A stretch of 64,000 nt of DNA from Nocardioides sp. (GTDB taxonomy: Bacteria > Actinomycetota > Actinomycetes > Propionibacteriales > Nocardioidaceae). Shown piece after piece: positions 1 to 64,000 of the stretch. Position numbers and translations under genes: made by a program. The stretch covers positions 1 to 64,000 of the forward strand of contig NZ_JAOPWY010000038.1 of NCBI RefSeq assembly GCF_025965415.1, given 5' to 3'. Numbering within the stretch: the first letter of the stretch is position 1; each line of letters opens with the position of its first letter. Below the pieces are notes generated by a model, which made no database searches, had not been told where the DNA came from, and worked only from the letters and a program-made list of their open reading frames with translations.

Positions 1-1785
1 ACCGTCGGTGTCGACCTTGTTCGGGTCGGTGCCGAACTGGTTGACCTCGGGGCCGTCGGCGATACCGTCGTTGTCGGAGTCGCCGTCGAGGGGGTCGGTG
101 TCGTGCTCGTTGACCTCGTCGCCGTCGCTCAGGCCGTCGTGGTCGGAGTCGTGGTAGCGCGCGTCGGTGCCGCGCTGGGACTCGTCGCCGTCGCTCAGGC
201 CGTCGTTGTCGGTGTCGGGGTTGCGTGGGTCGGTGCCGCCCTGGGACTCGTAGAGGTCGTCCAGGCCGTCGTCGTCGGTGTCGACCTTCAGCGGGTCCGA
301 GGTGTACCCGCCGAACCACCAGTAGCCGTAGACCTCGGTGCCGTCGTAGAGGCCGTCGCCGTCGGTGTCGCGGTTCAGCGGGTCGGTCTCGTGGACGTTG
401 ACCTCGGCGCCGTCGGCGAGGTCGTCACCATCGGTGTCGCTGGAGAGGGGATTGGTCTCGTGGACGTTGACCTCGGCGCCGTCCTTCAGGCTGTCGCCGT
501 CGGTGTCGGCAGACGTCGGGCTGGTGTGGTGGACGCGCAGTTCGGCGCCGTCCTTCAGACCGTCGTCGTCGGTGTCGGCGAGCGTCGGGTCGGTGTCGAA
601 GTCGCGGACCTCGTCGCCGTCGAGCAGGCCGTCGTCGTCGGAGTCGTCGTTGGTCGCGTCGGTGCCCAGGTCGGCCTCGACGTTGTCGTTGAGGTTGTCG
701 AAGTCGGTGTCGCGCAGGGTCGGGCTGGAACCGTTGCGCACCTCGTCGCCGTCGTTGAGCGAGTCGCCGTCGGAGTCGACCTTCAGCGGGTTCGAGCGGT
801 GGAAGAAGGCTTCCTTGCCGTCGACGAGCGAGTCGCCGTCGGTGTCGGCGGACGTCGGGTCGGTCTCGAACCAGCGGATCTCCTGGAGGTCATCCAGGCC
901 GTCGTCGTCGGAGTCCTTGGCGTTCGGGTCGGTGCCCAGGTCGCGCTCGTCGGCGTTGCTGATGCCGTCGCCGTCGTTGTCGTCGAAGGAGTCGTCGTAG
1001 ACCGGAGCCTCGTCGACGACGTTCGGGTCGGTGCCGTCGCCGTAGATCTCCTGCGGGTCGTCGCGGCCGTCACCGTCGGTGTCGGCCTTCAGGGGGTTGA
1101 TCTTGAAGTCGTTGACCTCGGCGCCGTCGGGGAGGTAGTCGCCGTCGGTGTCGGACTTCAGCGGGTTCGTGCCGTGGGTCTTGACCTCGGCGCTGTCGGA
1201 GAGGCCGTCGTCGTCGGAGTCGGCGCGGTACGGGTTCGTGCCGTTGGCCTTCTCCTCGACGTCGCTCAGACCGTCGTTGTCGGTGTCAGCCTTCGGGTCG
1301 ACCGGGGGGATCGGGTCGACGGGCTTGTCCTTGGCGAGCGGGTCGGTCTTGTCGACGAAGATCTCGACGAAGTCGCTGCGGCCGTCCCCGTCGGAGTCAG
1401 CTGCCAGCGGGTCGGTCTTGAACTGGATCTCGACGAGGTCCTTGATGCCGTCGGAGTCAGAGTCCTTGCGGTTCGGGTCGGTGTCGTACTTCTTGACCTC
1501 CACACCGTCCGCGAGGCCATCCATGTCGCTGTCGGCCTTCTTCGGGTCCGTGTGTGCCTTGTACTCGCCCCGGTTGCGCAGGCCGTCGTGGTCGGGGTCG
1601 GCCTTGGCGTCGTTCTTGTCCGGGTTGGTGCCGTTCTTGATCTCCCACTTGGTGGGGATGCCGTCGCTGTCGCGCGAGGGGGCAGCGGAGGCGGGGGCGG
1701 CGAGAGCCAGGCCCGAGGACAGCGCGAGCGCTGAGATCGACAGGGCGGCCGCGATGGTGCGCGAGGACGACTTCAAGGCGTTCAA
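1..1785 (-). CDS. secreted thrombospondin type-3 repeat (Ca-binding) protein, C-terminus beyond window edge
   Basis: Reverse complement from TTG at 1785 reads MNALKSSSRTIAAALSISALALSSGLALAAPASA (signal peptide) then repeated DxDxDGxxDxxE units (e.g. TDPNKVDTDG, ADTDGDSLKDGAEV) in one open frame to position 1; not in ORF track because no stop lies inside the window. Start codon uncertain. Confidence 0.85.
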   Translation of the reverse strand, partial: MNALKSSSRTIAAALSISALALSSGLALAAPASAAPSRDSDGIPTKWEIKNGTNPDKNDAKADPDHDGLRNRGEYKAHTDPKKADSDMDGLADGVEVKKYDTDPNRKDSDSDGIKDLVEIQFKTDPLAADSDGDGRSDFVEIFVDKTDPLAKDKPVDPIPPVDPKADTDNDGLSDVEEKANGTNPYRADSDDDGLSDSAEVKTHGTNPLKSDTDGDYLPDGAEVNDFKINPLKADTDGDGRDDPQEIYGDGTDPNVVDEAPVYDDSFDDNDGDGISNADERDLGTDPNAKDSDDDGLDDLQEIRWFETDPTSADTDGDSLVDGKEAFFHRSNPLKVDSDGDSLNDGDEVRNGSSPTLRDTDFDNLNDNVEADLGTDATNDDSDDDGLLDGDEVRDFDTDPTLADTDDDGLKDGAELRVHHTSPTSADTDGDSLKDGAEVNVHETNPLSSDTDGDDLADGAEVNVHETDPLNRDTDGDGLYDGTEVYGYWWFGGYTSDPLKVDTDDDGLDDLYESQGGTDPRNPDTDNDGLSDGDESQRGTDARYHDSDHDGLSDGDEVNEHDTDPLDGDSDNDGIADGPEVNQFGTDPNKVDTDG

Positions 1786-2061
1786 CCTGTTCTGTGAGTG
1801 CGGCTCTGGGGAGATCCAGGCGTCGCGATGGGTGCTGCCGGCGGTGCTCCGCCCCGGGCCGTACTCGCGCTCGTTCGAGACCAAGCTGTGGAAGGCTCCG
1901 GGCTTCACGATGCGCAAACGGCGCCTGGTTCAGGCTTCCAGAAGGACGCCGTCCTGTCCGCTGAACTACTGGAACCGGCACAGGGAAGAGGTGAACGAGA
2001 ACCCCTGGGATGGCGGCGCGACGTCGATCCGCACCCCTGATGGCGTCGCTTTCCGGTGCGC

Positions 2062-2335
2062 CATGGTGACCGGGCACCGTCCCCAGCACCTCACGCCGGC
2101 AGAGCTCGCCTTGGTCCCAGGCGGCCCTCATGCACACGGCGTGGCGGATGCGCAGCGTCTACGGCACGGTCCGAGGGATCAGCGGCATGGCGCTCGGTGC
2201 AGACACGTGGTGGGCGCTCGGAGTCCTTGCCTCGGGCATGCGCCTGGAGGCCTACATCCCCTTCGAGGACCAGCCGGCGAAGTGGCCCGAGGCGACCGTG
2301 AGATGTGGGTCGAGCTGCGTCGCCGGGCCAAGGCT
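2062..2335 (+). pseudogene. SLOG/DUF1273 (YpsA-like) remnant with at least two frame changes
   Basis: MVTGHRPQHLTPAELA (one frame), then QAALMHTAWRMRSVYGTVRGISGMALGADTWWALGVLASGMRLEAYIPFEDQPAKWPEA (second frame), then DREMWVELRRRAKAE (back to first frame). Confidence 0.6.
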
Positions 2336-2650
2336 GAGACGAGGCGATTCGCTACGTGAGTGTGGCTCGGGACAACCAGGAGGCGTTGGTGGCGCTCCTG
2401 TCGCACCACGGCGCGACCCTGTGGGCGCCGTGGAGCCTGCGGCCTACGTACGAAGCGGCCTTTCTGGCCTCCTGGACTCTCGACCCGGAGGACGGAGCGG
2501 AGCACCGGGCGCGTGGTCTGCGCTGCGAGATCCGCGACGCCCTGGAGCAGCGCAAGCACCGGGCCTTGTTCAAGGCGTCCCCTCAGGTAGCCGAACTGAT
2601 CGCCGATTCCGAGCGCAAGAGTGACGCCCGATCCATGGCCCCCCACACGT
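2335..2650 (+). pseudogene. possible second protein remnant in a different frame
   Basis: EAIRYVSVARDNQEALVALLSHHGATLWAPWSLRPTYEAAFLASWTLDPEDGAEHRARGLRCEIRDALEQRK reads like a fragment of a conserved actinobacterial hypothetical; no complete ORF. Confidence 0.35.
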
Positions 2651-2810
2651 CAGAAGCGGCTGCACTCGGCCGCTCCTTTCGACACGCTGCGCCAGCCTGT
2701 GGACGTCGCGAACCAGATCGAGACGCTGGCGATCGGGACGCAGACAAGGTGGCGACCTCGATCTGCTCGGAGAGCTCAGACGACGAGCGGCGAGCGGCGG
2801 GGGGCGATGC

Positions 2811-4301
2811 TCAGTGGGTCGGGTCGGCGATGCCGACGTAGCGGGTCTCGAGGTACTCCTCGATGCCCTCGGCGCCGCCTTCGCGTCCCAGACCGGACTG
2901 CTTGACGCCGCCGAAGGGCGCTGCCGGGTTGGAGATGATGCCGGTGTTGATGCCGAGCATGCCGGCCTCGATCGCCTCGGTCAGGCGCAGGGTGCGGGCC
3001 AGGTCCCGGGTGTAGGCGTAGGCGGCGAGCCCGTACTCGCTGGCGTTGGCCAGCTCGACGGCCTGGGCCTCGGTGGTGAACGTGACGATGGGCGCGACGG
3101 GCCCGAAGATCTCCTCGTTCAGGATGCGAGCTGTGGGCGGGACGTCGCTGATCACGGTCGGGGGGTAGAAGTAGCCGGGACCCTCCGCAGGCGTACCGCC
3201 AGTGATGATCGTGGCGCCGGCTGACCGGGCGTCCTGCACGAGCTGGTGCACCGCTTCGCGGCTCTTGGCGTCGATGAGAGGGCCGATCTGGGAGCCGTCC
3301 TCGGTGCCGCGGCTGACGACGAGCTCACCCATGGCTGCGGCGAGCCGGGCGGCGAACTCGTCGGCCACCGACTCGTGGACGATGAACCGGTTGGCGGCGG
3401 TGCACGCCTCACCCATGTTGCGCAGCTTCGCCTTCATCGCACCGTCGACGGTGGCGTCGAGGTCAGCATCCTCGAAGACGAGGAACGGGGCGTTGCCACC
3501 GAGCTCCATGCTGGTGCGCAGGACCTGCTCGGCGCTCTGGCGGAGCAGGTCTCGGCCCACGGGGGTGGAGCCGGTGAAGGACACCTTGCGCAGGCGCGGG
3601 TCGGCCAGCAGCGGGGAGGTGACGGCGCGGGCGCTCGTGGTGGGGACGACGTTGAGCACTCCGGCCGGCAGGCCGACCTCGTCGAGGATGGAGGTGAGGA
3701 GCAGGGTGGTCAGCGGTGTGAGGTTGGCCGGCTTGAGGACCATCGTGCAGCCAGCGGCGATGGCAGGTGCGATCTTGCGGGTGGCCATCGCGAGCGGGAA
3801 GTTCCACGGGGTGATCAGCAGGCAGGGTCCGACGGGACGCTTGTGGGTCAAGAGGCGGGTCACTCCGTCAGGGGCGACCGAGTAGCGGCCCGCGATCCGC
3901 GGCGCCTCCTCGGAGAACCAGCGCAAGAACTCGGCGCCGTAGGCAACCTCGCCGCGGGCCTCTGCGAGCGGCTTGCCCATCTCGAGGGTCATCAGCAGGG
4001 CGAAGTCGTCGGCGCGGGCGGTGACGGCCTCGAACGTGGCGCGCAGCAGCTCGCCGCGGGTGCGGGGTGCCGTGGCGGCCCAGGCGTCCTGAGCGTCCAC
4101 GGCGGCGGCCAGGGCGGCCTGGCCGTCCTCCGCACTGGCGTCAGCGACGCTGGTCAGCGTCAGGCCGGTGGCGGGGTCCTCGACGTCGAACCTGTCGCCG
4201 GAGGACGACTCGACCCATGTGCCGTCGAGGAAGAGCTGCGTGGGCACCTTGGCCAGCAGGTCGCGCTCGACATCGGTGAGGTGCGACGTGTCGTTGCTCA
4301 T
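2811..4301 (-). CDS. NAD(P)-dependent succinate-semialdehyde dehydrogenase-like ALDH
   Basis: MSNDTSHLTDVERDLLAKVPTQLFLDGTWVESSS..., TPWNFPLAMATRKIAPA, MELGGNAPF, NMGEACTAANRF, PFGGVKQSGLGREGG. Confidence 0.9.
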   Translation of the reverse strand: MSNDTSHLTDVERDLLAKVPTQLFLDGTWVESSSGDRFDVEDPATGLTLTSVADASAEDGQAALAAAVDAQDAWAATAPRTRGELLRATFEAVTARADDFALLMTLEMGKPLAEARGEVAYGAEFLRWFSEEAPRIAGRYSVAPDGVTRLLTHKRPVGPCLLITPWNFPLAMATRKIAPAIAAGCTMVLKPANLTPLTTLLLTSILDEVGLPAGVLNVVPTTSARAVTSPLLADPRLRKVSFTGSTPVGRDLLRQSAEQVLRTSMELGGNAPFLVFEDADLDATVDGAMKAKLRNMGEACTAANRFIVHESVADEFAARLAAAMGELVVSRGTEDGSQIGPLIDAKSREAVHQLVQDARSAGATIITGGTPAEGPGYFYPPTVISDVPPTARILNEEIFGPVAPIVTFTTEAQAVELANASEYGLAAYAYTRDLARTLRLTEAIEAGMLGINTGIISNPAAPFGGVKQSGLGREGGAEGIEEYLETRYVGIADPTH

Positions 4302-5416
4302 GCGTGCAGTCCTTCGAGGTCGATGATCTGGCGAAGTGCCTGACCGGCGGCGAGGCTGTCCATGGCCTTGTTGATGTCGGCCAGCGGGATGGTGTCGGAG
4401 ACGAGAGCCTCCACGGGCAGCCGCGAGTCTCGCCACAGGTCGGCGAAGATCGCGACGTCGCGCCTGGGGACCGCCGAACCGAGGTAGCTGCCCACGATGG
4501 ACCTGCCGCCGGCGACGAGCGCGAGGGGGGAGATCGACGATCGCGCGTCAGGTGCGGGAAGGCCGACGGTGATGGTCGTGCCTCCAGCATCGGTCATCTG
4601 GACCGCGGTCTCGAAGGCTCGGGCGTTGCCGGCCGCTTCGATGACGATGTCGGCCCGTATGTCGCCCTCGAGTGCCTCGGCGGGGGAGTAGGTGGCTGCT
4701 GCGCCGAGCTTCTCGGCCTGGCGGAGCTTGGTGTCGACCCCGTCGACGCCGATGACCTCGACACCGTCCACGGCGAGCGCGGTGAGCAGTGCCGCCATCC
4801 CGACTCCTCCGAGCCCGACCACGCACACCCGCTGGCCCGGCTTGGGGCGCGCGGCGTTGAGGACGGCGCCGCCGCCGGTGAGGACCGCGCATCCGAGCAG
4901 CGAGGCGACGGGTGCGGGGACGTCATCGCCCACGGCGACGACAGAACGTTCGTCGACCACGGCGTGCGAGGCGAAGGCTGAGACGCCGAGGTGGTGGTGC
5001 ACGGTCTCGGTGCCGCGCCGCAGACGGATGCCACCGTCGAGGAGCGCGCCGCGCTCGTTGCTGGCGCTGCCGCGCACGCAGGGGCGGATTCCTTGGGTGG
5101 CGCAGCCGGAGCACTCCTCGCAGCGGGGGAGGAACGTCATGACGACGCGCTGGCCCGGGCGCAGGGTGCGCACCTGGGCGCCGACCTCCTCCACGATGCC
5201 GGCGCCTTCGTGTCCCAGCAGCATGGGTACGGGTCGGCGTCGATTGCCGTCCACGACCGAGAGGTCGGAGTGGCACACACCGGCCGCCTCCATCCGCACC
5301 AGCACCTCGTGGGGCCCGGGCGGGTCGAGCTCGAGCTCGGACACGACGAGAGGGTTGCTGTCGACGAAGGGGGTGGGGTCGCCGATTCGTTCGAGGACTG
5401 CTCCGGTGATGCGCAC
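4298..5416 (-). CDS. zinc-dependent alcohol dehydrogenase (MDR family)
   Basis: GTG start with upstream GGAAGGAAA; GVCHSDLSVVDG, GHEGAGIVEEVG, CEECSGC, GLGGVGMAALL; overlaps downstream ALDH start. Confidence 0.9.
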   Translation of the reverse strand: MRITGAVLERIGDPTPFVDSNPLVVSELELDPPGPHEVLVRMEAAGVCHSDLSVVDGNRRRPVPMLLGHEGAGIVEEVGAQVRTLRPGQRVVMTFLPRCEECSGCATQGIRPCVRGSASNERGALLDGGIRLRRGTETVHHHLGVSAFASHAVVDERSVVAVGDDVPAPVASLLGCAVLTGGGAVLNAARPKPGQRVCVVGLGGVGMAALLTALAVDGVEVIGVDGVDTKLRQAEKLGAAATYSPAEALEGDIRADIVIEAAGNARAFETAVQMTDAGGTTITVGLPAPDARSSISPLALVAGGRSIVGSYLGSAVPRRDVAIFADLWRDSRLPVEALVSDTIPLADINKAMDSLAAGQALRQIIDLEGLHA

Positions 5417-5469
5417 CGATGTTTCCTTCCTGCAAGCCGCGCGGCAGATGCCCTGCGGAGGTGGATGGG

Positions 5470-7143
5470 TCACGTGAGGGGCGAGGCAGCCTTCATGGGT
5501 GGGCTGGCGGCCTCGGGCGACGATGGCGTCGACGGGTCCGCAGCGCCGGCGCCGGGGGCTGCATGGGTGCTCGATCCGGGCTTGGTCTTGAGCTCGAAGC
5601 GGCGGATCTTTCCGGATCCGGTGCGGGGGATCTCCGACACCTCCACGATCCGCGACGGGACCTTGAAGTAGGCGAGGTTCTCGCGGCACACGGCAAAGAC
5701 CGCTTCGTGGTCCAGCGGCTGACCCGACGTGGCCACGATGAAGGCGACCGGCACCTCGCCGAGGTCGCGGTGGGGCTCGCCGACCACCGCGACGTCCTCG
5801 ACGCCCGGGCAGCTGAAGATCACGGTCTCGATCTCGGCCGGGGCGATGTTCTCCCCGGCTCGGATGATGAGCTCCTTGACGCGTCCGGTGATGGTGACGA
5901 ACCCGTTGGGGTCGCGTCGCCCCAGGTCTCCGGTCCGGTACCAGCCGTTGGTCAACGATGCCGCAGTCGCTTCGGGCAGCCGGTGGTAGCCGAGCATCAC
6001 GTTGGGTCCTTGCACCCACAGCTCGCCCTCCTCGCCGGCAGGCACGTCGCTCCCACTGGCATCCACGAAGCGAACCGACACGCCGGGAAGCGGTACGCCG
6101 CACGAGCCGGGGACTCGCCCGCCGCGGGGGGCGTTCATCGTCACCATGGTCGAGGTCTCGGTGATGCCGTAGCCGTCGAGGAGCGGCACGCCGGCGTAGT
6201 CGTCGAACTCCTCGTTGAGGCTGCCCGACATGATGGCTCCGGCCGAGATGCACAGGCGCAGGTCCGGGGCGTGCAGCCTCCCTGCTTCCGAGCGGCTGTT
6301 CAGCAAGTACTGGAACATCGTCGGGACGCCAGGGAAGACCGTGACTCCGTCGCTCGCGAGTCGAGCGGCGACGTCACGCGGGGAGAACTTGGGGAGCAGC
6401 GTGGCACGGGCCCCCGCGGCGGTGACTCCGACGACCGAGAGCACGAGGGCGTAGGAGTGGAACAGCGGCAGGCACGACAGCAGGTGGTCGTCGGAGCTCA
6501 GCTCCGCGATGGGGATCCAGCAGGCCGCCACCACCCACAGGCACCCGCGCTGGGTCAGGTGAACGCCCTTGGGCCGCCCGGTCGTGCCGCTGGTGTAGAG
6601 CATCCAGCAGCAGGTGTCGAGGTCGGTGTCGTCCGGGGCCGCGGCCTGTGGGTCGCGCGCGAGCAGGGCGTCGTACCCCACGAGCCGGACGTCCGGCGGC
6701 AGTTCCACGGTGCCGGACAGGTCGGGGTCGTCACCGGTCACGAGCACGGTACGGATGTCCAGGGAGCCTGCTCGGATGCTGGCCAGCATCGCGGGAAGGT
6801 GGGCGGTATCCACCACGGCCACAGTCGCTGAGGAGTTCTCGGCGATGTAGGTCAGCTCGGGCACGGTGGCCGTGGGGTTGGCGCAGACGGTGACGACGCC
6901 TGCGCGCGGGGCGACCAGGTAGCCCTCGACCACCTCGACGGAGTTGTCGAGGTAGAGCAGCAGCGAGTCGCCGTCGGCCATGCCGAGGTCGACGAGGTGA
7001 CCGGCCAGCGTGGCAGTCCGCGCCTCGAGCTGTGCGTAGGTGAGGCTCTGGCGGGTGTCTGTGTACGCCACGTGGTCCGGGCGGTTGGCGGCGTGTGCCG
7101 CCAGAAGCTTCGGCACGGTGGTGATGACGGAGGTGTCGATCAT
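5470..7143 (-). CDS. AMP-binding acyl-CoA synthetase/ligase
   Basis: MLYTSGTTGRPKGVHLTQ, GYGITETSTMV, YRTGDLGRRDPNGFVTITGRVKELI, GKIRRFEL. Confidence 0.92.
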   Translation of the reverse strand: MIDTSVITTVPKLLAAHAANRPDHVAYTDTRQSLTYAQLEARTATLAGHLVDLGMADGDSLLLYLDNSVEVVEGYLVAPRAGVVTVCANPTATVPELTYIAENSSATVAVVDTAHLPAMLASIRAGSLDIRTVLVTGDDPDLSGTVELPPDVRLVGYDALLARDPQAAAPDDTDLDTCCWMLYTSGTTGRPKGVHLTQRGCLWVVAACWIPIAELSSDDHLLSCLPLFHSYALVLSVVGVTAAGARATLLPKFSPRDVAARLASDGVTVFPGVPTMFQYLLNSRSEAGRLHAPDLRLCISAGAIMSGSLNEEFDDYAGVPLLDGYGITETSTMVTMNAPRGGRVPGSCGVPLPGVSVRFVDASGSDVPAGEEGELWVQGPNVMLGYHRLPEATAASLTNGWYRTGDLGRRDPNGFVTITGRVKELIIRAGENIAPAEIETVIFSCPGVEDVAVVGEPHRDLGEVPVAFIVATSGQPLDHEAVFAVCRENLAYFKVPSRIVEVSEIPRTGSGKIRRFELKTKPGSSTHAAPGAGAADPSTPSSPEAASPPMKAASPLT

Positions 7144-7152
7144 GGTGGCTCC

Positions 7153-7174
7153 CTAACTAATGAGTGTTAGTTAG
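7153..7174. promoter_or_regulatory. palindromic operator CTAACTAA-TGAGTG-TTAGTTAG (site 1)
   Basis: Perfect 8-bp inverted repeat with 6-nt spacer, between divergent acyl-CoA synthetase and TetR genes; matches two other sites in window. Confidence 0.75.
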
Positions 7175-7271
7175 TTGCAGCATAACCAGCGTCCCATGGT
7201 TTGACCAGACCCCCTCCCCCGACGACGCAGACGCGGCCGGGTGTTGCTGCAACGCGATCGGTGTCGGCCGC

Positions 7272-7277
7272 TACTCT
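7272..7277 (+). promoter_or_regulatory. putative -10 box TACTCT for leaderless tetR
   Basis: TACTCT-N6-ATG (7284). Confidence 0.5.
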
Positions 7278-7283
7278 CGCGCC

Positions 7284-7943
7284 ATGGTCCTTCCCGGCAA
7301 TCCTCCCATCGGTCGAGACGACCGGGCCGCGGTGTCCCCGTCCGCGGTGCTCGACGCCGCGCTGACCGTGTTCGCCGAGCGCGGCTACCACGGGACGTCG
7401 GTCAAGGAGATCGCCCTGCTGCTGAAGATCCGCACGCCCAGCCTGTACAACCACATGACCTCCAAGCAGGGCCTGCTGGAGGAGATCATCGGCTCCACCA
7501 GCCGTGGGGTCTGGGCGGACTTCCAGGCCGCGGTGGACGGCAAGGACGATGTCAGCACCCGGCTGCACGACGCCGTGTACGTGTACGCGCTGCGGCACGC
7601 CACGAGACGACGCGAGGCCGTGGTGGTCAATCGCGACATCTCCAGCATCGAGGAGCCTGCCCGCACGGACATCCTGGACCTGCGCCGCCGGCATGAGCAC
7701 GGGGTCCGCGCGTTGGTGCAGGAAGGTATCGACGCCGGGGTGTTCATGGACCAACCGGCGTCACTGGTCTCCTTCGCGATCCTCGAGATGTGTGTCTCGA
7801 TCGCTCGGTGGTTCCACCCCGGTCTGGCCTTCACCGCCGAGGACGTGGCCGAGCACTACAGCCGCTACGCACTGCGCATCGCGCGCGGCGAGCAGGATGT
7901 CGACGGATCCGATGTCAGCGGATCGGCCCCTGCACCATCCTGA
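7284..7943 (+). CDS. TetR/AcrR family transcriptional regulator
   Basis: SPSAVLDAALTVFAERGYHGTSVKEIALLLKIRTPSLYNHMTSKQGLLEEI HTH. Confidence 0.92.
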   Translation: MVLPGNPPIGRDDRAAVSPSAVLDAALTVFAERGYHGTSVKEIALLLKIRTPSLYNHMTSKQGLLEEIIGSTSRGVWADFQAAVDGKDDVSTRLHDAVYVYALRHATRRREAVVVNRDISSIEEPARTDILDLRRRHEHGVRALVQEGIDAGVFMDQPASLVSFAILEMCVSIARWFHPGLAFTAEDVAEHYSRYALRIARGEQDVDGSDVSGSAPAPS

Positions 7944-8556
7944 CGGCCTGGGTCGCGAAGTTGCGTGCGACGTCCTCCGCGGTGAAGTCGCCGCCCTCGT
8001 GGAACCAGCGCGCCGCGCTCACGCACATCTCGCGGATGGCGAAGGAGGCGAGCTTGGCCGAGGGCACGTCGAACAGGCCGCTGTCCACGCCGTCGCTGAT
8101 GATCTGACGGAACCGGCGCTCCTGGAAGCGCCGTAGTGACTGGGCGCGGCTCAGGTCGTGCTCGGGCAGGTGCCGCGCGTCCTGGTTGACCACGAGCGCC
8201 TCGCGGCGGTGGACGGCGTGGCGCAGCGCGTAGGCGTACGTCGCGGCGTAGAGCCGGTCATGCAGGTCGACGTGGGCCTCGATCGCCTCCTCGAGCTCGG
8301 CCCCCACGTGCGCCAGGGTCTCGAACACGATCTCGACGAGCAGGTCGGACTTGGCCTCGATGTGGTTGTAGAGGCTGGGTGCCCTCAGGCCGACGGCGTG
8401 TGCCACGTCCTTCAGTGAGGTCCCGTAGTAGCCCCGCGTCGCAAAGAGCGTGAGAGCGGCCTCGAGGATGTCGGACCGCGTGACGGGACTCAGCCCCGAG
8501 GCGCGCCGATCGAGTCGCGCGGCCGCGCCGTCCTGCTCCTGCGCCAGCTCCTTCAT
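7915..8556 (-). CDS. TetR/AcrR family transcriptional regulator (paralog)
   Basis: TRSDILEAALTLFATRGYYGTSLKDVAHAVGLRAPSLYNHIEAKSDLLVEI; GGAAGGG upstream of ATG at 8556. Confidence 0.92.
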   Translation of the reverse strand: MKELAQEQDGAAARLDRRASGLSPVTRSDILEAALTLFATRGYYGTSLKDVAHAVGLRAPSLYNHIEAKSDLLVEIVFETLAHVGAELEEAIEAHVDLHDRLYAATYAYALRHAVHRREALVVNQDARHLPEHDLSRAQSLRRFQERRFRQIISDGVDSGLFDVPSAKLASFAIREMCVSAARWFHEGGDFTAEDVARNFATQAVRMVQGPIR

Positions 8557-8627
8557 GTCTGTGCCCTTCCGCTGCAAGTCGACTCGGCCCCGGGGTTGAC
8601 GTGACAGGCATCACCCCTCAGAGTGTG

Positions 8628-8649
8628 CTAACTAATGCACGTTAGTTAC
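8628..8649. promoter_or_regulatory. palindromic operator CTAACTAA-TGCACG-TTAGTTAC (site 2)
   Basis: 7-bp arms TAACTAA/TTAGTTA, 6-nt spacer; three nt downstream of a TTGACG-N17-CAGAGT promoter-like element (8596-8624). Confidence 0.75.
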
Positions 8650-8664
8650 CGAGAGGATACCCCG

Positions 8665-9015
8665 ATGTCCCGACCAAGCACCACCTCAGAACCGGACTGG
8701 GCGGCCATTGCGCAGCGTTCTGACTTCCAGCAGCTGGTGGCTCGTCGCCGCCGGTTCGTCGTGTCCGCACTGAGCTTTGCCGCGATCTGGTTCGGCGGGT
8801 TCTTGCTGATGACCTCCTATGCGCACGGGTTCATGCAGCAGCTGATCGTGCCCGGGTTGTCGGTCGCCTACGTGCTGGGCTTCTCGCAGTTCGTCATGAT
8901 CTGGGTCCTGACGGCCCTGTACCTGCGCTCGGCCGGCGGGACGTTCGACGAGCTGGAGCGAGGCGTGGTCGCGGGCGCCGGCTACCGGCACGCCACGGCG
9001 GGAGTCGACGCATGA
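8665..9015 (+). CDS. DUF485 family membrane protein
   Basis: DFQQLVARRRRFVVSALSFAAIWFGGFLLMTSYAHGFM; directly upstream of an SSS symporter as in YjcH-ActP pairs. Confidence 0.85.
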   Translation: MSRPSTTSEPDWAAIAQRSDFQQLVARRRRFVVSALSFAAIWFGGFLLMTSYAHGFMQQLIVPGLSVAYVLGFSQFVMIWVLTALYLRSAGGTFDELERGVVAGAGYRHATAGVDA

Positions 9016-10571
9016 ACCTCACCCGGCTCTTCTTCTTCGGTGCCATCTTGGCCATCACGATCGGCATCACGATCTGGGCCTCGCGCCGCACCAGCACGAC
9101 CAGCGAGTTCTTCGCCGCTGGCCGCTCGGTCACCGGCCGGCAGAACGGGCTTGCCATTGCTGGCGACCTGATGTCGGCGGCAACGTTCCTCGGGTTCACC
9201 GGCCTCATCTACCTCGCCGGCTTCGACGGTTGGGTACTGGCGACGGCAGCCATCTTCTCGTTCCTGCTCATCTTGATGCTGTTCGCCGAGCGCATGCGCA
9301 ACGCCGGTCAGTACACGATGGCCGACGTGCTGTCGTTTCGGCTCTCCCGGCGCCCGGTGCGTGCCGCGGCCGCCAGCACGACGCTGGTGGTCGTGGTCTT
9401 CTACCTGATCGCCCAGCTGGTCGGAGCCGGTGTGCTCATCCGCGCACTCACCGGCCTCGACTTCACGGTGGCGGTCATCCTGACCGGCGCCGCCATGCTG
9501 GCCTACGTCGTCTTCGGGGGCATGCTCGCCACCACGTGGGTCCAGATCGTCAAGGCCGCCATGCTGCTCGCCGTGGGTGCTGCGATGTGCGTGTTCATCC
9601 TGTGGCAGTTCCACTTCAACGTCTTCGAGCTCTTCGACACCGCCGCCTCCAGGCACCCACTGGGAGACAACTACCTCGGCCCGGGCGGGTCCAACCCGAA
9701 CCCGCTGAACACACTGTCGGCCGGGCTCGCCTACGCGATCGGGACGGCCGCGCTGCCGCACATCCTGATCCGGTTCTTCACCGTCCCCGACGCGCAGGCT
9801 GCCCGACGTTCGGTCGGGTGGGCAGTCGGCCTCATCGGCGTCTTCTTCGTGATGACCTCGATCATCGGCTACGGCGCACGTGCCTTGTTGCCGACCGGGT
9901 CCGAGGAGGCCACCGCAGGCGGCAACCTCACCGCTCCGCTGCTGGCCCAGCACCTGGGCGGCGGCGAAGGGACCTTCGGTGGCGACGTGTTCATCGCCCT
10001 GGTCAGCGCCGTCGCGTTCGCGACCATCCTCGCGGTCGTCGCCGGACTGCTGCTCTCGGCGTCCGGCGCCATCTCCCACGACCTGTGGTTCAACGTGTTG
10101 AAGCCGGACGCCAGTGCAGCGGAGCGCGAAGGCACGACCGTGGCGCGTGTCGCCGCCCTGGCCGTCGGCGTGGTCGCGGTCGTGCTGACCATCGCCCTGG
10201 GCGACTCGCTCAACGTCGCCCTGCTGGTGGGACTCGCGCTCTCGATCGCAGCGAGCGCGAACTTCCCGGCTCTGGTCCTGTGCCTGGCCTGGCGCAGGTT
10301 CAACACCGTCGGCGCACTCGTGGGCATCTTCGGGGGTCTCATCGCATCGGTGACGCTCATCATCCTGGGACCGCAGGTCTGGCCTGGCGGACCCGAGGCT
10401 GCACCGTTCCCCCTCACGTTCCCGGTGCTGGTGTCGATCCCGGTCGGCTTCGCCTGCTGCGTCCTCGGCACGCTGCTGAGTCCGCGACGCGTGGAGGACG
10501 AGCAGACCTACTACGAGCTGCTCGTGCGGTCGCAGACCGGCATCGGCGCCGAGGCGCCCACCGCACACTGA
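9012..10571 (+). CDS. sodium:solute symporter family protein (ActP-like cation/carboxylate symporter)
   Basis: SEFFAAGRSVTGRQNGLAIAGDLMSAATFLGFTGLIY, many TM helices. Confidence 0.9.
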   Translation: MNLTRLFFFGAILAITIGITIWASRRTSTTSEFFAAGRSVTGRQNGLAIAGDLMSAATFLGFTGLIYLAGFDGWVLATAAIFSFLLILMLFAERMRNAGQYTMADVLSFRLSRRPVRAAAASTTLVVVVFYLIAQLVGAGVLIRALTGLDFTVAVILTGAAMLAYVVFGGMLATTWVQIVKAAMLLAVGAAMCVFILWQFHFNVFELFDTAASRHPLGDNYLGPGGSNPNPLNTLSAGLAYAIGTAALPHILIRFFTVPDAQAARRSVGWAVGLIGVFFVMTSIIGYGARALLPTGSEEATAGGNLTAPLLAQHLGGGEGTFGGDVFIALVSAVAFATILAVVAGLLLSASGAISHDLWFNVLKPDASAAEREGTTVARVAALAVGVVAVVLTIALGDSLNVALLVGLALSIAASANFPALVLCLAWRRFNTVGALVGIFGGLIASVTLIILGPQVWPGGPEAAPFPLTFPVLVSIPVGFACCVLGTLLSPRRVEDEQTYYELLVRSQTGIGAEAPTAH

Positions 10572-10585
10572 GCCGGGCAGTCGCG

Positions 10586-10622
10586 GCGAGGCCGAGCGAG
10601 CTGTTGGCTCGCTCGGCCTCGC
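10586..10622. terminator. strong hairpin, putative bidirectional terminator
   Basis: GCGAGGCCGAGCGAGC-TGTTG-GCTCGCTCGGCCTCGC, perfect 16-bp stem, 5-nt loop, between convergent genes. Confidence 0.8.
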
Positions 10623-10704
10623 TGGCGTTCGTCGCTGCCGACCGCTGACTGGTGGGTGGGACGCCGCAGGCCCGGGGACCAAGGTCCGGGACCCGAGCCC
10701 GGTC

Positions 10705-11166
10705 TCACGCCTGCGACTGGGCCTCTAGCTCGCCCAGGGGGCCGCGCAGGTCCTCGGGGATGGGGACGGTCGACTTGGCGGTGCGGTCGATGTAGACGTG
10801 GACCCACCGACCAGTGGCCGCGGCGGTGAGGGTCGGGTCAGGTCGTTCTCCGTCGAAGATGCCGATCTCGTAGACGACGCTGGAGTTGCCCAGGCGCTGG
10901 ACGCGCAGGCCGACGGTGACGTACCCGGGGAAGCTGAGCTCGGAGTGGAAGCGGCACGCCGACTCGGCCACGACCCCGATGACGGCCTTGTGGGCGAAGT
11001 CGCCGCCGGTGTGCTCGGCGATCCAGGTGTTGATCGTGGTGTCGAACAGCTCGTAGTACTTGGCGTTGTTGAGGTGTCCGTACATGTCGTTGTCGGACCA
11101 TCGCGTCAGGTGCGTCATGCGCACTGGGAAGGCCGACAGCGGACGCGGAGAAGGTTCGGTGCTCAT
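10705..11166 (-). CDS. acyl-CoA thioesterase (4-hydroxybenzoyl-CoA thioesterase/hotdog family)
   Basis: TRWSDNDMYGHLNNAKYYELFDTTINTWI motif. Confidence 0.88.
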   Translation of the reverse strand: MSTEPSPRPLSAFPVRMTHLTRWSDNDMYGHLNNAKYYELFDTTINTWIAEHTGGDFAHKAVIGVVAESACRFHSELSFPGYVTVGLRVQRLGNSSVVYEIGIFDGERPDPTLTAAATGRWVHVYIDRTAKSTVPIPEDLRGPLGELEAQSQA

Positions 11167-11182
11167 AGGACCTCTTTCGTTG

Positions 11183-11211
11183 TTGACACCTCGTGACGAC
11201 CGGCATAGTGT
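11183..11211 (+). promoter_or_regulatory. sigma70-type promoter TTGACA-N17-TAGTGT
   Basis: -35 TTGACA at 11183-11188, -10 TAGTGT at 11206-11211, upstream of coxG operon. Confidence 0.75.
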
Positions 11212-11213
11212 CA

Positions 11214-11235
11214 CTAACTAACGCTCATTAGTAAA
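11214..11235. promoter_or_regulatory. palindromic operator CTAACTAA-CGCTCA-TTAGTAAA (site 3)
   Basis: Matches sites 1 and 2; covers expected transcription start of the coxG operon. Confidence 0.72.
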
Positions 11236-11245
11236 GGAGAGACCG

Positions 11246-12031
11246 GTGCACCTCAGTAACACCTTCACCGTCAGCCTCCCCGTGGACCAGGCCTGGGCCA
11301 CGTTCCTCGACCTAGAACGCATCGCCCCCTGCCTGCCTGGCGCGGCGATCACTGATGTGGACGGCGACTCCTTCGAGGGCGGCGTCAAGATCAAGGTGGG
11401 ACCGATCTCCGCGCAGTACCGCGGCACCGGGACCTTCGTGGAGAAGGACGAGGCGGCGCATCGCGTGACCATCTCGGCCAAGGGCAAGGACGTCGGCGGT
11501 CAGGGAAACGCCGAGGCCACCATCGTGGCGACCCTGAGCCCCCAGGGCGATGGGACGCAGGTCAAGGTCGACACCGACCTCGACCTCTCCGGACGAGTGG
11601 CGCAGTTCGGCCGCGGGGTCATCAGCGACGTCACCGGACGGCTGATGACCCAGTTCGCCAAGAACCTCGAGGCCGAGATCAACGCCGGTTCGCTCGGCGC
11701 CGACGCCGAAGCTCGCTCGCAGGGCACCTCCGATGGCGAGTCCAAGCCGCGTCCGCGCCAGTCCCTCGACGACGTCGAGCCCCTCGATGTCGTCGGCAGC
11801 ATGGGTGACCTCGTGGCCAAGTACGCCCTTCCCGCGGCCGGTGCCCTCGTCCTTGCCGGGCTGGGTGTGGTCCTGCTGGGTCGCAAGAGCCGTGCCGGCA
11901 CCGCTCCGTTCGCCGGAGGCTTCGGTGGCGGGTTCGGAGGCGCTCCTGTCAACATCTTCCTCACCCTGCCCGCCCCTCTTCTCGCACCTGGCACCTACCC
12001 GGTCCTCCCTGACCTGCGAGTCGTCTCGTGA
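11246..12031 (+). CDS. coxG: CoxG-like SRPBCC protein (carbon monoxide dehydrogenase subunit G family)
   Basis: NTFTVSLPVDQAWATFLDLERIAPCLPGAAI...GGVKIKVGPISAQYRG; C-terminal TM segment. Confidence 0.88.
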   Translation: MHLSNTFTVSLPVDQAWATFLDLERIAPCLPGAAITDVDGDSFEGGVKIKVGPISAQYRGTGTFVEKDEAAHRVTISAKGKDVGGQGNAEATIVATLSPQGDGTQVKVDTDLDLSGRVAQFGRGVISDVTGRLMTQFAKNLEAEINAGSLGADAEARSQGTSDGESKPRPRQSLDDVEPLDVVGSMGDLVAKYALPAAGALVLAGLGVVLLGRKSRAGTAPFAGGFGGGFGGAPVNIFLTLPAPLLAPGTYPVLPDLRVVS

Positions 12032-12831
12032 GCACCATCAAGGTCGGCAACATCGCCGTCACGCCGCTGCTGGACGGCACTGGTCGCGAGTGCGCCCGGG
12101 ACGTGCTCCAGCGCGATGGCGACGCCAGCGCGTGGGACGAACACCCCGGAGAGACGGACGCCGACGGCGACCTGCGCCTCACCCTGGGTGGGTTCCTGGT
12201 GCGCACCGCAGACCGCGTGGTGCTGGTCGATGCGGGCGTCGGCACCATCGACAACGGCCGCTACCGAGGCGGACTGCTGCTGGAGCAGCTGCGCGAGCAG
12301 GGCCTGGACACAGGCGACGTCACCGACGTCGCCTTCACCCACCTGCACTTCGACCACGTCGGTTGGGCCACCCAGAAGGGCCAGGTCGTCTTCGAGAACG
12401 CCACCCACCACGTCCACTCTGCCGACTGGAACTTCTTCGTCGAGGACGTCGACAGCGACCCGGGGGCGGTGCGCAAGCTCGCTCCGCTCCAGGCACGCCT
12501 CGACCCGTTCGACGCCGGCAAGACACTGGCGCCCGGCCTCGATGCGCGACCCGCGGTGGGGCACACCCCCGGCTCGACGGTGTACGTGATCTCCGACGGG
12601 GGCGAACGACTGGTCCTGCTCGGCGACCTGGCGCACCACCCCCTCGAGCTCACCCAGGACGGATGGAGCTTCCACTTCGACCACTCGAAGGAGCAAGCGT
12701 CCGCCTCGCGTCGCGAGATCGTCGAGGAGTTCGCCGACACCGAGACGCTGCTGGCCGCTGGCCACTTCCCCTACCTGCGCCCCGGACGGCTCGCCGCCTC
12801 GGGCGATTCCCTGACCTGGAACACCCTCTGA
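12028..12831 (+). CDS. MBL-fold metallohydrolase
   Basis: TDVAFTHLHFDHVGW, GHTPGS, LLGDLAHH. Confidence 0.88.
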   Translation: MSTIKVGNIAVTPLLDGTGRECARDVLQRDGDASAWDEHPGETDADGDLRLTLGGFLVRTADRVVLVDAGVGTIDNGRYRGGLLLEQLREQGLDTGDVTDVAFTHLHFDHVGWATQKGQVVFENATHHVHSADWNFFVEDVDSDPGAVRKLAPLQARLDPFDAGKTLAPGLDARPAVGHTPGSTVYVISDGGERLVLLGDLAHHPLELTQDGWSFHFDHSKEQASASRREIVEEFADTETLLAAGHFPYLRPGRLAASGDSLTWNTL

Positions 12832-12844
12832 AGGAGAGACACAC

Positions 12845-13612
12845 ATGGACCTGAAGCTTCACGGAAAGAACGTGCTGGTCACGGGGGCCGGCAAGGGACT
12901 CGGTGCCGCCATCGGCCTCGCCTTCGCCCAGGAAGGCGCCAACGTCGCCTTCCACTACAACTCCTCTTCCGAGGGCGCCGAGAAGGCGGCCGCGCAGGCA
13001 CAGGAGCTCGGCGTCCAGGCCATCGCTGTCGGAGCCGACCTCACCGACCCGGCAGCGGTCACCGCCGCGGTGGACGACGTCAAGGAACGCCTGGGTGCGA
13101 TCGACATCCTCATCAACAACTCCGCTGCCACCCAGAGCAAACCGTTCCTGGAGACGACCGAGGACGACTGGGCACCCCAGATCGGGGTCACCGTCACCGG
13201 CACGCTCCGCGTCACCCAGGCCGTGGCCAAGCAGATGGTCGAGGCGGGCGTACAAGGCTCCATCGTCAGCCTCATGGGCGACTCCGGCCGCGTCGGTGAG
13301 TCCCGCCTCCTGGTGACCGCGACCACCCGGTCCACGACCGTCGGGCTGACCAAGTCGCTGGCCAAGGAGCTGGCACGCCACAAGATCCGCGCCAACGCGG
13401 TCTCGATCGCCCTGGTGCAGACGGGCAGCCTGGCCGAGCACACCGGCAACGCCGACGAGGAGAAGATGAAGCGCATCCTCTCGGCCTACCCGCTGCGTCG
13501 CCTCGGCACTCCCGAGGACGTCACCCCCACCATCCTGCTCCTCGCCTCCGACCTGTCGTCGTGGACCACTGGCCAGATCCTTTCGGTCAACGGCGGCTAC
13601 GCGATGCCATGA
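12845..13612 (+). CDS. SDR family oxidoreductase
   Basis: VLVTGAGKGLGAAIGLAFAQEGA, NNSAATQ; C-terminal SVNGGYAMP. Confidence 0.9.
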   Translation: MDLKLHGKNVLVTGAGKGLGAAIGLAFAQEGANVAFHYNSSSEGAEKAAAQAQELGVQAIAVGADLTDPAAVTAAVDDVKERLGAIDILINNSAATQSKPFLETTEDDWAPQIGVTVTGTLRVTQAVAKQMVEAGVQGSIVSLMGDSGRVGESRLLVTATTRSTTVGLTKSLAKELARHKIRANAVSIALVQTGSLAEHTGNADEEKMKRILSAYPLRRLGTPEDVTPTILLLASDLSSWTTGQILSVNGGYAMP

Positions 13613-15954
13613 GCAGCACTCGAGGCGCCACCGACCATGACGCACCCACCGGTGCGAAGGGACGCACCGTCCCCCGCAAGGAGGACCTGCGACTGATCAC
13701 CGGGCGAGGAAACTTCGTCTCGGACATCGAGCTGCCGCGCATGAAGCACGTCGCGTTCCTGCGTAGCCCGTACGGCCACGCCCACGTCACCGGCCGCGAC
13801 ACGAGTCGCGTCGGCGATGCGGCAGACGCCGTCTTCACCGGCGCGTCCCCGGAGTTCCAGGACATCTGCCTGCGAGCCCTCTCGGCGCTGCCGACCTACA
13901 TCGAGACCCCGCAGCCGCTCCTGGCCAGGGACAAGGTCCGCTTTGCCGGCGAGCCGGTGGCCGCCGTCGTCGCCGCCGACCGCTACCGCGCCGAGGACGC
14001 GCTCGAGCTCATCGACATCGACTACGACCCCTTGCCGGCCACCGTCACCGCGTGGCACAAGCCTGAGGTGCCCGTCCACGACGAAGCACCCGACAACGTG
14101 CTCCTTCAGCGCGAGTTCGAGGCCGGCGACGTCGACCAGGCGTTCAAGGACTCAGCCGTGGTGGTGGAGCGTGAGCTCACCACCAACCGCCACGCGGGCA
14201 ACCCGATGGAGTGCCGCGCCGGGGTTGCCCTGTGGGACCGCACGGGGGAGAAGCTCACCTTCTGGTCCGGCACCCAGGTCCCGCACCTGGTCCGCAACAT
14301 GGTGGCCGAGCTGCTCGGCATGTCCGAGGGCAACGTTCGCGTGATCGCCCCCGACGTGGGAGGCGGGTTCGGCACCAAGGCCGTGCTGTACCCAGAGGAC
14401 GTCGCACTGTGCGTGATGGCGCGGACCATGCCGGGCACGGCCCTGAAGTGGGTCGAGGACCGCAGTGAGCACCTGCAGGCTGCCGCTCACGCCCGCGACC
14501 ACCGCTACCTGATGAAGGTCGGGTTCTCCGAGGAGGGCAAGATCACCGCCGTCCAGGGTGACATCACCTGCAACATCGGCGCGTACTCGGTCTACCCCTG
14601 GACGGCCGGCATCGAACCGCTGATGGCAGGCGGCCTGCTCACCGGCCCCTACATGGTCGACAACTACCGGTGCGTCACCCGCGGGGTCACCACCAACACC
14701 GCCTACGCCGGCCCGTACCGCGGCGTCGCTCGCCCGGCCACGGTCTTCGCGATGGAGACGATGCTGAACCTGGGGGCTGCCGAGCTCGGCCTGACCGATC
14801 TGGAGATCCGCCGGATCAACCTCATCCCCGAGGACGCGATCCCCTACCGGATGCCGTCACGGCTGGTCGACGACTCAGGCTGGTACTCCCGCGCCCTGGA
14901 GCAGTGCGTCGAGACCATCGGCTACGACGACTTCCTCGTCGAGCAGCAGCGACGCAAGGACGATGACGAGAACCCCATCGGCATCGGGTTCGCCTGCTAC
15001 AACGAGCTCACCGGCCTCGGCCGCGCGGCCGCGGCCGGCCCCCGGATGCCGTTCCGTACGGGTCACGACGCGTGCACGGTGCGCGCCGAGATCGACGGAA
15101 GCATCACCGTGCAGTCCGGTGTGACCAGCCAGGGTCAGGGCCTGGAGACCACCATGGCGCAGGTCGTCGCGGACGCCGTCGGCGTCGACTACGACGACGT
15201 CAACGTCCGCATCGGCGACACCAACGAGTCGCTGTGGGGCTTCGGTGCGTTCTCCTCGCGCCAAGCCGTCATCGGCGGCGGCGCCGCCCACACCAGCGGC
15301 GAGGCGCTGCGCGAGCAGATCCTCAAGCTCGGAGCAGCGGTCTACGAGCTCCCCCAAGAGGAGCTCCGCATGGAACGCGGACGAGTGCTGCACACCGTCA
15401 AGGGCGACATCGGCAGCCTCGCCGAGCTCGCCCGTATCGCCTACATGGAGTCCAACCGGCTCCCGCCCGGGTTCGAGCCCGGCCTGCAGGTCACCCGGTT
15501 CTACGACCCCATCCGCGGGGCGTTCTCCGCCGGCGCCCAGGTCGCGATCATCGAGGTCGAGAAGAGCTCAGGCATGCTCAACATCCTCAAGTGGGTGTGC
15601 GTCGAGGACGCCGGCAACGTGATCAACCCTCAGGTCGTCGACGGTCAGATCGCCGGCTCCATCGCCCAGGGTCTCGGCGGCACCATGTACGAGCACCTGG
15701 TCTACGACGAGCGCGGCAACCTCAGCACCGGCACCCTGCTGGACTACCTGATGCCGACCAGCCACGAGGTCCCTGAGCTCCACATCGGCCACCTGTCCAA
15801 GCCCGCCGACAACCCGCTCGGCGTACGCGGTGTCGGCGAGGGCGGGACGCTGGGCCCGAACGCGGTGGTGGCCGGCGCCATCCACAACGCCCTCTCGGTC
15901 GAGATGCGACACCTGCCGATCACGCCGGGCCGAGTCTGGGAGGCCATCCAGTGA
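13609..15954 (+). CDS. xanthine dehydrogenase/CoxL-family molybdopterin-binding large subunit
   Basis: VPRKEDLRLITGRGNFVSDIELPRMKHVAFLRSPYGHA, GGGFGTKAVLYPEDV, GPYRGVARPATVFAMET, GVGEGGTLGPNA. Confidence 0.92.
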   Translation: MSSTRGATDHDAPTGAKGRTVPRKEDLRLITGRGNFVSDIELPRMKHVAFLRSPYGHAHVTGRDTSRVGDAADAVFTGASPEFQDICLRALSALPTYIETPQPLLARDKVRFAGEPVAAVVAADRYRAEDALELIDIDYDPLPATVTAWHKPEVPVHDEAPDNVLLQREFEAGDVDQAFKDSAVVVERELTTNRHAGNPMECRAGVALWDRTGEKLTFWSGTQVPHLVRNMVAELLGMSEGNVRVIAPDVGGGFGTKAVLYPEDVALCVMARTMPGTALKWVEDRSEHLQAAAHARDHRYLMKVGFSEEGKITAVQGDITCNIGAYSVYPWTAGIEPLMAGGLLTGPYMVDNYRCVTRGVTTNTAYAGPYRGVARPATVFAMETMLNLGAAELGLTDLEIRRINLIPEDAIPYRMPSRLVDDSGWYSRALEQCVETIGYDDFLVEQQRRKDDDENPIGIGFACYNELTGLGRAAAAGPRMPFRTGHDACTVRAEIDGSITVQSGVTSQGQGLETTMAQVVADAVGVDYDDVNVRIGDTNESLWGFGAFSSRQAVIGGGAAHTSGEALREQILKLGAAVYELPQEELRMERGRVLHTVKGDIGSLAELARIAYMESNRLPPGFEPGLQVTRFYDPIRGAFSAGAQVAIIEVEKSSGMLNILKWVCVEDAGNVINPQVVDGQIAGSIAQGLGGTMYEHLVYDERGNLSTGTLLDYLMPTSHEVPELHIGHLSKPADNPLGVRGVGEGGTLGPNAVVAGAIHNALSVEMRHLPITPGRVWEAIQ

Positions 15955-16685
15955 TCGTCTCGACCGATCTCGGTGAGCAGCTGTGGCAGCTGTCCATCGA
16001 CCGCCACGACCGGCGCAACGCCCTCGACATCGACCACCTCGACCAGCTGCACGACCAGTTCGCCGCGGCGCTCCACGCCGGTGCCCGGTGCGTGGTCGTC
16101 ACCGGTGAGGGAACGACGTTCAGCGCTGGCGCAGACCTCGACAGCGTCTACGACGACACCTTCACGACCGCTCTCTACCGCACGCTCGGAGCGATCACCG
16201 ACGCCCCCGTCCCGGTCATCGCCGCCATGAACGGACCTGCCGTTGGTGCCGGCGCGCAGCTCGCCATCGCATGCGACCTACGCGTCGGCGGCGACCGGGC
16301 GTTCTTCACCATCCCCACCGCCCGCAACGGCCTGGCCGTCGACAGCTGGACCATCCGACGGCTCGCCCTGCTGACCAACGGCGCCGTGGCCCGCAACCTG
16401 CTCATCGGCGCCGCCACGCTCACTGTCGACCTCGCCCGACAGCTCGGTCTGATCGGGCGGGCCGGCGGCCTCGACGAGGCCATCGCGTGGGGCCGCGACA
16501 TCGTCTCCATGGCACCCCTGAGCCTCGCGCACAGCAAGCGTGCCCTCGAGGTGCTGCTCGAACCAGACGTCGACGGCGCCGCAGAGCTCGAGAATCTCTT
16601 CGATGAGTGCTGGGCCAGCGACGACGTCGCTGAAGGCCGCTTGGCGCGCACCGAAGGCCGCACGCCCGTCTTCGAGGGAAAGTGA
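15951..16685 (+). CDS. enoyl-CoA hydratase/isomerase family protein
   Basis: DRHDRRNALDIDHLDQLHDQF, FSAGADLDSV, MNGPAVGAGAQLAIACDLRV. Confidence 0.9.
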   Translation: MIVSTDLGEQLWQLSIDRHDRRNALDIDHLDQLHDQFAAALHAGARCVVVTGEGTTFSAGADLDSVYDDTFTTALYRTLGAITDAPVPVIAAMNGPAVGAGAQLAIACDLRVGGDRAFFTIPTARNGLAVDSWTIRRLALLTNGAVARNLLIGAATLTVDLARQLGLIGRAGGLDEAIAWGRDIVSMAPLSLAHSKRALEVLLEPDVDGAAELENLFDECWASDDVAEGRLARTEGRTPVFEGK

Positions 16686-16692
16686 GACACCG

Positions 16693-17538
16693 ATGAAGGC
16701 CGCTCCATTCGACTACGTCCGCGTGGACAGCATCGCCGGATGCGTCCGGGCGCTGCAGGAGGCCGACGGCGACGGCAAGATCATCGCCGGCGGCCAGAGC
16801 CTGGCCCCTGTCCTGGCGATGCGCCTGGCACGGCCCTCCCTGCTGGTCGACATCAACCGCATCCCCGGCATCGCGGCCATCGAGCACCGCGACGACGAGC
16901 TCAGAATGGGCGCCCTGGTCCGCCACGCCGACCTGCTCGAGCAGCAGCACTCACCGCTCCTGGCCGCGGCAGCCAGGTGGATCGGCCACCCCGCCATCCG
17001 CTCCCGCGGAACACTGGGCGGCAGCATCGCTCACTCCGACCCCAGCGCCGAGTGGCCGGTCGTCGCAGCCGCGCTGGAGGCGAGGCTGACCGTCCACGGC
17101 CCATCGGGATCACGCGAGGCCGCTGCCGGCGACTTCTTCCTCGGGCCCCTCGAGCCCGACCTGCAGACCGACGAGGTCCTGGTCCGCGTCGACATGCCGA
17201 TCCCCGAGGCATGGGGCTTCGCCGAGCTCTCCCGTCGCCATGGAGACTTCGGGCTCGTCATGGCCGTCACCGCTCAGGTCCACGGCACGTGGCGCGTGGC
17301 GATCGGTGGGATCGCCGGTGTGCCACTGCGCGTGCCCGAGGCCGAGGCGCTGCTCAACGACACCACGAGCCCCGAGAACGTTCGGGCAGCGGCGCAGGCG
17401 GCTGCCGCGGCCGTCAGTCCCGGCGACGACCTCCATGCCTCGAGCCGGTACCGCAGCGCCATGGTCGAGGAGTATGCGCACCGCTCGATCACCCAGGCAC
17501 TCACCCAAGCCACCGCTCGCCCGGTAGGAGTCAGCTGA
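16693..17538 (+). CDS. FAD-binding subunit of molybdenum hydroxylase (CoxM-like)
   Basis: IIAGGQSLAPVLAMRLARPSLLVDINRI, AIRSRGTLGGSIAHSDPSAEWP. Confidence 0.92.
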   Translation: MKAAPFDYVRVDSIAGCVRALQEADGDGKIIAGGQSLAPVLAMRLARPSLLVDINRIPGIAAIEHRDDELRMGALVRHADLLEQQHSPLLAAAARWIGHPAIRSRGTLGGSIAHSDPSAEWPVVAAALEARLTVHGPSGSREAAAGDFFLGPLEPDLQTDEVLVRVDMPIPEAWGFAELSRRHGDFGLVMAVTAQVHGTWRVAIGGIAGVPLRVPEAEALLNDTTSPENVRAAAQAAAAAVSPGDDLHASSRYRSAMVEEYAHRSITQALTQATARPVGVS

Positions 17539-18131
17539 TGCAGGTCAACATGTCAGTCAACGGCACCCACGCCACCGTCGACGTCGAGCCACGCAGGACC
17601 CTCGCCGATGCGCTCCGCGAGGACCTCGGCCTGACCGGGACCCACCTCGGCTGTGAGCACGGCGTCTGCGGCGCCTGCACCGTCATGGTCGACGGGCAAC
17701 CCGTTCGCGCCTGCCTGATGTTCGCTGTGCAGGCCGACGGCGCCTCCGTCACCACCATCGAGGGCCTCGCCTCCGACAGCGGCGAGCTGCACGCCGTACA
17801 GAAGGCGTTCTGCGACAAGCACGGCCTGCAGTGCGGCTTCTGCACCCCTGGCATGCTCATCTCTGCGCTCGACCTGCTGCACCGCGAGGAGAAGCCTTCA
17901 CGCGAGCGGATCCGCGAGGAGATGTCCGGAAACATCTGCCGCTGCACCGGCTACGTCGGCATCGTCGACGCCGTGGAGCAGGCCGCCCAGGAGCTGGCCG
18001 ACTGGAACAACGCCGGTCCCAGCGACACCACCGAGGACTCGACCGACGTCGCCAGCGCCGGGCAGACGGAGGACGCTGGCACGCCTGGACGAGGCGCCCA
18101 CGTCCACACAAGCTCGACAGGGACCGCGTGA
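17538..18131 (+). CDS. [2Fe-2S] subunit of molybdenum hydroxylase (CoxS-like)
   Basis: GTHLGCEHGVCGACTVMVDGQPVRAC, LQCGFCTPGMLISA, GNICRCTGYVGIVDAV. Confidence 0.93.
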   Translation: MQVNMSVNGTHATVDVEPRRTLADALREDLGLTGTHLGCEHGVCGACTVMVDGQPVRACLMFAVQADGASVTTIEGLASDSGELHAVQKAFCDKHGLQCGFCTPGMLISALDLLHREEKPSRERIREEMSGNICRCTGYVGIVDAVEQAAQELADWNNAGPSDTTEDSTDVASAGQTEDAGTPGRGAHVHTSSTGTA

Positions 18132-18190
18132 TCGCGACTGCCCGCACGGGGCCGGCGGCTCCGACTCCCCCCGGGGACCCGGCACCCAGG

Positions 18191-19192
18191 TCATGTGCGC
18201 GTCCGCTCGAGCCGGCCGCGTCGCTCTTCCTCCCTCTTCGAGTACGCGGCTCTGCGGATGGCCTCGTCCGACTCGAGTCCGGTGCCCAGGCCGCCGCCGA
18301 CGGTCGCCGCAGAGGCGACGAACCAGGCAAGCACGAAGAGGTCGCGGTGGTCGAGAGATGAGCCGAGGTAGCTCCCCATCACAGCCGGGTCGAGCACGAA
18401 CAGCGCCCACAGCAGGTTGACCACGTAGAGCACGAGGTAGCAGATCAGCACGCCGGTGGTCACGGTCACGAGCGTCGAGGTGTTGTAGAGCCGGGACCTG
18501 TCCCGAGCCTCGGGCGAGTCCTCGTCCGGGCGGTCCCAGAGGTTCCCGTCGATGATGATCCAGGCGACGACGAGCGCGACCGAGACCACCGTCGCCACGA
18601 CGAGGCGCCACGGCGAGAGCGAACCCGCAAGGAGCCACACCGTCGAGTTGATCGTCGCGACGGCACCGGTCGCAAGGGCCGCGACCAGTGCGGACTTGAG
18701 CCCGGGCACGAGGAGCCACGGCCGATTGGCGAGCACCATCCCGAGGAGCAGGCGCCAGTGTCCGGTCGAGACAGGAAGAGGGACCCGCTGCTCGCGGTCG
18801 GCGCTCCGGTCCTCGACCAGGCTGTCGACCAGCGAGCGGACCGCGCGGTGGGAGCGGGACTGCACGCGGAAGCCGCCGAGAGCCGGGAGCGAGACCACTG
18901 CTGCTCGTCGCTGGTGGTCGGTCTCGACCAGGAGGTACCTGCCGTCCGGGCCGCGCAGGGGGAGCTCGGTCAGGCCCACGACGACGTCCCACTCCTGGTC
19001 GTCGGCCCTGTCGCAGAGCCGATCCACCGCGGTCCCGACGTCCTCGGAACCGGTGGTGAACGGCTCGCTCACCAGGTCCATCTCCCAGGCGCCGCGATCC
19101 TGGTCGCGCGGAGGGTCGAGGTCGCAGAACCCACGCGCGATCTCGGTGGGGGACGCAGGATCGGCAACCACGCCGACGCGTAGGGCCCTCAT
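18191..19192 (-). CDS. hypothetical membrane protein
   Basis: MRALRVGVVADPASPTEIARGF...; several C-terminal TM segments; TACGGT-N6-ATG upstream. Confidence 0.7.
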   Translation of the reverse strand: MRALRVGVVADPASPTEIARGFCDLDPPRDQDRGAWEMDLVSEPFTTGSEDVGTAVDRLCDRADDQEWDVVVGLTELPLRGPDGRYLLVETDHQRRAAVVSLPALGGFRVQSRSHRAVRSLVDSLVEDRSADREQRVPLPVSTGHWRLLLGMVLANRPWLLVPGLKSALVAALATGAVATINSTVWLLAGSLSPWRLVVATVVSVALVVAWIIIDGNLWDRPDEDSPEARDRSRLYNTSTLVTVTTGVLICYLVLYVVNLLWALFVLDPAVMGSYLGSSLDHRDLFVLAWFVASAATVGGGLGTGLESDEAIRRAAYSKREEERRGRLERTRT

Positions 19193-19198
19193 CCCGGC

Positions 19199-19204
19199 AC
19201 CGTA
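19199..19204 (-). promoter_or_regulatory. putative -10 box TACGGT for leaderless transcript
   Basis: TACGGT-N6-ATG (19192). Confidence 0.5.
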
Positions 19205-19342
19205 GGCACGTCCCATCCTCGGCAACAAGGCAGACGCCGTCGGCATTTCTGCCAATACCCGGGGAGCCCGACGCGCTGCCTTAATGGACGGAGCCGCTCG
19301 GTCCCGGGCAGCAGCAGCATCCGTCTCGAGGGAGGCAGCAGC

Positions 19343-20497
19343 ATGAAGGCAGTCGTGTACGAGGGCCCGCGCCAGGTGAGCGTCAAGGACGTCCCGGACG
19401 CCCGGATCGAGAGGCCGACCGACGTCCTGGTGAGGATCACCTCGGCGAACATCTGCGGTTCGGACCTCCACATGTACGAGGGCCGGACCGACTTCGAGGT
19501 CGGACGATGGTTCGGGCACGAGAACCTGGGCCAGGTCATCGAGGTCGGGGAAGGCGTGGACAAGGTCCAGGTCGGTGAGTACGTCGTCCTCCCGTTCAAC
19601 ATCGCGTGCGGACACTGCAAGAACTGCGAGAGGCAGCTCACGAACTACTGCCTGACCGCGCAGCCGGAGCCGAAGATGGCGGGCGCCGCCTACGGCTTCG
19701 CCGACATGGGCCCGTACGGCGGTGGCCAGGCCGAGCTGTTGCGCGTGCCCTGGGGCGACTTCAACTGCCTGCGGCTCGGCGAGGACGCCGAGGAGCGCCA
19801 GACCGACTACGTCATGCTCGCCGACATCTTCCCGACCGGATACCACGCCACCGAGATGGCCGGCGTGAAGCCCGGCGACCAGACCGTCATCTACGGCGCC
19901 GGCCCGGTGGGGTTGATGGCCGCCCTCTCGGCGACCATCCGGGGGGCGAGCAAGGTCATGGTCGTCGACCGGCAGCCCGACCGGCTGCGGCTGGCCGAGT
20001 CGATCGGGGCGATCGCCATCGACGACTCGAAGGTCGATCCGGTCCAGGCCGTGCTGGAGCAGACGATGGGGCTGGGCGCCGACAACGGCTGCGAGTGCGT
20101 CGGCTACCAGGCGCACGACCCCGGCGGCCAGGAGCAGCCCAACCTGACGATGAACCGGCTGGTCGCCTCCGTGCGCTTCACCGGCACGATCGGCGTCGTC
20201 GGGGTGTACATCCCGCAGGACCCCGGGGCCAGTGACGAGCTGGCCAAGCAGGGCAAGCTCGCCTTCGACTTCGGCATGTTCTGGTTCAAGGGCCAGAAGA
20301 TGGGCAGCGGGCAGGCGCCGGTCAAGAAGTACAACCGGCAGCTGCGCGACCTGATCGCCGGGGGCAAGGCCGAACCGTCGTTCATCGTCAGCCACGAGCT
20401 GCCGCTGGACAAGGCGCCGGAGGCCTACGAGCACTTCGACAAGCGGGACGACGGCTGGACGAAGGTCGTCCTGCACCCCGCCATGGCAGGCGCGTGA
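19343..20497 (+). CDS. fdhA: glutathione-independent formaldehyde dehydrogenase-like Zn-ADH
   Basis: MKAVVYEGPRQVSVKDVPDARIERPTDVLVRITSANICGSDLHMYEGRT, GHENLGQVIEVGEGV, CGHCKNCERQLTNYCL. Confidence 0.85.
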   Translation: MKAVVYEGPRQVSVKDVPDARIERPTDVLVRITSANICGSDLHMYEGRTDFEVGRWFGHENLGQVIEVGEGVDKVQVGEYVVLPFNIACGHCKNCERQLTNYCLTAQPEPKMAGAAYGFADMGPYGGGQAELLRVPWGDFNCLRLGEDAEERQTDYVMLADIFPTGYHATEMAGVKPGDQTVIYGAGPVGLMAALSATIRGASKVMVVDRQPDRLRLAESIGAIAIDDSKVDPVQAVLEQTMGLGADNGCECVGYQAHDPGGQEQPNLTMNRLVASVRFTGTIGVVGVYIPQDPGASDELAKQGKLAFDFGMFWFKGQKMGSGQAPVKKYNRQLRDLIAGGKAEPSFIVSHELPLDKAPEAYEHFDKRDDGWTKVVLHPAMAGA

Positions 20498-20557
20498 CAT
20501 GTCGAGGACGGCAGACGAACGGCGGGCAACCGGCGGCGACGTCGTGGGAGGGCGGCC

Positions 20558-21046
20558 ATGAGCTCGACCATGGAACACGTGACATCACGCGCGGCCCGCG
20601 CCGGCCTGACGGTTGTCCGACAGGTTCGCTCGGTCCTCCACCCGGCATCGGACCGGCCGGCCGAGCCGGGCTCGACGGCGTCAGGGTGGCTCGCGGTCAC
20701 CGTGCTGTGCGACCCGTCGGACCTGGCGGACACGCCGCTGCCCGCGCCGCTCGCCGAGCTCGGCGATGACGTCGAGGTGCGTCTGACCCCCGCCCCCGGC
20801 GACAAGGGGACCGAGCTGGCGGTCCGGCTGCGTGAGCGGGGGACCTCGGGCGGCGAGCGCGGTCGCCTCACCGGCAGCGACCTCACGTCCGACCTCCGCT
20901 CGGCTCTGCGGAAGGCCAAGCAGCTGATCGAGGTGGGGGAGGTGCTGGTCGTCGACCCCGCACCGCACGGGAGACGCACGGCGACTCCCGGCGGGGTGCT
21001 CCTGGAGGCGTGGACCAAGGTGGCTCCCAAGGCGGGTGTGCGATGA
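20558..21046 (+). CDS. hypothetical protein
   Basis: Complete 162-aa ORF overlapping (ATGA) the downstream ADH start. Confidence 0.6.
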   Translation: MSSTMEHVTSRAARAGLTVVRQVRSVLHPASDRPAEPGSTASGWLAVTVLCDPSDLADTPLPAPLAELGDDVEVRLTPAPGDKGTELAVRLRERGTSGGERGRLTGSDLTSDLRSALRKAKQLIEVGEVLVVDPAPHGRRTATPGGVLLEAWTKVAPKAGVR

Positions 21047-22218
21047 AGGCGGTGACGTGGCGCGGGATCAACGAGATCGGTGTCGAGGACGTCCCCGAGC
21101 CCACGATCATCAACGACCACGACCTCATCCTCGAGGTGGGTCTGAGTGCCACGTGCGGCTCGGACCTGCACCTGGTCGGCGGCTACATCCCCGCGATGCG
21201 TGCGGGGGACGTCCTCGGGCACGAGTTCATGGGCACCGTCGCCGAGGTCGGCGCCGGGGTGACGAGGCACCAGGTGGGCGACCGCGTCGTGGTGGTCTCC
21301 TTCACCAGCTGCGGCCGGTGCTGGTACTGCAAGGAGGGGTTGTTCTCGCTCTGCGACAACGGCAACCCCAACCCGGGGATCACCGAGGCGCTCTGGGGCC
21401 AGTCGATCGGGGGTTGCTACGGCTACTCGCACGCGATGGGGGGCTGGGCCGGCAGCCACGCCCGCTACATCCGTGTGCCGTACGCCGACCAGGGAGCCTT
21501 CGCCATCCCCGACGGCGTCTCCGACGAGCGGGCGTTGTTCGCGTCCGACGCGGCGCCCACCGGCTGGACCGGGGCGCACCAGGCGGGGGTGCGTCCGGGC
21601 GACGTCGTCGCTGTCTGGGGCGCAGGCGGCGTCGGCCAGATGGCTGCTCGCGCGTCGATGGTCATGGGCGCCGAGCGCGTCGTGGTCATCGACCGCTACG
21701 CCAACCGGCTGGAACAGGTGCGCACGCACATCGGCGCGGAGACCCTGGACTACGAACGGGAGGACGTGCTGGGTGAGCTGCGCGAGCTGACCGGGGGCCG
21801 AGGACCGGACGTGTGCATCGAGGCCGTCGGCATGGAGGCACACAGTCCGGGTCCGCAGCACCTGTACGACCAGGTCAAGCAGCAGGCACGGCTCCAGACC
21901 GACCGCCCCACGGCGGTGCGCGAGGCGATCTACGCCTGTCGCAAGGGTGGGACCGTGTTCACGCTGGGTGTCTTCGCCGGGTTCGTCGACAAGTTCCCGC
22001 TCGGGGCGATCATGAACAAGGCACTGACCTTGCGGGGAGCCCAGCAGCACGGACACCGCTACATCCCCGACATCCTCGAGCTCATGAGCCGTGACGAGGT
22101 GCGCACCGAGCACCTGGCCACCCACGTCATGTCGCTGGACGACGGTCCCAAGGGCTACCAGATGTTCAAGGAGAAGGAGGACGGGTGCGTACGTGCCGTC
22201 TTCCGGCCGGGTGACTGA
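21043..22218 (+). CDS. zinc-dependent alcohol dehydrogenase (MDR family)
   Basis: MKAVTWRGINEIGVEDVPEP, CGSDLHLVGGYIPAMRAGDVLGHEFMG, CGRCWYCKEG, GAGGVGQMAAR. Confidence 0.9.
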   Translation: MKAVTWRGINEIGVEDVPEPTIINDHDLILEVGLSATCGSDLHLVGGYIPAMRAGDVLGHEFMGTVAEVGAGVTRHQVGDRVVVVSFTSCGRCWYCKEGLFSLCDNGNPNPGITEALWGQSIGGCYGYSHAMGGWAGSHARYIRVPYADQGAFAIPDGVSDERALFASDAAPTGWTGAHQAGVRPGDVVAVWGAGGVGQMAARASMVMGAERVVVIDRYANRLEQVRTHIGAETLDYEREDVLGELRELTGGRGPDVCIEAVGMEAHSPGPQHLYDQVKQQARLQTDRPTAVREAIYACRKGGTVFTLGVFAGFVDKFPLGAIMNKALTLRGAQQHGHRYIPDILELMSRDEVRTEHLATHVMSLDDGPKGYQMFKEKEDGCVRAVFRPGD

Positions 22219-22258
22219 GGGGCGTCGCCTCAGGATGCGAGCGGTGACGGGTGGACGT

Positions 22259-23305
22259 CTACCCCGTCCGTGCGCGGGGCGATGGGGGGAGGTAGCACCC
22301 CTCACGCTCCGCGCGGACCGCGGCTGACGTACGCGAGGGCGCACTCAGCTTGTGCATCAGGTGCTCGACGTGCGCGGCGACGGTCCGAGGCGTCACGGTC
22401 AACAGGCTGGCGATCTCGTGGTTGGAGCGGCCGTCCACCACGAGCCCGAGCACCTCGAGCTCGCGCGGGGTGAGCCCACGGCAGTCGGCGTGGGGGCTCA
22501 CCAGCAGGATCGCTCTTGCCAGGCTCGGCACCTCGGTGGCAGCCAGCACGGTGACGCGCACGTAACCGCAGGATCCTCCATCGGTGTCTCGCGCGGGCCA
22601 CAGGAAGGACCGGTAGACCTGACCGGCGCGCAGGCTCTCGTTGGCGATCTCGACCACGGGCGAGCCCGTGCGAAACACCCGGTCACCGTGCAGTCCGGGG
22701 AGCAGGCAGGTGGTGCCGTCCCGCAACAGCACGGCTCCCGCCTCTGCGCCCGGCACGATGCGGGTGCTGGCGAGCAGGGAACGTATGGGCGAGACTCCGC
22801 GGGCGACCAGCGGGGCGAGGCGGGCGAGCCGTCCGCGGGTGACGGCGGAGGGCAGCTCGTCGCTGGTGTAGAGCAGCCCCAGGAACCCGACGTGCGCACC
22901 GGCCGGCTCGAAGAGGGCGACTCCCAGCCCCTCGCGGTAGCCCGCCGGGATGAGGCAATCGGCCCAGGTGGGCAGGTCGCCCACCGGCACGGGCAGGTCG
23001 GCGACGCTGAGTGGTGGTCCACAGCGGTCGAGCCCGGCCAGCTCCAGATCCCGCGCCGTGTTCGAACGGTCGAGGAAGTCGGTGACGGACCTGTCGAGCC
23101 CCGCGCTGCCCACGACTGCGTAGACGCTCGACCCCGGGTCGCTCAGGGCCAACCACGCCGCGTCGAAAGGCACCCACCGGCCGAGCCGGCGCATGAAGTC
23201 GTTGGCCCGGTCGAGGAGCGGGTCAGTGGATGTGGCGATCGCCAGCATCTCGCGGATGGGTCCATCCTCGGTGTACACGATCACGCTCCCTCCAGCAGCG
23301 GTCAC
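22259..23305 (-). CDS. LuxR-type HTH transcriptional regulator with GAF-like N-terminus
   Basis: C-terminal LTPRELEVLGLVVDGRSNHEIASLLTVTPRTVAAHVEHLMHKL. Confidence 0.82.
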   Translation of the reverse strand: MTAAGGSVIVYTEDGPIREMLAIATSTDPLLDRANDFMRRLGRWVPFDAAWLALSDPGSSVYAVVGSAGLDRSVTDFLDRSNTARDLELAGLDRCGPPLSVADLPVPVGDLPTWADCLIPAGYREGLGVALFEPAGAHVGFLGLLYTSDELPSAVTRGRLARLAPLVARGVSPIRSLLASTRIVPGAEAGAVLLRDGTTCLLPGLHGDRVFRTGSPVVEIANESLRAGQVYRSFLWPARDTDGGSCGYVRVTVLAATEVPSLARAILLVSPHADCRGLTPRELEVLGLVVDGRSNHEIASLLTVTPRTVAAHVEHLMHKLSAPSRTSAAVRAEREGCYLPPSPRARTG

Positions 23306-23549
23306 CCGAGGAGCGAGCTCCGAGAGAGGCTGGTCGGCACGAACCCGTCAGAGCTCTCCCCGCCGGCTGTGTCCTTCTCGGGTACCCATCCGGGCTCGAG
23401 GTCAACGCTCCTGACCAGTGCTATCTGCCGGCCGCTCGAGTGCGAGCCACGATCACCGACCCAGGTTGGTGACGCGGGTTGATCGCCACAGCCAGGACGC
23501 CGGTGCCGAACGCGTACGACAACACAGCGTGGCCCAGCAGCACGCGCCG

Positions 23550-23627
23550 GATCCGGGTGGACGTCGGTTCGGTCCGTGCACCTGGCCGCCGTCGAGCTCC
23601 CCTCTTCCGCCTGCGTCCACCCGGATC
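23550..23627. repeat. 14-bp perfect inverted repeat, 50-bp spacer
   Basis: GATCCGGGTGGACG (23550-23563) and CGTCCACCCGGATC (23614-23627), in divergent intergenic region. Confidence 0.7.
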
Positions 23628-23664
23628 AGGTGTGAGGACCGCACCTCTGGGGGAGGATGACCGC

Positions 23665-24657
23665 ATGCGGGTGAGGTGGGGGATCGCAGCTGCGGCTGCC
23701 GTGGTGCTGTCCGGCGCGCTCGCCGGCTGCGGCCCGGACGGGGGGACCGACGGACCCGCGGATGCTCCCGGCGGTGCTGCCGGGATGACCAGCACCGATC
23801 CCGTGAGCACCGACCCGCTCGTCTGGGAGGCCGACGGCGTGGTGCACCTGTCCGACGGCACGGAGGTCGAGCTGGGCGGGCTGCCGTCGTCGTACGTCGT
23901 CGCCGGTGACGGGGTCTTCTTCGTCCCGGCCGCGAGCGAGGACGATGCGGAGGTCGGCAGCGTCGCCAGTGCGGACGTCCGGTTCGCCGACGTCGACGGC
24001 GACACCTCCGACACCGGGCTGCGCGTGCGCGCCGACACCTTGCGCGCGTCACCGGACGGGAGGTACGTCGTCGGCATCGACGTCGAGTCCGGGGACGAGG
24101 ACGCCTACGGCACCCCGCTCGCCGAGGTCGTCGTGCTCGACCTGCGCGGAGGACGCGAGGCGGCCCGGACGTCGCAGGGCCTCGGTGACACGGACGACGA
24201 CCTGGCCGACCTCTACGAGGACGCCGAGATCGGCGTCGCCGCGATCACCGACGAGACGGCGTACGTCGACGGGGTGGACACGACCCTCGCGATCGACCTC
24301 GCCACCGGCGAGGTGACCGACGCCGGCGAGGCGCAGGTCCCGGTCCCGGGAGCGCCCGAGAGCCCCGACGGCGCCTGGACGATCCGCCAGGACGGCGACC
24401 GCGGCACCGTGCTCGGGGAGGACGGCAAGGCGGTCCCGCTCGACGTGCCGACGCCGCAGTGGACGCTCGACTGGTGGGCCGACGCGCAGACCGTGGTGGG
24501 CGTGGCGGTCGACGCCGACGGGACGTCGGCCCTGCTCTCGTGCCTCGTCCCGCAAGGCACCTGCGAGGTCCACGAGGCCTCGACCGGGGCGATGGTCCGG
24601 TTCGCCACCGGCGCGACCGACGAGCTCGTGGTGCGTCTGCTCGGAGGTGAGGGATGA
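23665..24657 (+). CDS. putative lipoprotein, TolB/propeller-like
   Basis: MRVRWGIAAAAAVVLSGALAGC lipobox; ASPDGRYVVG and SPDGAWTI motifs. Confidence 0.75.
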   Translation: MRVRWGIAAAAAVVLSGALAGCGPDGGTDGPADAPGGAAGMTSTDPVSTDPLVWEADGVVHLSDGTEVELGGLPSSYVVAGDGVFFVPAASEDDAEVGSVASADVRFADVDGDTSDTGLRVRADTLRASPDGRYVVGIDVESGDEDAYGTPLAEVVVLDLRGGREAARTSQGLGDTDDDLADLYEDAEIGVAAITDETAYVDGVDTTLAIDLATGEVTDAGEAQVPVPGAPESPDGAWTIRQDGDRGTVLGEDGKAVPLDVPTPQWTLDWWADAQTVVGVAVDADGTSALLSCLVPQGTCEVHEASTGAMVRFATGATDELVVRLLGGEG

Positions 24658-26294
24658 CCGACCCGGAGATCGAGCACGCCCGGCTGACCTCGGGTGACAC
24701 GGCCGCCATCGCCGCGGCGACGGAGGGGCTGCACGGCGCCCTGCTCGACGTCGACCGCGCGCAGGAGGACCTGGCGGGTTGCGTCGTGCGCGACTGGGTC
24801 GGGCTCGGCGCCGACGCCTACGCCGCCCGGTTGGAGCTCCTGCGCACGGGCGTGGCCCGGACGCACGTCGCACTGGGCATCACGCACTCCGCCGTGGCGA
24901 CGGCCGAGGACGCCTACGCCTGGTGCGACGACACCGCGGGCTACTTCATCGGCCACTGGCGCTCCCGCCCGGCCGGGATGCCCCCGGTGGTCGAGGAGCT
25001 CTTCGCGCGCCTCGTCAACGGCTTGCTCCTGGCCACCGGGACGACGTACAACGCGCGCCTGGCCGGCGTGACCGCCGTGCTCACCGGTGACGGCGAGGAC
25101 CTCGACGAGCTCAGCGACGAGGCCCGCGAGTGGGTCGAGCAGGGACTGGCCCGCAACCAGGAGTGGCTCGACGACTACGGCAGCACGCTCGGGCCGCGCA
25201 TCCCGAGCATCGGCGCCTGGGGCGACGGGCGCGGGCTCATCCCGCAGGGGCTGGGCTACGACCCGGCGACGGGCCTGCTGCTCCAGGGCTCCTACGACCA
25301 GGACGACGGCGACCCGTCCGTCATGGCGCTGATCGACGAGGTGACCGGCGAGAAGGTCGGCGAGGTGAAGCTGGGCGGCGTGACGCCCGGTGCCCTGGGC
25401 CAGGAGTCCGTCGACCACGGCACGCCCGGGCACGCGGGCGGCGTCACCGTCGACGGCGACACCGTCTACGTGACCGACAAGGGCAAGGTCTACACCTACT
25501 CCCTCTCCGACATGCGCGACTCCGGCCCCGGCGCGACCGTGCAGCCGCAGTCCGTGCAGACCGTGGCCAACGGCGGTTCCTACTCGGCGATGAAGGACGG
25601 CCTGCTCTACCTCGGCACCTTCACCGAGAAGTCGGAGGGCACGCTGCACGTCTACCAGCCCGACGGCAGCGGCGGCTGGGTCGAGATGCCCGACCAGGCC
25701 GTCACGACGCCGCCGCGCTGCCAGGGTGTGATCGTCCGCAACGGCGAGTACGTCTTCAGCACCTCCCTCGGACGCGACAAGGAGAGCGCGCTCGTGGTCC
25801 AGGGCCAGGACGGGTCGCGGGAGTCCTACCCGTTCCCCCACATGTCCGAGGGCCTGGTCGAGGTGGACGGCAACGTGCTCGTCACCTACGAGTCCGGCGC
25901 GACGAAGTACGCCGGCGACGACGAGGACCTGTGGGCGAACCGGCACCTGACCAGCACGCCGCTCTCGGGGCTCGGGCTGTCGGGCGAGCTGTTCATCGGC
26001 CCCGAGTCGCTCGAGCTCGTGGCCGCCGAGCTGGAGGCTCCTGCCCGCCGGCTGACCCGCACGTCCCACGACGCGGCGGCCGTGCACCTCTCCGCCGGCG
26101 ACCTCGGCCGGGTGCCGCAGGCGCCCGAGCTCGCCCAGGCCGTGCGCCGGATGGTCGCGAGCATCGGTGACGGCCTCCGCGCCAGTGGCACGGCCGTGGG
26201 CCACGCCGCGGACAGCCTCCGCGCCACCGGCCGGGACGCCGCGCGCACCGACGACGCCGTCCACACCGGGTTCGACCGGGCCCGGCTGGACTGA
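24654..26294 (+). CDS. WXG100-like N-terminal helical / propeller-like / ESX-target-like C-terminal hypothetical protein
   Basis: N-terminal helical region with WVG turn; central repetitive beta region (GGVTVDGDTVYVTDKGKVYTYSLSDM); C-terminal VHLSAGDLGRVPQAPELAQAVRRMVASIGDGLRASGTAVGHAADSLRATG. Confidence 0.65.
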   Translation: MTDPEIEHARLTSGDTAAIAAATEGLHGALLDVDRAQEDLAGCVVRDWVGLGADAYAARLELLRTGVARTHVALGITHSAVATAEDAYAWCDDTAGYFIGHWRSRPAGMPPVVEELFARLVNGLLLATGTTYNARLAGVTAVLTGDGEDLDELSDEAREWVEQGLARNQEWLDDYGSTLGPRIPSIGAWGDGRGLIPQGLGYDPATGLLLQGSYDQDDGDPSVMALIDEVTGEKVGEVKLGGVTPGALGQESVDHGTPGHAGGVTVDGDTVYVTDKGKVYTYSLSDMRDSGPGATVQPQSVQTVANGGSYSAMKDGLLYLGTFTEKSEGTLHVYQPDGSGGWVEMPDQAVTTPPRCQGVIVRNGEYVFSTSLGRDKESALVVQGQDGSRESYPFPHMSEGLVEVDGNVLVTYESGATKYAGDDEDLWANRHLTSTPLSGLGLSGELFIGPESLELVAAELEAPARRLTRTSHDAAAVHLSAGDLGRVPQAPELAQAVRRMVASIGDGLRASGTAVGHAADSLRATGRDAARTDDAVHTGFDRARLD

Positions 26295-26332
26295 GCGGGC
26301 GGCCCACCCAGCCTCCTGCAAGACTCGCCCGC

Positions 26333-27325
26333 ATGCAGCAGCGAATCCTGGGACGTACTGACCGCGAGGTCTCCGTGGTGGGCCTCGGCACCTGGCAGCT
26401 CGGCGCCGACTGGGGCGAGGTCACCGAGACGGACGCGCGGGAGGTCCTGGAGGCCTCCGCGGAGGCGGGCGTGACGTTCTACGACACCGCCGACGTCTAC
26501 GGCGACGGCCGCAGCGAGCAGCTCGTCGGCCGCTTCGTCGCGGCGCACCCCGACGCGGGCTTCACCGTCGCGACCAAGATGGGGCGTCGCGAGGACCAGG
26601 TCCCGGCGAACTACGTCGAGGCCAACTTCCGGGCCTGGCTCGATCGCTCGCGTCGCAACCTCGGGGTCGACACCATCGACCTCGTCCAGCTGCACTGCCC
26701 GCCGAGCGCGGTCATCGACGACGACGCGACGTACGACGTCCTCGACCGGCTCGTCGAGGAGCAGGTCATCGCGGCCTACGGCGTCAGCGTCGAGACCGCC
26801 GCCCAGGCCCTGAGCGCGATCGCCCGTCCCCACGTGGCGAGCGTGCAGATCATCCTCAACGCCTTCCGGATGAAGCCCCTCGACGAGGTGCTCCCCGCAG
26901 CCGAGGCCGCCGGCGCCGGCATCATCGCCCGCGTGCCGCTCGCCTCCGGCCTGCTGTCGGGGAAGTACGGCCTCGACACCACGTTCGCGGCCGACGACCA
27001 CCGGACCTACAACCGCGACGGCAGCGCCTTCGACGTGGGGGAGACCTTCTCCGGCGTCGACTACGCCACCGGGGTCGAGGCGGCGCAGGAGTTCACCCGC
27101 ATGGTGAAGGACAGCGGGCTCGACGCCACCGCCGCCCAGGTCGCGCTCGCCTGGGTGTGGCAGCAGCCCGGCGTCTCCACCGTCATCCCCGGGGCGCGCA
27201 ACGTGACCCAGGCGCAGGCCAACGCCGCCGCGGGAGAGGTCGCACCCCTGCCGGCAGCACTCCTCGACCTGGTCAGCGACCTCTACGACGGACGCATCCG
27301 CGCACAGGTCCACGACCGCTGGTGA
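26333..27325 (+). CDS. aldo/keto reductase
   Basis: MQQRILGRTDREVSVVGLGTWQLG, YDTADVYGDGRSEQLVG. Confidence 0.92.
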   Translation: MQQRILGRTDREVSVVGLGTWQLGADWGEVTETDAREVLEASAEAGVTFYDTADVYGDGRSEQLVGRFVAAHPDAGFTVATKMGRREDQVPANYVEANFRAWLDRSRRNLGVDTIDLVQLHCPPSAVIDDDATYDVLDRLVEEQVIAAYGVSVETAAQALSAIARPHVASVQIILNAFRMKPLDEVLPAAEAAGAGIIARVPLASGLLSGKYGLDTTFAADDHRTYNRDGSAFDVGETFSGVDYATGVEAAQEFTRMVKDSGLDATAAQVALAWVWQQPGVSTVIPGARNVTQAQANAAAGEVAPLPAALLDLVSDLYDGRIRAQVHDRW

Positions 27326-27338
27326 GGGGCGCCGGGGC

Positions 27339-27344
27339 TAGCCT
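27339..27344 (+). promoter_or_regulatory. putative -10 box TAGCCT for leaderless transcript
   Basis: TAGCCT-N6-ATG (27351). Confidence 0.5.
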
Positions 27345-27350
27345 CGACGC

Positions 27351-27821
27351 ATGTCACCCAAGACCGCGACCACCACCGACGTCGGCCTCGACGAGCTGCT
27401 GGACTTCGTACGCCCCCGGCACCACATGGTGCTGATCACCAGCCGGGCCGACGGGTCCCCGCAGTCCTCGCCGGTGACCGGCGGCGTCGACGACAACGGC
27501 CGGATCGTCATCTCGTCCTACCCCCAGCGGGCCAAGACGAAGAACGCTCGCAAGCACCCGGACGTCTCCGTGCTGGTGCTCTCCGAGGAGTGGGACGACG
27601 CGTGGGTCCAGGTCGACGGGACCTGCGAGGTGCTCGACGCCACCGAGGGGCCCGAGGCGCTCGAGGGCTTCGTGGAGTACTTCCGCAACATCGCCGGCGA
27701 GCACTCCGACTGGGACGAGTACCGCGCGGCCATGGTGAAGCAGGGCAAGTCGCTCCTGCGGATCACGCCGACGCGGTGGGGCCCCGTGGCCACGGGCGGC
27801 TTCCCGCCCGAGGGCTCCTGA
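27351..27821 (+). CDS. PPOX class F420-dependent oxidoreductase
   Basis: RPRHHMVLITSRADGSPQSSPVTGGVDDNGRIVISSYPQRAKTKNARKHPDVSV. Confidence 0.88.
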   Translation: MSPKTATTTDVGLDELLDFVRPRHHMVLITSRADGSPQSSPVTGGVDDNGRIVISSYPQRAKTKNARKHPDVSVLVLSEEWDDAWVQVDGTCEVLDATEGPEALEGFVEYFRNIAGEHSDWDEYRAAMVKQGKSLLRITPTRWGPVATGGFPPEGS

Positions 27822-27865
27822 CCGACGGGGAGGGCCATCAGGCACCTTTCACCCCGTTTGCCACG

Positions 27866-28462
27866 ATGAAGGGCATGTCCACCACGACCCGCGAGCCCGC
27901 CTGGCAGCAGGCCGCGCTGCTCACGGGCGGGTTCGTGGCGCTGCTGTGGATGCTCGAGATCGTCGACGCGTCGTCGGGCCACCCGCTCGACGCGTACGGC
28001 GTCCAGCCCCGCTCCGAGGACGGGCTCGTCGGCGTGGCCGTCGCCCCGTTGCTGCACTTCGGCTTCGAGCACCTGGTCGGCAACACCGTGCCCGTGCTGG
28101 TCCTCGGCTTCCTGACCCTGGCGACGGGGATCGCGCGCGGCCTCGCGGCGACGGCGATCATCTGGGTCGTCGGTGGGCTCGGGGTCTGGCTCTTCGCCCA
28201 GCCCGGCAGCAACCACGCCGGCGCGTCGGTGCTGGTCTTCGGCTGGATCGTCTTCCTGGTCGTGCGCGGCTTCCTCAACCGCCGCCCGACCGAGATCCTC
28301 ATCGGCGTCGCGGTCTTCCTGCTCTACAGCGGAGCCCTGCTCGGCGTCCTGCCCGGACAGCCCGGCGTCTCGTGGCAGGGCCACCTCTTCGGAGCGGTCG
28401 GCGGGTTCCTCGCCGCGCGCGTGCTGACGACCCGTGCGCGCGGTGAGTCGAGCCGCGCGTGA
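27866..28462 (+). CDS. rhomboid family intramembrane serine protease
   Basis: HFGFEHLVGNTVPVLVLG, GASVLVFGW, WQGHLFGAVGGFLAA. Confidence 0.85.
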   Translation: MKGMSTTTREPAWQQAALLTGGFVALLWMLEIVDASSGHPLDAYGVQPRSEDGLVGVAVAPLLHFGFEHLVGNTVPVLVLGFLTLATGIARGLAATAIIWVVGGLGVWLFAQPGSNHAGASVLVFGWIVFLVVRGFLNRRPTEILIGVAVFLLYSGALLGVLPGQPGVSWQGHLFGAVGGFLAARVLTTRARGESSRA

Positions 28463-28489
28463 AGAGCGGGTCGCGGGGTACGGGGCAGC

Positions 28490-29632
28490 ATGCAACGCGC
28501 AGCAGCCCAGACCCCCTCCGGCTCACGTCCTGATCGCACGGACGACCCCGACCACCCCGCCAAGCCCGACTCTCCCGGCGACCTCACCAGGACGTCGTGG
28601 ACCTACGTCGCGCGCAAGACGTGGCGCGAGTTCTCCGACGACCAGTGCACCGACCTCGCCGCGGCGCTGACCTACTACGCCGTCCTGGCACTGTTCCCGG
28701 CCGCGCTCGCGATGCTCTCCCTGGTGGGGCTCGTGGGGCAGGGCCCCGACACCGTCGACGCGCTCCTGCAGGTGCTGCGCAGCGTCGGGGCCGGCGGTGC
28801 GGCCGACACCCTCGAACCCACGCTGGTGCAGCTCAGCACGTCCTCGAGCGCGGGGCTCGGCCTCGTCCTCGGCCTCGCCGCCGCGCTGTGGTCGGCCTCG
28901 GGCTACGTCGGTGCGTTCGGTCGCGGGATGAACCGGGTGTACGAGGTCGGCGAGGGCAGGCCGGTGTGGAAGCTGCGGCCCACGATGCTCCTGGTCACCC
29001 TCGTGACCGTCGTGCTCACCGCGCTCGTCGCGCTCAGCCTGGTGCTCACCGGCCCGGCCGCCGAGGCGGTCGGCGACGTCATCGGGCTCGGCTCGACCGC
29101 CGTCCTGGTCTGGAACATCGCCAAGTGGCCGGTGATGCTGCTGGTCGTCATGCTCATCGTGGGCCTGCTCTACTACGCCACTCCCAACGTCAAGCAGCCG
29201 AAGTTCCGGTGGATCAGTGTCGGCGCGGCCGTGGCGATCGTGGTCTGGCTCGTCGCGTCGGCGGCCTTCGGCGTGTACGTCGCCAACTTCAGCAGCTACG
29301 ACAAGACCTACGGCTCGCTCGCCGGCGTCGTCGTGTTTCTGCTCTGGCTCTGGATCACCAACCTCGCCCTGCTCTTCGGCGCCGAGCTCGACGCCGAGCT
29401 CGAGCGCGCCCGCGAGCTGCAGGCGGGGATGCCCGCAGAGAAGGACATCCAGCTCCCCCCGCGTGACACCCGCAAGATCGAGAAGGCGGCCGAGAAGGAG
29501 CGCGCCGACGAGCTCCGCGGGCGTCGGATCCGGCAGACCCACGGCCGCGACGACGACCCCGCCGTCCCCGACCCCGCCGATCCCGACGGCACCGGCCGCC
29601 GCTCCGGCGACACCGAGGGCTCCACCCGTTGA
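28490..29632 (+). CDS. YihY/virulence factor BrkB family membrane protein
   Basis: KTWREFSDDQCTDLAAALTYYAVLALFPAALAMLSLVGLVG, WITNLALLFGAELDAELERARE. Confidence 0.9.
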   Translation: MQRAAAQTPSGSRPDRTDDPDHPAKPDSPGDLTRTSWTYVARKTWREFSDDQCTDLAAALTYYAVLALFPAALAMLSLVGLVGQGPDTVDALLQVLRSVGAGGAADTLEPTLVQLSTSSSAGLGLVLGLAAALWSASGYVGAFGRGMNRVYEVGEGRPVWKLRPTMLLVTLVTVVLTALVALSLVLTGPAAEAVGDVIGLGSTAVLVWNIAKWPVMLLVVMLIVGLLYYATPNVKQPKFRWISVGAAVAIVVWLVASAAFGVYVANFSSYDKTYGSLAGVVVFLLWLWITNLALLFGAELDAELERARELQAGMPAEKDIQLPPRDTRKIEKAAEKERADELRGRRIRQTHGRDDDPAVPDPADPDGTGRRSGDTEGSTR

Positions 29633-30576
29633 GCGGGTCCGCACGCGTCGTCCTGGTGACGGGCGCGTCCAGCGGCATCGGTGAGGCCGTCGTACGACAG
29701 GCGGCCGCCCGCGGCGACCACGTGGTCCTGCTCGCCCGCGGCCGCGAGGCGCTGGAGCGGGTGGCCTCGGACTGCGAGCGGCTCGGTGCCGCCTCGGTGC
29801 TCGTCGCGCCCGCCGACGTCGGTGACGACGCGGAGGTCGCCACCGCCGTGTCCGCCGTGATCGCGCGGCACGGGCGGCTCGACGTCGTCGTGAGCTGCGC
29901 CGGCGTCGTGGCCTACGGCCGCATCCCCGACGTCCCGGCGGACGTGTTCGACGGGGTCGTGACGACCAACCTCCTCGGTCCGGTCAACCTCGTCCGCCAC
30001 GTGCTGCCGCTGCTTCGGCAGCAGGACGCCGGGAGCGTGGTGCTCGTCGGGTCGGTGATCGGACACATCGGTGTGCCCGACATGGCGGCGTACGTCGTCA
30101 GCAAGTGGGGCGTGCGCGGCCTCGTGCGCCAGCTGCGCGTCGACAACCGTGACCGGCCCGGCCTCCGCATCGGCTACGTCGCCCCCGGAGGGGTCGACAC
30201 CCCGATCTACCGCCAGGCGGCGACGTACGGCGACTCGGTCGGGCGGCCGCCCTTCCCGGTGTCCTCGCCCGAGCGGATCGCCAGGCGAGTGCTGGAGGTG
30301 GCCGACCACCCGCGCCGCAGCGGTCAGGTCGGCATCGGCAACAACGTCATCCGACTGGGCTTCACCACGCTGCCGTGGGTCTACGACCGGCTGGTGGGCC
30401 CGCTGTTCACCGTGGTCGCGCAGGACCTCGTGGCGCCAGTGGTGCACGGCCCCGGCAACGTGCTGGCGACGCGCCAGGAGCACAACGCGCTGAGGGGAAA
30501 GCAGGGCAGTGCCCTGCTCGGGATGGTCGCCAACCTCGTCGCGCTGGCCTCGCGGCGGTTCCGGCGCCGGTCATAG
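29629..30576 (+). CDS. SDR family oxidoreductase
   Basis: VVLVTGASSGIGEAVVRQAAARGD, YVVSKWGVRGL. Confidence 0.9.
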   Translation: MSGSARVVLVTGASSGIGEAVVRQAAARGDHVVLLARGREALERVASDCERLGAASVLVAPADVGDDAEVATAVSAVIARHGRLDVVVSCAGVVAYGRIPDVPADVFDGVVTTNLLGPVNLVRHVLPLLRQQDAGSVVLVGSVIGHIGVPDMAAYVVSKWGVRGLVRQLRVDNRDRPGLRIGYVAPGGVDTPIYRQAATYGDSVGRPPFPVSSPERIARRVLEVADHPRRSGQVGIGNNVIRLGFTTLPWVYDRLVGPLFTVVAQDLVAPVVHGPGNVLATRQEHNALRGKQGSALLGMVANLVALASRRFRRRS

Positions 30577-30729
30577 TCGGCCGGGGTCGTCCTCGGAGTC
30601 CTTGTCGGGGTTGTCGGGGTTGCCGGGGGTGCCGGCGAGGTCCGTCTCCGGGTCGTTCACCGGGTCGGTGTCGAGGTGCGTCTGGGGGTCGGCGTGCGTC
30701 TCGGGAGCGGTGTCGTCGGGGGTGGTCAT
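30571..30729 (-). CDS. small acidic low-complexity protein (52 aa)
   Basis: MTTPDDTAPETHADPQTHLDTDPVNDPETDLAGTPGNPDNPDKDSEDDPGRL; AAGGAG upstream of ATG. Confidence 0.6.
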   Translation of the reverse strand: MTTPDDTAPETHADPQTHLDTDPVNDPETDLAGTPGNPDNPDKDSEDDPGRL

Positions 30730-30970
30730 GGCGTCTCCTTGGCGAGCGGGGTGTGCGGTCTCCTCTGGAGTACCCCGTGGCGGGAGAGAAAGTCGTTCCG
30801 CCCCCGCATGGCACCGTCGGAGCGTGGGTACCCGGTTGTCACGTCGGGGCCGCCCGCCGCGGCCTCGACGGCCACCCCCCGCGAGACCCGCCGGGGACAC
30901 CCTCCCGTACGCCGTGCGAGGGGTCCCCGGCGCTCGCGCATCATCGCCCGGCCCCGGGGTACGTGTCGGC

Positions 30971-31582
30971 ATGACCGACCTGACCTGCCTCGTCCTGAAC
31001 TGCACGCTCAAGCGCTCACCGGCCGAGTCCAGCGCGGAGCTGCTGGGCACCCAGGTCCTGGAGGCGTTCGCCGACCTCGGGGTCGCGGGCTCGATGACAC
31101 GGGTCGTCGACCATGACGTGCGCTTCGGGGTGAGCATCGACGAGGGTGACGGTGACGCCTGGCCCACTCTCCGCGAGCAGATGCTCGGCGCCGACGTGCT
31201 CGTCCTGGCGACACCGATCTGGATGGGCCAGCCCGCATCGGTCTGCAAGATGGTCCTCGAGCGGCTCGACGCCGAGCTCTCCGAGACCGACGACGACGGG
31301 CGTCCGCTGACCTTCGGCAAGGTCGCCGGCATCGGTGTCGTCGGCAACGAGGACGGCGCGCACCACGTGAGCGCCGAGGTGTTCCAGGCCCTCAACGACG
31401 TCGGTTTCACCCTCCCGGCGCAGGCGGCGACGTACTGGGTCGGGGAGGCCATGCAGGCCGTCGACTTCAAGGACGTCTCGCCGACCCCGGAGGCCACGGC
31501 CGGCACGACCCGGATGCTGGCGCGCAACGCGACGCACCTCGCCACCCTGCTCGCTGCCACTCCCTATCCGGCAGCCGGCTGA
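30971..31582 (+). CDS. flavodoxin/NADPH-dependent FMN reductase family protein
   Basis: MTDLTCLVLNCTLKRSP...ADVLVLATPIWMGQPASVCKMVLERLD. Confidence 0.85.
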   Translation: MTDLTCLVLNCTLKRSPAESSAELLGTQVLEAFADLGVAGSMTRVVDHDVRFGVSIDEGDGDAWPTLREQMLGADVLVLATPIWMGQPASVCKMVLERLDAELSETDDDGRPLTFGKVAGIGVVGNEDGAHHVSAEVFQALNDVGFTLPAQAATYWVGEAMQAVDFKDVSPTPEATAGTTRMLARNATHLATLLAATPYPAAG

Positions 31583-31600
31583 GTCGACCGGTCCCGCGTG

Positions 31601-32272
31601 TCAGTGGACGCGGAGCGGGCTGTGCGAGAGCTGGGCCAGCAGGTCGCGCGGCCCGTCGTAGACCCACGAGGCGCCCGCCGAGCGCAGGCGCTCGGCGCCG
31701 GTGCCACCACTGCGCAGTCCGATGCTGGGAACGTCCGCCGCCTCGGCGGCGAGGGCGTCCCACACGGCGTCGCCCACGGCAATGGCGTTGCCTCCACCGG
31801 CGCGGGAGACGGCGAGCCGGACCAGGTCGGGGGCCGGCTTGCTGGGCACGTCGTCCGACGCGGCCACCACGGCGGTGAGCCGGGACCGGGCGTCGACGAG
31901 GTCGAGCAGCTCGTCGACGAGGTCTCCGGGGGACGAGCTGGCCACCACGACCCGGTGGCCGTGGTCGGCCAGGGTCTCGACGAGGTCCGACGCCCCGTCG
32001 AGGGCGCAGATGTTCCGCAGGCCTGCTCGGAAGTGCGTGTCGTGGAGCGCGCGGACGTCGTCGCCGACCGCGGTCTCGGCGCGGTCCCCGGCCACGTGGG
32101 CGACCAGTCGGTCACCGCCCATGCCGATGGCCTCGTGGGTGCGCACGCCACTCACGTTGAGACCGACGTCGTGGAAGGCCGCCTGCCAGGCGACGACGTG
32201 GTGGTAGACCGATTCGACGAGCGTGCCGTCCAGGTCGAGCACGACGACGGGGTGCTGCGGTTCTGTGGCCAC
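31601..32272 (-). CDS. HAD family hydrolase
   Basis: VVVLDLDGTLVESVYHHVVAWQ, VVASSSPGD, KPAPDLVR, IAVGDAVWD. Confidence 0.9.
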   Translation of the reverse strand: MATEPQHPVVVLDLDGTLVESVYHHVVAWQAAFHDVGLNVSGVRTHEAIGMGGDRLVAHVAGDRAETAVGDDVRALHDTHFRAGLRNICALDGASDLVETLADHGHRVVVASSSPGDLVDELLDLVDARSRLTAVVAASDDVPSKPAPDLVRLAVSRAGGGNAIAVGDAVWDALAAEAADVPSIGLRSGGTGAERLRSAGASWVYDGPRDLLAQLSHSPLRVH

Positions 32273-32406
32273 GTCGAGGCGTACCCCGTGAGCGCGATCC
32301 GTATGCGCCTAAAGTCGACCGCCCGGGCGGGTGTGGTGTCCCACGGTCGGGGTGGAGGACCATCGGAAAGGTCCGGGGGATCCCACCGCTTGCGAGGGGG
32401 CACGTC

Positions 32407-33081
32407 ATGGAACTACTGCCCCAGAGCAGAGAAGCACTGGACGAGTACGTCACGCCGTCGGTCGACGACGTCGAGGGTCTGCTCAGGGTGATCGAGGGCT
32501 GGGCAGTGCGAGCCGTGCCCGAGTGCGTGGCGCTGAGCGTCACGATGCTCGACGACGACCTGACCTTCACCCTCGTGGACCCCGAGACCCGCGTGGAGAG
32601 AGCGCCGATCGACACCGAGTGCGCCGAGGAGTGCGACGACGACCCCGCCGACTCCCCGGCCCTCGACGAGAGCGGATGGGCCGACATGGCGCGCGAGCGC
32701 GCGTTCGACGGCATCGCCAGCACCGTGTGCCTGCCGGTCGTCGAGGACGGGCGCGCCGTGCTCAACATCGACCTCTACGCCTCCACCGCCCATGCCTTCC
32801 ACAACCGCATCGACGGCCTGGTCGAGGCCCTGGGCGCCTGGCAGGCCGGCGCGGTGACCAACGCCGACCTCGGCTTCGACACCCTCCGCCGCGCGGAAGC
32901 CGCTCCCGAGCGGCTGCGCGAGCAGCGTCTGGTGGACGTCGCGGTGGGACTCGTGGCCGCCACCGCAGGAGTCACGACCGACGAGGCCCTGACGCTCCTG
33001 CGCGAGGCCGCCGCCGTCGTCGGGATCGCCGAGTCACAGGCTGCCGGTGTGGCGCGACACCTGTTGGGGTGGAACGGGTAG
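32407..33081 (+). CDS. GAF/ANTAR domain protein
   Basis: GAF-like N-terminus; C-terminal RLREQRLVDVAVGLVAATAGVTTDEALTLLREAAAVVG. Confidence 0.75.
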   Translation: MELLPQSREALDEYVTPSVDDVEGLLRVIEGWAVRAVPECVALSVTMLDDDLTFTLVDPETRVERAPIDTECAEECDDDPADSPALDESGWADMARERAFDGIASTVCLPVVEDGRAVLNIDLYASTAHAFHNRIDGLVEALGAWQAGAVTNADLGFDTLRRAEAAPERLREQRLVDVAVGLVAATAGVTTDEALTLLREAAAVVGIAESQAAGVARHLLGWNG

Positions 33082-33126
33082 GACGCCGGGACGCATGCGT
33101 CTCGCCCATCGGGGTACTGCAGGCCC

Positions 33127-33801
33127 ATGGACCGACACAGTGTTTCCGCCGCCCGGCACGTCAAGGTGGCGATCATGGACGAGAGCGAGCTCGTCGTGCA
33201 GGGCATCCGCGCGATGCTCGAGCCGCACGCCGCCTTCGTCACCCTGGTGCCCCACCGCGCCGAAGGGGCCGCCGCTCTGTGCGACCTCACTCTCTACGAG
33301 CCCTCCGCCCACCGTCGTACGACGGGCGTGCGCGGGGTGCCGCAGCGCTTCCCCACCCGCATGGTCGCCTTCGGCTGGGACTGCAGCCCCCAGGCGGTCT
33401 CGACCGAGATGTCCCGCGGCGCCGCGGGCTTCGTGAGCAAGTGGCTGCCCGCACGCCGCCTGGTCTGGAACCTGTTGCAGATCTCCGAGGGCCGCGTCGT
33501 CGTCGACGCCTGGTCGGGGCAGCAGGAGACCACCCAGCCGGCAGTGGAGAAGTGGCCGTTGACCCAGCGCGAGACCGAGGTCCTCTCGATGATCGCGTCA
33601 GGTCGCGCCAACCGGGAGATCGCCGAGGAGACCAACCTCAGCATCAACTCGGTGAAGTCCTACATCCGTGGCGCCTACGCCAAGATCGAGGTCTCCTCCC
33701 GCTCCCAGGCCGTGCTCTGGGCGATCCAGCACGGTCTCCTGGTGTCGGCTGAGTCCGACCCCACGAGCCACCGCGTGTCCGCCCAGCCCGTCCGCGCGTG
33801 A
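33127..33801 (+). CDS. LuxR/NarL-type regulator with atypical receiver
   Basis: C-terminal LTQRETEVLSMIASGRANREIAEETNLSINSVKSYIRGAYAKI; receiver-like N-terminus. Confidence 0.85.
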   Translation: MDRHSVSAARHVKVAIMDESELVVQGIRAMLEPHAAFVTLVPHRAEGAAALCDLTLYEPSAHRRTTGVRGVPQRFPTRMVAFGWDCSPQAVSTEMSRGAAGFVSKWLPARRLVWNLLQISEGRVVVDAWSGQQETTQPAVEKWPLTQRETEVLSMIASGRANREIAEETNLSINSVKSYIRGAYAKIEVSSRSQAVLWAIQHGLLVSAESDPTSHRVSAQPVRA

Positions 33802-34763
33802 CTCGCTTCGGCTACTTCCTCTCCTGCGAGGAGTACACCCCTGACCAGCTGCTCGACCAGGCTCGCCTGGCGGAGAAGGCGGGCTTCGACGCCCTCTGGA
33901 TCAGCGACCACTTCCACCCGTGGACAGAGGCACAGGGCGAGGCGCCCTTCGTCTGGTCGATGATCGGCGCCGTCTCCCAGGTGTGCGACCTCCCGGTGAC
34001 GACGGCAGTGACCTGCCCGACCGTGCGCACCCATCCGGCGATCATCGCCCAGGCCGCCGCCACCTGTGCGGTGCTCCTGGGCGAGGGACGTCTCACCCTC
34101 GGTGTCGGCAGCGGGGAGGCGCTCAACGAGCACGTGCTCGGCGACGTCTGGCCCCACACCGAGCTGCGGCTGGAGATGCTCGAGGAGGCTGTGGAGGTCA
34201 TCCGACGGCTCTGGACCGGCGAGGTCGTGTCCCACGAGGGACGTCACTACACCGTGGACACCGCACGCATCTACACGCTGCCCGACACCCCTCCGCCGAT
34301 CTACATGAGCGCGTTCGGGCCGAAGGCGCTCGACGTGGCCTGCCGCATCGCCGATGGCTTCATCACCACCAAGCCCGATGCCCGGTCGGTGGAGCAGTTC
34401 CGGGCGGCCAAGGGGGCCGAGGCGCCCACGCAGGCCGGTTTCAAGGTGGCGTGGGGTGCCACGCGTGACGAGGCGATCGACACGGCCTACGCCATCTGGC
34501 CCAACTCCGGCGTGCCGGGTGAGCTGAGCCAGGTGCTGCCCAGCCCGCAGCACTTCGAGCAGGCCGCCGAGCTGGTGACGCGGGAGAAGTTCGCGGAGAA
34601 GGGAGCCTTCGGGCCGGACGTCTCCGAGCACGTCGAGGCCTACACGCCCTTCGTGGACGCCGGCTTCGACGAGGTGTACGTCGCGAACATGGGACCCCAC
34701 TACGCCGACATGCTGGCCGCCTACGGGTCGGACGTCCTCCCCGAGCTCCGCAGCCGACGCTAG
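33798..34763 (+). CDS. F420-dependent LLM class oxidoreductase (TIGR03557-like)
   Basis: RFGYFLSCEEYTPDQLLDQARLAEKAGFDALWISDHFHPW, GVGSGEALNEHVLGDVWP. Confidence 0.9.
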   Translation: MTRFGYFLSCEEYTPDQLLDQARLAEKAGFDALWISDHFHPWTEAQGEAPFVWSMIGAVSQVCDLPVTTAVTCPTVRTHPAIIAQAAATCAVLLGEGRLTLGVGSGEALNEHVLGDVWPHTELRLEMLEEAVEVIRRLWTGEVVSHEGRHYTVDTARIYTLPDTPPPIYMSAFGPKALDVACRIADGFITTKPDARSVEQFRAAKGAEAPTQAGFKVAWGATRDEAIDTAYAIWPNSGVPGELSQVLPSPQHFEQAAELVTREKFAEKGAFGPDVSEHVEAYTPFVDAGFDEVYVANMGPHYADMLAAYGSDVLPELRSRR

Positions 34764-35251
34764 TCGTCGTACTCCGGGTCGCCCTCGACGTCGGCGGGCC
34801 GGGCCTCGTGGCCCTTGCGGCCCCGGGTGCGGCGGAGCTCCTTCATCTCGGCCTCGAAGACGTGGCGCTGCCCCTCGACGAGGTCGTCGAGCGCGCGCTG
34901 GTGGAGCCCCTTGGCGCGGGCGTAGAAGCCGTCGTCGAACGCCTCCACCATCTGGAACGACCACATGCCCGGGATCGGGTTGCCGCCGAGCACGTCGCGG
35001 TCGAGCGCGTCGGCGAGGTCGTCGTGACCTGCCGCGCGGATCAGCTCCACCGCCTCCTCCATCGTGGTCTCGGCACTGCCCATGAGCCGGTGGAAGGCGT
35101 AGAGGTGGCCGCGGCCGTCCTCGACGTGGTCGAGGGCGGCGGACAGCTTGCCGAGCGCCTCGATGGTGGCGTCGCTGACCCCGTCGGGTCGACGGTGCTC
35201 CGGCGCGGGCTGGTCGGCGGCGGGTCGGTCGGAGGCGTCGGGGGTGGTCAT
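34760..35251 (-). CDS. conserved hypothetical protein
   Basis: LSAALDHVEDGRGHLYAFHRLMGSAETTMEEAVELIRAAGHDDLADALDRDVLGGNPIPGMWSFQMVEAFDDGFY; ATG at 35251. Confidence 0.7.
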   Translation of the reverse strand: MTTPDASDRPAADQPAPEHRRPDGVSDATIEALGKLSAALDHVEDGRGHLYAFHRLMGSAETTMEEAVELIRAAGHDDLADALDRDVLGGNPIPGMWSFQMVEAFDDGFYARAKGLHQRALDDLVEGQRHVFEAEMKELRRTRGRKGHEARPADVEGDPEYDD

Positions 35252-35375
35252 GGACCGAGCGTCACAGGACCGTCCGGCCGCCACCACCCCACAACGGGCG
35301 GGACCGGCCGTCGCGCCGGGACAGGTCGAGGCCGCAGGGGCGTATGCCCGACGACCAGGACGGGAACTGGCAGGC

Positions 35376-35435
35376 ATGGACAATCCTCTGACACACCGAC
35401 TCGACCACGCGGCGACCGCGGTGGTGCCGGCATGA
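35376..35435 (+). CDS. possible 19-aa leader ORF upstream of ADH
   Basis: MDNPLTHRLDHAATAVVPA; its TGA overlaps the ADH ATG (ATGA). Confidence 0.35.
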   Translation: MDNPLTHRLDHAATAVVPA

Positions 35436-36613
35436 AGGCGGTCACCTGGCAGGGCCGCCAGGACATGCAGGTCGTCGACGTGCCCGACCCCGTCGTGGAG
35501 GAGCCGACGGACGTCGTCGTGGAGATCACGTCGACGGGGTTGTGCGGCTCGGACCTCCACCTCTACGACCCGCTGACGCCGTTCATGACGACGGGCGACG
35601 TCGTCGGCCACGAGCCGATGGGCATCGTGCGTGAGGTGGGGTCGGCCGTCGAGACCCTCCAGGTGGGCGACCGGGTGGTCGTCCCCTTCAACATCAGCTG
35701 CGGGTCGTGCTGGATGTGCGACCGCGGCCTCTTCAGCCAGTGCGAGACCACGCAGAACCGCGACACCGGCACGGGCGCGAGCCTGTTCGGCTACAGCAAG
35801 CTCTACGGTCAGGTGCCCGGTGGGCAGGCCGAGATGCTGCGCGTGCCCTTCGGCGACACGCTCCCGATCAAGGTGCCGCACGGCCCGCACGACGACCGCT
35901 TCCTGTTCCTCTCCGACGTGCTTCCGACGGCCTGGCAGGCCGTCGAGTACGCCGACGTCGAGGAGGGGGGCACCCTGCTCGTGGTCGGCGCCGGACCCAT
36001 CGGCGACATGGCGGCGCGCATCGCGCTGCACCGCGGGCTGCGCGTGATCGCTGTCGACTCGGTGCGTGAGCGTCTCGCGCGGGTGCACGGTCGTGGGGCG
36101 GAGACGATCGACCACACGGAGGTCGACGGCATCGGCGATCGCGTCCGCGAGCTGACCGACGGCCGCGGTGCCGACGCCGTCATCGACGCCGTCGGGATGG
36201 AGGCGCACGGCTCGCCGGTCGCCGAGACCGCCCAGAAGGCGCTCGGCCTGCTCCCCAAGAAGGTGCAGGAGAAGGTCATGCTCAACGTCGGCACCGACCG
36301 GTTGGCCGCGCTGCTCAGCGCGATCGACTCGGTCCGCCGCGGCGGCACGATCAGCATCTCCGGCGTGTACGGCGCGCCGACCGACCCGCTGCCGATGTTC
36401 GAGCTCTTCGACAAGCAGGTCCAGCTGCGGATGGGCCAGGCCAACGTCCGCAGGTGGAGCGACGACATCCTCGCGCTGCTGCAGCAGGACGAGGACGTCC
36501 TCGGTGTCGAGTCCTTCGCGACGCACCACCTCCCCCTCGAGGACGCCCCTGAGGCCTACCGGAAGTTCCGGGACAAGGAGGACGGCATGGTCAAGGTGGT
36601 GTTCACCCCATGA
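35432..36613 (+). CDS. zinc-dependent alcohol dehydrogenase (MDR family)
   Basis: MKAVTWQGRQDMQVVDVPDP, CGSDLHLYDPLTPFMTTGDVVGHEPMG, CGSCWMCDRGLFSQC. Confidence 0.9.
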   Translation: MKAVTWQGRQDMQVVDVPDPVVEEPTDVVVEITSTGLCGSDLHLYDPLTPFMTTGDVVGHEPMGIVREVGSAVETLQVGDRVVVPFNISCGSCWMCDRGLFSQCETTQNRDTGTGASLFGYSKLYGQVPGGQAEMLRVPFGDTLPIKVPHGPHDDRFLFLSDVLPTAWQAVEYADVEEGGTLLVVGAGPIGDMAARIALHRGLRVIAVDSVRERLARVHGRGAETIDHTEVDGIGDRVRELTDGRGADAVIDAVGMEAHGSPVAETAQKALGLLPKKVQEKVMLNVGTDRLAALLSAIDSVRRGGTISISGVYGAPTDPLPMFELFDKQVQLRMGQANVRRWSDDILALLQQDEDVLGVESFATHHLPLEDAPEAYRKFRDKEDGMVKVVFTP

Positions 36614-37581
36614 GGATGCCCAAGCCCCGCGGCGCGCTGAGCGAGTGGCTCGTCGCGCGTCTCGCCGCCGCGTCGCCCGAGGCCTCGCGCGGACCGGCCC
36701 CCGCCGCCGACTCCCGGGACGACGAGGCGATCGCCCTCTGGACGCTCCACGAGCTGTCCTACCGCGGCTTCGAGGACGCCTCGGACCGCGGTGAGCGGGA
36801 GCCCGAGGTCCTCGTGGTGCGCCACCTCCTCGAGGACGCGCTCGAGGATCGCCTGCGCTCGCGGTGGGCCGACGAGGCCGGCTCGGCCGACCCCGCCCCC
36901 GCGGCCGACGACGTCCCGGCCGCGCTCGAGGCGCTGGTGGCCGCGGACGACGGGCCGTCGCTCGCCGACCACGTACGCCGTCACGCCGACGTCGACCAGG
37001 TCCTGGAGATGCTGCGCCAGCGCTCCGTCTACCAGCTCAAGGAGGCCGACCCCACGACGTGGGTCGTGCCCCGGCTCCCGACCCGGGCCAAGGCGGCCCT
37101 GATGGAGCTCCAGTTCGACGAGTACGGCAACGGCGACCCCAACCGGCTGCATGCGCACCTCTTCGCCCGCGGACTCGAGTCGGTGGGCCTGCGCTCGGAG
37201 TATGGCGCCTACGTCGACGACGCGCTGCCCGAGACGCTGGAGCTCAACAACTCGCTGACGATGTTCGGCCTGCACCGACGCCTGCGCGGCGCGGCGATGG
37301 GCCACCTGGCGGCCTTCGAGATGACCAGCTCGATCCCGGCGCGCAAGATCGCGCAGGGCCTGGGGCGGCTCGGTCTCGACGGCGCCATGGTCGGCTACTA
37401 CGACGAGCACGTGGAGGCCGACGCGATCCACGAGCAGGTGGCCGCCCATGACATCTGCGGGACCCTCGCGGAGGACGAGCCCGAGCAGGCGGCCGAGATC
37501 CTCTTCGGCGCGTTCACCTGCCTGGACCTCGAGTCCCGGGTCGCCGGTGCGCTGTTCAGCGCCTGGGGGGTGGACGCGTGA
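36610..37581 (+). CDS. iron-containing redox enzyme family (heme-oxygenase-like diiron, HDO) protein
   Basis: LHELSYRGFED, VVRHLLEDALEDRLR, ALMELQFDEYGNGDPNRLHAHLFARGLESVGL, GYYDEHVEADAIHEQV. Confidence 0.8.
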   Translation: MRMPKPRGALSEWLVARLAAASPEASRGPAPAADSRDDEAIALWTLHELSYRGFEDASDRGEREPEVLVVRHLLEDALEDRLRSRWADEAGSADPAPAADDVPAALEALVAADDGPSLADHVRRHADVDQVLEMLRQRSVYQLKEADPTTWVVPRLPTRAKAALMELQFDEYGNGDPNRLHAHLFARGLESVGLRSEYGAYVDDALPETLELNNSLTMFGLHRRLRGAAMGHLAAFEMTSSIPARKIAQGLGRLGLDGAMVGYYDEHVEADAIHEQVAAHDICGTLAEDEPEQAAEILFGAFTCLDLESRVAGALFSAWGVDA

Positions 37582-37778
37582 GCGCCGACGACTTCGACCA
37601 CCCCGACGTGGTGCTCTACCCCCACGGCCCGATGCTGGTGCGCGGAGCCACCTCGATCCAGGACGCCGACGGCACGGTCCACCGGGTCGAGCGACCGGTG
37701 GTGGCCCTGTGCCGCTGCGACAAGTCGAGCCGGCTGCCGTGGTGCGACGGCACCCACAAGGTGATCCCGCGCCGCTAG
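37578..37778 (+). CDS. CDGSH iron-sulfur domain protein
   Basis: VALCRCDKSSRLPWCDGTHK. Confidence 0.92.
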   Translation: MSADDFDHPDVVLYPHGPMLVRGATSIQDADGTVHRVERPVVALCRCDKSSRLPWCDGTHKVIPRR

Positions 37779-39394
37779 GTCGCCCGTCGCGTCCGGCGGC
37801 GGGGAAGCGCCCGTGTGCGGTGCTGCCAGAGAGCCGCACGCGCCGCGTTGGCACCCGCCGCCCCGTGCACCCCGCCACCGGGGTGCGCCGCGGCCGAGCC
37901 CAGGAAGAGTCCGTCCACGCCGGTCGCCGACCGCCCGCGCATCGAGGGGACGGGGCGGAAGACGAGCTCCTGGTGCAGCTGCGAGGTGCCGCCGTTGACG
38001 GCGCCACCGATGAGGTTGGCGTTGCGGGCCTCCAGCTCGTGCGGCCCGAGGACGCGCCGCGCCAGGACGACGTCGCCGAAGCCCGGGGCGCGTTCCTCGA
38101 TCCGGGCCTGCATGCGGTCGGCGAAGCGCTCGCGGTCGTCGTGGTCCCAGGTCCCGCGGACCTCGTCGCCGGCGTCGTGCCGGGTCGCGCCGGGCTGCGG
38201 GACGTGCGTGTAGGCCCAGAAGGACTCGGTGCCGGCCGGCGAGCGGGTCGGGTCGCTGGTCGTCATCTGGCCGGTGAGGAGGAAGGGCCGGTCGGGCACC
38301 ACGCCGGAGGACACCTGGCCCAGCGTCTGCGTCATCTCCTCCACCGAGTCGGCGACGTGCACCGTGCCCGGCACGTCGATCGGCCGGTTGGTCCAGGGCA
38401 CCGGCCCGGACAGGGCCCAGTCGACCTTGACCGTCCCGGGGTCGAGCTCGAAGTGGCGCATGCCCCGGACGAGTCGCGGGGGCAGGTCCTCGGCGCGCAC
38501 GAGTCCGCCGAAGAGGTGGGGGGCCGCGACGTCGGCGACCACCGTGCGGGCGTCGTACCTCTGTCCGTCCCGGGTCTCGACACCGCTCACGCGGCCCTCT
38601 CGTACGACGATCCGCGTCACCTCCGCGTCGACCACGAGCTCGCCCCCGAGGCTCGTGAACCGTGCGACCAGGGCGTCGGTGAGGGCCTGGGCGCCTCCGC
38701 GTGGCACGGGGAAGCCGACCGTCTGCCCGAGCATCGTCATGAGGACGCCGAAGACGCCCGAGCCGGGCGAGCTGAGCGGGAAGTCCGCGTGCCCGGCGTT
38801 GCCGGCCAGCAGCAGCCCACCCGCGGGCCCGCCGAAGAGCTCGCGCCCCAGCGAGGCGACCGGCGTCGCCAGCTTCCGGACGAGGTCCAGGCCGCCCGCC
38901 CGCGCCAGGGCGGGCAGCAGCCGCGCACCCGCGCGCACCGGTGGGAACGGTGTGGTGAGCCCGTCGACCAGCGCGGGGCCGATGCGGTCCCACGTGCGGC
39001 AGAGCTCCAGCCACGCGTGGCTGTCGCCCGGGTGGAGCGCCTCCAGCCCGGCAGCGGTGATGGCCCGGTCGCGGTGCAGCACGGCCCACTCGCCGTCGCC
39101 GAACGGGTGCCCCAGCACGGCGGGCGCGTGCTCCCAGGCCAGACCGTGGTCCTCGAGCCGCAGCGACGAGATCGCCCGTGAGGCCACCGCGAGCGGGTAG
39201 AACGCGCTGAAGGTGTCGTGCACGAAGTCGGGGTGCACCTCCCGGTCGCTGCGCACCGCTCCGCCCGGGGAGGACTGGGCCTCCAGCACGAGCACGCTCC
39301 AGCCGGCGTCGGCCAGGACGTTGGCCGCGACCAGTCCGTTGGGCCCGGCGCCGACCACGACGGCGTCGTACGAGCGACTCGTCGGTGCGGTCAC
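37775..39394 (-). CDS. FAD-dependent NAD(P)/FAD oxidoreductase (phytoene desaturase-like)
   Basis: GTG start; YDAVVVGAGPNGLVAANVLADAGWSVLVLEAQSSPGGAVRS; HPGGGVHGAAGANAAR. Confidence 0.9.
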   Translation of the reverse strand: MTAPTSRSYDAVVVGAGPNGLVAANVLADAGWSVLVLEAQSSPGGAVRSDREVHPDFVHDTFSAFYPLAVASRAISSLRLEDHGLAWEHAPAVLGHPFGDGEWAVLHRDRAITAAGLEALHPGDSHAWLELCRTWDRIGPALVDGLTTPFPPVRAGARLLPALARAGGLDLVRKLATPVASLGRELFGGPAGGLLLAGNAGHADFPLSSPGSGVFGVLMTMLGQTVGFPVPRGGAQALTDALVARFTSLGGELVVDAEVTRIVVREGRVSGVETRDGQRYDARTVVADVAAPHLFGGLVRAEDLPPRLVRGMRHFELDPGTVKVDWALSGPVPWTNRPIDVPGTVHVADSVEEMTQTLGQVSSGVVPDRPFLLTGQMTTSDPTRSPAGTESFWAYTHVPQPGATRHDAGDEVRGTWDHDDRERFADRMQARIEERAPGFGDVVLARRVLGPHELEARNANLIGGAVNGGTSQLHQELVFRPVPSMRGRSATGVDGLFLGSAAAHPGGGVHGAAGANAARAALWQHRTRALPRRRTRRAT

Positions 39395-39828
39395 CGCGCC
39401 CGACCCTCGGCCACGAAGGCGAGTCGTCGGAGCGTCTCGACGTTGCGGACGTGCAGCTGCGGGTCCTGGATGGGCTTGGGGATCAGCGCGCCGGGGCCGG
39501 CGGTCGCCTGCTCCACGATCGTCACCTCGGTCGAGTCTCCGGCGGGCCGGAGCGAGATCTCCACGTGCGCCTGGCCCGCCGGCCACCCCCGGGCGAGGAG
39601 CAGCAGGCGCGTGCCCTCGTCGATCTCGAGCACCTCGGTGGTGTCGTCGATCAGGGCGGGCCACACACCCACGCTGTGGTGCAGTCGCGACCCGACCGCG
39701 GGCCACGTGTCGTCGACGTCCCGCATCCGGGAGGCGCCCACCACGAAGAGTGGGTAGAGCCAGCCGTCGGCCAGCACCGACCACACCTGCGCCGGGGTCG
39801 CCGCGATGGACCGGGTCGTCGTGCTCAT
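39391..39828 (-). CDS. SRPBCC family protein
   Basis: MSTTTRSIAATPAQVWSVLADGWLYPLFVVGASRMRDVD. Confidence 0.85.
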   Translation of the reverse strand: MSTTTRSIAATPAQVWSVLADGWLYPLFVVGASRMRDVDDTWPAVGSRLHHSVGVWPALIDDTTEVLEIDEGTRLLLLARGWPAGQAHVEISLRPAGDSTEVTIVEQATAGPGALIPKPIQDPQLHVRNVETLRRLAFVAEGRAR

Positions 39829-39916
39829 GGCGTGCTCGTCGTCTGCATCACTCTGCGTACCCAGTGACGGGGCGCGCATGCGGGTCTCCCCGTCGCGGAC
39901 CTGCCCGGCGCGGACC

Positions 39917-40627
39917 TCAGGTGGGGAGCTCGCCGTGGGCCAGCACGTGCTCGGCGACGATGCCGATCTTCGTACGACTGCTCCGCGCCGCGGTGCGCAG
40001 GGCGTTGAAGGCGGCGACGGCGTCGACGGACTGCTGGGCCATGAGGTAGCCCACCGAGCGCTCGATCACGACGCGGTAGTCGAGGGCGTACTGCAGCTGC
40101 TTGGCCATCTCGCCGGCCGTGTGGGCCTGCACCGCGGCGGACAGGGTGGTGGCGATGACCTCGGCGTAGCGGGCGAGCGCGACGACCTCGCTCTCGTCCC
40201 AGTCGTGGGGCTGCTCGAGGTAGACGTCCAACGTGCCGACAGGCACGCCGCCGAGGCGCACGGGAGTGCCGAGGACCGCACGCACCGGCTGGTCGACCAT
40301 CGCCGCCGCGAGCCGCGGCCACCGCTCCGACTCCGCGGTGACGTCGCGGGACGTGACGACGGTGGCCTTCACGTAGGCCTCGGTGCAGGGCCCCTCGCCG
40401 GCGTCGGCCTCGGTCTTCTCCAGGATCCGCCCGGGTCCGTCGGTGGCCGCGACGTAGCGCAGCATGTCCTGCTCGTCGGCGATCAGGATCCCGGCACCAC
40501 CGACGCCGAAGAGGTCGACGCAGGCTTCGAGGACGGCCTCGAGGGCGGTGATGACACTCCCGTTGTCCTCGCGGGAGCGCGTCAGCCGCCGCAGGCTCTC
40601 GGCGAGCGCGGCCTCAGCGATGTTCAT
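39917..40627 (-). CDS. GAF and ANTAR domain protein
   Basis: GAF domain; C-terminal YRVVIERSVGYLMAQQSVDAVAAFNALRTAARSSRTKIGIVAEHVL. Confidence 0.88.
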   Translation of the reverse strand: MNIAEAALAESLRRLTRSREDNGSVITALEAVLEACVDLFGVGGAGILIADEQDMLRYVAATDGPGRILEKTEADAGEGPCTEAYVKATVVTSRDVTAESERWPRLAAAMVDQPVRAVLGTPVRLGGVPVGTLDVYLEQPHDWDESEVVALARYAEVIATTLSAAVQAHTAGEMAKQLQYALDYRVVIERSVGYLMAQQSVDAVAAFNALRTAARSSRTKIGIVAEHVLAHGELPT

Positions 40628-41070
40628 GGAGCGGGATCATTCCCCGTTCGCGGCCCCGAGGGCCAGCCCGAGGGCGGCAGCTGGCCCACGAAGGTCTCGA
40701 GGAGGGCGTGCGCCTGGGCGTCGGCCGACCCGTCGTGGGTGGAGACGAGGACGCGCGCGACCGTGCGGACCTTGGTGTTGCTGTCCTGCGAGATGCGGAG
40801 CATCGTGCGCCACGCCTGCTCGGTGCTGCACTCGAACCGGGCCGAGAGCAGGCCGATGGCCATGCCGATGTCGCGCTGCGACTTCATGGCCTCCTGGAGG
40901 TGGGCCACCTCGTCGCGGAGAGCCTCGGGGGCTCCGGGGGCTCCGGGGGCTCCGGGGGCTTCGGGGGCTCCGGCAGCCTCGGGGGCTTCGGGGGCTCCGG
41001 CAGCCTCGGGGGCCTCGGTGGCCTGCTGGGGCCGCGAGGGGTCGCCGGAGTGAACGTGCTTGCCAGACAT
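40624..41070 (-). CDS. ANTAR domain protein with AP(E/G)-rich repeat linker
   Basis: APEAAGAPEAPEAAGAPEAPGAPGAPGAPEA then SQRDIGMAIGLLSARFECSTEQAWRTMLRISQDSNTKVRTVARVLV; AAAGGTGA upstream. Confidence 0.8.
   Translation of the reverse strand: MSGKHVHSGDPSRPQQATEAPEAAGAPEAPEAAGAPEAPGAPGAPGAPEALRDEVAHLQEAMKSQRDIGMAIGLLSARFECSTEQAWRTMLRISQDSNTKVRTVARVLVSTHDGSADAQAHALLETFVGQLPPSGWPSGPRTGNDPAP
40922..41020. repeat. in-frame tandem repeats including an exact 27-bp duplication
   Basis: GGGGGCTTCGGGGGCTCCGGCAGCCTC at 40954-40980 and 40981-41007; adjacent GGGGGCTCC 9-mers. Confidence 0.85.
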
Positions 41071-41240
41071 GCGCGTCACCTTTCAATGACGTCAGGTCCG
41101 CGGACACAGGGCGGAGCGCCAATTCGAACGAACTCACTCTACAAGGTCCGCCCAGTCCCTCCCTGAGGGTGGGTTGTCGGGAGATCGCCTAGACTTTCGG
41201 ATGACTCGAGCAGCTGGGTCGTCGTACTCCTCATGAGGCG

Positions 41241-42221
41241 GTGTGTCCCGTGCCCCATCGGTCCAGGCGTGGAGCGCCCGAGGTCTTCGAGTTCGTGGGC
41301 GAGGGCGACGAAGCGGTGAGATGGCTCGACGCGGTCTATGGCACGAGCCTGCGGATGACCGGCCCCCTCGGCGTGGTCCGACATCACCGCGAGGACCACG
41401 GCACCATCGCGTTCGACCACATGAAGATCGACGCGGACTTCTCCTTCGACTCCGATGCGATGCCGGCCCTGCTGGTGGTCGACGTGTTCGGCGGGGTCAC
41501 CGAGTACACCCGCGATGGGATGACCGACCGCATCGTCGACGGGGACACCGCGCTGGTGGCGGGCTGGGACATGCCGTTCGCCGGGCGCGCGGACCACCAG
41601 GACATTCGGGCAACGACCGTGACGGGTGCGGCGTTGATGACGGCCGTCGAGGAGGTGGCCCCCGACTACCCGTGGGAGCACATCACCTTCACGTCCTACG
41701 TCCCGCACTCGCCGGCGGCTGGTGCGCGCTGGCGCGCGATCGTCGACCAGCTGAGCTCGATGCTGCCGCCCGACGCCAGCCCGGCGCAGAGCGATGCAGC
41801 CGCCCGGCTGCTCGGGCACACCCTGCTGCAGACCTTTCCCAACAACGTCGTCGTCCGCGCTGACCACGAGGTGGACCGCGACCCCGCCGACGATGCACCC
41901 TCCACCGTGCGCCGCGCGGTGCGCATCATCGAGCAGCAGCCGGCCGAGGAGCTGAGCCCCGCCGACCTGGCCCGGGAGTGCGGCGTCACACCCCGCACCC
42001 TGCAGTACGCCTTCCGCCAGCACCTGGGCTGCACCCCGCAGGACTACCTGCGCCGGATCCGTCTCGACCTGGCCCGCCGCTCGATGCGCGAGGGAACGGT
42101 GGCGTCGGTGAGCGACGCGGCGGCGAGCTACGGCTTCTTCAACCCCGGTCGCTTCGCTGCCGACTACCGGCAGGTCTTCCACGAGAACCCCGGACAAACC
42201 TTGCACAGATCCGACATCTGA
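41241..42221 (+). CDS. AraC family transcriptional regulator
   Basis: SPADLARECGVTPRTLQYAFRQHLGCTPQDYLRRIRLDLARRSM...YGFFNPGRFAADYRQVFHENP. Confidence 0.9.
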   Translation: MCPVPHRSRRGAPEVFEFVGEGDEAVRWLDAVYGTSLRMTGPLGVVRHHREDHGTIAFDHMKIDADFSFDSDAMPALLVVDVFGGVTEYTRDGMTDRIVDGDTALVAGWDMPFAGRADHQDIRATTVTGAALMTAVEEVAPDYPWEHITFTSYVPHSPAAGARWRAIVDQLSSMLPPDASPAQSDAAARLLGHTLLQTFPNNVVVRADHEVDRDPADDAPSTVRRAVRIIEQQPAEELSPADLARECGVTPRTLQYAFRQHLGCTPQDYLRRIRLDLARRSMREGTVASVSDAAASYGFFNPGRFAADYRQVFHENPGQTLHRSDI

Positions 42222-42279
42222 GCGGCAATTTCGCTTTGCGGCTGTCCCACTGGTCTGGACCGGGGGAGAGTGGGGCCAC

Positions 42280-43164
42280 TTGCTGGAGACCACGGTGAGC
42301 GCCCTGCCCGTTGGAAGGGACCGACCCATGGTTCCCGTTGCCCTTGCTCCACAGATCCCGCTCCCCGCTCCCACGCACCTCTCGTCCCAGCCGCCCCTCG
42401 AGGGCCAGGACCGCGCCCGTCGTACGGACGGCATCGTCGCCGACCTCCGACTGGTGCCGGCCGAGACCCCCGGCTCGCGGAGCCTCACCGACCAGCTCAT
42501 CGAGACCAACGCCGGTGTGGCGCGCTCGATGGCCGCCCGCTACCGCAACCGCGGCATCGACCTGGACGACCTCGAGCAGGTCGCCCTGCTCGGCCTCACC
42601 AAGGCCGCCCAGCGCTTCGACCCCGACGCCGGGCACGACTTCCTGTCGTACGCCGTCCCCACCATCCGCGGGGAGCTGCGACGACACTTCCGTGACTCCG
42701 GCTGGATGGTGCGACCGCCACGGCGGGTGCAGGAGCTGCAGTCACGCATCTCCCGTGCACAGCGCGAGCTCGAGACCCAGCTCCACCGCTCGCCACGGCC
42801 CACCGAGGTGGCCGTCCACCTCGGTGAGTCGCTGGAGTCCGTCGTGGAGGCGTTGACCGCCGACGGCTGCTTCATGCCCACCTCGTTGGACGGACCCGTC
42901 GGTGACGGCTCCTCGACGCTCGGCGACCTGCTGGGTCATCACGACCGCGCGCTGGACTCGGCCGAGGCGAGGATCGTGCTCGGCCCCGTCGTCAGCAGGC
43001 TGACCGAGCGCGACCGGCTCATCGTGCAGCTGCGCTTCGTCGAGGAGCGCACCCAGCAGGAGATCGCCGAGTCCGTCGGACTCACGCAGGCGCAGGTATC
43101 GCGGGTGCTCACGCGCATCCTCGGCGACCTCCGCTCGGAGCTCCTCGAGACGTCGGTCGCCTGA
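42280..43164 (+). CDS. SigB/SigF/SigG-family RNA polymerase sigma factor
   Basis: RNRGIDLDDLEQVALLGLTKAAQRFDPDAGHDFLSYAVPTIRGELRRHFRDSGWMVRPPRRVQEL; region 4 QQEIAESVGLTQAQVSRVLTRIL. Confidence 0.92.
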   Translation: MLETTVSALPVGRDRPMVPVALAPQIPLPAPTHLSSQPPLEGQDRARRTDGIVADLRLVPAETPGSRSLTDQLIETNAGVARSMAARYRNRGIDLDDLEQVALLGLTKAAQRFDPDAGHDFLSYAVPTIRGELRRHFRDSGWMVRPPRRVQELQSRISRAQRELETQLHRSPRPTEVAVHLGESLESVVEALTADGCFMPTSLDGPVGDGSSTLGDLLGHHDRALDSAEARIVLGPVVSRLTERDRLIVQLRFVEERTQQEIAESVGLTQAQVSRVLTRILGDLRSELLETSVA

Positions 43165-43182
43165 GAGGCTCGGGGGTCGACG

Positions 43183-44595
43183 TCAGGAGTCGAAGCCCAG
43201 TCCCGCCGCGTCGAGCACGCGGAGGAACGCGTTGCGCCGCCCCTCGCGGTGGTCGGCCCGGTCGAGCGACCACCGTGTCAGGTTGATGCCGACCGAGGCC
43301 AGCGGCTCGGGCGGGAAGGGCAGCGGTCGCTCGCGCACCATCCGCAGCTCGGTGCGCTCCGTCGGCACGCCCGCCAGCAGGTCGAGCACGACCTCGCCGG
43401 CGAACCGCGTGGCGCCGACACCGAGCCCGGTGAAGCCGGCGGCGTGCGCGACCCGGCCGCCGTGGGTCAGGCCGTAGAACGCGGTGAACCGGGTGGACGT
43501 GTCGATCGCGCCGGCCCACCGGTGGGTGAACCTCACGTCAGCCAGCTGCGGGAAGGTCGCGAGGAAGTGCGACGCGAGCCGCGCATGGCTCTCGGGGCGG
43601 TCCTCGTGGCGGACGCCCATCCTCCCGCCGGCGGGATAGATCGCGTCGTACCCGCCCCAGAGGATGCGGTGGTCCGCGCTCAGGCGGGCGTAGTGGAACT
43701 GCTGGGCCAGGTCGCCCAGCCCCTGCCGGCCCTGCCAGCCGATCGAGGAGAGCTGCTCGGCGGAGAGCGGCTCGGTCATCAGGACGTAGTCGTAGACCGG
43801 GACGGTCATCAGCCGGTTGCGCCGCACCAGTGCGGGGAAGACGTTGGTGGCCAGCACGACGTGGTCGGAGGTCACCGTCGCCCGGTCGGTGTGCACCTCG
43901 ACGGAGCCTGACGACGTACGCCGCAGGCCGGTCACGGCCGAGTGCTCGTGGACCCCCACGCCGAGGTCGACCGCGACCCGCGCGAGCTCGAGCGCCAGCC
44001 GGGCCGGATGGAGCATCGCGCTCTGGCCGGGGTGCAGCGCCCCGGCGAGGAAGAGCGGGCTGTCGATCTCGGCCCGCACCCCGGCACGGTCGAGGAAGCC
44101 GGGCGACTCGCGCAGCCACCCGACCTGGTGCTCCTCGACGGCCACCGACAACGCGCCGGTGCGCTCCCACTCGCAGTCCAGCCCGAGCTCGCGCACGTCG
44201 GACTCGAACGCGTCGAGGTTCTCCGCCCCCAGCCGCGCCAGGACGTCGTACTCCTCGGGCCAGCGGTTGCGCCCGTTGTCCTCGCCGTGGGTGAGCGAGG
44301 CCTCGCAGAAGCCGCCGTTGCGGCCCGACGCCGCCCACCCGACGGTGTGCGCCTCGAGGAGCACCACCCGGCGACCGGGGTCCCGGCGCTTGGCGTGCAC
44401 CGCCGACCACAGGCCGAGGTAGCCGCCGCCGACGATCGTCAGGTCGGCCCGGGTCGGTGAGGTGAGCTCGGGGTGGCGCGCACCCGCCTCGACGTCGTCG
44501 AGCCAGAACACCGCCTGCTCGCTGCCCTCGAGCGAGCGCGCGACCAGGCGCGGGTCCGGGGCGTGCCGCTCGTAGGCAGTGCGGTGGACGGCCAC
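43183..44595 (-). CDS. FAD-dependent oxidoreductase (DAO family, PuuB-like)
   Basis: DLTIVGGGYLGLWSAVHAKRRDPGRRVVLLEAHTVGWAASGRNGGFC. Confidence 0.85.
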   Translation of the reverse strand: MAVHRTAYERHAPDPRLVARSLEGSEQAVFWLDDVEAGARHPELTSPTRADLTIVGGGYLGLWSAVHAKRRDPGRRVVLLEAHTVGWAASGRNGGFCEASLTHGEDNGRNRWPEEYDVLARLGAENLDAFESDVRELGLDCEWERTGALSVAVEEHQVGWLRESPGFLDRAGVRAEIDSPLFLAGALHPGQSAMLHPARLALELARVAVDLGVGVHEHSAVTGLRRTSSGSVEVHTDRATVTSDHVVLATNVFPALVRRNRLMTVPVYDYVLMTEPLSAEQLSSIGWQGRQGLGDLAQQFHYARLSADHRILWGGYDAIYPAGGRMGVRHEDRPESHARLASHFLATFPQLADVRFTHRWAGAIDTSTRFTAFYGLTHGGRVAHAAGFTGLGVGATRFAGEVVLDLLAGVPTERTELRMVRERPLPFPPEPLASVGINLTRWSLDRADHREGRRNAFLRVLDAAGLGFDS

Positions 44596-44611
44596 GGCTG
44601 CGGTCGTCGAC

Positions 44612-45982
44612 TCAGCCGGCGGCCGCGGTGAGCGCGGCGTCGAGGATCGCCAGGCCCTCGCGTGCCTCGTCGTCGGTGGTGGTGAGGGGCGGCACGACGT
44701 GGATGCGGTTGTAGTTGCTGAAGGGCAGCATCCCGCGCTCCTGGCACCCCTTCACGATCGCGCCCATCTGCGGGCTCGAACCGCCGTACGGCGCCAGCGG
44801 CTCGCGCGTGGCCCGGTCGCTGACCAGCTCGAGCGCCCAGAAGGCGCCGGTGCCGCGCACCTCGCCGATCCATTCGTGGCGCTCCGCGAGGGCGCGCAGG
44901 CCGGGGCCGATCACGTCCTCGCCGAGCCGCGCGGCACGGTCGACGACGTCCTCGTCCTCCATCGTGCGGATGGTGGCGACGGCGGCCGCACACGCGAGCG
45001 GGTGACCGGAGTAGGTGAGACCGCCGGGGTAGGTGCGGTGCGCGAAGGTCGCGTGGATCTCGTCGCTGATCGCGACGCCGCCGAGCGGCACGTAGCCGGA
45101 GTTCACGCCCTTGGCGAAGGTGATCAGGTCGGGCGTGATGCCCGCGTGCTCGACGGCGAACCAGCGACCTGCGCGACCGAAGCCCGACATCACCTCGTCG
45201 GCGACGAGCACGATGCCGTGCCGGTCGCAGATGTCGCGGACCCCGGCGAGGTAGCCCGGCGGTGGGACCATGATCCCCGCCGTGCCGGGGATGGCCTCGA
45301 GCACGATCGCCGCGATCGTGCCGGGTCCCTCGAGCGCGACGACCTGCTCGAGGTGCTCGAGGGCGCGCTGGCACTCCTCGTCCTCCGTCGTCGCGTGGAA
45401 GGCGCTGCGGTAGAGGAACGGTCCGAAGAAGTGGACCGTCCCGGCCGAGCCGTGGTCGCTGGCCCAGCGGCGGGGGTCGCCCGTCATGTTCACCGCGAGG
45501 TGGGTGCCGCCGTGGTAGCTGCGGTAGGTCGTCAGCACCTTGTGGCGGCCGGTGTGCAGCCGCGCCATCCGTACGGCGTGCTCGTTGGCGTCCGCGCCTC
45601 CGTTGGTGAAGAAGACGTGGTCGAGGTCGCCGGGTGTGTGGCTCGCGATGAGGCGGGCCGCCTCGGAGCGGGCGCCGTTGGCGACTGCCGGGGCGACGGT
45701 GCACAGGTGCGCCGCCTGCTCCCGGATCGCCGCGACGATCCGCGGGTGCTGGTGGCCGAGATTGGTGAAGACCAGCTGCGAGCTGAAGTCGAGGTAGCGC
45801 CGGTCGGCGCCGTCCCACACGTGGCTGCCCTCGGCGCGGGTGATCACCATCGGGGAGATCTCGGCCTGGGCGGACCACGAGTGGAAGACGTGCGCGCGGT
45901 CGAGCTCGTAGGCCCGCCCGGCGTCGTACGTCCCTGACAAGTCACTGCGCAGGTCGGTGCGGTCGTTCATCAGCTCAGTCAT
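44612..45982 (-). CDS. class III aminotransferase
   Basis: VFFTNGGADANEHAVRMARLHTGRHKVLTTYRSYHGGTH; VLVADEVMSGFGRAGRWFAVEHAGITPDLITFAKGVNSGY. Confidence 0.92.
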   Translation of the reverse strand: MTELMNDRTDLRSDLSGTYDAGRAYELDRAHVFHSWSAQAEISPMVITRAEGSHVWDGADRRYLDFSSQLVFTNLGHQHPRIVAAIREQAAHLCTVAPAVANGARSEAARLIASHTPGDLDHVFFTNGGADANEHAVRMARLHTGRHKVLTTYRSYHGGTHLAVNMTGDPRRWASDHGSAGTVHFFGPFLYRSAFHATTEDEECQRALEHLEQVVALEGPGTIAAIVLEAIPGTAGIMVPPPGYLAGVRDICDRHGIVLVADEVMSGFGRAGRWFAVEHAGITPDLITFAKGVNSGYVPLGGVAISDEIHATFAHRTYPGGLTYSGHPLACAAAVATIRTMEDEDVVDRAARLGEDVIGPGLRALAERHEWIGEVRGTGAFWALELVSDRATREPLAPYGGSSPQMGAIVKGCQERGMLPFSNYNRIHVVPPLTTTDDEAREGLAILDAALTAAAG

Positions 45983-47519
45983 TGCGCGGGAATCCCAGCT
46001 CGAGGCCGCCCTCGGGGCGGTTGGCGGGGTCGATCCACCGGGTGGTGACGACCTTGCCGCGGGTGAAGAAGTGGACGCCCTCGGTGCCGTGGGCGTGGGT
46101 GTCGCCGAAGAGCGAGCGCTTCCAGCCGCCGAAGGAGTAGTAGGCCACTGGGACGGGGACCGGCACGTTGACGCCGATCATCCCGACGCTCACGTCGGCC
46201 TCGAAGCGGCGGGCCGCGCCGCCGTCGTTGGTGAAGACGGCGGTGCCGTTGCCGTACTCGTTGGCGTTGACCAGCGCGACCGCCTCGTCGTACGACCCGA
46301 CGCGGACCACCGACAGCACGGGGCCGAAGATCTCCTCGCGGTAGATGTCCATGTCGGGCGTGACGTCGTCGAAGAGCGTCGGTCCGAGCCAGAAGCCGTC
46401 CGTGCCGCCGCGGGCGGCGACATCGCGACCGTCGACGACGACCTTGGCGCCGGCCGCCTCGCCGGAGTCGATGAAGGAGCTGACCCGGTCGCGATGGGCC
46501 TTCGTGACGAGCGGGCCCATGTCGGCCTCCTTGCCCGTGCCGGTCGCCTCACGGGTCGCACCGGTCGAGCCGTCGCCGATCAGCAGGGTGCGGGTGCGGT
46601 CGGCGATCCGCGCGACGAGCTCGTCGCCGATCGGGTCGACCGCGACGAGCACGCTGATCGCCATGCAGCGCTCGCCCGCGCTGCCGTAGCCGGCGTTGAC
46701 CGCGGAGTCGGCCGCGAGGTCGAGGTCGGCGTCGGGGAGGACGACCATGTGGTTCTTGGCACCACCGAGGGCCTGGACGCGCTTGCCGTGGCGGCTCGCG
46801 GTCTCGTAGACGTACTCCGCGATCGGGGTGGAGCCGACGAAGCTGATCGCCTGCACGTCCGGGCTGGTGAGCAGCGCGTCGACCGCGGTCTTGTCGCCGT
46901 GGAGGACGTTGAAGACACCGTCGGGGAGACCGGCCTCCTGCCACAGCGCGGCGAGCCAGTTGGCCGCGCTCGGGTCCTTCTCGCTCGGCTTGAGCACCAA
47001 GGCGTTGCCGTCGGCGATCGCGATCGGGAAGAACCACATCGGCACCATGGCAGGGAAGTTGAAGGGGCTGATGATCCCGACGACCCCGAGGGGCACGCGC
47101 TTGGAGTGGACGTCGACACCGGTCGACGCCTCCTCGCTGTGGCCGCCCTTGAGCAGGTGGGAGATGCCGCAGGCGAACTCGACCACCTCGAGCCCCCGGG
47201 AGATCTCGCCCATCGCGTCGGAGTGCACCTTGCCGTGCTCGGCCGTGATGATCGCGGCGAGCTCGTCCTTGCGGCTGTTGAGCAGCTCGCGGAAGGCGAA
47301 GAGCACCTGCGTACGCCGCGCGAGCGACGTGGTGCCCCACCCGCGGGCCGCGCGGGCGGCGGAGGCGATGACGTGGGTGGCGTCCGGCTCGCTGGCGAGC
47401 GCCACTCGCCCGGTGACGCGGCCGGTGGCGGGGTTGGTCACGTCGGCCCAGCCGGTGGGGGAACCGGTCAGCGCGGCGCCGTCGACCCAGTGCACGATGT
47501 CAGTGGTGGTCTCGCTCAT
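45975..47519 (-). CDS. mmsA: CoA-acylating methylmalonate-semialdehyde dehydrogenase
   Basis: ISPFNFPAMVPMWFFPIAIADGNALVLKPSEKDPSA, QALGGAKNHMVVLPDADLDLA, GSAGERCMAISVLVAV. Confidence 0.92.
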   Translation of the reverse strand: MSETTTDIVHWVDGAALTGSPTGWADVTNPATGRVTGRVALASEPDATHVIASAARAARGWGTTSLARRTQVLFAFRELLNSRKDELAAIITAEHGKVHSDAMGEISRGLEVVEFACGISHLLKGGHSEEASTGVDVHSKRVPLGVVGIISPFNFPAMVPMWFFPIAIADGNALVLKPSEKDPSAANWLAALWQEAGLPDGVFNVLHGDKTAVDALLTSPDVQAISFVGSTPIAEYVYETASRHGKRVQALGGAKNHMVVLPDADLDLAADSAVNAGYGSAGERCMAISVLVAVDPIGDELVARIADRTRTLLIGDGSTGATREATGTGKEADMGPLVTKAHRDRVSSFIDSGEAAGAKVVVDGRDVAARGGTDGFWLGPTLFDDVTPDMDIYREEIFGPVLSVVRVGSYDEAVALVNANEYGNGTAVFTNDGGAARRFEADVSVGMIGVNVPVPVPVAYYSFGGWKRSLFGDTHAHGTEGVHFFTRGKVVTTRWIDPANRPEGGLELGFPRND

Positions 47520-47624
47520 GCCCCTCATCGTGCGCCGCGCGGCCCTCGTGCACGGGTGTCGGAACGTAGGCTTTGCGCCCCGGATCCTGACGATCCGTCG
47601 CCCCCGCGCGTAGGCTGCGGTGCC

Positions 47625-49247
47625 GTGGCGGAGATGACGCCGGGCGTGACGCTCGACGAGGCGCTGGCGCTGCCCAGCTTCCGCCGGGCTGCCCCCGCGG
47701 TGGTCGCCGGCCGCGCGGGTCTCGACCGCCCCATCCGCTGGGTGCACGCCACCGAGCGGCTCGACGTCGGCCAGCTGCTGCGTGCCGGTGACCTGCTGCT
47801 CACGATGGGCACCGGGCTGCCGTCCGACGACGACGCGGCGGGGCTGGCGGCCTTCGTCGACGAGCTGGTCGACGTCGGCAGCGTGGGCCTGGTCGTCGAG
47901 CTCGGCCGCCGGTGGGAGGCCGCCCTCCCCGAGGCCCTGGTCGCCGCGTGCGAGCGCCACGGCCTGCCCCTGGTCGCCCTCGGGCAGGAGACGCGCTTCG
48001 CGGCGCTCGCCCAGGAGGTCGGCGAACGGGTCGTCGACCGGCAGCTCACCGAGCTGCGCGAGGCCCAGCGGGTGCACGAGACGTTCACCGAGCTCGGCAA
48101 CAGCGCGGCCGGACCGGTCGAGATCCTCCAGGCGGTGCAGCGGCTGGCGGCCGGGCCGGTCGTGGTGGAGAACGCGCAGCACCGGCCCCTGGACTACTTC
48201 GCCGGCCCCGACGACGCCGGCGGCTTCCTCGACGGCTGGCCGGCGCGCTCGCGGCGGGTCGAGGTGGCGGGCCGGACCGGGTGGGACGCCGGCAATGGCT
48301 GGCTGGTCGCGCGCCTCGGCACCGCCGACCGGTCCTGGGGCCGGCTGGTCATCGGCTCGCCGACCGCGCCGACCCAGCGGCTGATCGCCGTCGCCGAGCG
48401 GGCCGCGGCGGCCCTCGCCCTGCACCGCCTGCACGACCGCGACCGCGGCACGCTGATGCGGCGTACGCACCTCGAGCTGCTCGCCCGGCTGAGCGACGAC
48501 CCCGACTCCGATGACGTGCTGCGCCGCTGCGAGCTGGCGGGGTTCCCCGTGCGCCGTCGGACCTTCGTCGGCCTGGTGGTCCGTCCCCGCGTCGGCTCGT
48601 CGTCCCCGGCCGACCTCGACGAGGTCGCCGCGACGGTCGTGCGGGCCGCGCACGGCCTGCGGCTGCCGGCCCTGGTCTGCGAGGTCGAGCGCGACCTGCG
48701 GGTGCTGGTCTCGGTCGCTCCCTCGGCCGACGCCGACGACCTGGTCGACCGGTTGGCGGCGCGGGTGCTCGCTCACCACGACGTCGTCCTGGCGGCCGGG
48801 CGGGCAGTCGTCGAGCGCTCCGGCATCGTCCGGACGGTGACCGAGGCCGGTCAGGTCGCCGACGCGGCGCCGCAGTCGCGCCGCGGGCAGGGGCAGGACC
48901 CCGACGTGCACCGCCTCGCCGACCTCCACCTGCGCGGGCTGCTGGCGCTGCTGGGGGAGGACGACCGGATGCGGCTGTTCGTCGAGCGCGAGCTCGCCCC
49001 GCTCAAGCAGCACGACCGCGCCGACGGCACCCGCACCGACCTCCTCGCGGCCCTGCGCGCGCTGGTGCTCCACCCGGTGAGCAAGACCGAGGCGGCCGCC
49101 AGCCTGCACCTCTCGCGGGCGGCGTTCTACGATCGGCTGGCGCGCATCGAGGCGATCCTCGACGCCGACCTCGACGACCCCGACGTACGCGTCTCGCTGC
49201 ACGTCGCGCTCCTGGCAGACGAACTGTCCGGGCCGGCGACGAAGTGA
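47625..49247 (+). CDS. PucR family transcriptional regulator
   Basis: MTPGVTLDEALALPSFRRAAPAVVAGRAGLDRPIRWVHATE; C-terminal LLAALRALVLHPVSKTEAAASLHLSRAAFYDRLARIEAILDADLDDPDVRVSLHVAL. Confidence 0.9.
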   Translation: MAEMTPGVTLDEALALPSFRRAAPAVVAGRAGLDRPIRWVHATERLDVGQLLRAGDLLLTMGTGLPSDDDAAGLAAFVDELVDVGSVGLVVELGRRWEAALPEALVAACERHGLPLVALGQETRFAALAQEVGERVVDRQLTELREAQRVHETFTELGNSAAGPVEILQAVQRLAAGPVVVENAQHRPLDYFAGPDDAGGFLDGWPARSRRVEVAGRTGWDAGNGWLVARLGTADRSWGRLVIGSPTAPTQRLIAVAERAAAALALHRLHDRDRGTLMRRTHLELLARLSDDPDSDDVLRRCELAGFPVRRRTFVGLVVRPRVGSSSPADLDEVAATVVRAAHGLRLPALVCEVERDLRVLVSVAPSADADDLVDRLAARVLAHHDVVLAAGRAVVERSGIVRTVTEAGQVADAAPQSRRGQGQDPDVHRLADLHLRGLLALLGEDDRMRLFVERELAPLKQHDRADGTRTDLLAALRALVLHPVSKTEAAASLHLSRAAFYDRLARIEAILDADLDDPDVRVSLHVALLADELSGPATK

Positions 49248-49621
49248 CGACAGATCGTCGGTCCGCCGCGGCTGCGCGGAGGGGGGACGATGGCGCCGTG
49301 TTCCGTGTGCTCGACGTCGCCGCCGCCGTGCCGACGGCGCCGCTCGACCCCGCGACGGTCGTCGACGGGTCGCCCGAGGCCGGCTCGCGGGCGCTCGCGG
49401 CGGTGGCCGGTGTCGAGGTCGGGGTGTGGGAGATGAGCCCCGGCACGGCCACGGACGTCGAGGTCGACGAGGTGTTCGTCGTGCTCTCCGGCTCGGCCAC
49501 GGTGTCCTTCGAGGACGGCGAGTCGGTGGCGCTCGGCCCCGGATCCGTGGTCCGGCTCCGCGCCGGCGAGCACACGACCTGGGTCGTGCACGAGACCCTC
49601 CGCAAGATCTACGTCGCCTGA
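49244..49621 (+). CDS. cupin domain protein
   Basis: GVWEMSPGTATDVEVDEVFVVLSGSATVSFEDGESVALGPGSVVRLRAGEHTTWVVHETLRKIYV. Confidence 0.88.
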   Translation: MTTDRRSAAAARRGDDGAVFRVLDVAAAVPTAPLDPATVVDGSPEAGSRALAAVAGVEVGVWEMSPGTATDVEVDEVFVVLSGSATVSFEDGESVALGPGSVVRLRAGEHTTWVVHETLRKIYVA

Positions 49622-49633
49622 CTGGGAGTCCAC

Positions 49634-51061
49634 ATGAACGACACGATCCGCAACTTCGTCGACGGCGAGCTCGTCGAGTCCGCGACGACCGCCTTCATCG
49701 ACCTCGTGGACCCGGTCACGGGGGAGGTCGACGGCCGCTCTCCGGTCTCGCTGCCGTCGGAGGTGGATGCGGCGTACGCCGCCGCGGAGCGCGCGTCGGC
49801 GTCGTGGAAGCGGCTCACGCCCGGACGCCGTCAGGCCCTCCTCCTCGACCTCGCCGCCGCCGTGGCCGAGCGCCGCGACGAGATCAGCGAGGTGCAGGCC
49901 CGCGACACCGGTCAGCCGGTGCGCCACATCGCGAGCGAGGAGGTCGACCAGGGCGTCGACCAGCTGCGCTTCTTCGCCGGTGCCGCGCGTCTGCTGGAGG
50001 GGAAGTCGGCGGGGGAGTACCTCGAGGGGCACACGTCCAGCATCCGCCGCGAGCCGATCGGCGTGGTCGGCCAGGTGACGCCGTGGAACTACCCCTTCGC
50101 GATGGCGATCTGGAAGATCGCGCCCGCGCTCGCCGCGGGCAACACCATCGTGCTCAAGCCCAGTGACACCACGCCGCGCTCCACGGTGCTGCTCGCCGAG
50201 ATCGCCGGCGCGATCCTGCCGCCCGGCGTCCTCAACGTCGTCAACGGCGACGCGACCACGGGCCGGCACCTCGTCGAGCACCCGACCCCGGGGCTGGTCG
50301 CGATCACCGGCTCCGTGCGCGCGGGCATCGAGGTCGCCTCGTCGGCGGCCAGGAACCTCAAGCGCGCGCACCTCGAGCTCGGCGGCAAGGCCCCGGTCGT
50401 GGTGATGGCGGACGCCGACCTCCCGCGGGCGGCGGGGTTGATCGCGGCGGCCGCCTACTTCAACTCCGGCCAGGACTGCACCGCCGCGACCCGCGTGATC
50501 GTGCACCGCAGCGTCCACGACGAGCTCGTCGACCTTCTGGTGGCGGAGGCCGAGGGCACCCGGCCCGGCCCGCCGTCCGACGCCGAGGCCGACTACGGCC
50601 CGCTCAACAACGCCGCCCACTTCGCCAAGGTGGAGGCGTTCCTCGCCGACCTGCCGGACCACGCGACGGTCCGCACGGGCGGCACCCGCCACGGCGACAC
50701 GGGATTCTTCTTCGCGCCCACCGTCGTCAGCGGCGTACGCCAGGACGACCGGATCGTGCAGGAGGAGGTCTTCGGGCCGGTGCTCACCGTGCAGGCGTTC
50801 GACGACGAGGCGGAGGCCGTCGCCCTCGCCAACGGGGTGCCCTACGGTCTCGCCGGCAGCGTGTGGACGCGCGACCACGGGACCGCCGACCGGCTCACGC
50901 GCGAGCTCGACTTCGGGTGCGTGTGGGTCAACACCCACATCCCCTTCGTGTCCGAGATGCCGCACGGAGGCTTCGGCCGCTCGGGCTACGGCAAGGACCT
51001 GTCGGGTTACGGCTTCGACGACTACACGCGCATCAAGCACGTGATGACCGCCCACTACTGA
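49634..51061 (+). CDS. gamma-aminobutyraldehyde dehydrogenase-like ALDH
   Basis: TPWNYPFAMAIWKIAPALAAGNTIVLKPSDTTP, LELGGKAPVVVMADADL, FNSGQDCTAATRV. Confidence 0.88.
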   Translation: MNDTIRNFVDGELVESATTAFIDLVDPVTGEVDGRSPVSLPSEVDAAYAAAERASASWKRLTPGRRQALLLDLAAAVAERRDEISEVQARDTGQPVRHIASEEVDQGVDQLRFFAGAARLLEGKSAGEYLEGHTSSIRREPIGVVGQVTPWNYPFAMAIWKIAPALAAGNTIVLKPSDTTPRSTVLLAEIAGAILPPGVLNVVNGDATTGRHLVEHPTPGLVAITGSVRAGIEVASSAARNLKRAHLELGGKAPVVVMADADLPRAAGLIAAAAYFNSGQDCTAATRVIVHRSVHDELVDLLVAEAEGTRPGPPSDAEADYGPLNNAAHFAKVEAFLADLPDHATVRTGGTRHGDTGFFFAPTVVSGVRQDDRIVQEEVFGPVLTVQAFDDEAEAVALANGVPYGLAGSVWTRDHGTADRLTRELDFGCVWVNTHIPFVSEMPHGGFGRSGYGKDLSGYGFDDYTRIKHVMTAHY

Positions 51062-51636
51062 TCCGGCCGCGGGTCCTCCGGGACGCCGACGTCGTAGACG
51101 TCGAGGAGCTGGGCCAGGGTGCGGTAGTAGCCGACGAGGACCACCAGCTCGGTGATCGTGGTGGTGCCGAGCCTCGCGCGGAGGTCGTCGTACTCCTCCT
51201 CGGCGAGGCGGGCGCGCCCGTCCAGCAGCTGCCGGCAGAAGGCGTACGCCGACTCCTCGACCGGGTCGGGGGACGTGAACGTGCCGGCGGCGAGGTCGGC
51301 CAGCTCGTCGGCGGTGAGGCCCACAGCCCGGCCGACGCGCTCGTGCGCGTACTGCTCGAAGCGGCAGCCGGTGTGCGTGGCGACGGCGAGGATCGCGATC
51401 TCGCGGACCCGGCCGGAGAGGCCGGTGGCATAGCGGATCGCGCTGCCGAGCTCCTGGAGCGGGGCACCGAGCGCCGGCTCGTGGACCATCACGCCGAAGG
51501 GGCCGGTGAGCGCTCCGTCGGCGGTGGTGAGGGGGAAGTGCTGGGGACCGGAGGCGCGGGGGCCCGAGGTGATGCGCCGGTGCAGGTCGCGCTGCTCGTC
51601 GGTCATCGCGGCGGGGTCCAGGTCGGTCAGGCGCAT
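51055..51636 (-). CDS. carboxymuconolactone decarboxylase family protein
   Basis: LSGRVREIAILAVATHTGCRFEQYAHERVGRAVGLTADELADLAAG. Confidence 0.85.
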   Translation of the reverse strand: MRLTDLDPAAMTDEQRDLHRRITSGPRASGPQHFPLTTADGALTGPFGVMVHEPALGAPLQELGSAIRYATGLSGRVREIAILAVATHTGCRFEQYAHERVGRAVGLTADELADLAAGTFTSPDPVEESAYAFCRQLLDGRARLAEEEYDDLRARLGTTTITELVVLVGYYRTLAQLLDVYDVGVPEDPRPDQ

Positions 51637-51679
51637 GCACCCAGCATGCCCCCGGGTTTGGCATGCTGGCTGCATGCGC
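51631..51679. promoter_or_regulatory. 20-bp inverted repeat (19/20) spanning both divergent start codons
   Basis: GCGCATGCACCCAGCATGCC-CCCGGGTTT-GGCATGCTGGCTGCATGCGC. Confidence 0.7.
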
Positions 51680-52063
51680 TTCACCGAGCACGAGCTGACC
51701 GTCGCCGTGACCGCCGCCGCCAAGATCGTGGCCCGCGGCAAGGTCCGGCGCCGCGCCCAGGACGACGCGGCCTGGGACGCGATGAGCAAGATCGACCGCT
51801 ACCACCTCCTCGAGGCGGTGGGCAGCCAGGTGCTCCCCGTCCTGCTGGCGCTCCCGGACGTCGAGGTCGAGGCGGGGACCCGCCCGACCTTCACCGACGC
51901 GCAGATCGCCGCCGCCGTGGAGGAGACGCTCGGCGACAGCGGCGTCGGACGCATCCGCCAGAAGGTGGCGGTGGCCGCGCGCCTCACCCTCGTGCGTACG
52001 GCGCTCGCGCAGCTGCCGGTGCGGCAGGACCCCGACGCGCTCGTCGTGCCGGACTCGCCCTGA
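51674..52063 (+). CDS. conserved hypothetical protein
   Basis: MRFTEHELTVAVTAAAKIVARGKVRRRAQDDAAWDAMSKIDRYHLLEAVGSQVLPVLLALP. Confidence 0.75.
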   Translation: MRFTEHELTVAVTAAAKIVARGKVRRRAQDDAAWDAMSKIDRYHLLEAVGSQVLPVLLALPDVEVEAGTRPTFTDAQIAAAVEETLGDSGVGRIRQKVAVAARLTLVRTALAQLPVRQDPDALVVPDSP

Positions 52064-52077
52064 CTCGGCTCCTCGAG

Positions 52078-52100
52078 AACCTGAGAGTGGCGCTCAGGTT
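52078..52100. promoter_or_regulatory. 8-bp inverted repeat upstream of SurA-like lipoprotein gene
   Basis: AACCTGAG-AGTGGCG-CTCAGGTT. Confidence 0.5.
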
Positions 52101-52121
52101 GGGTGCGTACCGTCGAGGACG

Positions 52122-52913
52122 ATGACTTCCCTGATGCGCACCACCCGAACCCGTACTGCCCTCGGCGCCCTCGCGGCGACCGCACTGCTCACCCTCTCCG
52201 CCTGCGGTGGGGGCGACAGCGACTCCGCGAGCGCCGACAAGGACGCCTCCGCCAGCGCATCGCCGAGCGACAGTGCCTCCTCGGACGCCTCGGCCGGCGC
52301 ACAGCCCGACCTCGAGGGCATTCCCGACGTCGTCGCCGAGGTGAACGGCGAGGAGGTGACCAAGGAGGAGTTCGTCCCGATCTACGAGTCGACCTTCCAG
52401 CAGGCCGCCGCCCAGGCGCAGACGACCGGCGAGGCCCCCGACGAGGACGCCCTGAAGAAGCAGACCGTCGACGACCTCGTCTCCACCGAGCTGCTGGCCC
52501 AGGAGGCCGAGTCCCGCGGCGTCGAGGTCAGCGACGAGGACGTCGACGCCGAGCTGACCTCCCTGGCCGAGCAGAACCAGCTCGGGTCGGCCGAGGAGCT
52601 GCTGGCGGCGGTCGAGGACCAGGGCGTGACCGAGGACCAGGCCCGGTCGCAGGTCGAGACCCAGCTCATGGTCGAGGCGCTCGTCGTCGACGAGGAAGGC
52701 CCGATCGAGCCGACGGACCAGGAGCTCCGCAAGGTCTACGCGCAGGCCAAGGCGCAGCAGGCGCAGTCGGGTCAGGGCGGCCAGAAGATCCCGCCGTTCG
52801 CCGAGGTCCGCGACCAGCTCGCGGAGCAGGCCATGCAGCAGCAGGTCGCCGAGGTCGCGGGCGCACTGGTGAAGGACCTGCGCAAGGACGCGAAGATCAC
52901 GATCAACCTCTGA
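52122..52913 (+). CDS. SurA N-terminal domain lipoprotein (periplasmic chaperone/PPIase-like)
   Basis: TALLTLSACGGG lipobox; VVAEVNGEEVTKEEFVPIYESTFQQAAAQA. Confidence 0.85.
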   Translation: MTSLMRTTRTRTALGALAATALLTLSACGGGDSDSASADKDASASASPSDSASSDASAGAQPDLEGIPDVVAEVNGEEVTKEEFVPIYESTFQQAAAQAQTTGEAPDEDALKKQTVDDLVSTELLAQEAESRGVEVSDEDVDAELTSLAEQNQLGSAEELLAAVEDQGVTEDQARSQVETQLMVEALVVDEEGPIEPTDQELRKVYAQAKAQQAQSGQGGQKIPPFAEVRDQLAEQAMQQQVAEVAGALVKDLRKDAKITINL

Positions 52914-53125
52914 TTCGATAGCGTTGCGCGGGCCGCGCCACTGATCGCGCTGCCGCCCGCCGCGGTTGGCAACGGGTTCCTCATTGGAGCCCGCCGGTAC
53001 ACCGCGCGAGAAATCCGGCGATGTTGCCCTCATGTAGGCCCGTGAGGGACTAATGTGCAGCGCGTGTATCAGTCCTGTGTGAGCCGACGGCATCGGGCTC
53101 GTCGGGTCGGGCCGGGGGCCCGACC

Positions 53126-55162
53126 GTGAGCCGGCCTGCGCCGCTCCCGCTGCGCTGGACGCTCGGCTTCGCGCTCGCCTACGCCGCCCTAGCGGTCCTG
53201 GCGCGACTGACGGTCCGGGACGGTCAGGCCGTGAGCCTGGTGTGGCCGGGCGCCGGCGTCGCCATGCTCTGGCTGCTCGCGGAGTCGCCGCGCCGGGCGG
53301 CGTGGGTGCTGGTGCCGCTGACCGTGATCCACGCCGGGGTCGCTGGGTTCACCAACGCGCCGGCGGGCATCGTCGTGCTGGGCGCGGTGTCGCTCGCGTG
53401 CCAGACGTGGGTCACGGTGCTGCTCCTCAGGCGCTGGTGCCCCACCCTCCTCGGCGCCGGCGGGACCGAGAGCTTCCGCTCCCCCCGGTCCCTGGCCTAC
53501 ACGTGTCTCGCGGCGGCGCTCGGCAGTGCGGTCGGTGCCCTGATCGGGTCGCTCGGTGTGTGGCTGCACTCCGGCGTCGGCTGGAACGCCTGGGTGCCGC
53601 AGGCGTGGTTCGCCCGGCACTTCGCCGGCATCCTCGTGGTCGGCTGCGTCGGGCACCTGGCGTGGGAGTGGCGCACCAGCCCCGTCGCGCCGCGGACCCG
53701 GGCCGGGAGCCGACGGGAGTTCGTCGTCATGTGGGCGGTCTCCGTGCTCGTCGTGCTGACCGTCTTCCTCCAGCCGCTCCCCCTCGTCTTCCTCGTCATG
53801 TCGCTCTGCGTCTGGTCGGCGGCGCGCTTCCCGACCTACCTCGCCGCGCTGCACGCCCTCGCCCTGGGCGTGGGCGGCCTCCTGCTGACCCTCGGGGGCC
53901 TCGGCCCCTCCGACGTCCTCGACGACCCGGTGCAGAAGGCCCTGGTGGGGCAGCTCTTCCTCGTCGCCGTACTGCTGACCGGCCTCGGCGTGGGCACGCT
54001 GAGCGACCGCATCGACGAGCTGGTGGTGCGCATGGGGGAGGCGCGGGCGCGCGCGGCCGAGCAGGCCGAGCTGCTCGCGGAGATGACCGAGAGCATGGAT
54101 GAGGGACTGATCGTCCTGGACCGCGAGGGCAGGATCGAGCGCAGCAACGGTGCGAGCCGGCGCCTCGCCCACCGGGTCAGCCCGGGAGCGGCCGACGCGG
54201 TGGCCCTGGCCAACCTGGTGCAGCTGGTGCTCCACCCGGATGCTGCCCACACGAGCGCCACGCGCGCCGAGCTCGGGGCGGGGGACGTGCTCCTGCCCCT
54301 CGGCTCCGGCGACGACCTCGTGCTCGCGGTGTCGCGGGCCGTGCTCGCCAGCCAGCGCGGCGACGACGGCCGCTCGGGTGTCCTGCTCGTGCTCCAGGAG
54401 GTGACCGAGCACCGCAAGGGACTCCAGCCCCTGGTCGGCTTCGCCTCGACCGCGGCCCACGACCTGCGCGGACCGCTGACCGCGATTCGCGCCTGGCTCG
54501 ACCTCGCCGCGGTCGACCTCGCCGACGACAGCGACACGCTGGCGTCGATCAAGCGCGCCGAGCTGGCGTCGGTCCAGATGGCCGGGCTGATCGACGACCT
54601 GCTCGCGCAGGCCGTCGCCGAGGCGGGTGACCTCGAGGTCCACGACGTCGAGCTCTGCGGCCCGGACGGGGCTGTGGTCCAGGCCGCCGCGCTCCTGGGG
54701 CCGGACGACGTGCTCGAGGTGTCCGACGACGGGCTGCCGTCCGTGCACGCGGACGAGGTCGCCCTCAGGCAGCTGTTCGCCAACCTCGTCGGCAATGCCG
54801 TCAAGTACGCCCGCCCCGGGGTGCCCGCGCGGATCCTCGTGAGGGCCCAGCGACTGGGCTCGCGCGTGGTGGTCGAGGTCGAGGACAACGGCGTCGGTGT
54901 CGACGAGCACGAGCGGGCCCTGATCTTCCAGAGGTTCCACCGCGGCGACACGGTGCGTGCCGGGCTCCGTGGCACCGGCATGGGGCTGGCCATCTGCCAG
55001 ACCATCGTCCAGCGGCACGGTGGCTCGATCGAGTGCCTCGCTGCCGACTCGGGGCAGGGGTCGGTCTTCCGGTTCGACCTGCCGGCGGCCAAGGTGGAGC
55101 CCGTCAGCCTGCTGCCCACGCCGCCCGCGCCGCTCCACGACGAGGAGCTGGCCACCGCCTAG
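53126..55162 (+). CDS. MASE1-domain sensor histidine kinase
   Basis: N-terminal MASE1-like multi-TM region (VSLVWPGAGVAMLWLL), PAS-like region, FASTAAHDLRGPLTAIRAWLDL H-box, FANLVGNAVKYARPG, GTGMGLAICQTIVQRHGG. Confidence 0.9.
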   Translation: MSRPAPLPLRWTLGFALAYAALAVLARLTVRDGQAVSLVWPGAGVAMLWLLAESPRRAAWVLVPLTVIHAGVAGFTNAPAGIVVLGAVSLACQTWVTVLLLRRWCPTLLGAGGTESFRSPRSLAYTCLAAALGSAVGALIGSLGVWLHSGVGWNAWVPQAWFARHFAGILVVGCVGHLAWEWRTSPVAPRTRAGSRREFVVMWAVSVLVVLTVFLQPLPLVFLVMSLCVWSAARFPTYLAALHALALGVGGLLLTLGGLGPSDVLDDPVQKALVGQLFLVAVLLTGLGVGTLSDRIDELVVRMGEARARAAEQAELLAEMTESMDEGLIVLDREGRIERSNGASRRLAHRVSPGAADAVALANLVQLVLHPDAAHTSATRAELGAGDVLLPLGSGDDLVLAVSRAVLASQRGDDGRSGVLLVLQEVTEHRKGLQPLVGFASTAAHDLRGPLTAIRAWLDLAAVDLADDSDTLASIKRAELASVQMAGLIDDLLAQAVAEAGDLEVHDVELCGPDGAVVQAAALLGPDDVLEVSDDGLPSVHADEVALRQLFANLVGNAVKYARPGVPARILVRAQRLGSRVVVEVEDNGVGVDEHERALIFQRFHRGDTVRAGLRGTGMGLAICQTIVQRHGGSIECLAADSGQGSVFRFDLPAAKVEPVSLLPTPPAPLHDEELATA

Positions 55163-55219
55163 GCGGGCGCTCAACCTCTTCGCGTGGGCGTCCGCTCGCT
55201 CCGCTCGCGTCCGCCAGGC

Positions 55220-58200
55220 TCAGACGTTCCGGCGGTACTGCCCGCCCACCTCGAAGAACGCCTCGGTGACCTGCTCGAGCGAGCAGACCCGGGCGGCGTC
55301 CATCAGCACGGCGAACACGTTCTCCCCGGAGATCGCGGCGTCCTTGAGCCGGGCCAGCGCCTGCTGCGCCTCGGCACCGTGCGCGGCCTGGAAGGCACGC
55401 ACCCGCGTCAGCTGCGACTCCTTCTCCGCCTCGGTGGCGCGGGCCAGCTCGATCTCCTTGGGCTGGGCGTCGGCGGCGCTCTCCTTGACGAAGGTGTTGA
55501 CGCCGATGATCGGCAGCGAGCCGTCGTGCTTGCGGTGCTCGTAGAGCATCGACTCGTCCTGGATCCGCCCGCGCTGGTAGCCGGTCTCCATCGCGCCGAG
55601 CACGCCGCCGCGCTCGTTGATCGAGTCGAACTCCGCGAGCACGGCCGCCTCGACGAGGTCGGTGAGGTCGTCGATGACGAAGGACCCCTGGAGCGGGTTC
55701 TCGTTCATCGCCAGGCCCCACTCGCGATTGATGATCAGCTGGATCGCCAGCGCGCGGCGTACGGAGTCCTCCGTCGGGGTCGTCACGGCCTCGTCGTAGG
55801 CGTTGGTGTGGAGGCTGTTGGCGTTGTCGTAGATCGCGATGAGCGCCTGCAGCGTCGTGCGGATGTCGTTGAAGTCCATCTCCTGCGCGTGCAGCGAGCG
55901 GCCGCTCGTCTGCACGTGGTACTTCAGCTTCTGCGAGCGCTCCGAGGCGCCGTACTTCTCCTTCATCGTCACCGCCCAGATGCGGCGCGCGACGCGGCCC
56001 AGGACGGTGTATTCGGGGTCCATGCCGTTGGAGAAGAAGAACGACAGGTTGGGCGCGAAGTCGTCGATCTTCATCCCGCGCGCGAGGTAGGCCTCGTCGT
56101 AGGTGAAGCCGTTGGCGAGGGTGAAGGCGAGCTGGCTGATCGGGTTCGCCCCGGCCTCGGCGATGTGGTAGCCCGAGATCGACACCGAGTAGAAGTTGCG
56201 CACCTGCTGCTCGATGAACCACTCCTGGATGTCGGCCATCATCCGCAGGCAGAACTCCGTGGAGAACAGCGCCGTGTTCTGGCCCTGGTCCTCCTTGAGG
56301 ATGTCGGCCTGGACGGTGCCGCGGACGTTCGCCAGTGCGTACGCCGCGAGCTGGGCGCGCTCCTCGTCGCTCGGCTCGCGCGACTCCCGCTCGACGAACG
56401 CGTCGACCTGCTGGTCGATCGCGGTGTTGAGGAAGAACGCCAGCACCGTGGGGGCCGGACCGTTGATCGTCAGTGACACCGATGTCGTCGGGGCGACCAG
56501 GTCGAAGCCGTCGAAGAGCTCCTTCATGTCGTCCAGCGTCGCGACCGAGACGCCCGACGTGCCGACCTTGCCGTAGACGTCGGGGCGCGGGTCGGGGTCG
56601 CGGCCGTAGAGCGTGACGGAGTCGAAGGCGGTGGAGAGCCGGGTGGCGTCGTTGCCGTGGCTGAGGATCTTGAAGCGGCGGTTGGTGCGCGCCGGGTCAC
56701 CCTCGCCGGCGAACATCCGGGCCGGGTCCTCGTTGTCGCGCTTGAACGGGAAGACGCCGGCGGTGAAGGGGAAGTAGCCCGGCAGGTTCTCGTTGCGCCA
56801 GAAGCGGACGAGCTCGCCGTGGTCGGAGAAGCGCGGCAGCGCGACGCGCGGGATCTTGTTGCCGCTCAACGACTCCTTGGTGAGCGTGGTGTGGATCTCG
56901 CGCTCGCGCACCACCACGACCTGCTCGTCGCCGGAGTAGGACTCCACGACGGCCGGCCAGCCGGCGATCTGGTCGGCGACCTCGTGCGGGACGGCCTTGC
57001 GGGCGGACTCGAGCAGCGCGGGCACACCGCCCGCGTCGCCGTCGCCGAGCTGGTCGGCGACGTACTGCACGCGCTGGAGGTCGGCCGCCGCCTCGGCGAG
57101 CTCGGTCGTGCGCGCGTGGTAGCCGCGGACCGTCTCGGTGATCTCGGAGAGGTAGCGCACGCGGTCGGCCGGCACGACCTGCCGGATGCCCGACGAGTGG
57201 CGTACGTCGACGTGCGGGAGCGTGCCGTCGGTGACCTCCAGCCCGGCCTCGGCCAGCTCGCCGCGGAGGTGCTGGTAGAGCGCGGTGACGCCGTCGTCGT
57301 TGAAGGTGGCCGCGCTCGTGCCGAACACCGGCATGTCGTGCGGCTGCTTGCCGAAGGCCCCGCGGTTGCGGACCAGCTGGCGGCCGACGTCGCGGAGCGC
57401 GTCCTTGGCGCCGCGACGCTCGAACTTGTTGATCGCGACGCTGTCGGCGAAGTCGAGCATGTCGATCTTCTCCAGCTGCGAGGCGGCGCCGAACTCCGGC
57501 GTCATGACGTAGAGCGAGTGGTCGACGAGCGGCACGATGCCGGCGTCGCCCTGGCCGATGCCGGGCGTCTCGACGATCACCAGGTCGTGCCCGGCGGCCT
57601 TCATCACGTCGATCACGTCGGCGAGGTGCGCGGGCACCTCGTGGGCGCCGCGGGTGGCGAGCGAGCGGAAGAAGACCCGGTCGCCGTCGAGGGAGTTGGC
57701 CCGGATCCGGTCGCCGAGCAGCGCACCACCGCCCTTGCGGCGGGTGGGGTCGACCGCGATGACCGCGATCCGCAGCTTGTCCTGCTGGTCGGTGCGGAAG
57801 CGGCGCACGATCTCGTCGGTGAGCGACGACTTGCCCGAGCCGCCGGTGCCGGTGATGCCCAGGACGGGCACGACGCGGCGCGCAGCCGCCTGCCGGACCT
57901 CGGCCAGCATGGCCTCGTCGAGCCGCCCGCCCTCGGCGCCGGTGATGGCGCGGGCGACGGCGAAGCGGTCACCCGAGAGGACCTGCTCCACCGTGACGGC
58001 GCCCTGGGACCACAGGTCGACGTCGCAGTCGGCGACGACCGAGTTGATCATCCCGACGAGGCCCATCTTCTGGCCGTCCTCGGGGGAGAAGATGGTGACC
58101 CCCGACTCGCGCAGACGGGTGATCTCCGACGGCACGATCACGCCGCCGCCACCTCCGACGACCTGCACGTGGCCGGCACCCTGCGCACGCAGCGACTCGA

Positions 58201-58444
58201 CGAGGTACTCGAAGTACTCGACGTGCCCGCCCTGGTAGGACGAGACCGCCACGCCCTGCACGTCCTCCTCGAGCGCGGCGGTGACGACCTCCTGCACGGA
58301 GCGGTTGTGCCCCAGGTGGATCACCTCGCAGCCCTGGCTCATGAAGATCCGCCGCATGATGTTGATCGAGGCGTCGTGGCCGTCGAACAGCGCCGAGGCG
58401 GTGACGAGGCGGATCGGGTTCTGCGGGGTGTGCATGTCGGCCAT
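55220..58444 (-). CDS. icmF: fused isobutyryl-CoA mutase (B12-binding + MeaB-like GTPase + mutase)
   Basis: DGHDASINIMRRIFMSQGCEVIHLGHNRS; GITGTGGSGKSSLTDEIVRRF; PFTAGVFPFKRDNEDPARMFAGEGDPARTNRRF; KYHVQTSGRSLHAQE. Confidence 0.92.
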   Translation of the reverse strand: MADMHTPQNPIRLVTASALFDGHDASINIMRRIFMSQGCEVIHLGHNRSVQEVVTAALEEDVQGVAVSSYQGGHVEYFEYLVESLRAQGAGHVQVVGGGGGVIVPSEITRLRESGVTIFSPEDGQKMGLVGMINSVVADCDVDLWSQGAVTVEQVLSGDRFAVARAITGAEGGRLDEAMLAEVRQAAARRVVPVLGITGTGGSGKSSLTDEIVRRFRTDQQDKLRIAVIAVDPTRRKGGGALLGDRIRANSLDGDRVFFRSLATRGAHEVPAHLADVIDVMKAAGHDLVIVETPGIGQGDAGIVPLVDHSLYVMTPEFGAASQLEKIDMLDFADSVAINKFERRGAKDALRDVGRQLVRNRGAFGKQPHDMPVFGTSAATFNDDGVTALYQHLRGELAEAGLEVTDGTLPHVDVRHSSGIRQVVPADRVRYLSEITETVRGYHARTTELAEAAADLQRVQYVADQLGDGDAGGVPALLESARKAVPHEVADQIAGWPAVVESYSGDEQVVVVREREIHTTLTKESLSGNKIPRVALPRFSDHGELVRFWRNENLPGYFPFTAGVFPFKRDNEDPARMFAGEGDPARTNRRFKILSHGNDATRLSTAFDSVTLYGRDPDPRPDVYGKVGTSGVSVATLDDMKELFDGFDLVAPTTSVSLTINGPAPTVLAFFLNTAIDQQVDAFVERESREPSDEERAQLAAYALANVRGTVQADILKEDQGQNTALFSTEFCLRMMADIQEWFIEQQVRNFYSVSISGYHIAEAGANPISQLAFTLANGFTYDEAYLARGMKIDDFAPNLSFFFSNGMDPEYTVLGRVARRIWAVTMKEKYGASERSQKLKYHVQTSGRSLHAQEMDFNDIRTTLQALIAIYDNANSLHTNAYDEAVTTPTEDSVRRALAIQLIINREWGLAMNENPLQGSFVIDDLTDLVEAAVLAEFDSINERGGVLGAMETGYQRGRIQDESMLYEHRKHDGSLPIIGVNTFVKESAADAQPKEIELARATEAEKESQLTRVRAFQAAHGAEAQQALARLKDAAISGENVFAVLMDAARVCSLEQVTEAFFEVGGQYRRNV

Positions 58445-58450
58445 GAGAAG

Positions 58451-58456
58451 ATAGTA
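58451..58456 (-). promoter_or_regulatory. putative -10 box TACTAT for leaderless icmF
   Basis: TACTAT-N6-ATG (58444). Confidence 0.55.
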
Positions 58457-58509
58457 GGACTTCCAAGTATTACCCGCGAGTCACAACGCCGCCGCCTCCA
58501 CGCGGGACC

Positions 58510-59001
58510 TCAGAGCGAGTCCCCGAGCCCCGTCCGGAGCGCGGTGAGCCGATCGGTCAGCTCGCGTACGTCGACCTCGGGCAGGCCGGGCGCCTCGAAG
58601 ACCTCGACGTTGAGCGCCGCCGTCGCCTCCTCGACCGCCCCGCGGCCGGCGTCGGTCAGCACCGCGAGCACCACGCGCTTGTCGGCGTCGCCGCGCACGC
58701 GCTCGACGTACCCCTGGGCGACGAGCCGGTCGACCGCGCTGGTGACGCTGGTCGGGTGCACCTGCAGCAGCGACCCGAGCCGCGACATCGGCATCGCCGC
58801 CCCACGGGTGAAGGACAGCAGGCGCAGCACCTCGTAGCGCGCGAAGGTCAGCCCGCGCGGACGGAGCACCGCGTCGATGCGCTCCATCAGCAGCTGCTGC
58901 GCGCGCACGACGGAGGTCACCATCGCCATCCCGTCGGCGGCGCCGGCCCAGCCGTGGGCCACCCACTGCCGGTGGGCCTCGCCGATCGGGTCGCGGGTCA
59001 T
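58510..59001 (-). CDS. MarR family transcriptional regulator
   Basis: LTFARYEVLRLLSFTRGAAMPMSRLGSLLQVHPTSVTSAVDRLVAQGYVERVRGDADKRVVLAVLTDAG. Confidence 0.92.
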   Translation of the reverse strand: MTRDPIGEAHRQWVAHGWAGAADGMAMVTSVVRAQQLLMERIDAVLRPRGLTFARYEVLRLLSFTRGAAMPMSRLGSLLQVHPTSVTSAVDRLVAQGYVERVRGDADKRVVLAVLTDAGRGAVEEATAALNVEVFEAPGLPEVDVRELTDRLTALRTGLGDSL

Positions 59002-59007
59002 GGCTGG

Positions 59008-59013
59008 AGGTTA
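59008..59013 (-). promoter_or_regulatory. putative -10 box TAACCT for leaderless marR
   Basis: TAACCT-N6-ATG; TAA is the stop codon of the upstream gene. Confidence 0.45.
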
Positions 59014-59754
59014 GCCACCGATCGAGCCCAGCACGGCGTGCGCCTCGACCATGGCGGGGCCGTACCAGGTGAGCAACCGCCCCGACACCAGCCGGGTCGG
59101 GGTGGTGAAGGCCTCCGGGCCGTCGTCGGCGGTGAAGACGTACGGCTCGTCCGGCAGCAGCACGACGTCCGCGCCCGAGCCGTCGATCTCCGCGGACGTG
59201 ACCGTCGGATAGCGACCGTCGCGATCGGCCAGCACGTTGGCCAGCCCGGCCCGGGTGAGGAGGTCGTCGGTGTAGGTCGAGGAGCCGACGACCATCCACG
59301 GGTCGCGCCAGATCGGCACGGCCACCGACAGCCGGCGCGGGGCGGGTGTCGACCAGAGCGTGCGGGCCTCGACCAGCCAGGGCGGGTCGGGGAGTTCGAG
59401 GGCCTCGCCGAAGAGCCGGGACATCGCGTCGAGCGACTGCTCCACGGTCTCGATCCGGGTCACCCAGACCGGCACCCCGGAGTCGCGGAGCCGGCGCACG
59501 TCGAGCTCGCGGTTCTCCTCCATGTTGGCCACGACCAGGTCGGGCGAGAGGGCCCGGATCGCGGCCAGGTCGGGGTTCTTGGTGCCGCGGACCCGCGCCA
59601 CGTCGAGGTCGGCGGGATGCGTGCACCAGTCGGTCGCGCCGACGAGCCGGTCCGGTGCCGACGTGGCCAGCGCCTCCGTCAGCGAGGGGACCAGCGAGAC
59701 GATGCGGGTCGCGGGTCGCTCGCCCGGGACGTCGGCTCCCAGGTCGTCGCGCAT
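59011..59754 (-). CDS. helical-backbone metal receptor (BtuF-like) protein without signal peptide
   Basis: ATRIVSLVPSLTEALATSAPDRLVGATDWCTHPADL, RVRGTKNPDLAAIRALSPDLVVANMEENR. Confidence 0.85.
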   Translation of the reverse strand: MRDDLGADVPGERPATRIVSLVPSLTEALATSAPDRLVGATDWCTHPADLDVARVRGTKNPDLAAIRALSPDLVVANMEENRELDVRRLRDSGVPVWVTRIETVEQSLDAMSRLFGEALELPDPPWLVEARTLWSTPAPRRLSVAVPIWRDPWMVVGSSTYTDDLLTRAGLANVLADRDGRYPTVTSAEIDGSGADVVLLPDEPYVFTADDGPEAFTTPTRLVSGRLLTWYGPAMVEAHAVLGSIGG

Positions 59755-59761
59755 GGACCCG

Positions 59762-59767
59762 AGGCTA
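59762..59767 (-). promoter_or_regulatory. putative -10 box TAGCCT for leaderless btuF-like gene
   Basis: TAGCCT-N7-ATG (59754), inside CCGAGGC-CCTA-GCCTCGG palindrome. Confidence 0.5.
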
Positions 59768-59886
59768 GGGCCTCGGCCGACCAGCCGGACGTGCGCCGGT
59801 CCGGGGTGGGCACCCACTCCCGATGCTGATCGCGCCACCGGGTGTCCGCAGCGCCACATGAGGTGTCTCCGTGGTGGAGTTCTCCC

Positions 59887-61032
59887 ATGAGCAAGCACGC
59901 CCGGGCGGCCGCGACGCTGCCCGTCGACGGCATGGAGCGGGCGACCAGCGAGGGGTGGACCTTCCCGGCGCGCAGCCCGGCGACGGGCGACGTCCTCTGG
60001 CAGCTGCCGGACGCCGGGGTCGACGACGCCCGGGCCGCGGCCCGGGCCGCCTGGCGCGCCTTCCACGAGACCCCGTGGAGCACCGACTCGGCGCTGCGGG
60101 TCGACGCGCTCGGACGCTTCCAGGACGCCCTCGTCGCCCGGTCCGGCGAGCTCGCGCAGCTCCTCGCCGCCGAGACGGGGGTGCCGGTGTCGCTGCGTGC
60201 CGCCCACCTCGACGCGCCGATCGCCGGCCTGCGCGCCGTGCCGCACGCGTCGCCCGGTGTCACGGCCGTGATCACGCCGGCCACGTCGCCGCTGGCGGTC
60301 GCGATCGAGGAGGTCGGCCGTGTGCTCGTCGCCGGCGGCACCGTGGTGCTGAAGCCGGCTCCCGAGACGGCCGGCGCGGCCCTCGAGCTCGGGCGGATCG
60401 CGCTCGACTTCCTGCCGCGCGGCGTGCTCAACGTCGTCTCCACGCGCGACGTCGACGTGGCGATCGCCCTCACCCTCGACGACCACGTCGACGAGATCTC
60501 CTTCACCGGGTCGTCGGTCGCGGCCCACCGGGTCCAGGTGGCGGGGGAGCAGGCGGGCAAGCGCGTCCGAATCGACGTCGGAGGCACGGTCACCGTCCGC
60601 GCGGCCGACGACGCCGACCTCGGGGCCGTCGTCTCGGCCGCCGCCGTCACGGTCGCGGCCAACGCGGGCCAGGGGTGCCGGCTCCCGGCCACGGTGGTGG
60701 TGCCCGCGCACCGCTACGCCGAGGCGCTGCACGCCGCCGTCGAGACCATGGCCGAGGTCGTCGTCGGCGCGCCCGCCGAGCCCGACACCCTGTGCGGCCC
60801 GCTGCGCTCGCCGGTGGCGCGGGACCGTGTGCTGCGCTACCTCGCGCTGGCGCGGGCCGAGGGCGGCACGGTGGAGACCGGCGGGCAGGCGCTGGACCGA
60901 GACGGCTGGTGGGTCGCGCCGACCGTCATCAGTGGGCTGTCCGGCGAGTCCCGCCTGGTGCGCGAGGAGATCCTCGGGCCGGTGCTCATGGTCGTGCCGG
61001 ACGCCCGACCCGGGCCATCGGCACGTGCATGA
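59887..61032 (+). CDS. degenerate, C-terminally truncated aldehyde dehydrogenase-family protein
   Basis: ALDH fold sequence through EEILGPVLMVV, then stop; RIDVGGTVTV in place of LELGGK; AGQGCRLP Cys region kept. Confidence 0.8.
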   Translation: MSKHARAAATLPVDGMERATSEGWTFPARSPATGDVLWQLPDAGVDDARAAARAAWRAFHETPWSTDSALRVDALGRFQDALVARSGELAQLLAAETGVPVSLRAAHLDAPIAGLRAVPHASPGVTAVITPATSPLAVAIEEVGRVLVAGGTVVLKPAPETAGAALELGRIALDFLPRGVLNVVSTRDVDVAIALTLDDHVDEISFTGSSVAAHRVQVAGEQAGKRVRIDVGGTVTVRAADDADLGAVVSAAAVTVAANAGQGCRLPATVVVPAHRYAEALHAAVETMAEVVVGAPAEPDTLCGPLRSPVARDRVLRYLALARAEGGTVETGGQALDRDGWWVAPTVISGLSGESRLVREEILGPVLMVVPDARPGPSARA

Positions 61033-61435
61033 TCCCGTCCTCGTCGAAGGCCGGCCCCGTCACCTCGAAGCCGTAGGCCGCATAGAAGCCGGTGAGCGCG
61101 ATCTGGGCGTCGAGCCGCACCTCGCGGTCGGTGCAGTGCGTCATCGCCTCATCCATCATCACCGCGGCGAGGCCCCGTCCGCGGGCCGACGGGGCGACGA
61201 CCACGCGTCCGATCCGCGCCCAGTCGCCGTCGTCGAGCAGGCGCAGGGTGCCGATCACGCTGTCGTCCTCGAGCAGCACGACGTGGCGCGTGGTGGCCTC
61301 GAGGTCGCGCCCGTCCAGGTCGGGATAGGGGCAGTCCTGCTCGATGACGAACACCTGCTGCCGCAGCCGCCAGACGTCGTACGCCGTCCGCGCGGGGAGG
61401 TCGTCGAAGACGACGGTGAGCACCTCGACGGTCAT
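60986..61435 (-). CDS. GNAT family N-acetyltransferase (ElaA-like)
   Basis: VWRLRQQVFVIEQDCPYPDLDGRDLEATTRHVVL, RIGRVVVAPSARGRGLAAVMMDEA. Confidence 0.9.
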   Translation of the reverse strand: MTVEVLTVVFDDLPARTAYDVWRLRQQVFVIEQDCPYPDLDGRDLEATTRHVVLLEDDSVIGTLRLLDDGDWARIGRVVVAPSARGRGLAAVMMDEAMTHCTDREVRLDAQIALTGFYAAYGFEVTGPAFDEDGIMHVPMARVGRPARP

Positions 61436-62331
61436 CGGACGAAGTCCACGACCTGGGCGAGGGCACGACGGGCCTCGGGGATGAACGGCAGCACTCCGTA
61501 GACGTGGATCAGGTCCGGCTCCTCGATCGACGTCAGGTCCCAGCCGGCCTCCGCGGCGCGGCGGGCGAGCAGCCGGCAACCCGGGTGGAGGAGGTCGCGG
61601 GTGCCGTAGAGCATCAGCGCCCTCGGGAGCCCGGCGAGGTCGGCGAGCGCGGGGGAGACCTCGGGCCGGTCGAGGTCCTCCGGCGACCCGGCCCACCAGA
61701 GGGCGTACGCCTCGACCTTGCTGAAGAACAGCCACGGGTCGATCGCGTCGACCTCCCGCGTCTCGGGGGTCGAGGAGGTCAGGTCCACCCAGGGCGCGTG
61801 GAGCACCAGGTGGGTCGCCGGCGTGAGCCCGCGGTCGCGCATGGAGAGCGCCGTCGCGAGGGCGAGGCCGCCGCCCGCGGAGTCCCCGGCCAGCACCACG
61901 CCGCCGTCCTCGTCCGCCCATCGGGCGGCGTCCGCCACCAGTGCGTCGTGGGAGTCGGCCCAGGTGTGCTCCGGGGCGAGCGGGTAGTCGGGCATCACCA
62001 CGCGGGCGCCGATCGCCTCGGCCAGCCGGGTGGCGTACCGCACGTGGACCGCGTCGATCGGTGCCATGAACCCGCCGCCGTGGACGTAGTAGAGGGTGCG
62101 GTGGACCCGGCGGTCCTTCGGCGTCAGGACGTAGGACGGGAAGCCGATGTCGTGGACCGACACGTCCCAGGTCTTCGCGAAGCCGCGCACCGCCCGGGTC
62201 GGGAGCGTGCGCACCTGGGTGCGGTGCTCGGCCTCGACGCGGGCGCGCTCGGCAGGCTCGCTCTCGAGGTCGCCCGACGTGCGGAGCCGCGGGATGAGGG
62301 AGGCCAGGAGCTGGTGGCGGAGGCTGGGCAT
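61432..62331 (-). CDS. alpha/beta hydrolase fold esterase
   Basis: YYVHGGGFMAPIDAVHVRYATRLAEAIGARVVMPDYPLAPEHTWADS, LAGDSAGGGLALA. Confidence 0.92.
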   Translation of the reverse strand: MPSLRHQLLASLIPRLRTSGDLESEPAERARVEAEHRTQVRTLPTRAVRGFAKTWDVSVHDIGFPSYVLTPKDRRVHRTLYYVHGGGFMAPIDAVHVRYATRLAEAIGARVVMPDYPLAPEHTWADSHDALVADAARWADEDGGVVLAGDSAGGGLALATALSMRDRGLTPATHLVLHAPWVDLTSSTPETREVDAIDPWLFFSKVEAYALWWAGSPEDLDRPEVSPALADLAGLPRALMLYGTRDLLHPGCRLLARRAAEAGWDLTSIEEPDLIHVYGVLPFIPEARRALAQVVDFVR

Positions 62332-62337
62332 GCGGGC

Positions 62338-62343
62338 AGCGTA
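62338..62343 (-). promoter_or_regulatory. putative -10 box TACGCT for leaderless esterase
   Basis: TACGCT-N6-ATG (62331). Confidence 0.5.
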
Positions 62344-62379
62344 GGGGCCGTGGCCACGTCGCGGTACGCTGGTGACGAA

Positions 62380-62467
62380 GACAGGGGAGCGCGCGCAGGC
62401 GTGCTGAGAGTGCGGACCAGCCGCAGACCCTATGAACCTGATCCGGTTAGCACCGGCGATAGGGAGT
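62380..62467 (+). ncRNA. TPP riboswitch (THI element)
   Basis: GGGGAGC...GCTGAGAGTGCGG...CCGCAGACCCTATGAACCTGATCCGGTTAGCACCGGCGATAGGGAG; followed by thiamine transporter gene. Confidence 0.93.
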
Positions 62468-62471
62468 CACC

Positions 62472-63566
62472 ATGCGTCAACCACCCGTCCGCGCTGCCCT
62501 CACGACGGCGCTCGCCGCGCTGGTGCTGAGCGCCTGCAGCCTCATCTCCAGTGGCGAGCCGTCGGAGCCGTCGACCTCGGCGGCCGACGGGGAGCCCGGG
62601 GGCACGTCCGGGGGCACGTCCGGGGGCACGGTCGTGCTCGCCACCCACGACTCCTTCCACCTGCCCAAGAGGCTCGTGAAGGCGTTCGAGGAGGAGTCCG
62701 GCTACGACCTCGAGGTGCGCGGCTCCGGTGACGCCGGGACGCTCGCCACCAAGCTCAGCCTCACCGCCGACAACCCCGTCGCCGACGCGGCCTTCGGCAT
62801 CGACAACACCTTCGCCTCCCGCCCGCTGGGCGAGGGCGCCTTCGCCGAGACCACACCGTCGGTGGACCCGCCGGAGGAGTACGCCCTCGCCGAGGGTGGC
62901 GACCGCCTGGTCCCGATCGACTCGGCGAGCGTCTGCGTCAACGTCGACACCGCCTGGTTCGACCGGGAGGGGATCGAGCCGCCCCGCACGCTGGCCGACC
63001 TCACCGACCCGGCGTACGCCGACCTGCTGGTGACCCCCGGCGCCTCGACGAGCAGTCCCGGCATGGCCTTCTTCCTCGCCACCGTCGCGGAGTACGGAGA
63101 CGACTGGGAGACCTACTGGACCGACCTGCTGGCCAACGGCGCCAAGGTCGTCGACGGGTGGGAGGACGCCTACTACGGCGACTTCACCGCAGGCTCGAAG
63201 AACGGCACCCGCCCGATCGTGGTGTCCTACGACTCCTCCCCGGCCTTCACGGTCACCGACGGGAGGACGACCACGGCGGCGCTCCTCGACACCTGCTTCC
63301 GCCAGGTCGAGTACGCCGGCGTCCTCGCCGGCGCCGACAACCCCGAGGGTGCGCAGGCGCTGGTCGACTGGATGCTCAGCGACGAGGTCCAGAGCGCGCT
63401 GCCGGAGTCGATGTACGTCTTCCCGGTCATGCCCGGCGCGACGGTCCCCGACGACTGGGCGACCTTCGCCCCGCAGCCCACCGACCCCTACGAGGTCTCG
63501 CCCGAGGAGATCGCCGCCCACCGCGAGCAGTGGCTGACCGAGTGGACCGACGTCATCTCGCGATGA
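62472..63566 (+). CDS. thiB: thiamine ABC transporter substrate-binding lipoprotein
   Basis: LSACSLISS lipobox; VVLATHDSFHLPKRLVKAFEEESGYDLEVRGSGDAGTLATKLSLTADNPVADAAFGIDNTF; downstream of TPP riboswitch. Confidence 0.92.
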   Translation: MRQPPVRAALTTALAALVLSACSLISSGEPSEPSTSAADGEPGGTSGGTSGGTVVLATHDSFHLPKRLVKAFEEESGYDLEVRGSGDAGTLATKLSLTADNPVADAAFGIDNTFASRPLGEGAFAETTPSVDPPEEYALAEGGDRLVPIDSASVCVNVDTAWFDREGIEPPRTLADLTDPAYADLLVTPGASTSSPGMAFFLATVAEYGDDWETYWTDLLANGAKVVDGWEDAYYGDFTAGSKNGTRPIVVSYDSSPAFTVTDGRTTTAALLDTCFRQVEYAGVLAGADNPEGAQALVDWMLSDEVQSALPESMYVFPVMPGATVPDDWATFAPQPTDPYEVSPEEIAAHREQWLTEWTDVISR

Positions 63567-64000
63567 GTCCTCGTGCGGCTCCTCGGCCACCGACAGGTGC
63601 GCGCCGCCTCCTCGCGCTGCTCGCGCTGGCTGCCGGGCCGGTGCTGGTGCTCGGCGTGCTCTTCGTGCTGCCGGTGAGCGGCATGGTCGCGGAGGGGTTC
63701 GTCGCCGACGGGCGCTTCGCTCCCGGTGCGGTGCTGGAGGTCCTCGCCCGGCCGCGGGTCCACCGGGTGGCGTGGTTCACCGTGTGGACGGCGGGGGTCG
63801 CGACGCTGCTGGCCGTCGTGCTCGGCCTGCCGGCGGCGTACGCCCTCCACCGGCTCGCGCTGCCCGGGCGGGCCGCGGTGCGCGCGGCGCTCCTGGTGCC
63901 GTTCGTGCTGCCGACGGTCGTCGTCGGGGTCGCCTTCCGCCAGCTGCTCGGGGAGGGCGGGCCGCTCGGCTTCCTGGGCCTGGACGGCACGCCGTTCGCC
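63563..64000 (+). CDS. thiP: thiamine ABC transporter permease, 5' part (runs off window)
   Basis: ATG at 63563 overlaps thiB stop; MSPRAAPRPPTGARRLLALLALAAGPVLVLGVLFVLPVSGMVAEGF... hydrophobic, LVPFVLPTVVVGVAFRQLLG; not in ORF track because open to window end. Confidence 0.88.
   Translation, partial: MSPRAAPRPPTGARRLLALLALAAGPVLVLGVLFVLPVSGMVAEGFVADGRFAPGAVLEVLARPRVHRVAWFTVWTAGVATLLAVVLGLPAAYALHRLALPGRAAVRAALLVPFVLPTVVVGVAFRQLLGEGGPLGFLGLDGTPFA

Follow-up and report, generated by a model that had tools for sequence, protein, structure and literature searches.

Palindromic sequences as predicted operators of a TetR repressor system encoded within an actinobacterial catabolic gene cluster

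Results and discussion

Genes and features of the cluster

The window analysed is a 64-kb stretch (64,000 nucleotides) of a Nocardioides genome, in which two genes for TetR-family proteins lie amid catabolic and transport genes (Table 1). On one side of them, an acyl-CoA ligase, orthologues of which are present in most related loci, leads an operon with alcohol and aldehyde dehydrogenase genes. On the other are the DUF485 protein and symporter, a thioesterase, and the CoxG operon, comprising CoxG, an MBL-fold hydrolase, an SDR-like protein, a molybdenum hydroxylase large subunit, an enoyl-CoA hydratase, and FAD and 2Fe-2S subunits. The cluster encodes a rare breakdown pathway of soil bacteria.

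Table 1. Positions of genes, predicted promoters and palindromes in the window
Feature	Position	Strand	Description
Aldehyde dehydrogenase (ALDH)	2811..4301	-	Pfam Aldedh 7e-162
Zinc-dependent alcohol dehydrogenase (ADH)	4301..5401	-	Pfam ADH_N 7e-23
AMP-binding acyl-CoA ligase (ACS)	5470..7143	-	Pfam AMP-binding 6e-86; leads ACS-ADH-ALDH operon
Operator 1 (CTAACTAATGAGTGTTAGTTAG)	7153..7174	.	10 bp upstream of CoA-ligase start (minus strand), 4 bp downstream of CoA-ligase -10 box
Predicted CoA-ligase operon promoter	7179..7207	-	TGGTCA (7202-7207)-N17-TATGCT (7179-7184)
TetR A	7284..7943	+	TetR_N + TetR_C_24; recognition helix RTPSLYNHM; candidate repressor
TetR B	7915..8577	-	Paralogue of TetR A, 48% identical; recognition helix RAPSLYNHI
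Predicted DUF485-symporter promoter	8596..8624	+	TTGACG (8596-8601)-N17-CAGAGT (8619-8624)
CRP/GlxR-like palindrome GTGA-N6-TCAC	8601..8614	.	Inside DUF485-symporter promoter spacer
Operator 2 (CTAACTAATGCACGTTAGTTAC)	8628..8649	.	16 bp upstream of DUF485, 51 bp upstream of tetR-B
DUF485 membrane protein	8665..9015	+	Pfam DUF485 3.5e-23
Sodium:solute symporter, monocarboxylate/acetate type	9012..10571	+	MctC/ActP-like, under curated cut-off
4HBT acyl-CoA thioesterase	10705..11166	-	Pfam 4HBT_2 3e-15; divergent from CoxG
Predicted CoxG operon promoter	11183..11211	+	TTGACA (11183-11188)-N17-TAGTGT (11206-11211)
Operator 3 (CTAACTAACGCTCATTAGTAAA)	11214..11235	.	11 bp upstream of CoxG, 48 bp upstream of thioesterase
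CoxG operon	11246..18131	+	Presumed under operator 3; gene order conserved in L007, L010, L037 and others

Form and uniqueness of the palindromes

All three near-identical 22-bp palindromes listed in the first-pass annotation were found (operators 1 to 3), differing from CTAACTAA-N6-TTAGTTAG by zero, one and two mismatches, respectively. As had also been described, there is one in each divergent region: between the CoA-ligase gene and tetR-A, between tetR-B and the DUF485-symporter genes, and between the thioesterase gene and CoxG. The earlier view of common arms around a 6-nt spacer holds for the arms, to within these mismatches, but not for a free spacer, the outer bases of which are conserved among 92 sites at related loci (position 9 is approximately 68% C and 26% T; position 10 is 78% G). 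Judged by this conservation, the full element, CTnACTAACG-nn-CGTTAGTnAG, comprises 22 bp in which two inverted arms flank a 2-bp centre.

No further match to the CTAACTAA-N6-TTAGTTAG pattern with up to three mismatches is present in the 64-kb window, 100 dinucleotide shuffles of which gave no matches, and mismatch searches (rather than a PWM) of all 195 contigs of the genome (4.2 Mb) at the same threshold likewise returned no palindrome beyond the three. Nor does the core, ACTAAYGNNCRTTAGT, have another match in the 4.2-Mb genome at up to two mismatches. The motif is therefore not one that is common and unrelated across the genome, the circumstance that had been named as telling against a regulon. 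It is scarcely credible that the repeats are a mobile element, a hairpin terminator or a chance repetition with no regulatory role: perfect palindromes are able to form hairpins, but these are short, A+T-rich and at gene starts, lack copies elsewhere, and keep their position, 10-20 bp before the starts, across divergent genera.

Promoter geometry

A simple promoter scan found no promoter reaching its threshold, and the -35 and -10 boxes in Table 1 were assigned by conservation and spacing. At the CoxG promoter, the -35/N17/-10/operator spacing is identical in seven related loci (L007, L009, L010, L032, L034, L037 and L039); the TTGACG of the DUF485-symporter promoter is kept in L007, L009, L010, L032, L034 and L037, and the -10/operator/start layout of the CoA-ligase promoter is also seen in L009 and L010. 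The sole CRP/GlxR-like palindrome in the window is kept at the DUF485-symporter promoter in L007, L010, L032, L034 and L037.

Every operator in the window lies 2-4 bp downstream of a predicted -10 box, overlapping the point at which transcription is expected to begin, and 10-16 bp before one gene start, with the adjoining -10 box pointing one way. The proposal of up to six divergent units was thus overstated. The predicted promoters clearly covered are three, those of the CoA-ligase, DUF485-symporter and CoxG operons; tetR-B and the thioesterase gene, 51 and 48 bp from an operator, may also be under operator control, while tetR-A is probably not covered, as the operator is 110 bp away and a possible -10 lies next to the tetR-A ATG. 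Being downstream of the -10 and over the expected start, the sites should act by blocking RNA polymerase. A few TetR-family proteins are activators, FasR being so named in NCBIfam, but this same placement, at which a bound protein normally blocks, makes activation at the palindromes very unlikely.

The two TetR proteins

The two regulators are convergent, with overlapping 3' ends. Both have the TetR_N helix-turn-helix (PF00440; 5.5e-13 in TetR A and 8.2e-11 in TetR B) and a C-terminal TetR_C_24 domain (4e-27 and 8e-27). The model of TetR A has nine helices (pLDDT 89) and matches PDB entry 3vpr with a TM-score of 0.88 by target length. The hallmarks of the TetR family are hence found at this locus: the helix-turn-helix, an all-helical two-domain fold (modelled for TetR A), and a palindrome near the regulator's own gene and its targets. 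The recognition helix (TPSLYNH) hardly varies among homologues, with an entropy of 0.06 bits versus 1.19 in the C-terminal domain. A search of the genome found no other TetR above 33% identity, and all matches to the named TetR equivalogs of NCBIfam, including KstR2 and AibR, fell far under the cut-off (49-52 bits at best, against 250).

Distribution across related loci

The site is present in 37 of the 38 loci encoding homologues of TetR A/B (37 related loci and the window); L027 has two TetR homologues and no site in the stretch scanned. Site-bearing loci span at least seven genera (Nocardioides, Aeromicrobium, Rhodococcus, Nocardia, Pseudonocardia, Actinomycetospora and Amycolatopsis), across which the palindrome is always accompanied by one or two related TetR proteins. 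It stands 10-70 bp ahead of orthologous CoA-ligase, DUF485-symporter and CoxG-Mo-hydroxylase operons and, outside the genus of the window, often upstream of tetR genes too. Of the 85 strong sites in the 38 loci, 78 precede the start of a cluster gene or a tetR gene by at most 120 bp, and none is inside a mapped cluster gene. A PWM gave 152 matches scoring at least 12; the control of reversed sequences had 6, and shuffling led to an expectation of 2.6. The PWM was trained on the same loci that it scored, but a simple search using just the pattern of the window had already given sites in most of them. No convincing palindrome was detected in 99 relatives from the same order (one weak match had two mismatches), and 298 genomes of the order contained no TetR homologue at 1e-35 other than the window's own pair.

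It is highly improbable that an unrelated regulator, with its gene elsewhere in the genome, binds the palindromes and that the nearby TetR proteins have other targets. The genome does have further, distant TetR genes (up to 33% identity), but the site tracks TetR A/B homologues across genera, precedes many tetR genes, is missing in relatives without such homologues, and fits the consensus of the closest characterised relative of TetR A/B.

This relative is PfmR (TTHB023, PDB 3vpr) of Thermus thermophilus, to which both proteins are closest among PDB entries in sequence, and TetR A also in fold. Its experimentally selected 16-bp palindromic consensus, (a/c)Y(g/t)A(A/C)YGryCR(g/t)T(c/a)R(g/t) (PMC7022988), fits the window core ACTAAYGNNCRTTAGT in register. 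Across 93 site cores it has 0-4 mismatches in 16, against approximately 9 for random 16-mers, and fits only in the centred register. Identity to PfmR is only about 30%, its mapped targets are fatty-acid genes, and its helix is SKAALYHHF rather than RTPSLYNHM; by these comparisons, the TetR proteins of the window appear to work like PfmR without being its orthologues, given the low identity and different target genes. With the operator following the TetR homologues through at least seven genera, fitting this consensus and absent elsewhere in the genome, the original suggestion of a TetR-controlled local regulon is upheld, and the palindromes are very probably operators of a dedicated repressor system whose genes lie at the centre of the cluster.

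One operator and two regulators

Clusters differ in their regulators. Many from Pseudonocardiaceae have A-type proteins only, whereas Nocardia and Rhodococcus clusters with B-type proteins only carry the same operator; paired regulators occur as A+A tandem in Pseudonocardia, B+B in Rhodococcus and A+B convergent in Nocardioidaceae. Since A-only, B-only and A+B clusters share the operator and the recognition helix is nearly invariant, both TetR A and TetR B probably read it. The TetR B of the window has drifted, with a T to A change in its recognition helix (RAPSLYNHI, departing from the family RTPSLYNHM) and a long branch of 0.8, and may be unable to bind. A variant of the main reading, compatible with it and possible if on balance doubtful, is that TetR A alone represses, its paralogue TetR B being in decay or re-specialised. 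This drift and the many A-only clusters favour it; the B-only clusters speak against it, as does the recurrence of paired regulators in three configurations, an argument for the second copy being retained because it is used.

A further-reaching idea, which must be considered unlikely, is that two paralogous TetR proteins on one operator are a repeated, selected design, in which the pair form a heterodimer or each protein senses a different pathway intermediate, giving AND/OR logic at every promoter, layered in some lineages on the CRP/GlxR-like site in the transporter promoter. A literature search on paralogous TetR proteins with a common operator gave nothing useful. The A-only, B-only and A+B clusters provide a natural experiment on why bacteria retain paired repressors.

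Proposed mechanism and substrate

The repressor model that the operators suggest is a well-conserved but conventional on/off switch, of which binding, repression and effector are the inferred parts. A dimer of TetR A, TetR B or both would occupy the site of transcription initiation at the CoA-ligase, DUF485-symporter and CoxG-Mo-hydroxylase promoters, blocking RNA polymerase at all three. Uptake of the pathway acid and its activation would yield the CoA thioester, and this compound, or an intermediate close to it, would bind the C-terminal TetR_C_24 domain; the ligand-bound repressor would then leave the operators, and the three operons would be switched on together. The effector is probably an acyl-CoA of the pathway, a type of ligand proposed earlier and plausible by analogy with the structural neighbours PfmR, KstR2 and AibR. 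The last two, fold neighbours of TetR A that control catabolic regulons, respond to HIP-CoA and isovaleryl-CoA, respectively, but have only 21-25% identity to it and serve other pathways.

A literature search with the half-sites CTAACTAA and TTAGTTAG found no regulator paper; one with CGTTAGT pointed to BkaR and TTHA0973. The latter, PaaR of T. thermophilus, is a TetR protein that regulates a phenylacetate (aromatic acyl-CoA) cluster with different pathway genes, and is likened to the present proteins by its element, CNAACGNNCGTTNG, which is contained within the operator of the window, not by protein sequence (PMC6651687). Mycobacterial BkaR (Rv2506) also has a local TetR regulon, a GTTA/TAAC-type palindrome and autoregulation, but its core, GTTA-N-T-N4-A-N-TAAC, has another base order and its targets are branched-chain keto-acid genes (PMC3920632). 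MbdR of Azoarcus sp. CIB is similarly a local TetR repressor with palindromic operators spanning the starts of several catabolic promoters, and is induced by the first CoA thioester of its pathway; it differs in its operator, ATAC-N10-GTAT, and in controlling anaerobic 3-methylbenzoate degradation (PMC4424350).

The assignment of operator and regulator, made with confidence, concerns an apparently mobile pathway widely shared among actinobacteria, and the repressor offers a handle, through inducer screening, on its substrate. The possibility of auxin (iad) degradation was raised by a paralogous Mo-hydroxylase/SDR/CoA-ligase set on a plasmid of Bradyrhizobium elkanii, and was rejected because a Rieske oxygenase acts first in the iad pathway as published. 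A Paraburkholderia match of the Mo subunit was set aside on account of its different gene context. By gene content, the three Mo-hydroxylase subunits, CoA ligase, ECH-family protein and thioesterase can be compared with the hmfABCDE-type furoate pathway, in which a three-subunit Mo-dependent acyl-CoA dehydrogenase, a CoA synthetase and HmfE are encoded in one cluster and which has no assigned lactone hydrolase. As the gene set fits this published pathway, a furoate-like substrate is one guess. The MBL protein of the cluster bears a weak resemblance to lactonases.

Operator distribution and conservation

The first-pass annotation had proposed that three near-identical palindromes define a local regulon governed by one or both of the TetR proteins embedded in the catabolic cluster, and such a regulon is strongly supported. 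All three were confirmed, each in the gap of a divergent gene pair (see table), and no match was found in shuffled versions of the window. A genome-wide scan (4.2 Mb over 195 contigs; completeness 95%, contamination 5.5%) recovered only these three copies when up to three mismatches were allowed; with up to two allowed, the refined 16-bp core gave no extra matches.

Features of the window and of two related plasmid loci
Feature	Position	Detail
Tandem repeats	3-1258	Degenerate, 66/69 bp; suggest a repeat protein
Catabolic cluster	2811-18131
Palindrome 1	7153-7174	Exact match to pattern; gap CoA ligase/tetR-A
tetR-A	7284-7943 (+)
tetR-A/tetR-B 3' overlap	7915-7943	Convergent genes
tetR-B	7915-8577 (-)
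GTGA-N6-TCAC	8601-8614	CRP/GlxR-like; between -35 and -10 of symporter promoter; sole such palindrome in window
Palindrome 2	8628-8649	1 mismatch; gap tetR-B/DUF485-symporter
Palindrome 3	11214-11235	2 mismatches; gap thioesterase/CoxG
SDR-family protein	12845-13612	TxxxR replaces YxxxK
TPP riboswitch	62373-62482	RF00059, 62 bits
Predicted CoA-ligase promoter		TGGTCA-N17-TATGCT; operator 3-4 bp beyond
Predicted symporter promoter		TTGACG-N17-CAGAGT; operator 3-4 bp beyond
L008 (R. opacus PD630 plasmid)	10969-22097	B-type TetR and operator sites
L048 (B. elkanii conjugative plasmid)	4028-16153	Paralogous gene set

Loci encoding homologues of the two regulators were retrieved from public genomes through C-terminal peptides of the TetRs (35 loci), together with plasmid loci L007 and L008, and a matrix seeded with the window's core was applied to them. 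The 92 sites identified give the consensus CTnACTAACG-nn-CGTTAGTnAG; hence the 6 nt originally read as a spacer contain conserved bases. There were 152 raw matches scoring at least 12, compared with 6 in the reversed sequences and an expectation of 2.6 from shuffling. As the matrix was trained on the loci it scores, simply scanning for the window's own pattern with mismatches allowed is the fairer test; this found sites in most loci, with 5 matches in an equal-length shuffled control.

At least one site is present in 37 of the 38 TetR-bearing loci, the sole exception, L027, having two TetR homologues in an examined stretch without the cluster. Among 85 strong sites, 78 precede the start of a cluster gene or of tetR by no more than 120 bp; no strong site falls within mapped cluster genes. 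In Nocardioides, Aeromicrobium, Rhodococcus and Nocardia, the element is 10-15 bp upstream of the CoA-ligase start, 10-12 bp upstream of CoxG and 16-72 bp upstream of DUF485; in Pseudonocardia, it precedes CoxG, DUF485, MBL or CoA ligase, and is often 20-120 bp upstream of tetR. In L008 the sites adjoin a different catabolic gene set, for which the switch may have been re-used.

The TetR regulators

The two TetR proteins are 48% identical, and both comprise TetR_N and TetR_C_24 domains; a search of the genome found no further TetR above 33% identity. The closest solved relative of both is PfmR of Thermus, also the best fold match (TM 0.88) to the TetR A model (pLDDT 89). The PfmR consensus selected by REPSA (PMC7022988) differs from the cores of all 93 sites at 0-4 of 16 positions, in the centred register only, whereas for random 16-mers drawn from these loci the number of mismatches is centred on 9. 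The operator also contains the older PaaR/TTHA0973 element CNAACGNNCGTTNG (PMC6651687). The regulatory system is a new and well-conserved example of a kind already known. The recognition helix, TPSLYNH, is nearly invariant in the family (0.06 bits, compared with 1.19 for the ligand domain), which is not a search effect, because the loci were retrieved by C-terminal peptides.

Two well-supported clades are evident in the tree, A (Pseudonocardiaceae and Nocardioidaceae) and B (Nocardiaceae and Nocardioidaceae). Because the same operator is used in A-only, B-only and A+B clusters, the first two labels being limited by incomplete contigs, it is most likely bound by both types. Where a cluster has two regulators, they form an A+A tandem, a B+B pair or a convergent A+B pair. 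The window's TetR B may be a weaker binder, given one altered helix residue (T to A) and its long branch.

Predicted promoters and regulated units

The layout at CoxG (TTGACN-N17-TAnnnT, 1-2 bp, operator, 10-12 bp, start codon) is shared by the window and seven other loci, and the window's predicted CoA-ligase and symporter promoters follow it too. A repressor bound at the operator would cover the expected transcription start, such that each operator would serve mainly one promoter. The 'up to six divergent units' first envisaged are thus reduced to three well-supported promoters. An effect on tetR-B (51 bp from the operator) and on the thioesterase gene (48 bp) is also possible; tetR-A, at 110 bp and with a possible -10 box, TACTCT, read by eye a few bases before its ATG, is probably outside operator control.

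The GTGA-N6-TCAC palindrome is exactly conserved at the symporter promoter in five related loci (L007, L010, L032, L034 and L037); at other gene classes it occurs only at those divergent from this promoter, plus one other match. This suggests that uptake in Nocardioidaceae and Nocardiaceae may be under carbon control of the CRP/GlxR type.

Pathway and probable mobility of the cluster

The cluster carries genes for alcohol and aldehyde dehydrogenases, a CoA ligase, a thioesterase, an MBL hydrolase, an ECH-family protein, a monocarboxylate-type symporter, CoxG, an SDR-like protein and a three-subunit molybdenum hydroxylase. Likened by published gene set rather than by sequence, it resembles the hmfABCDE furoate route, which includes a Mo-dependent furoyl-CoA dehydrogenase, a CoA synthetase and a thioesterase (PMC6678421). 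By analogy with the structural neighbours KstR2 and AibR, and with MbdR (PMC4424350), we infer that the inducer would be a pathway CoA thioester. In the SDR-family protein the catalytic Tyr and Lys are missing, as they are from its orthologues wherever this segment was extracted, and a GDSGRVGES signature is conserved.

The TetR pair and operator are absent from the sampled relatives within the order, and on this basis the cluster itself is apparently missing from the close relatives sampled. In Rhodococcus koreensis, a mobilizable plasmid carries one syntenic cluster. Horizontal spread or acquisition of the cluster is likely, and the window's contig may belong to the contaminating fraction of the assembly. 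On the Bradyrhizobium elkanii plasmid, locus L048 comprises a paralogous set of genes (ECH-FAD-FeS-MBL-Mo-SDR-CoA ligase); the regulator there is a different one, and CoxG is close by.
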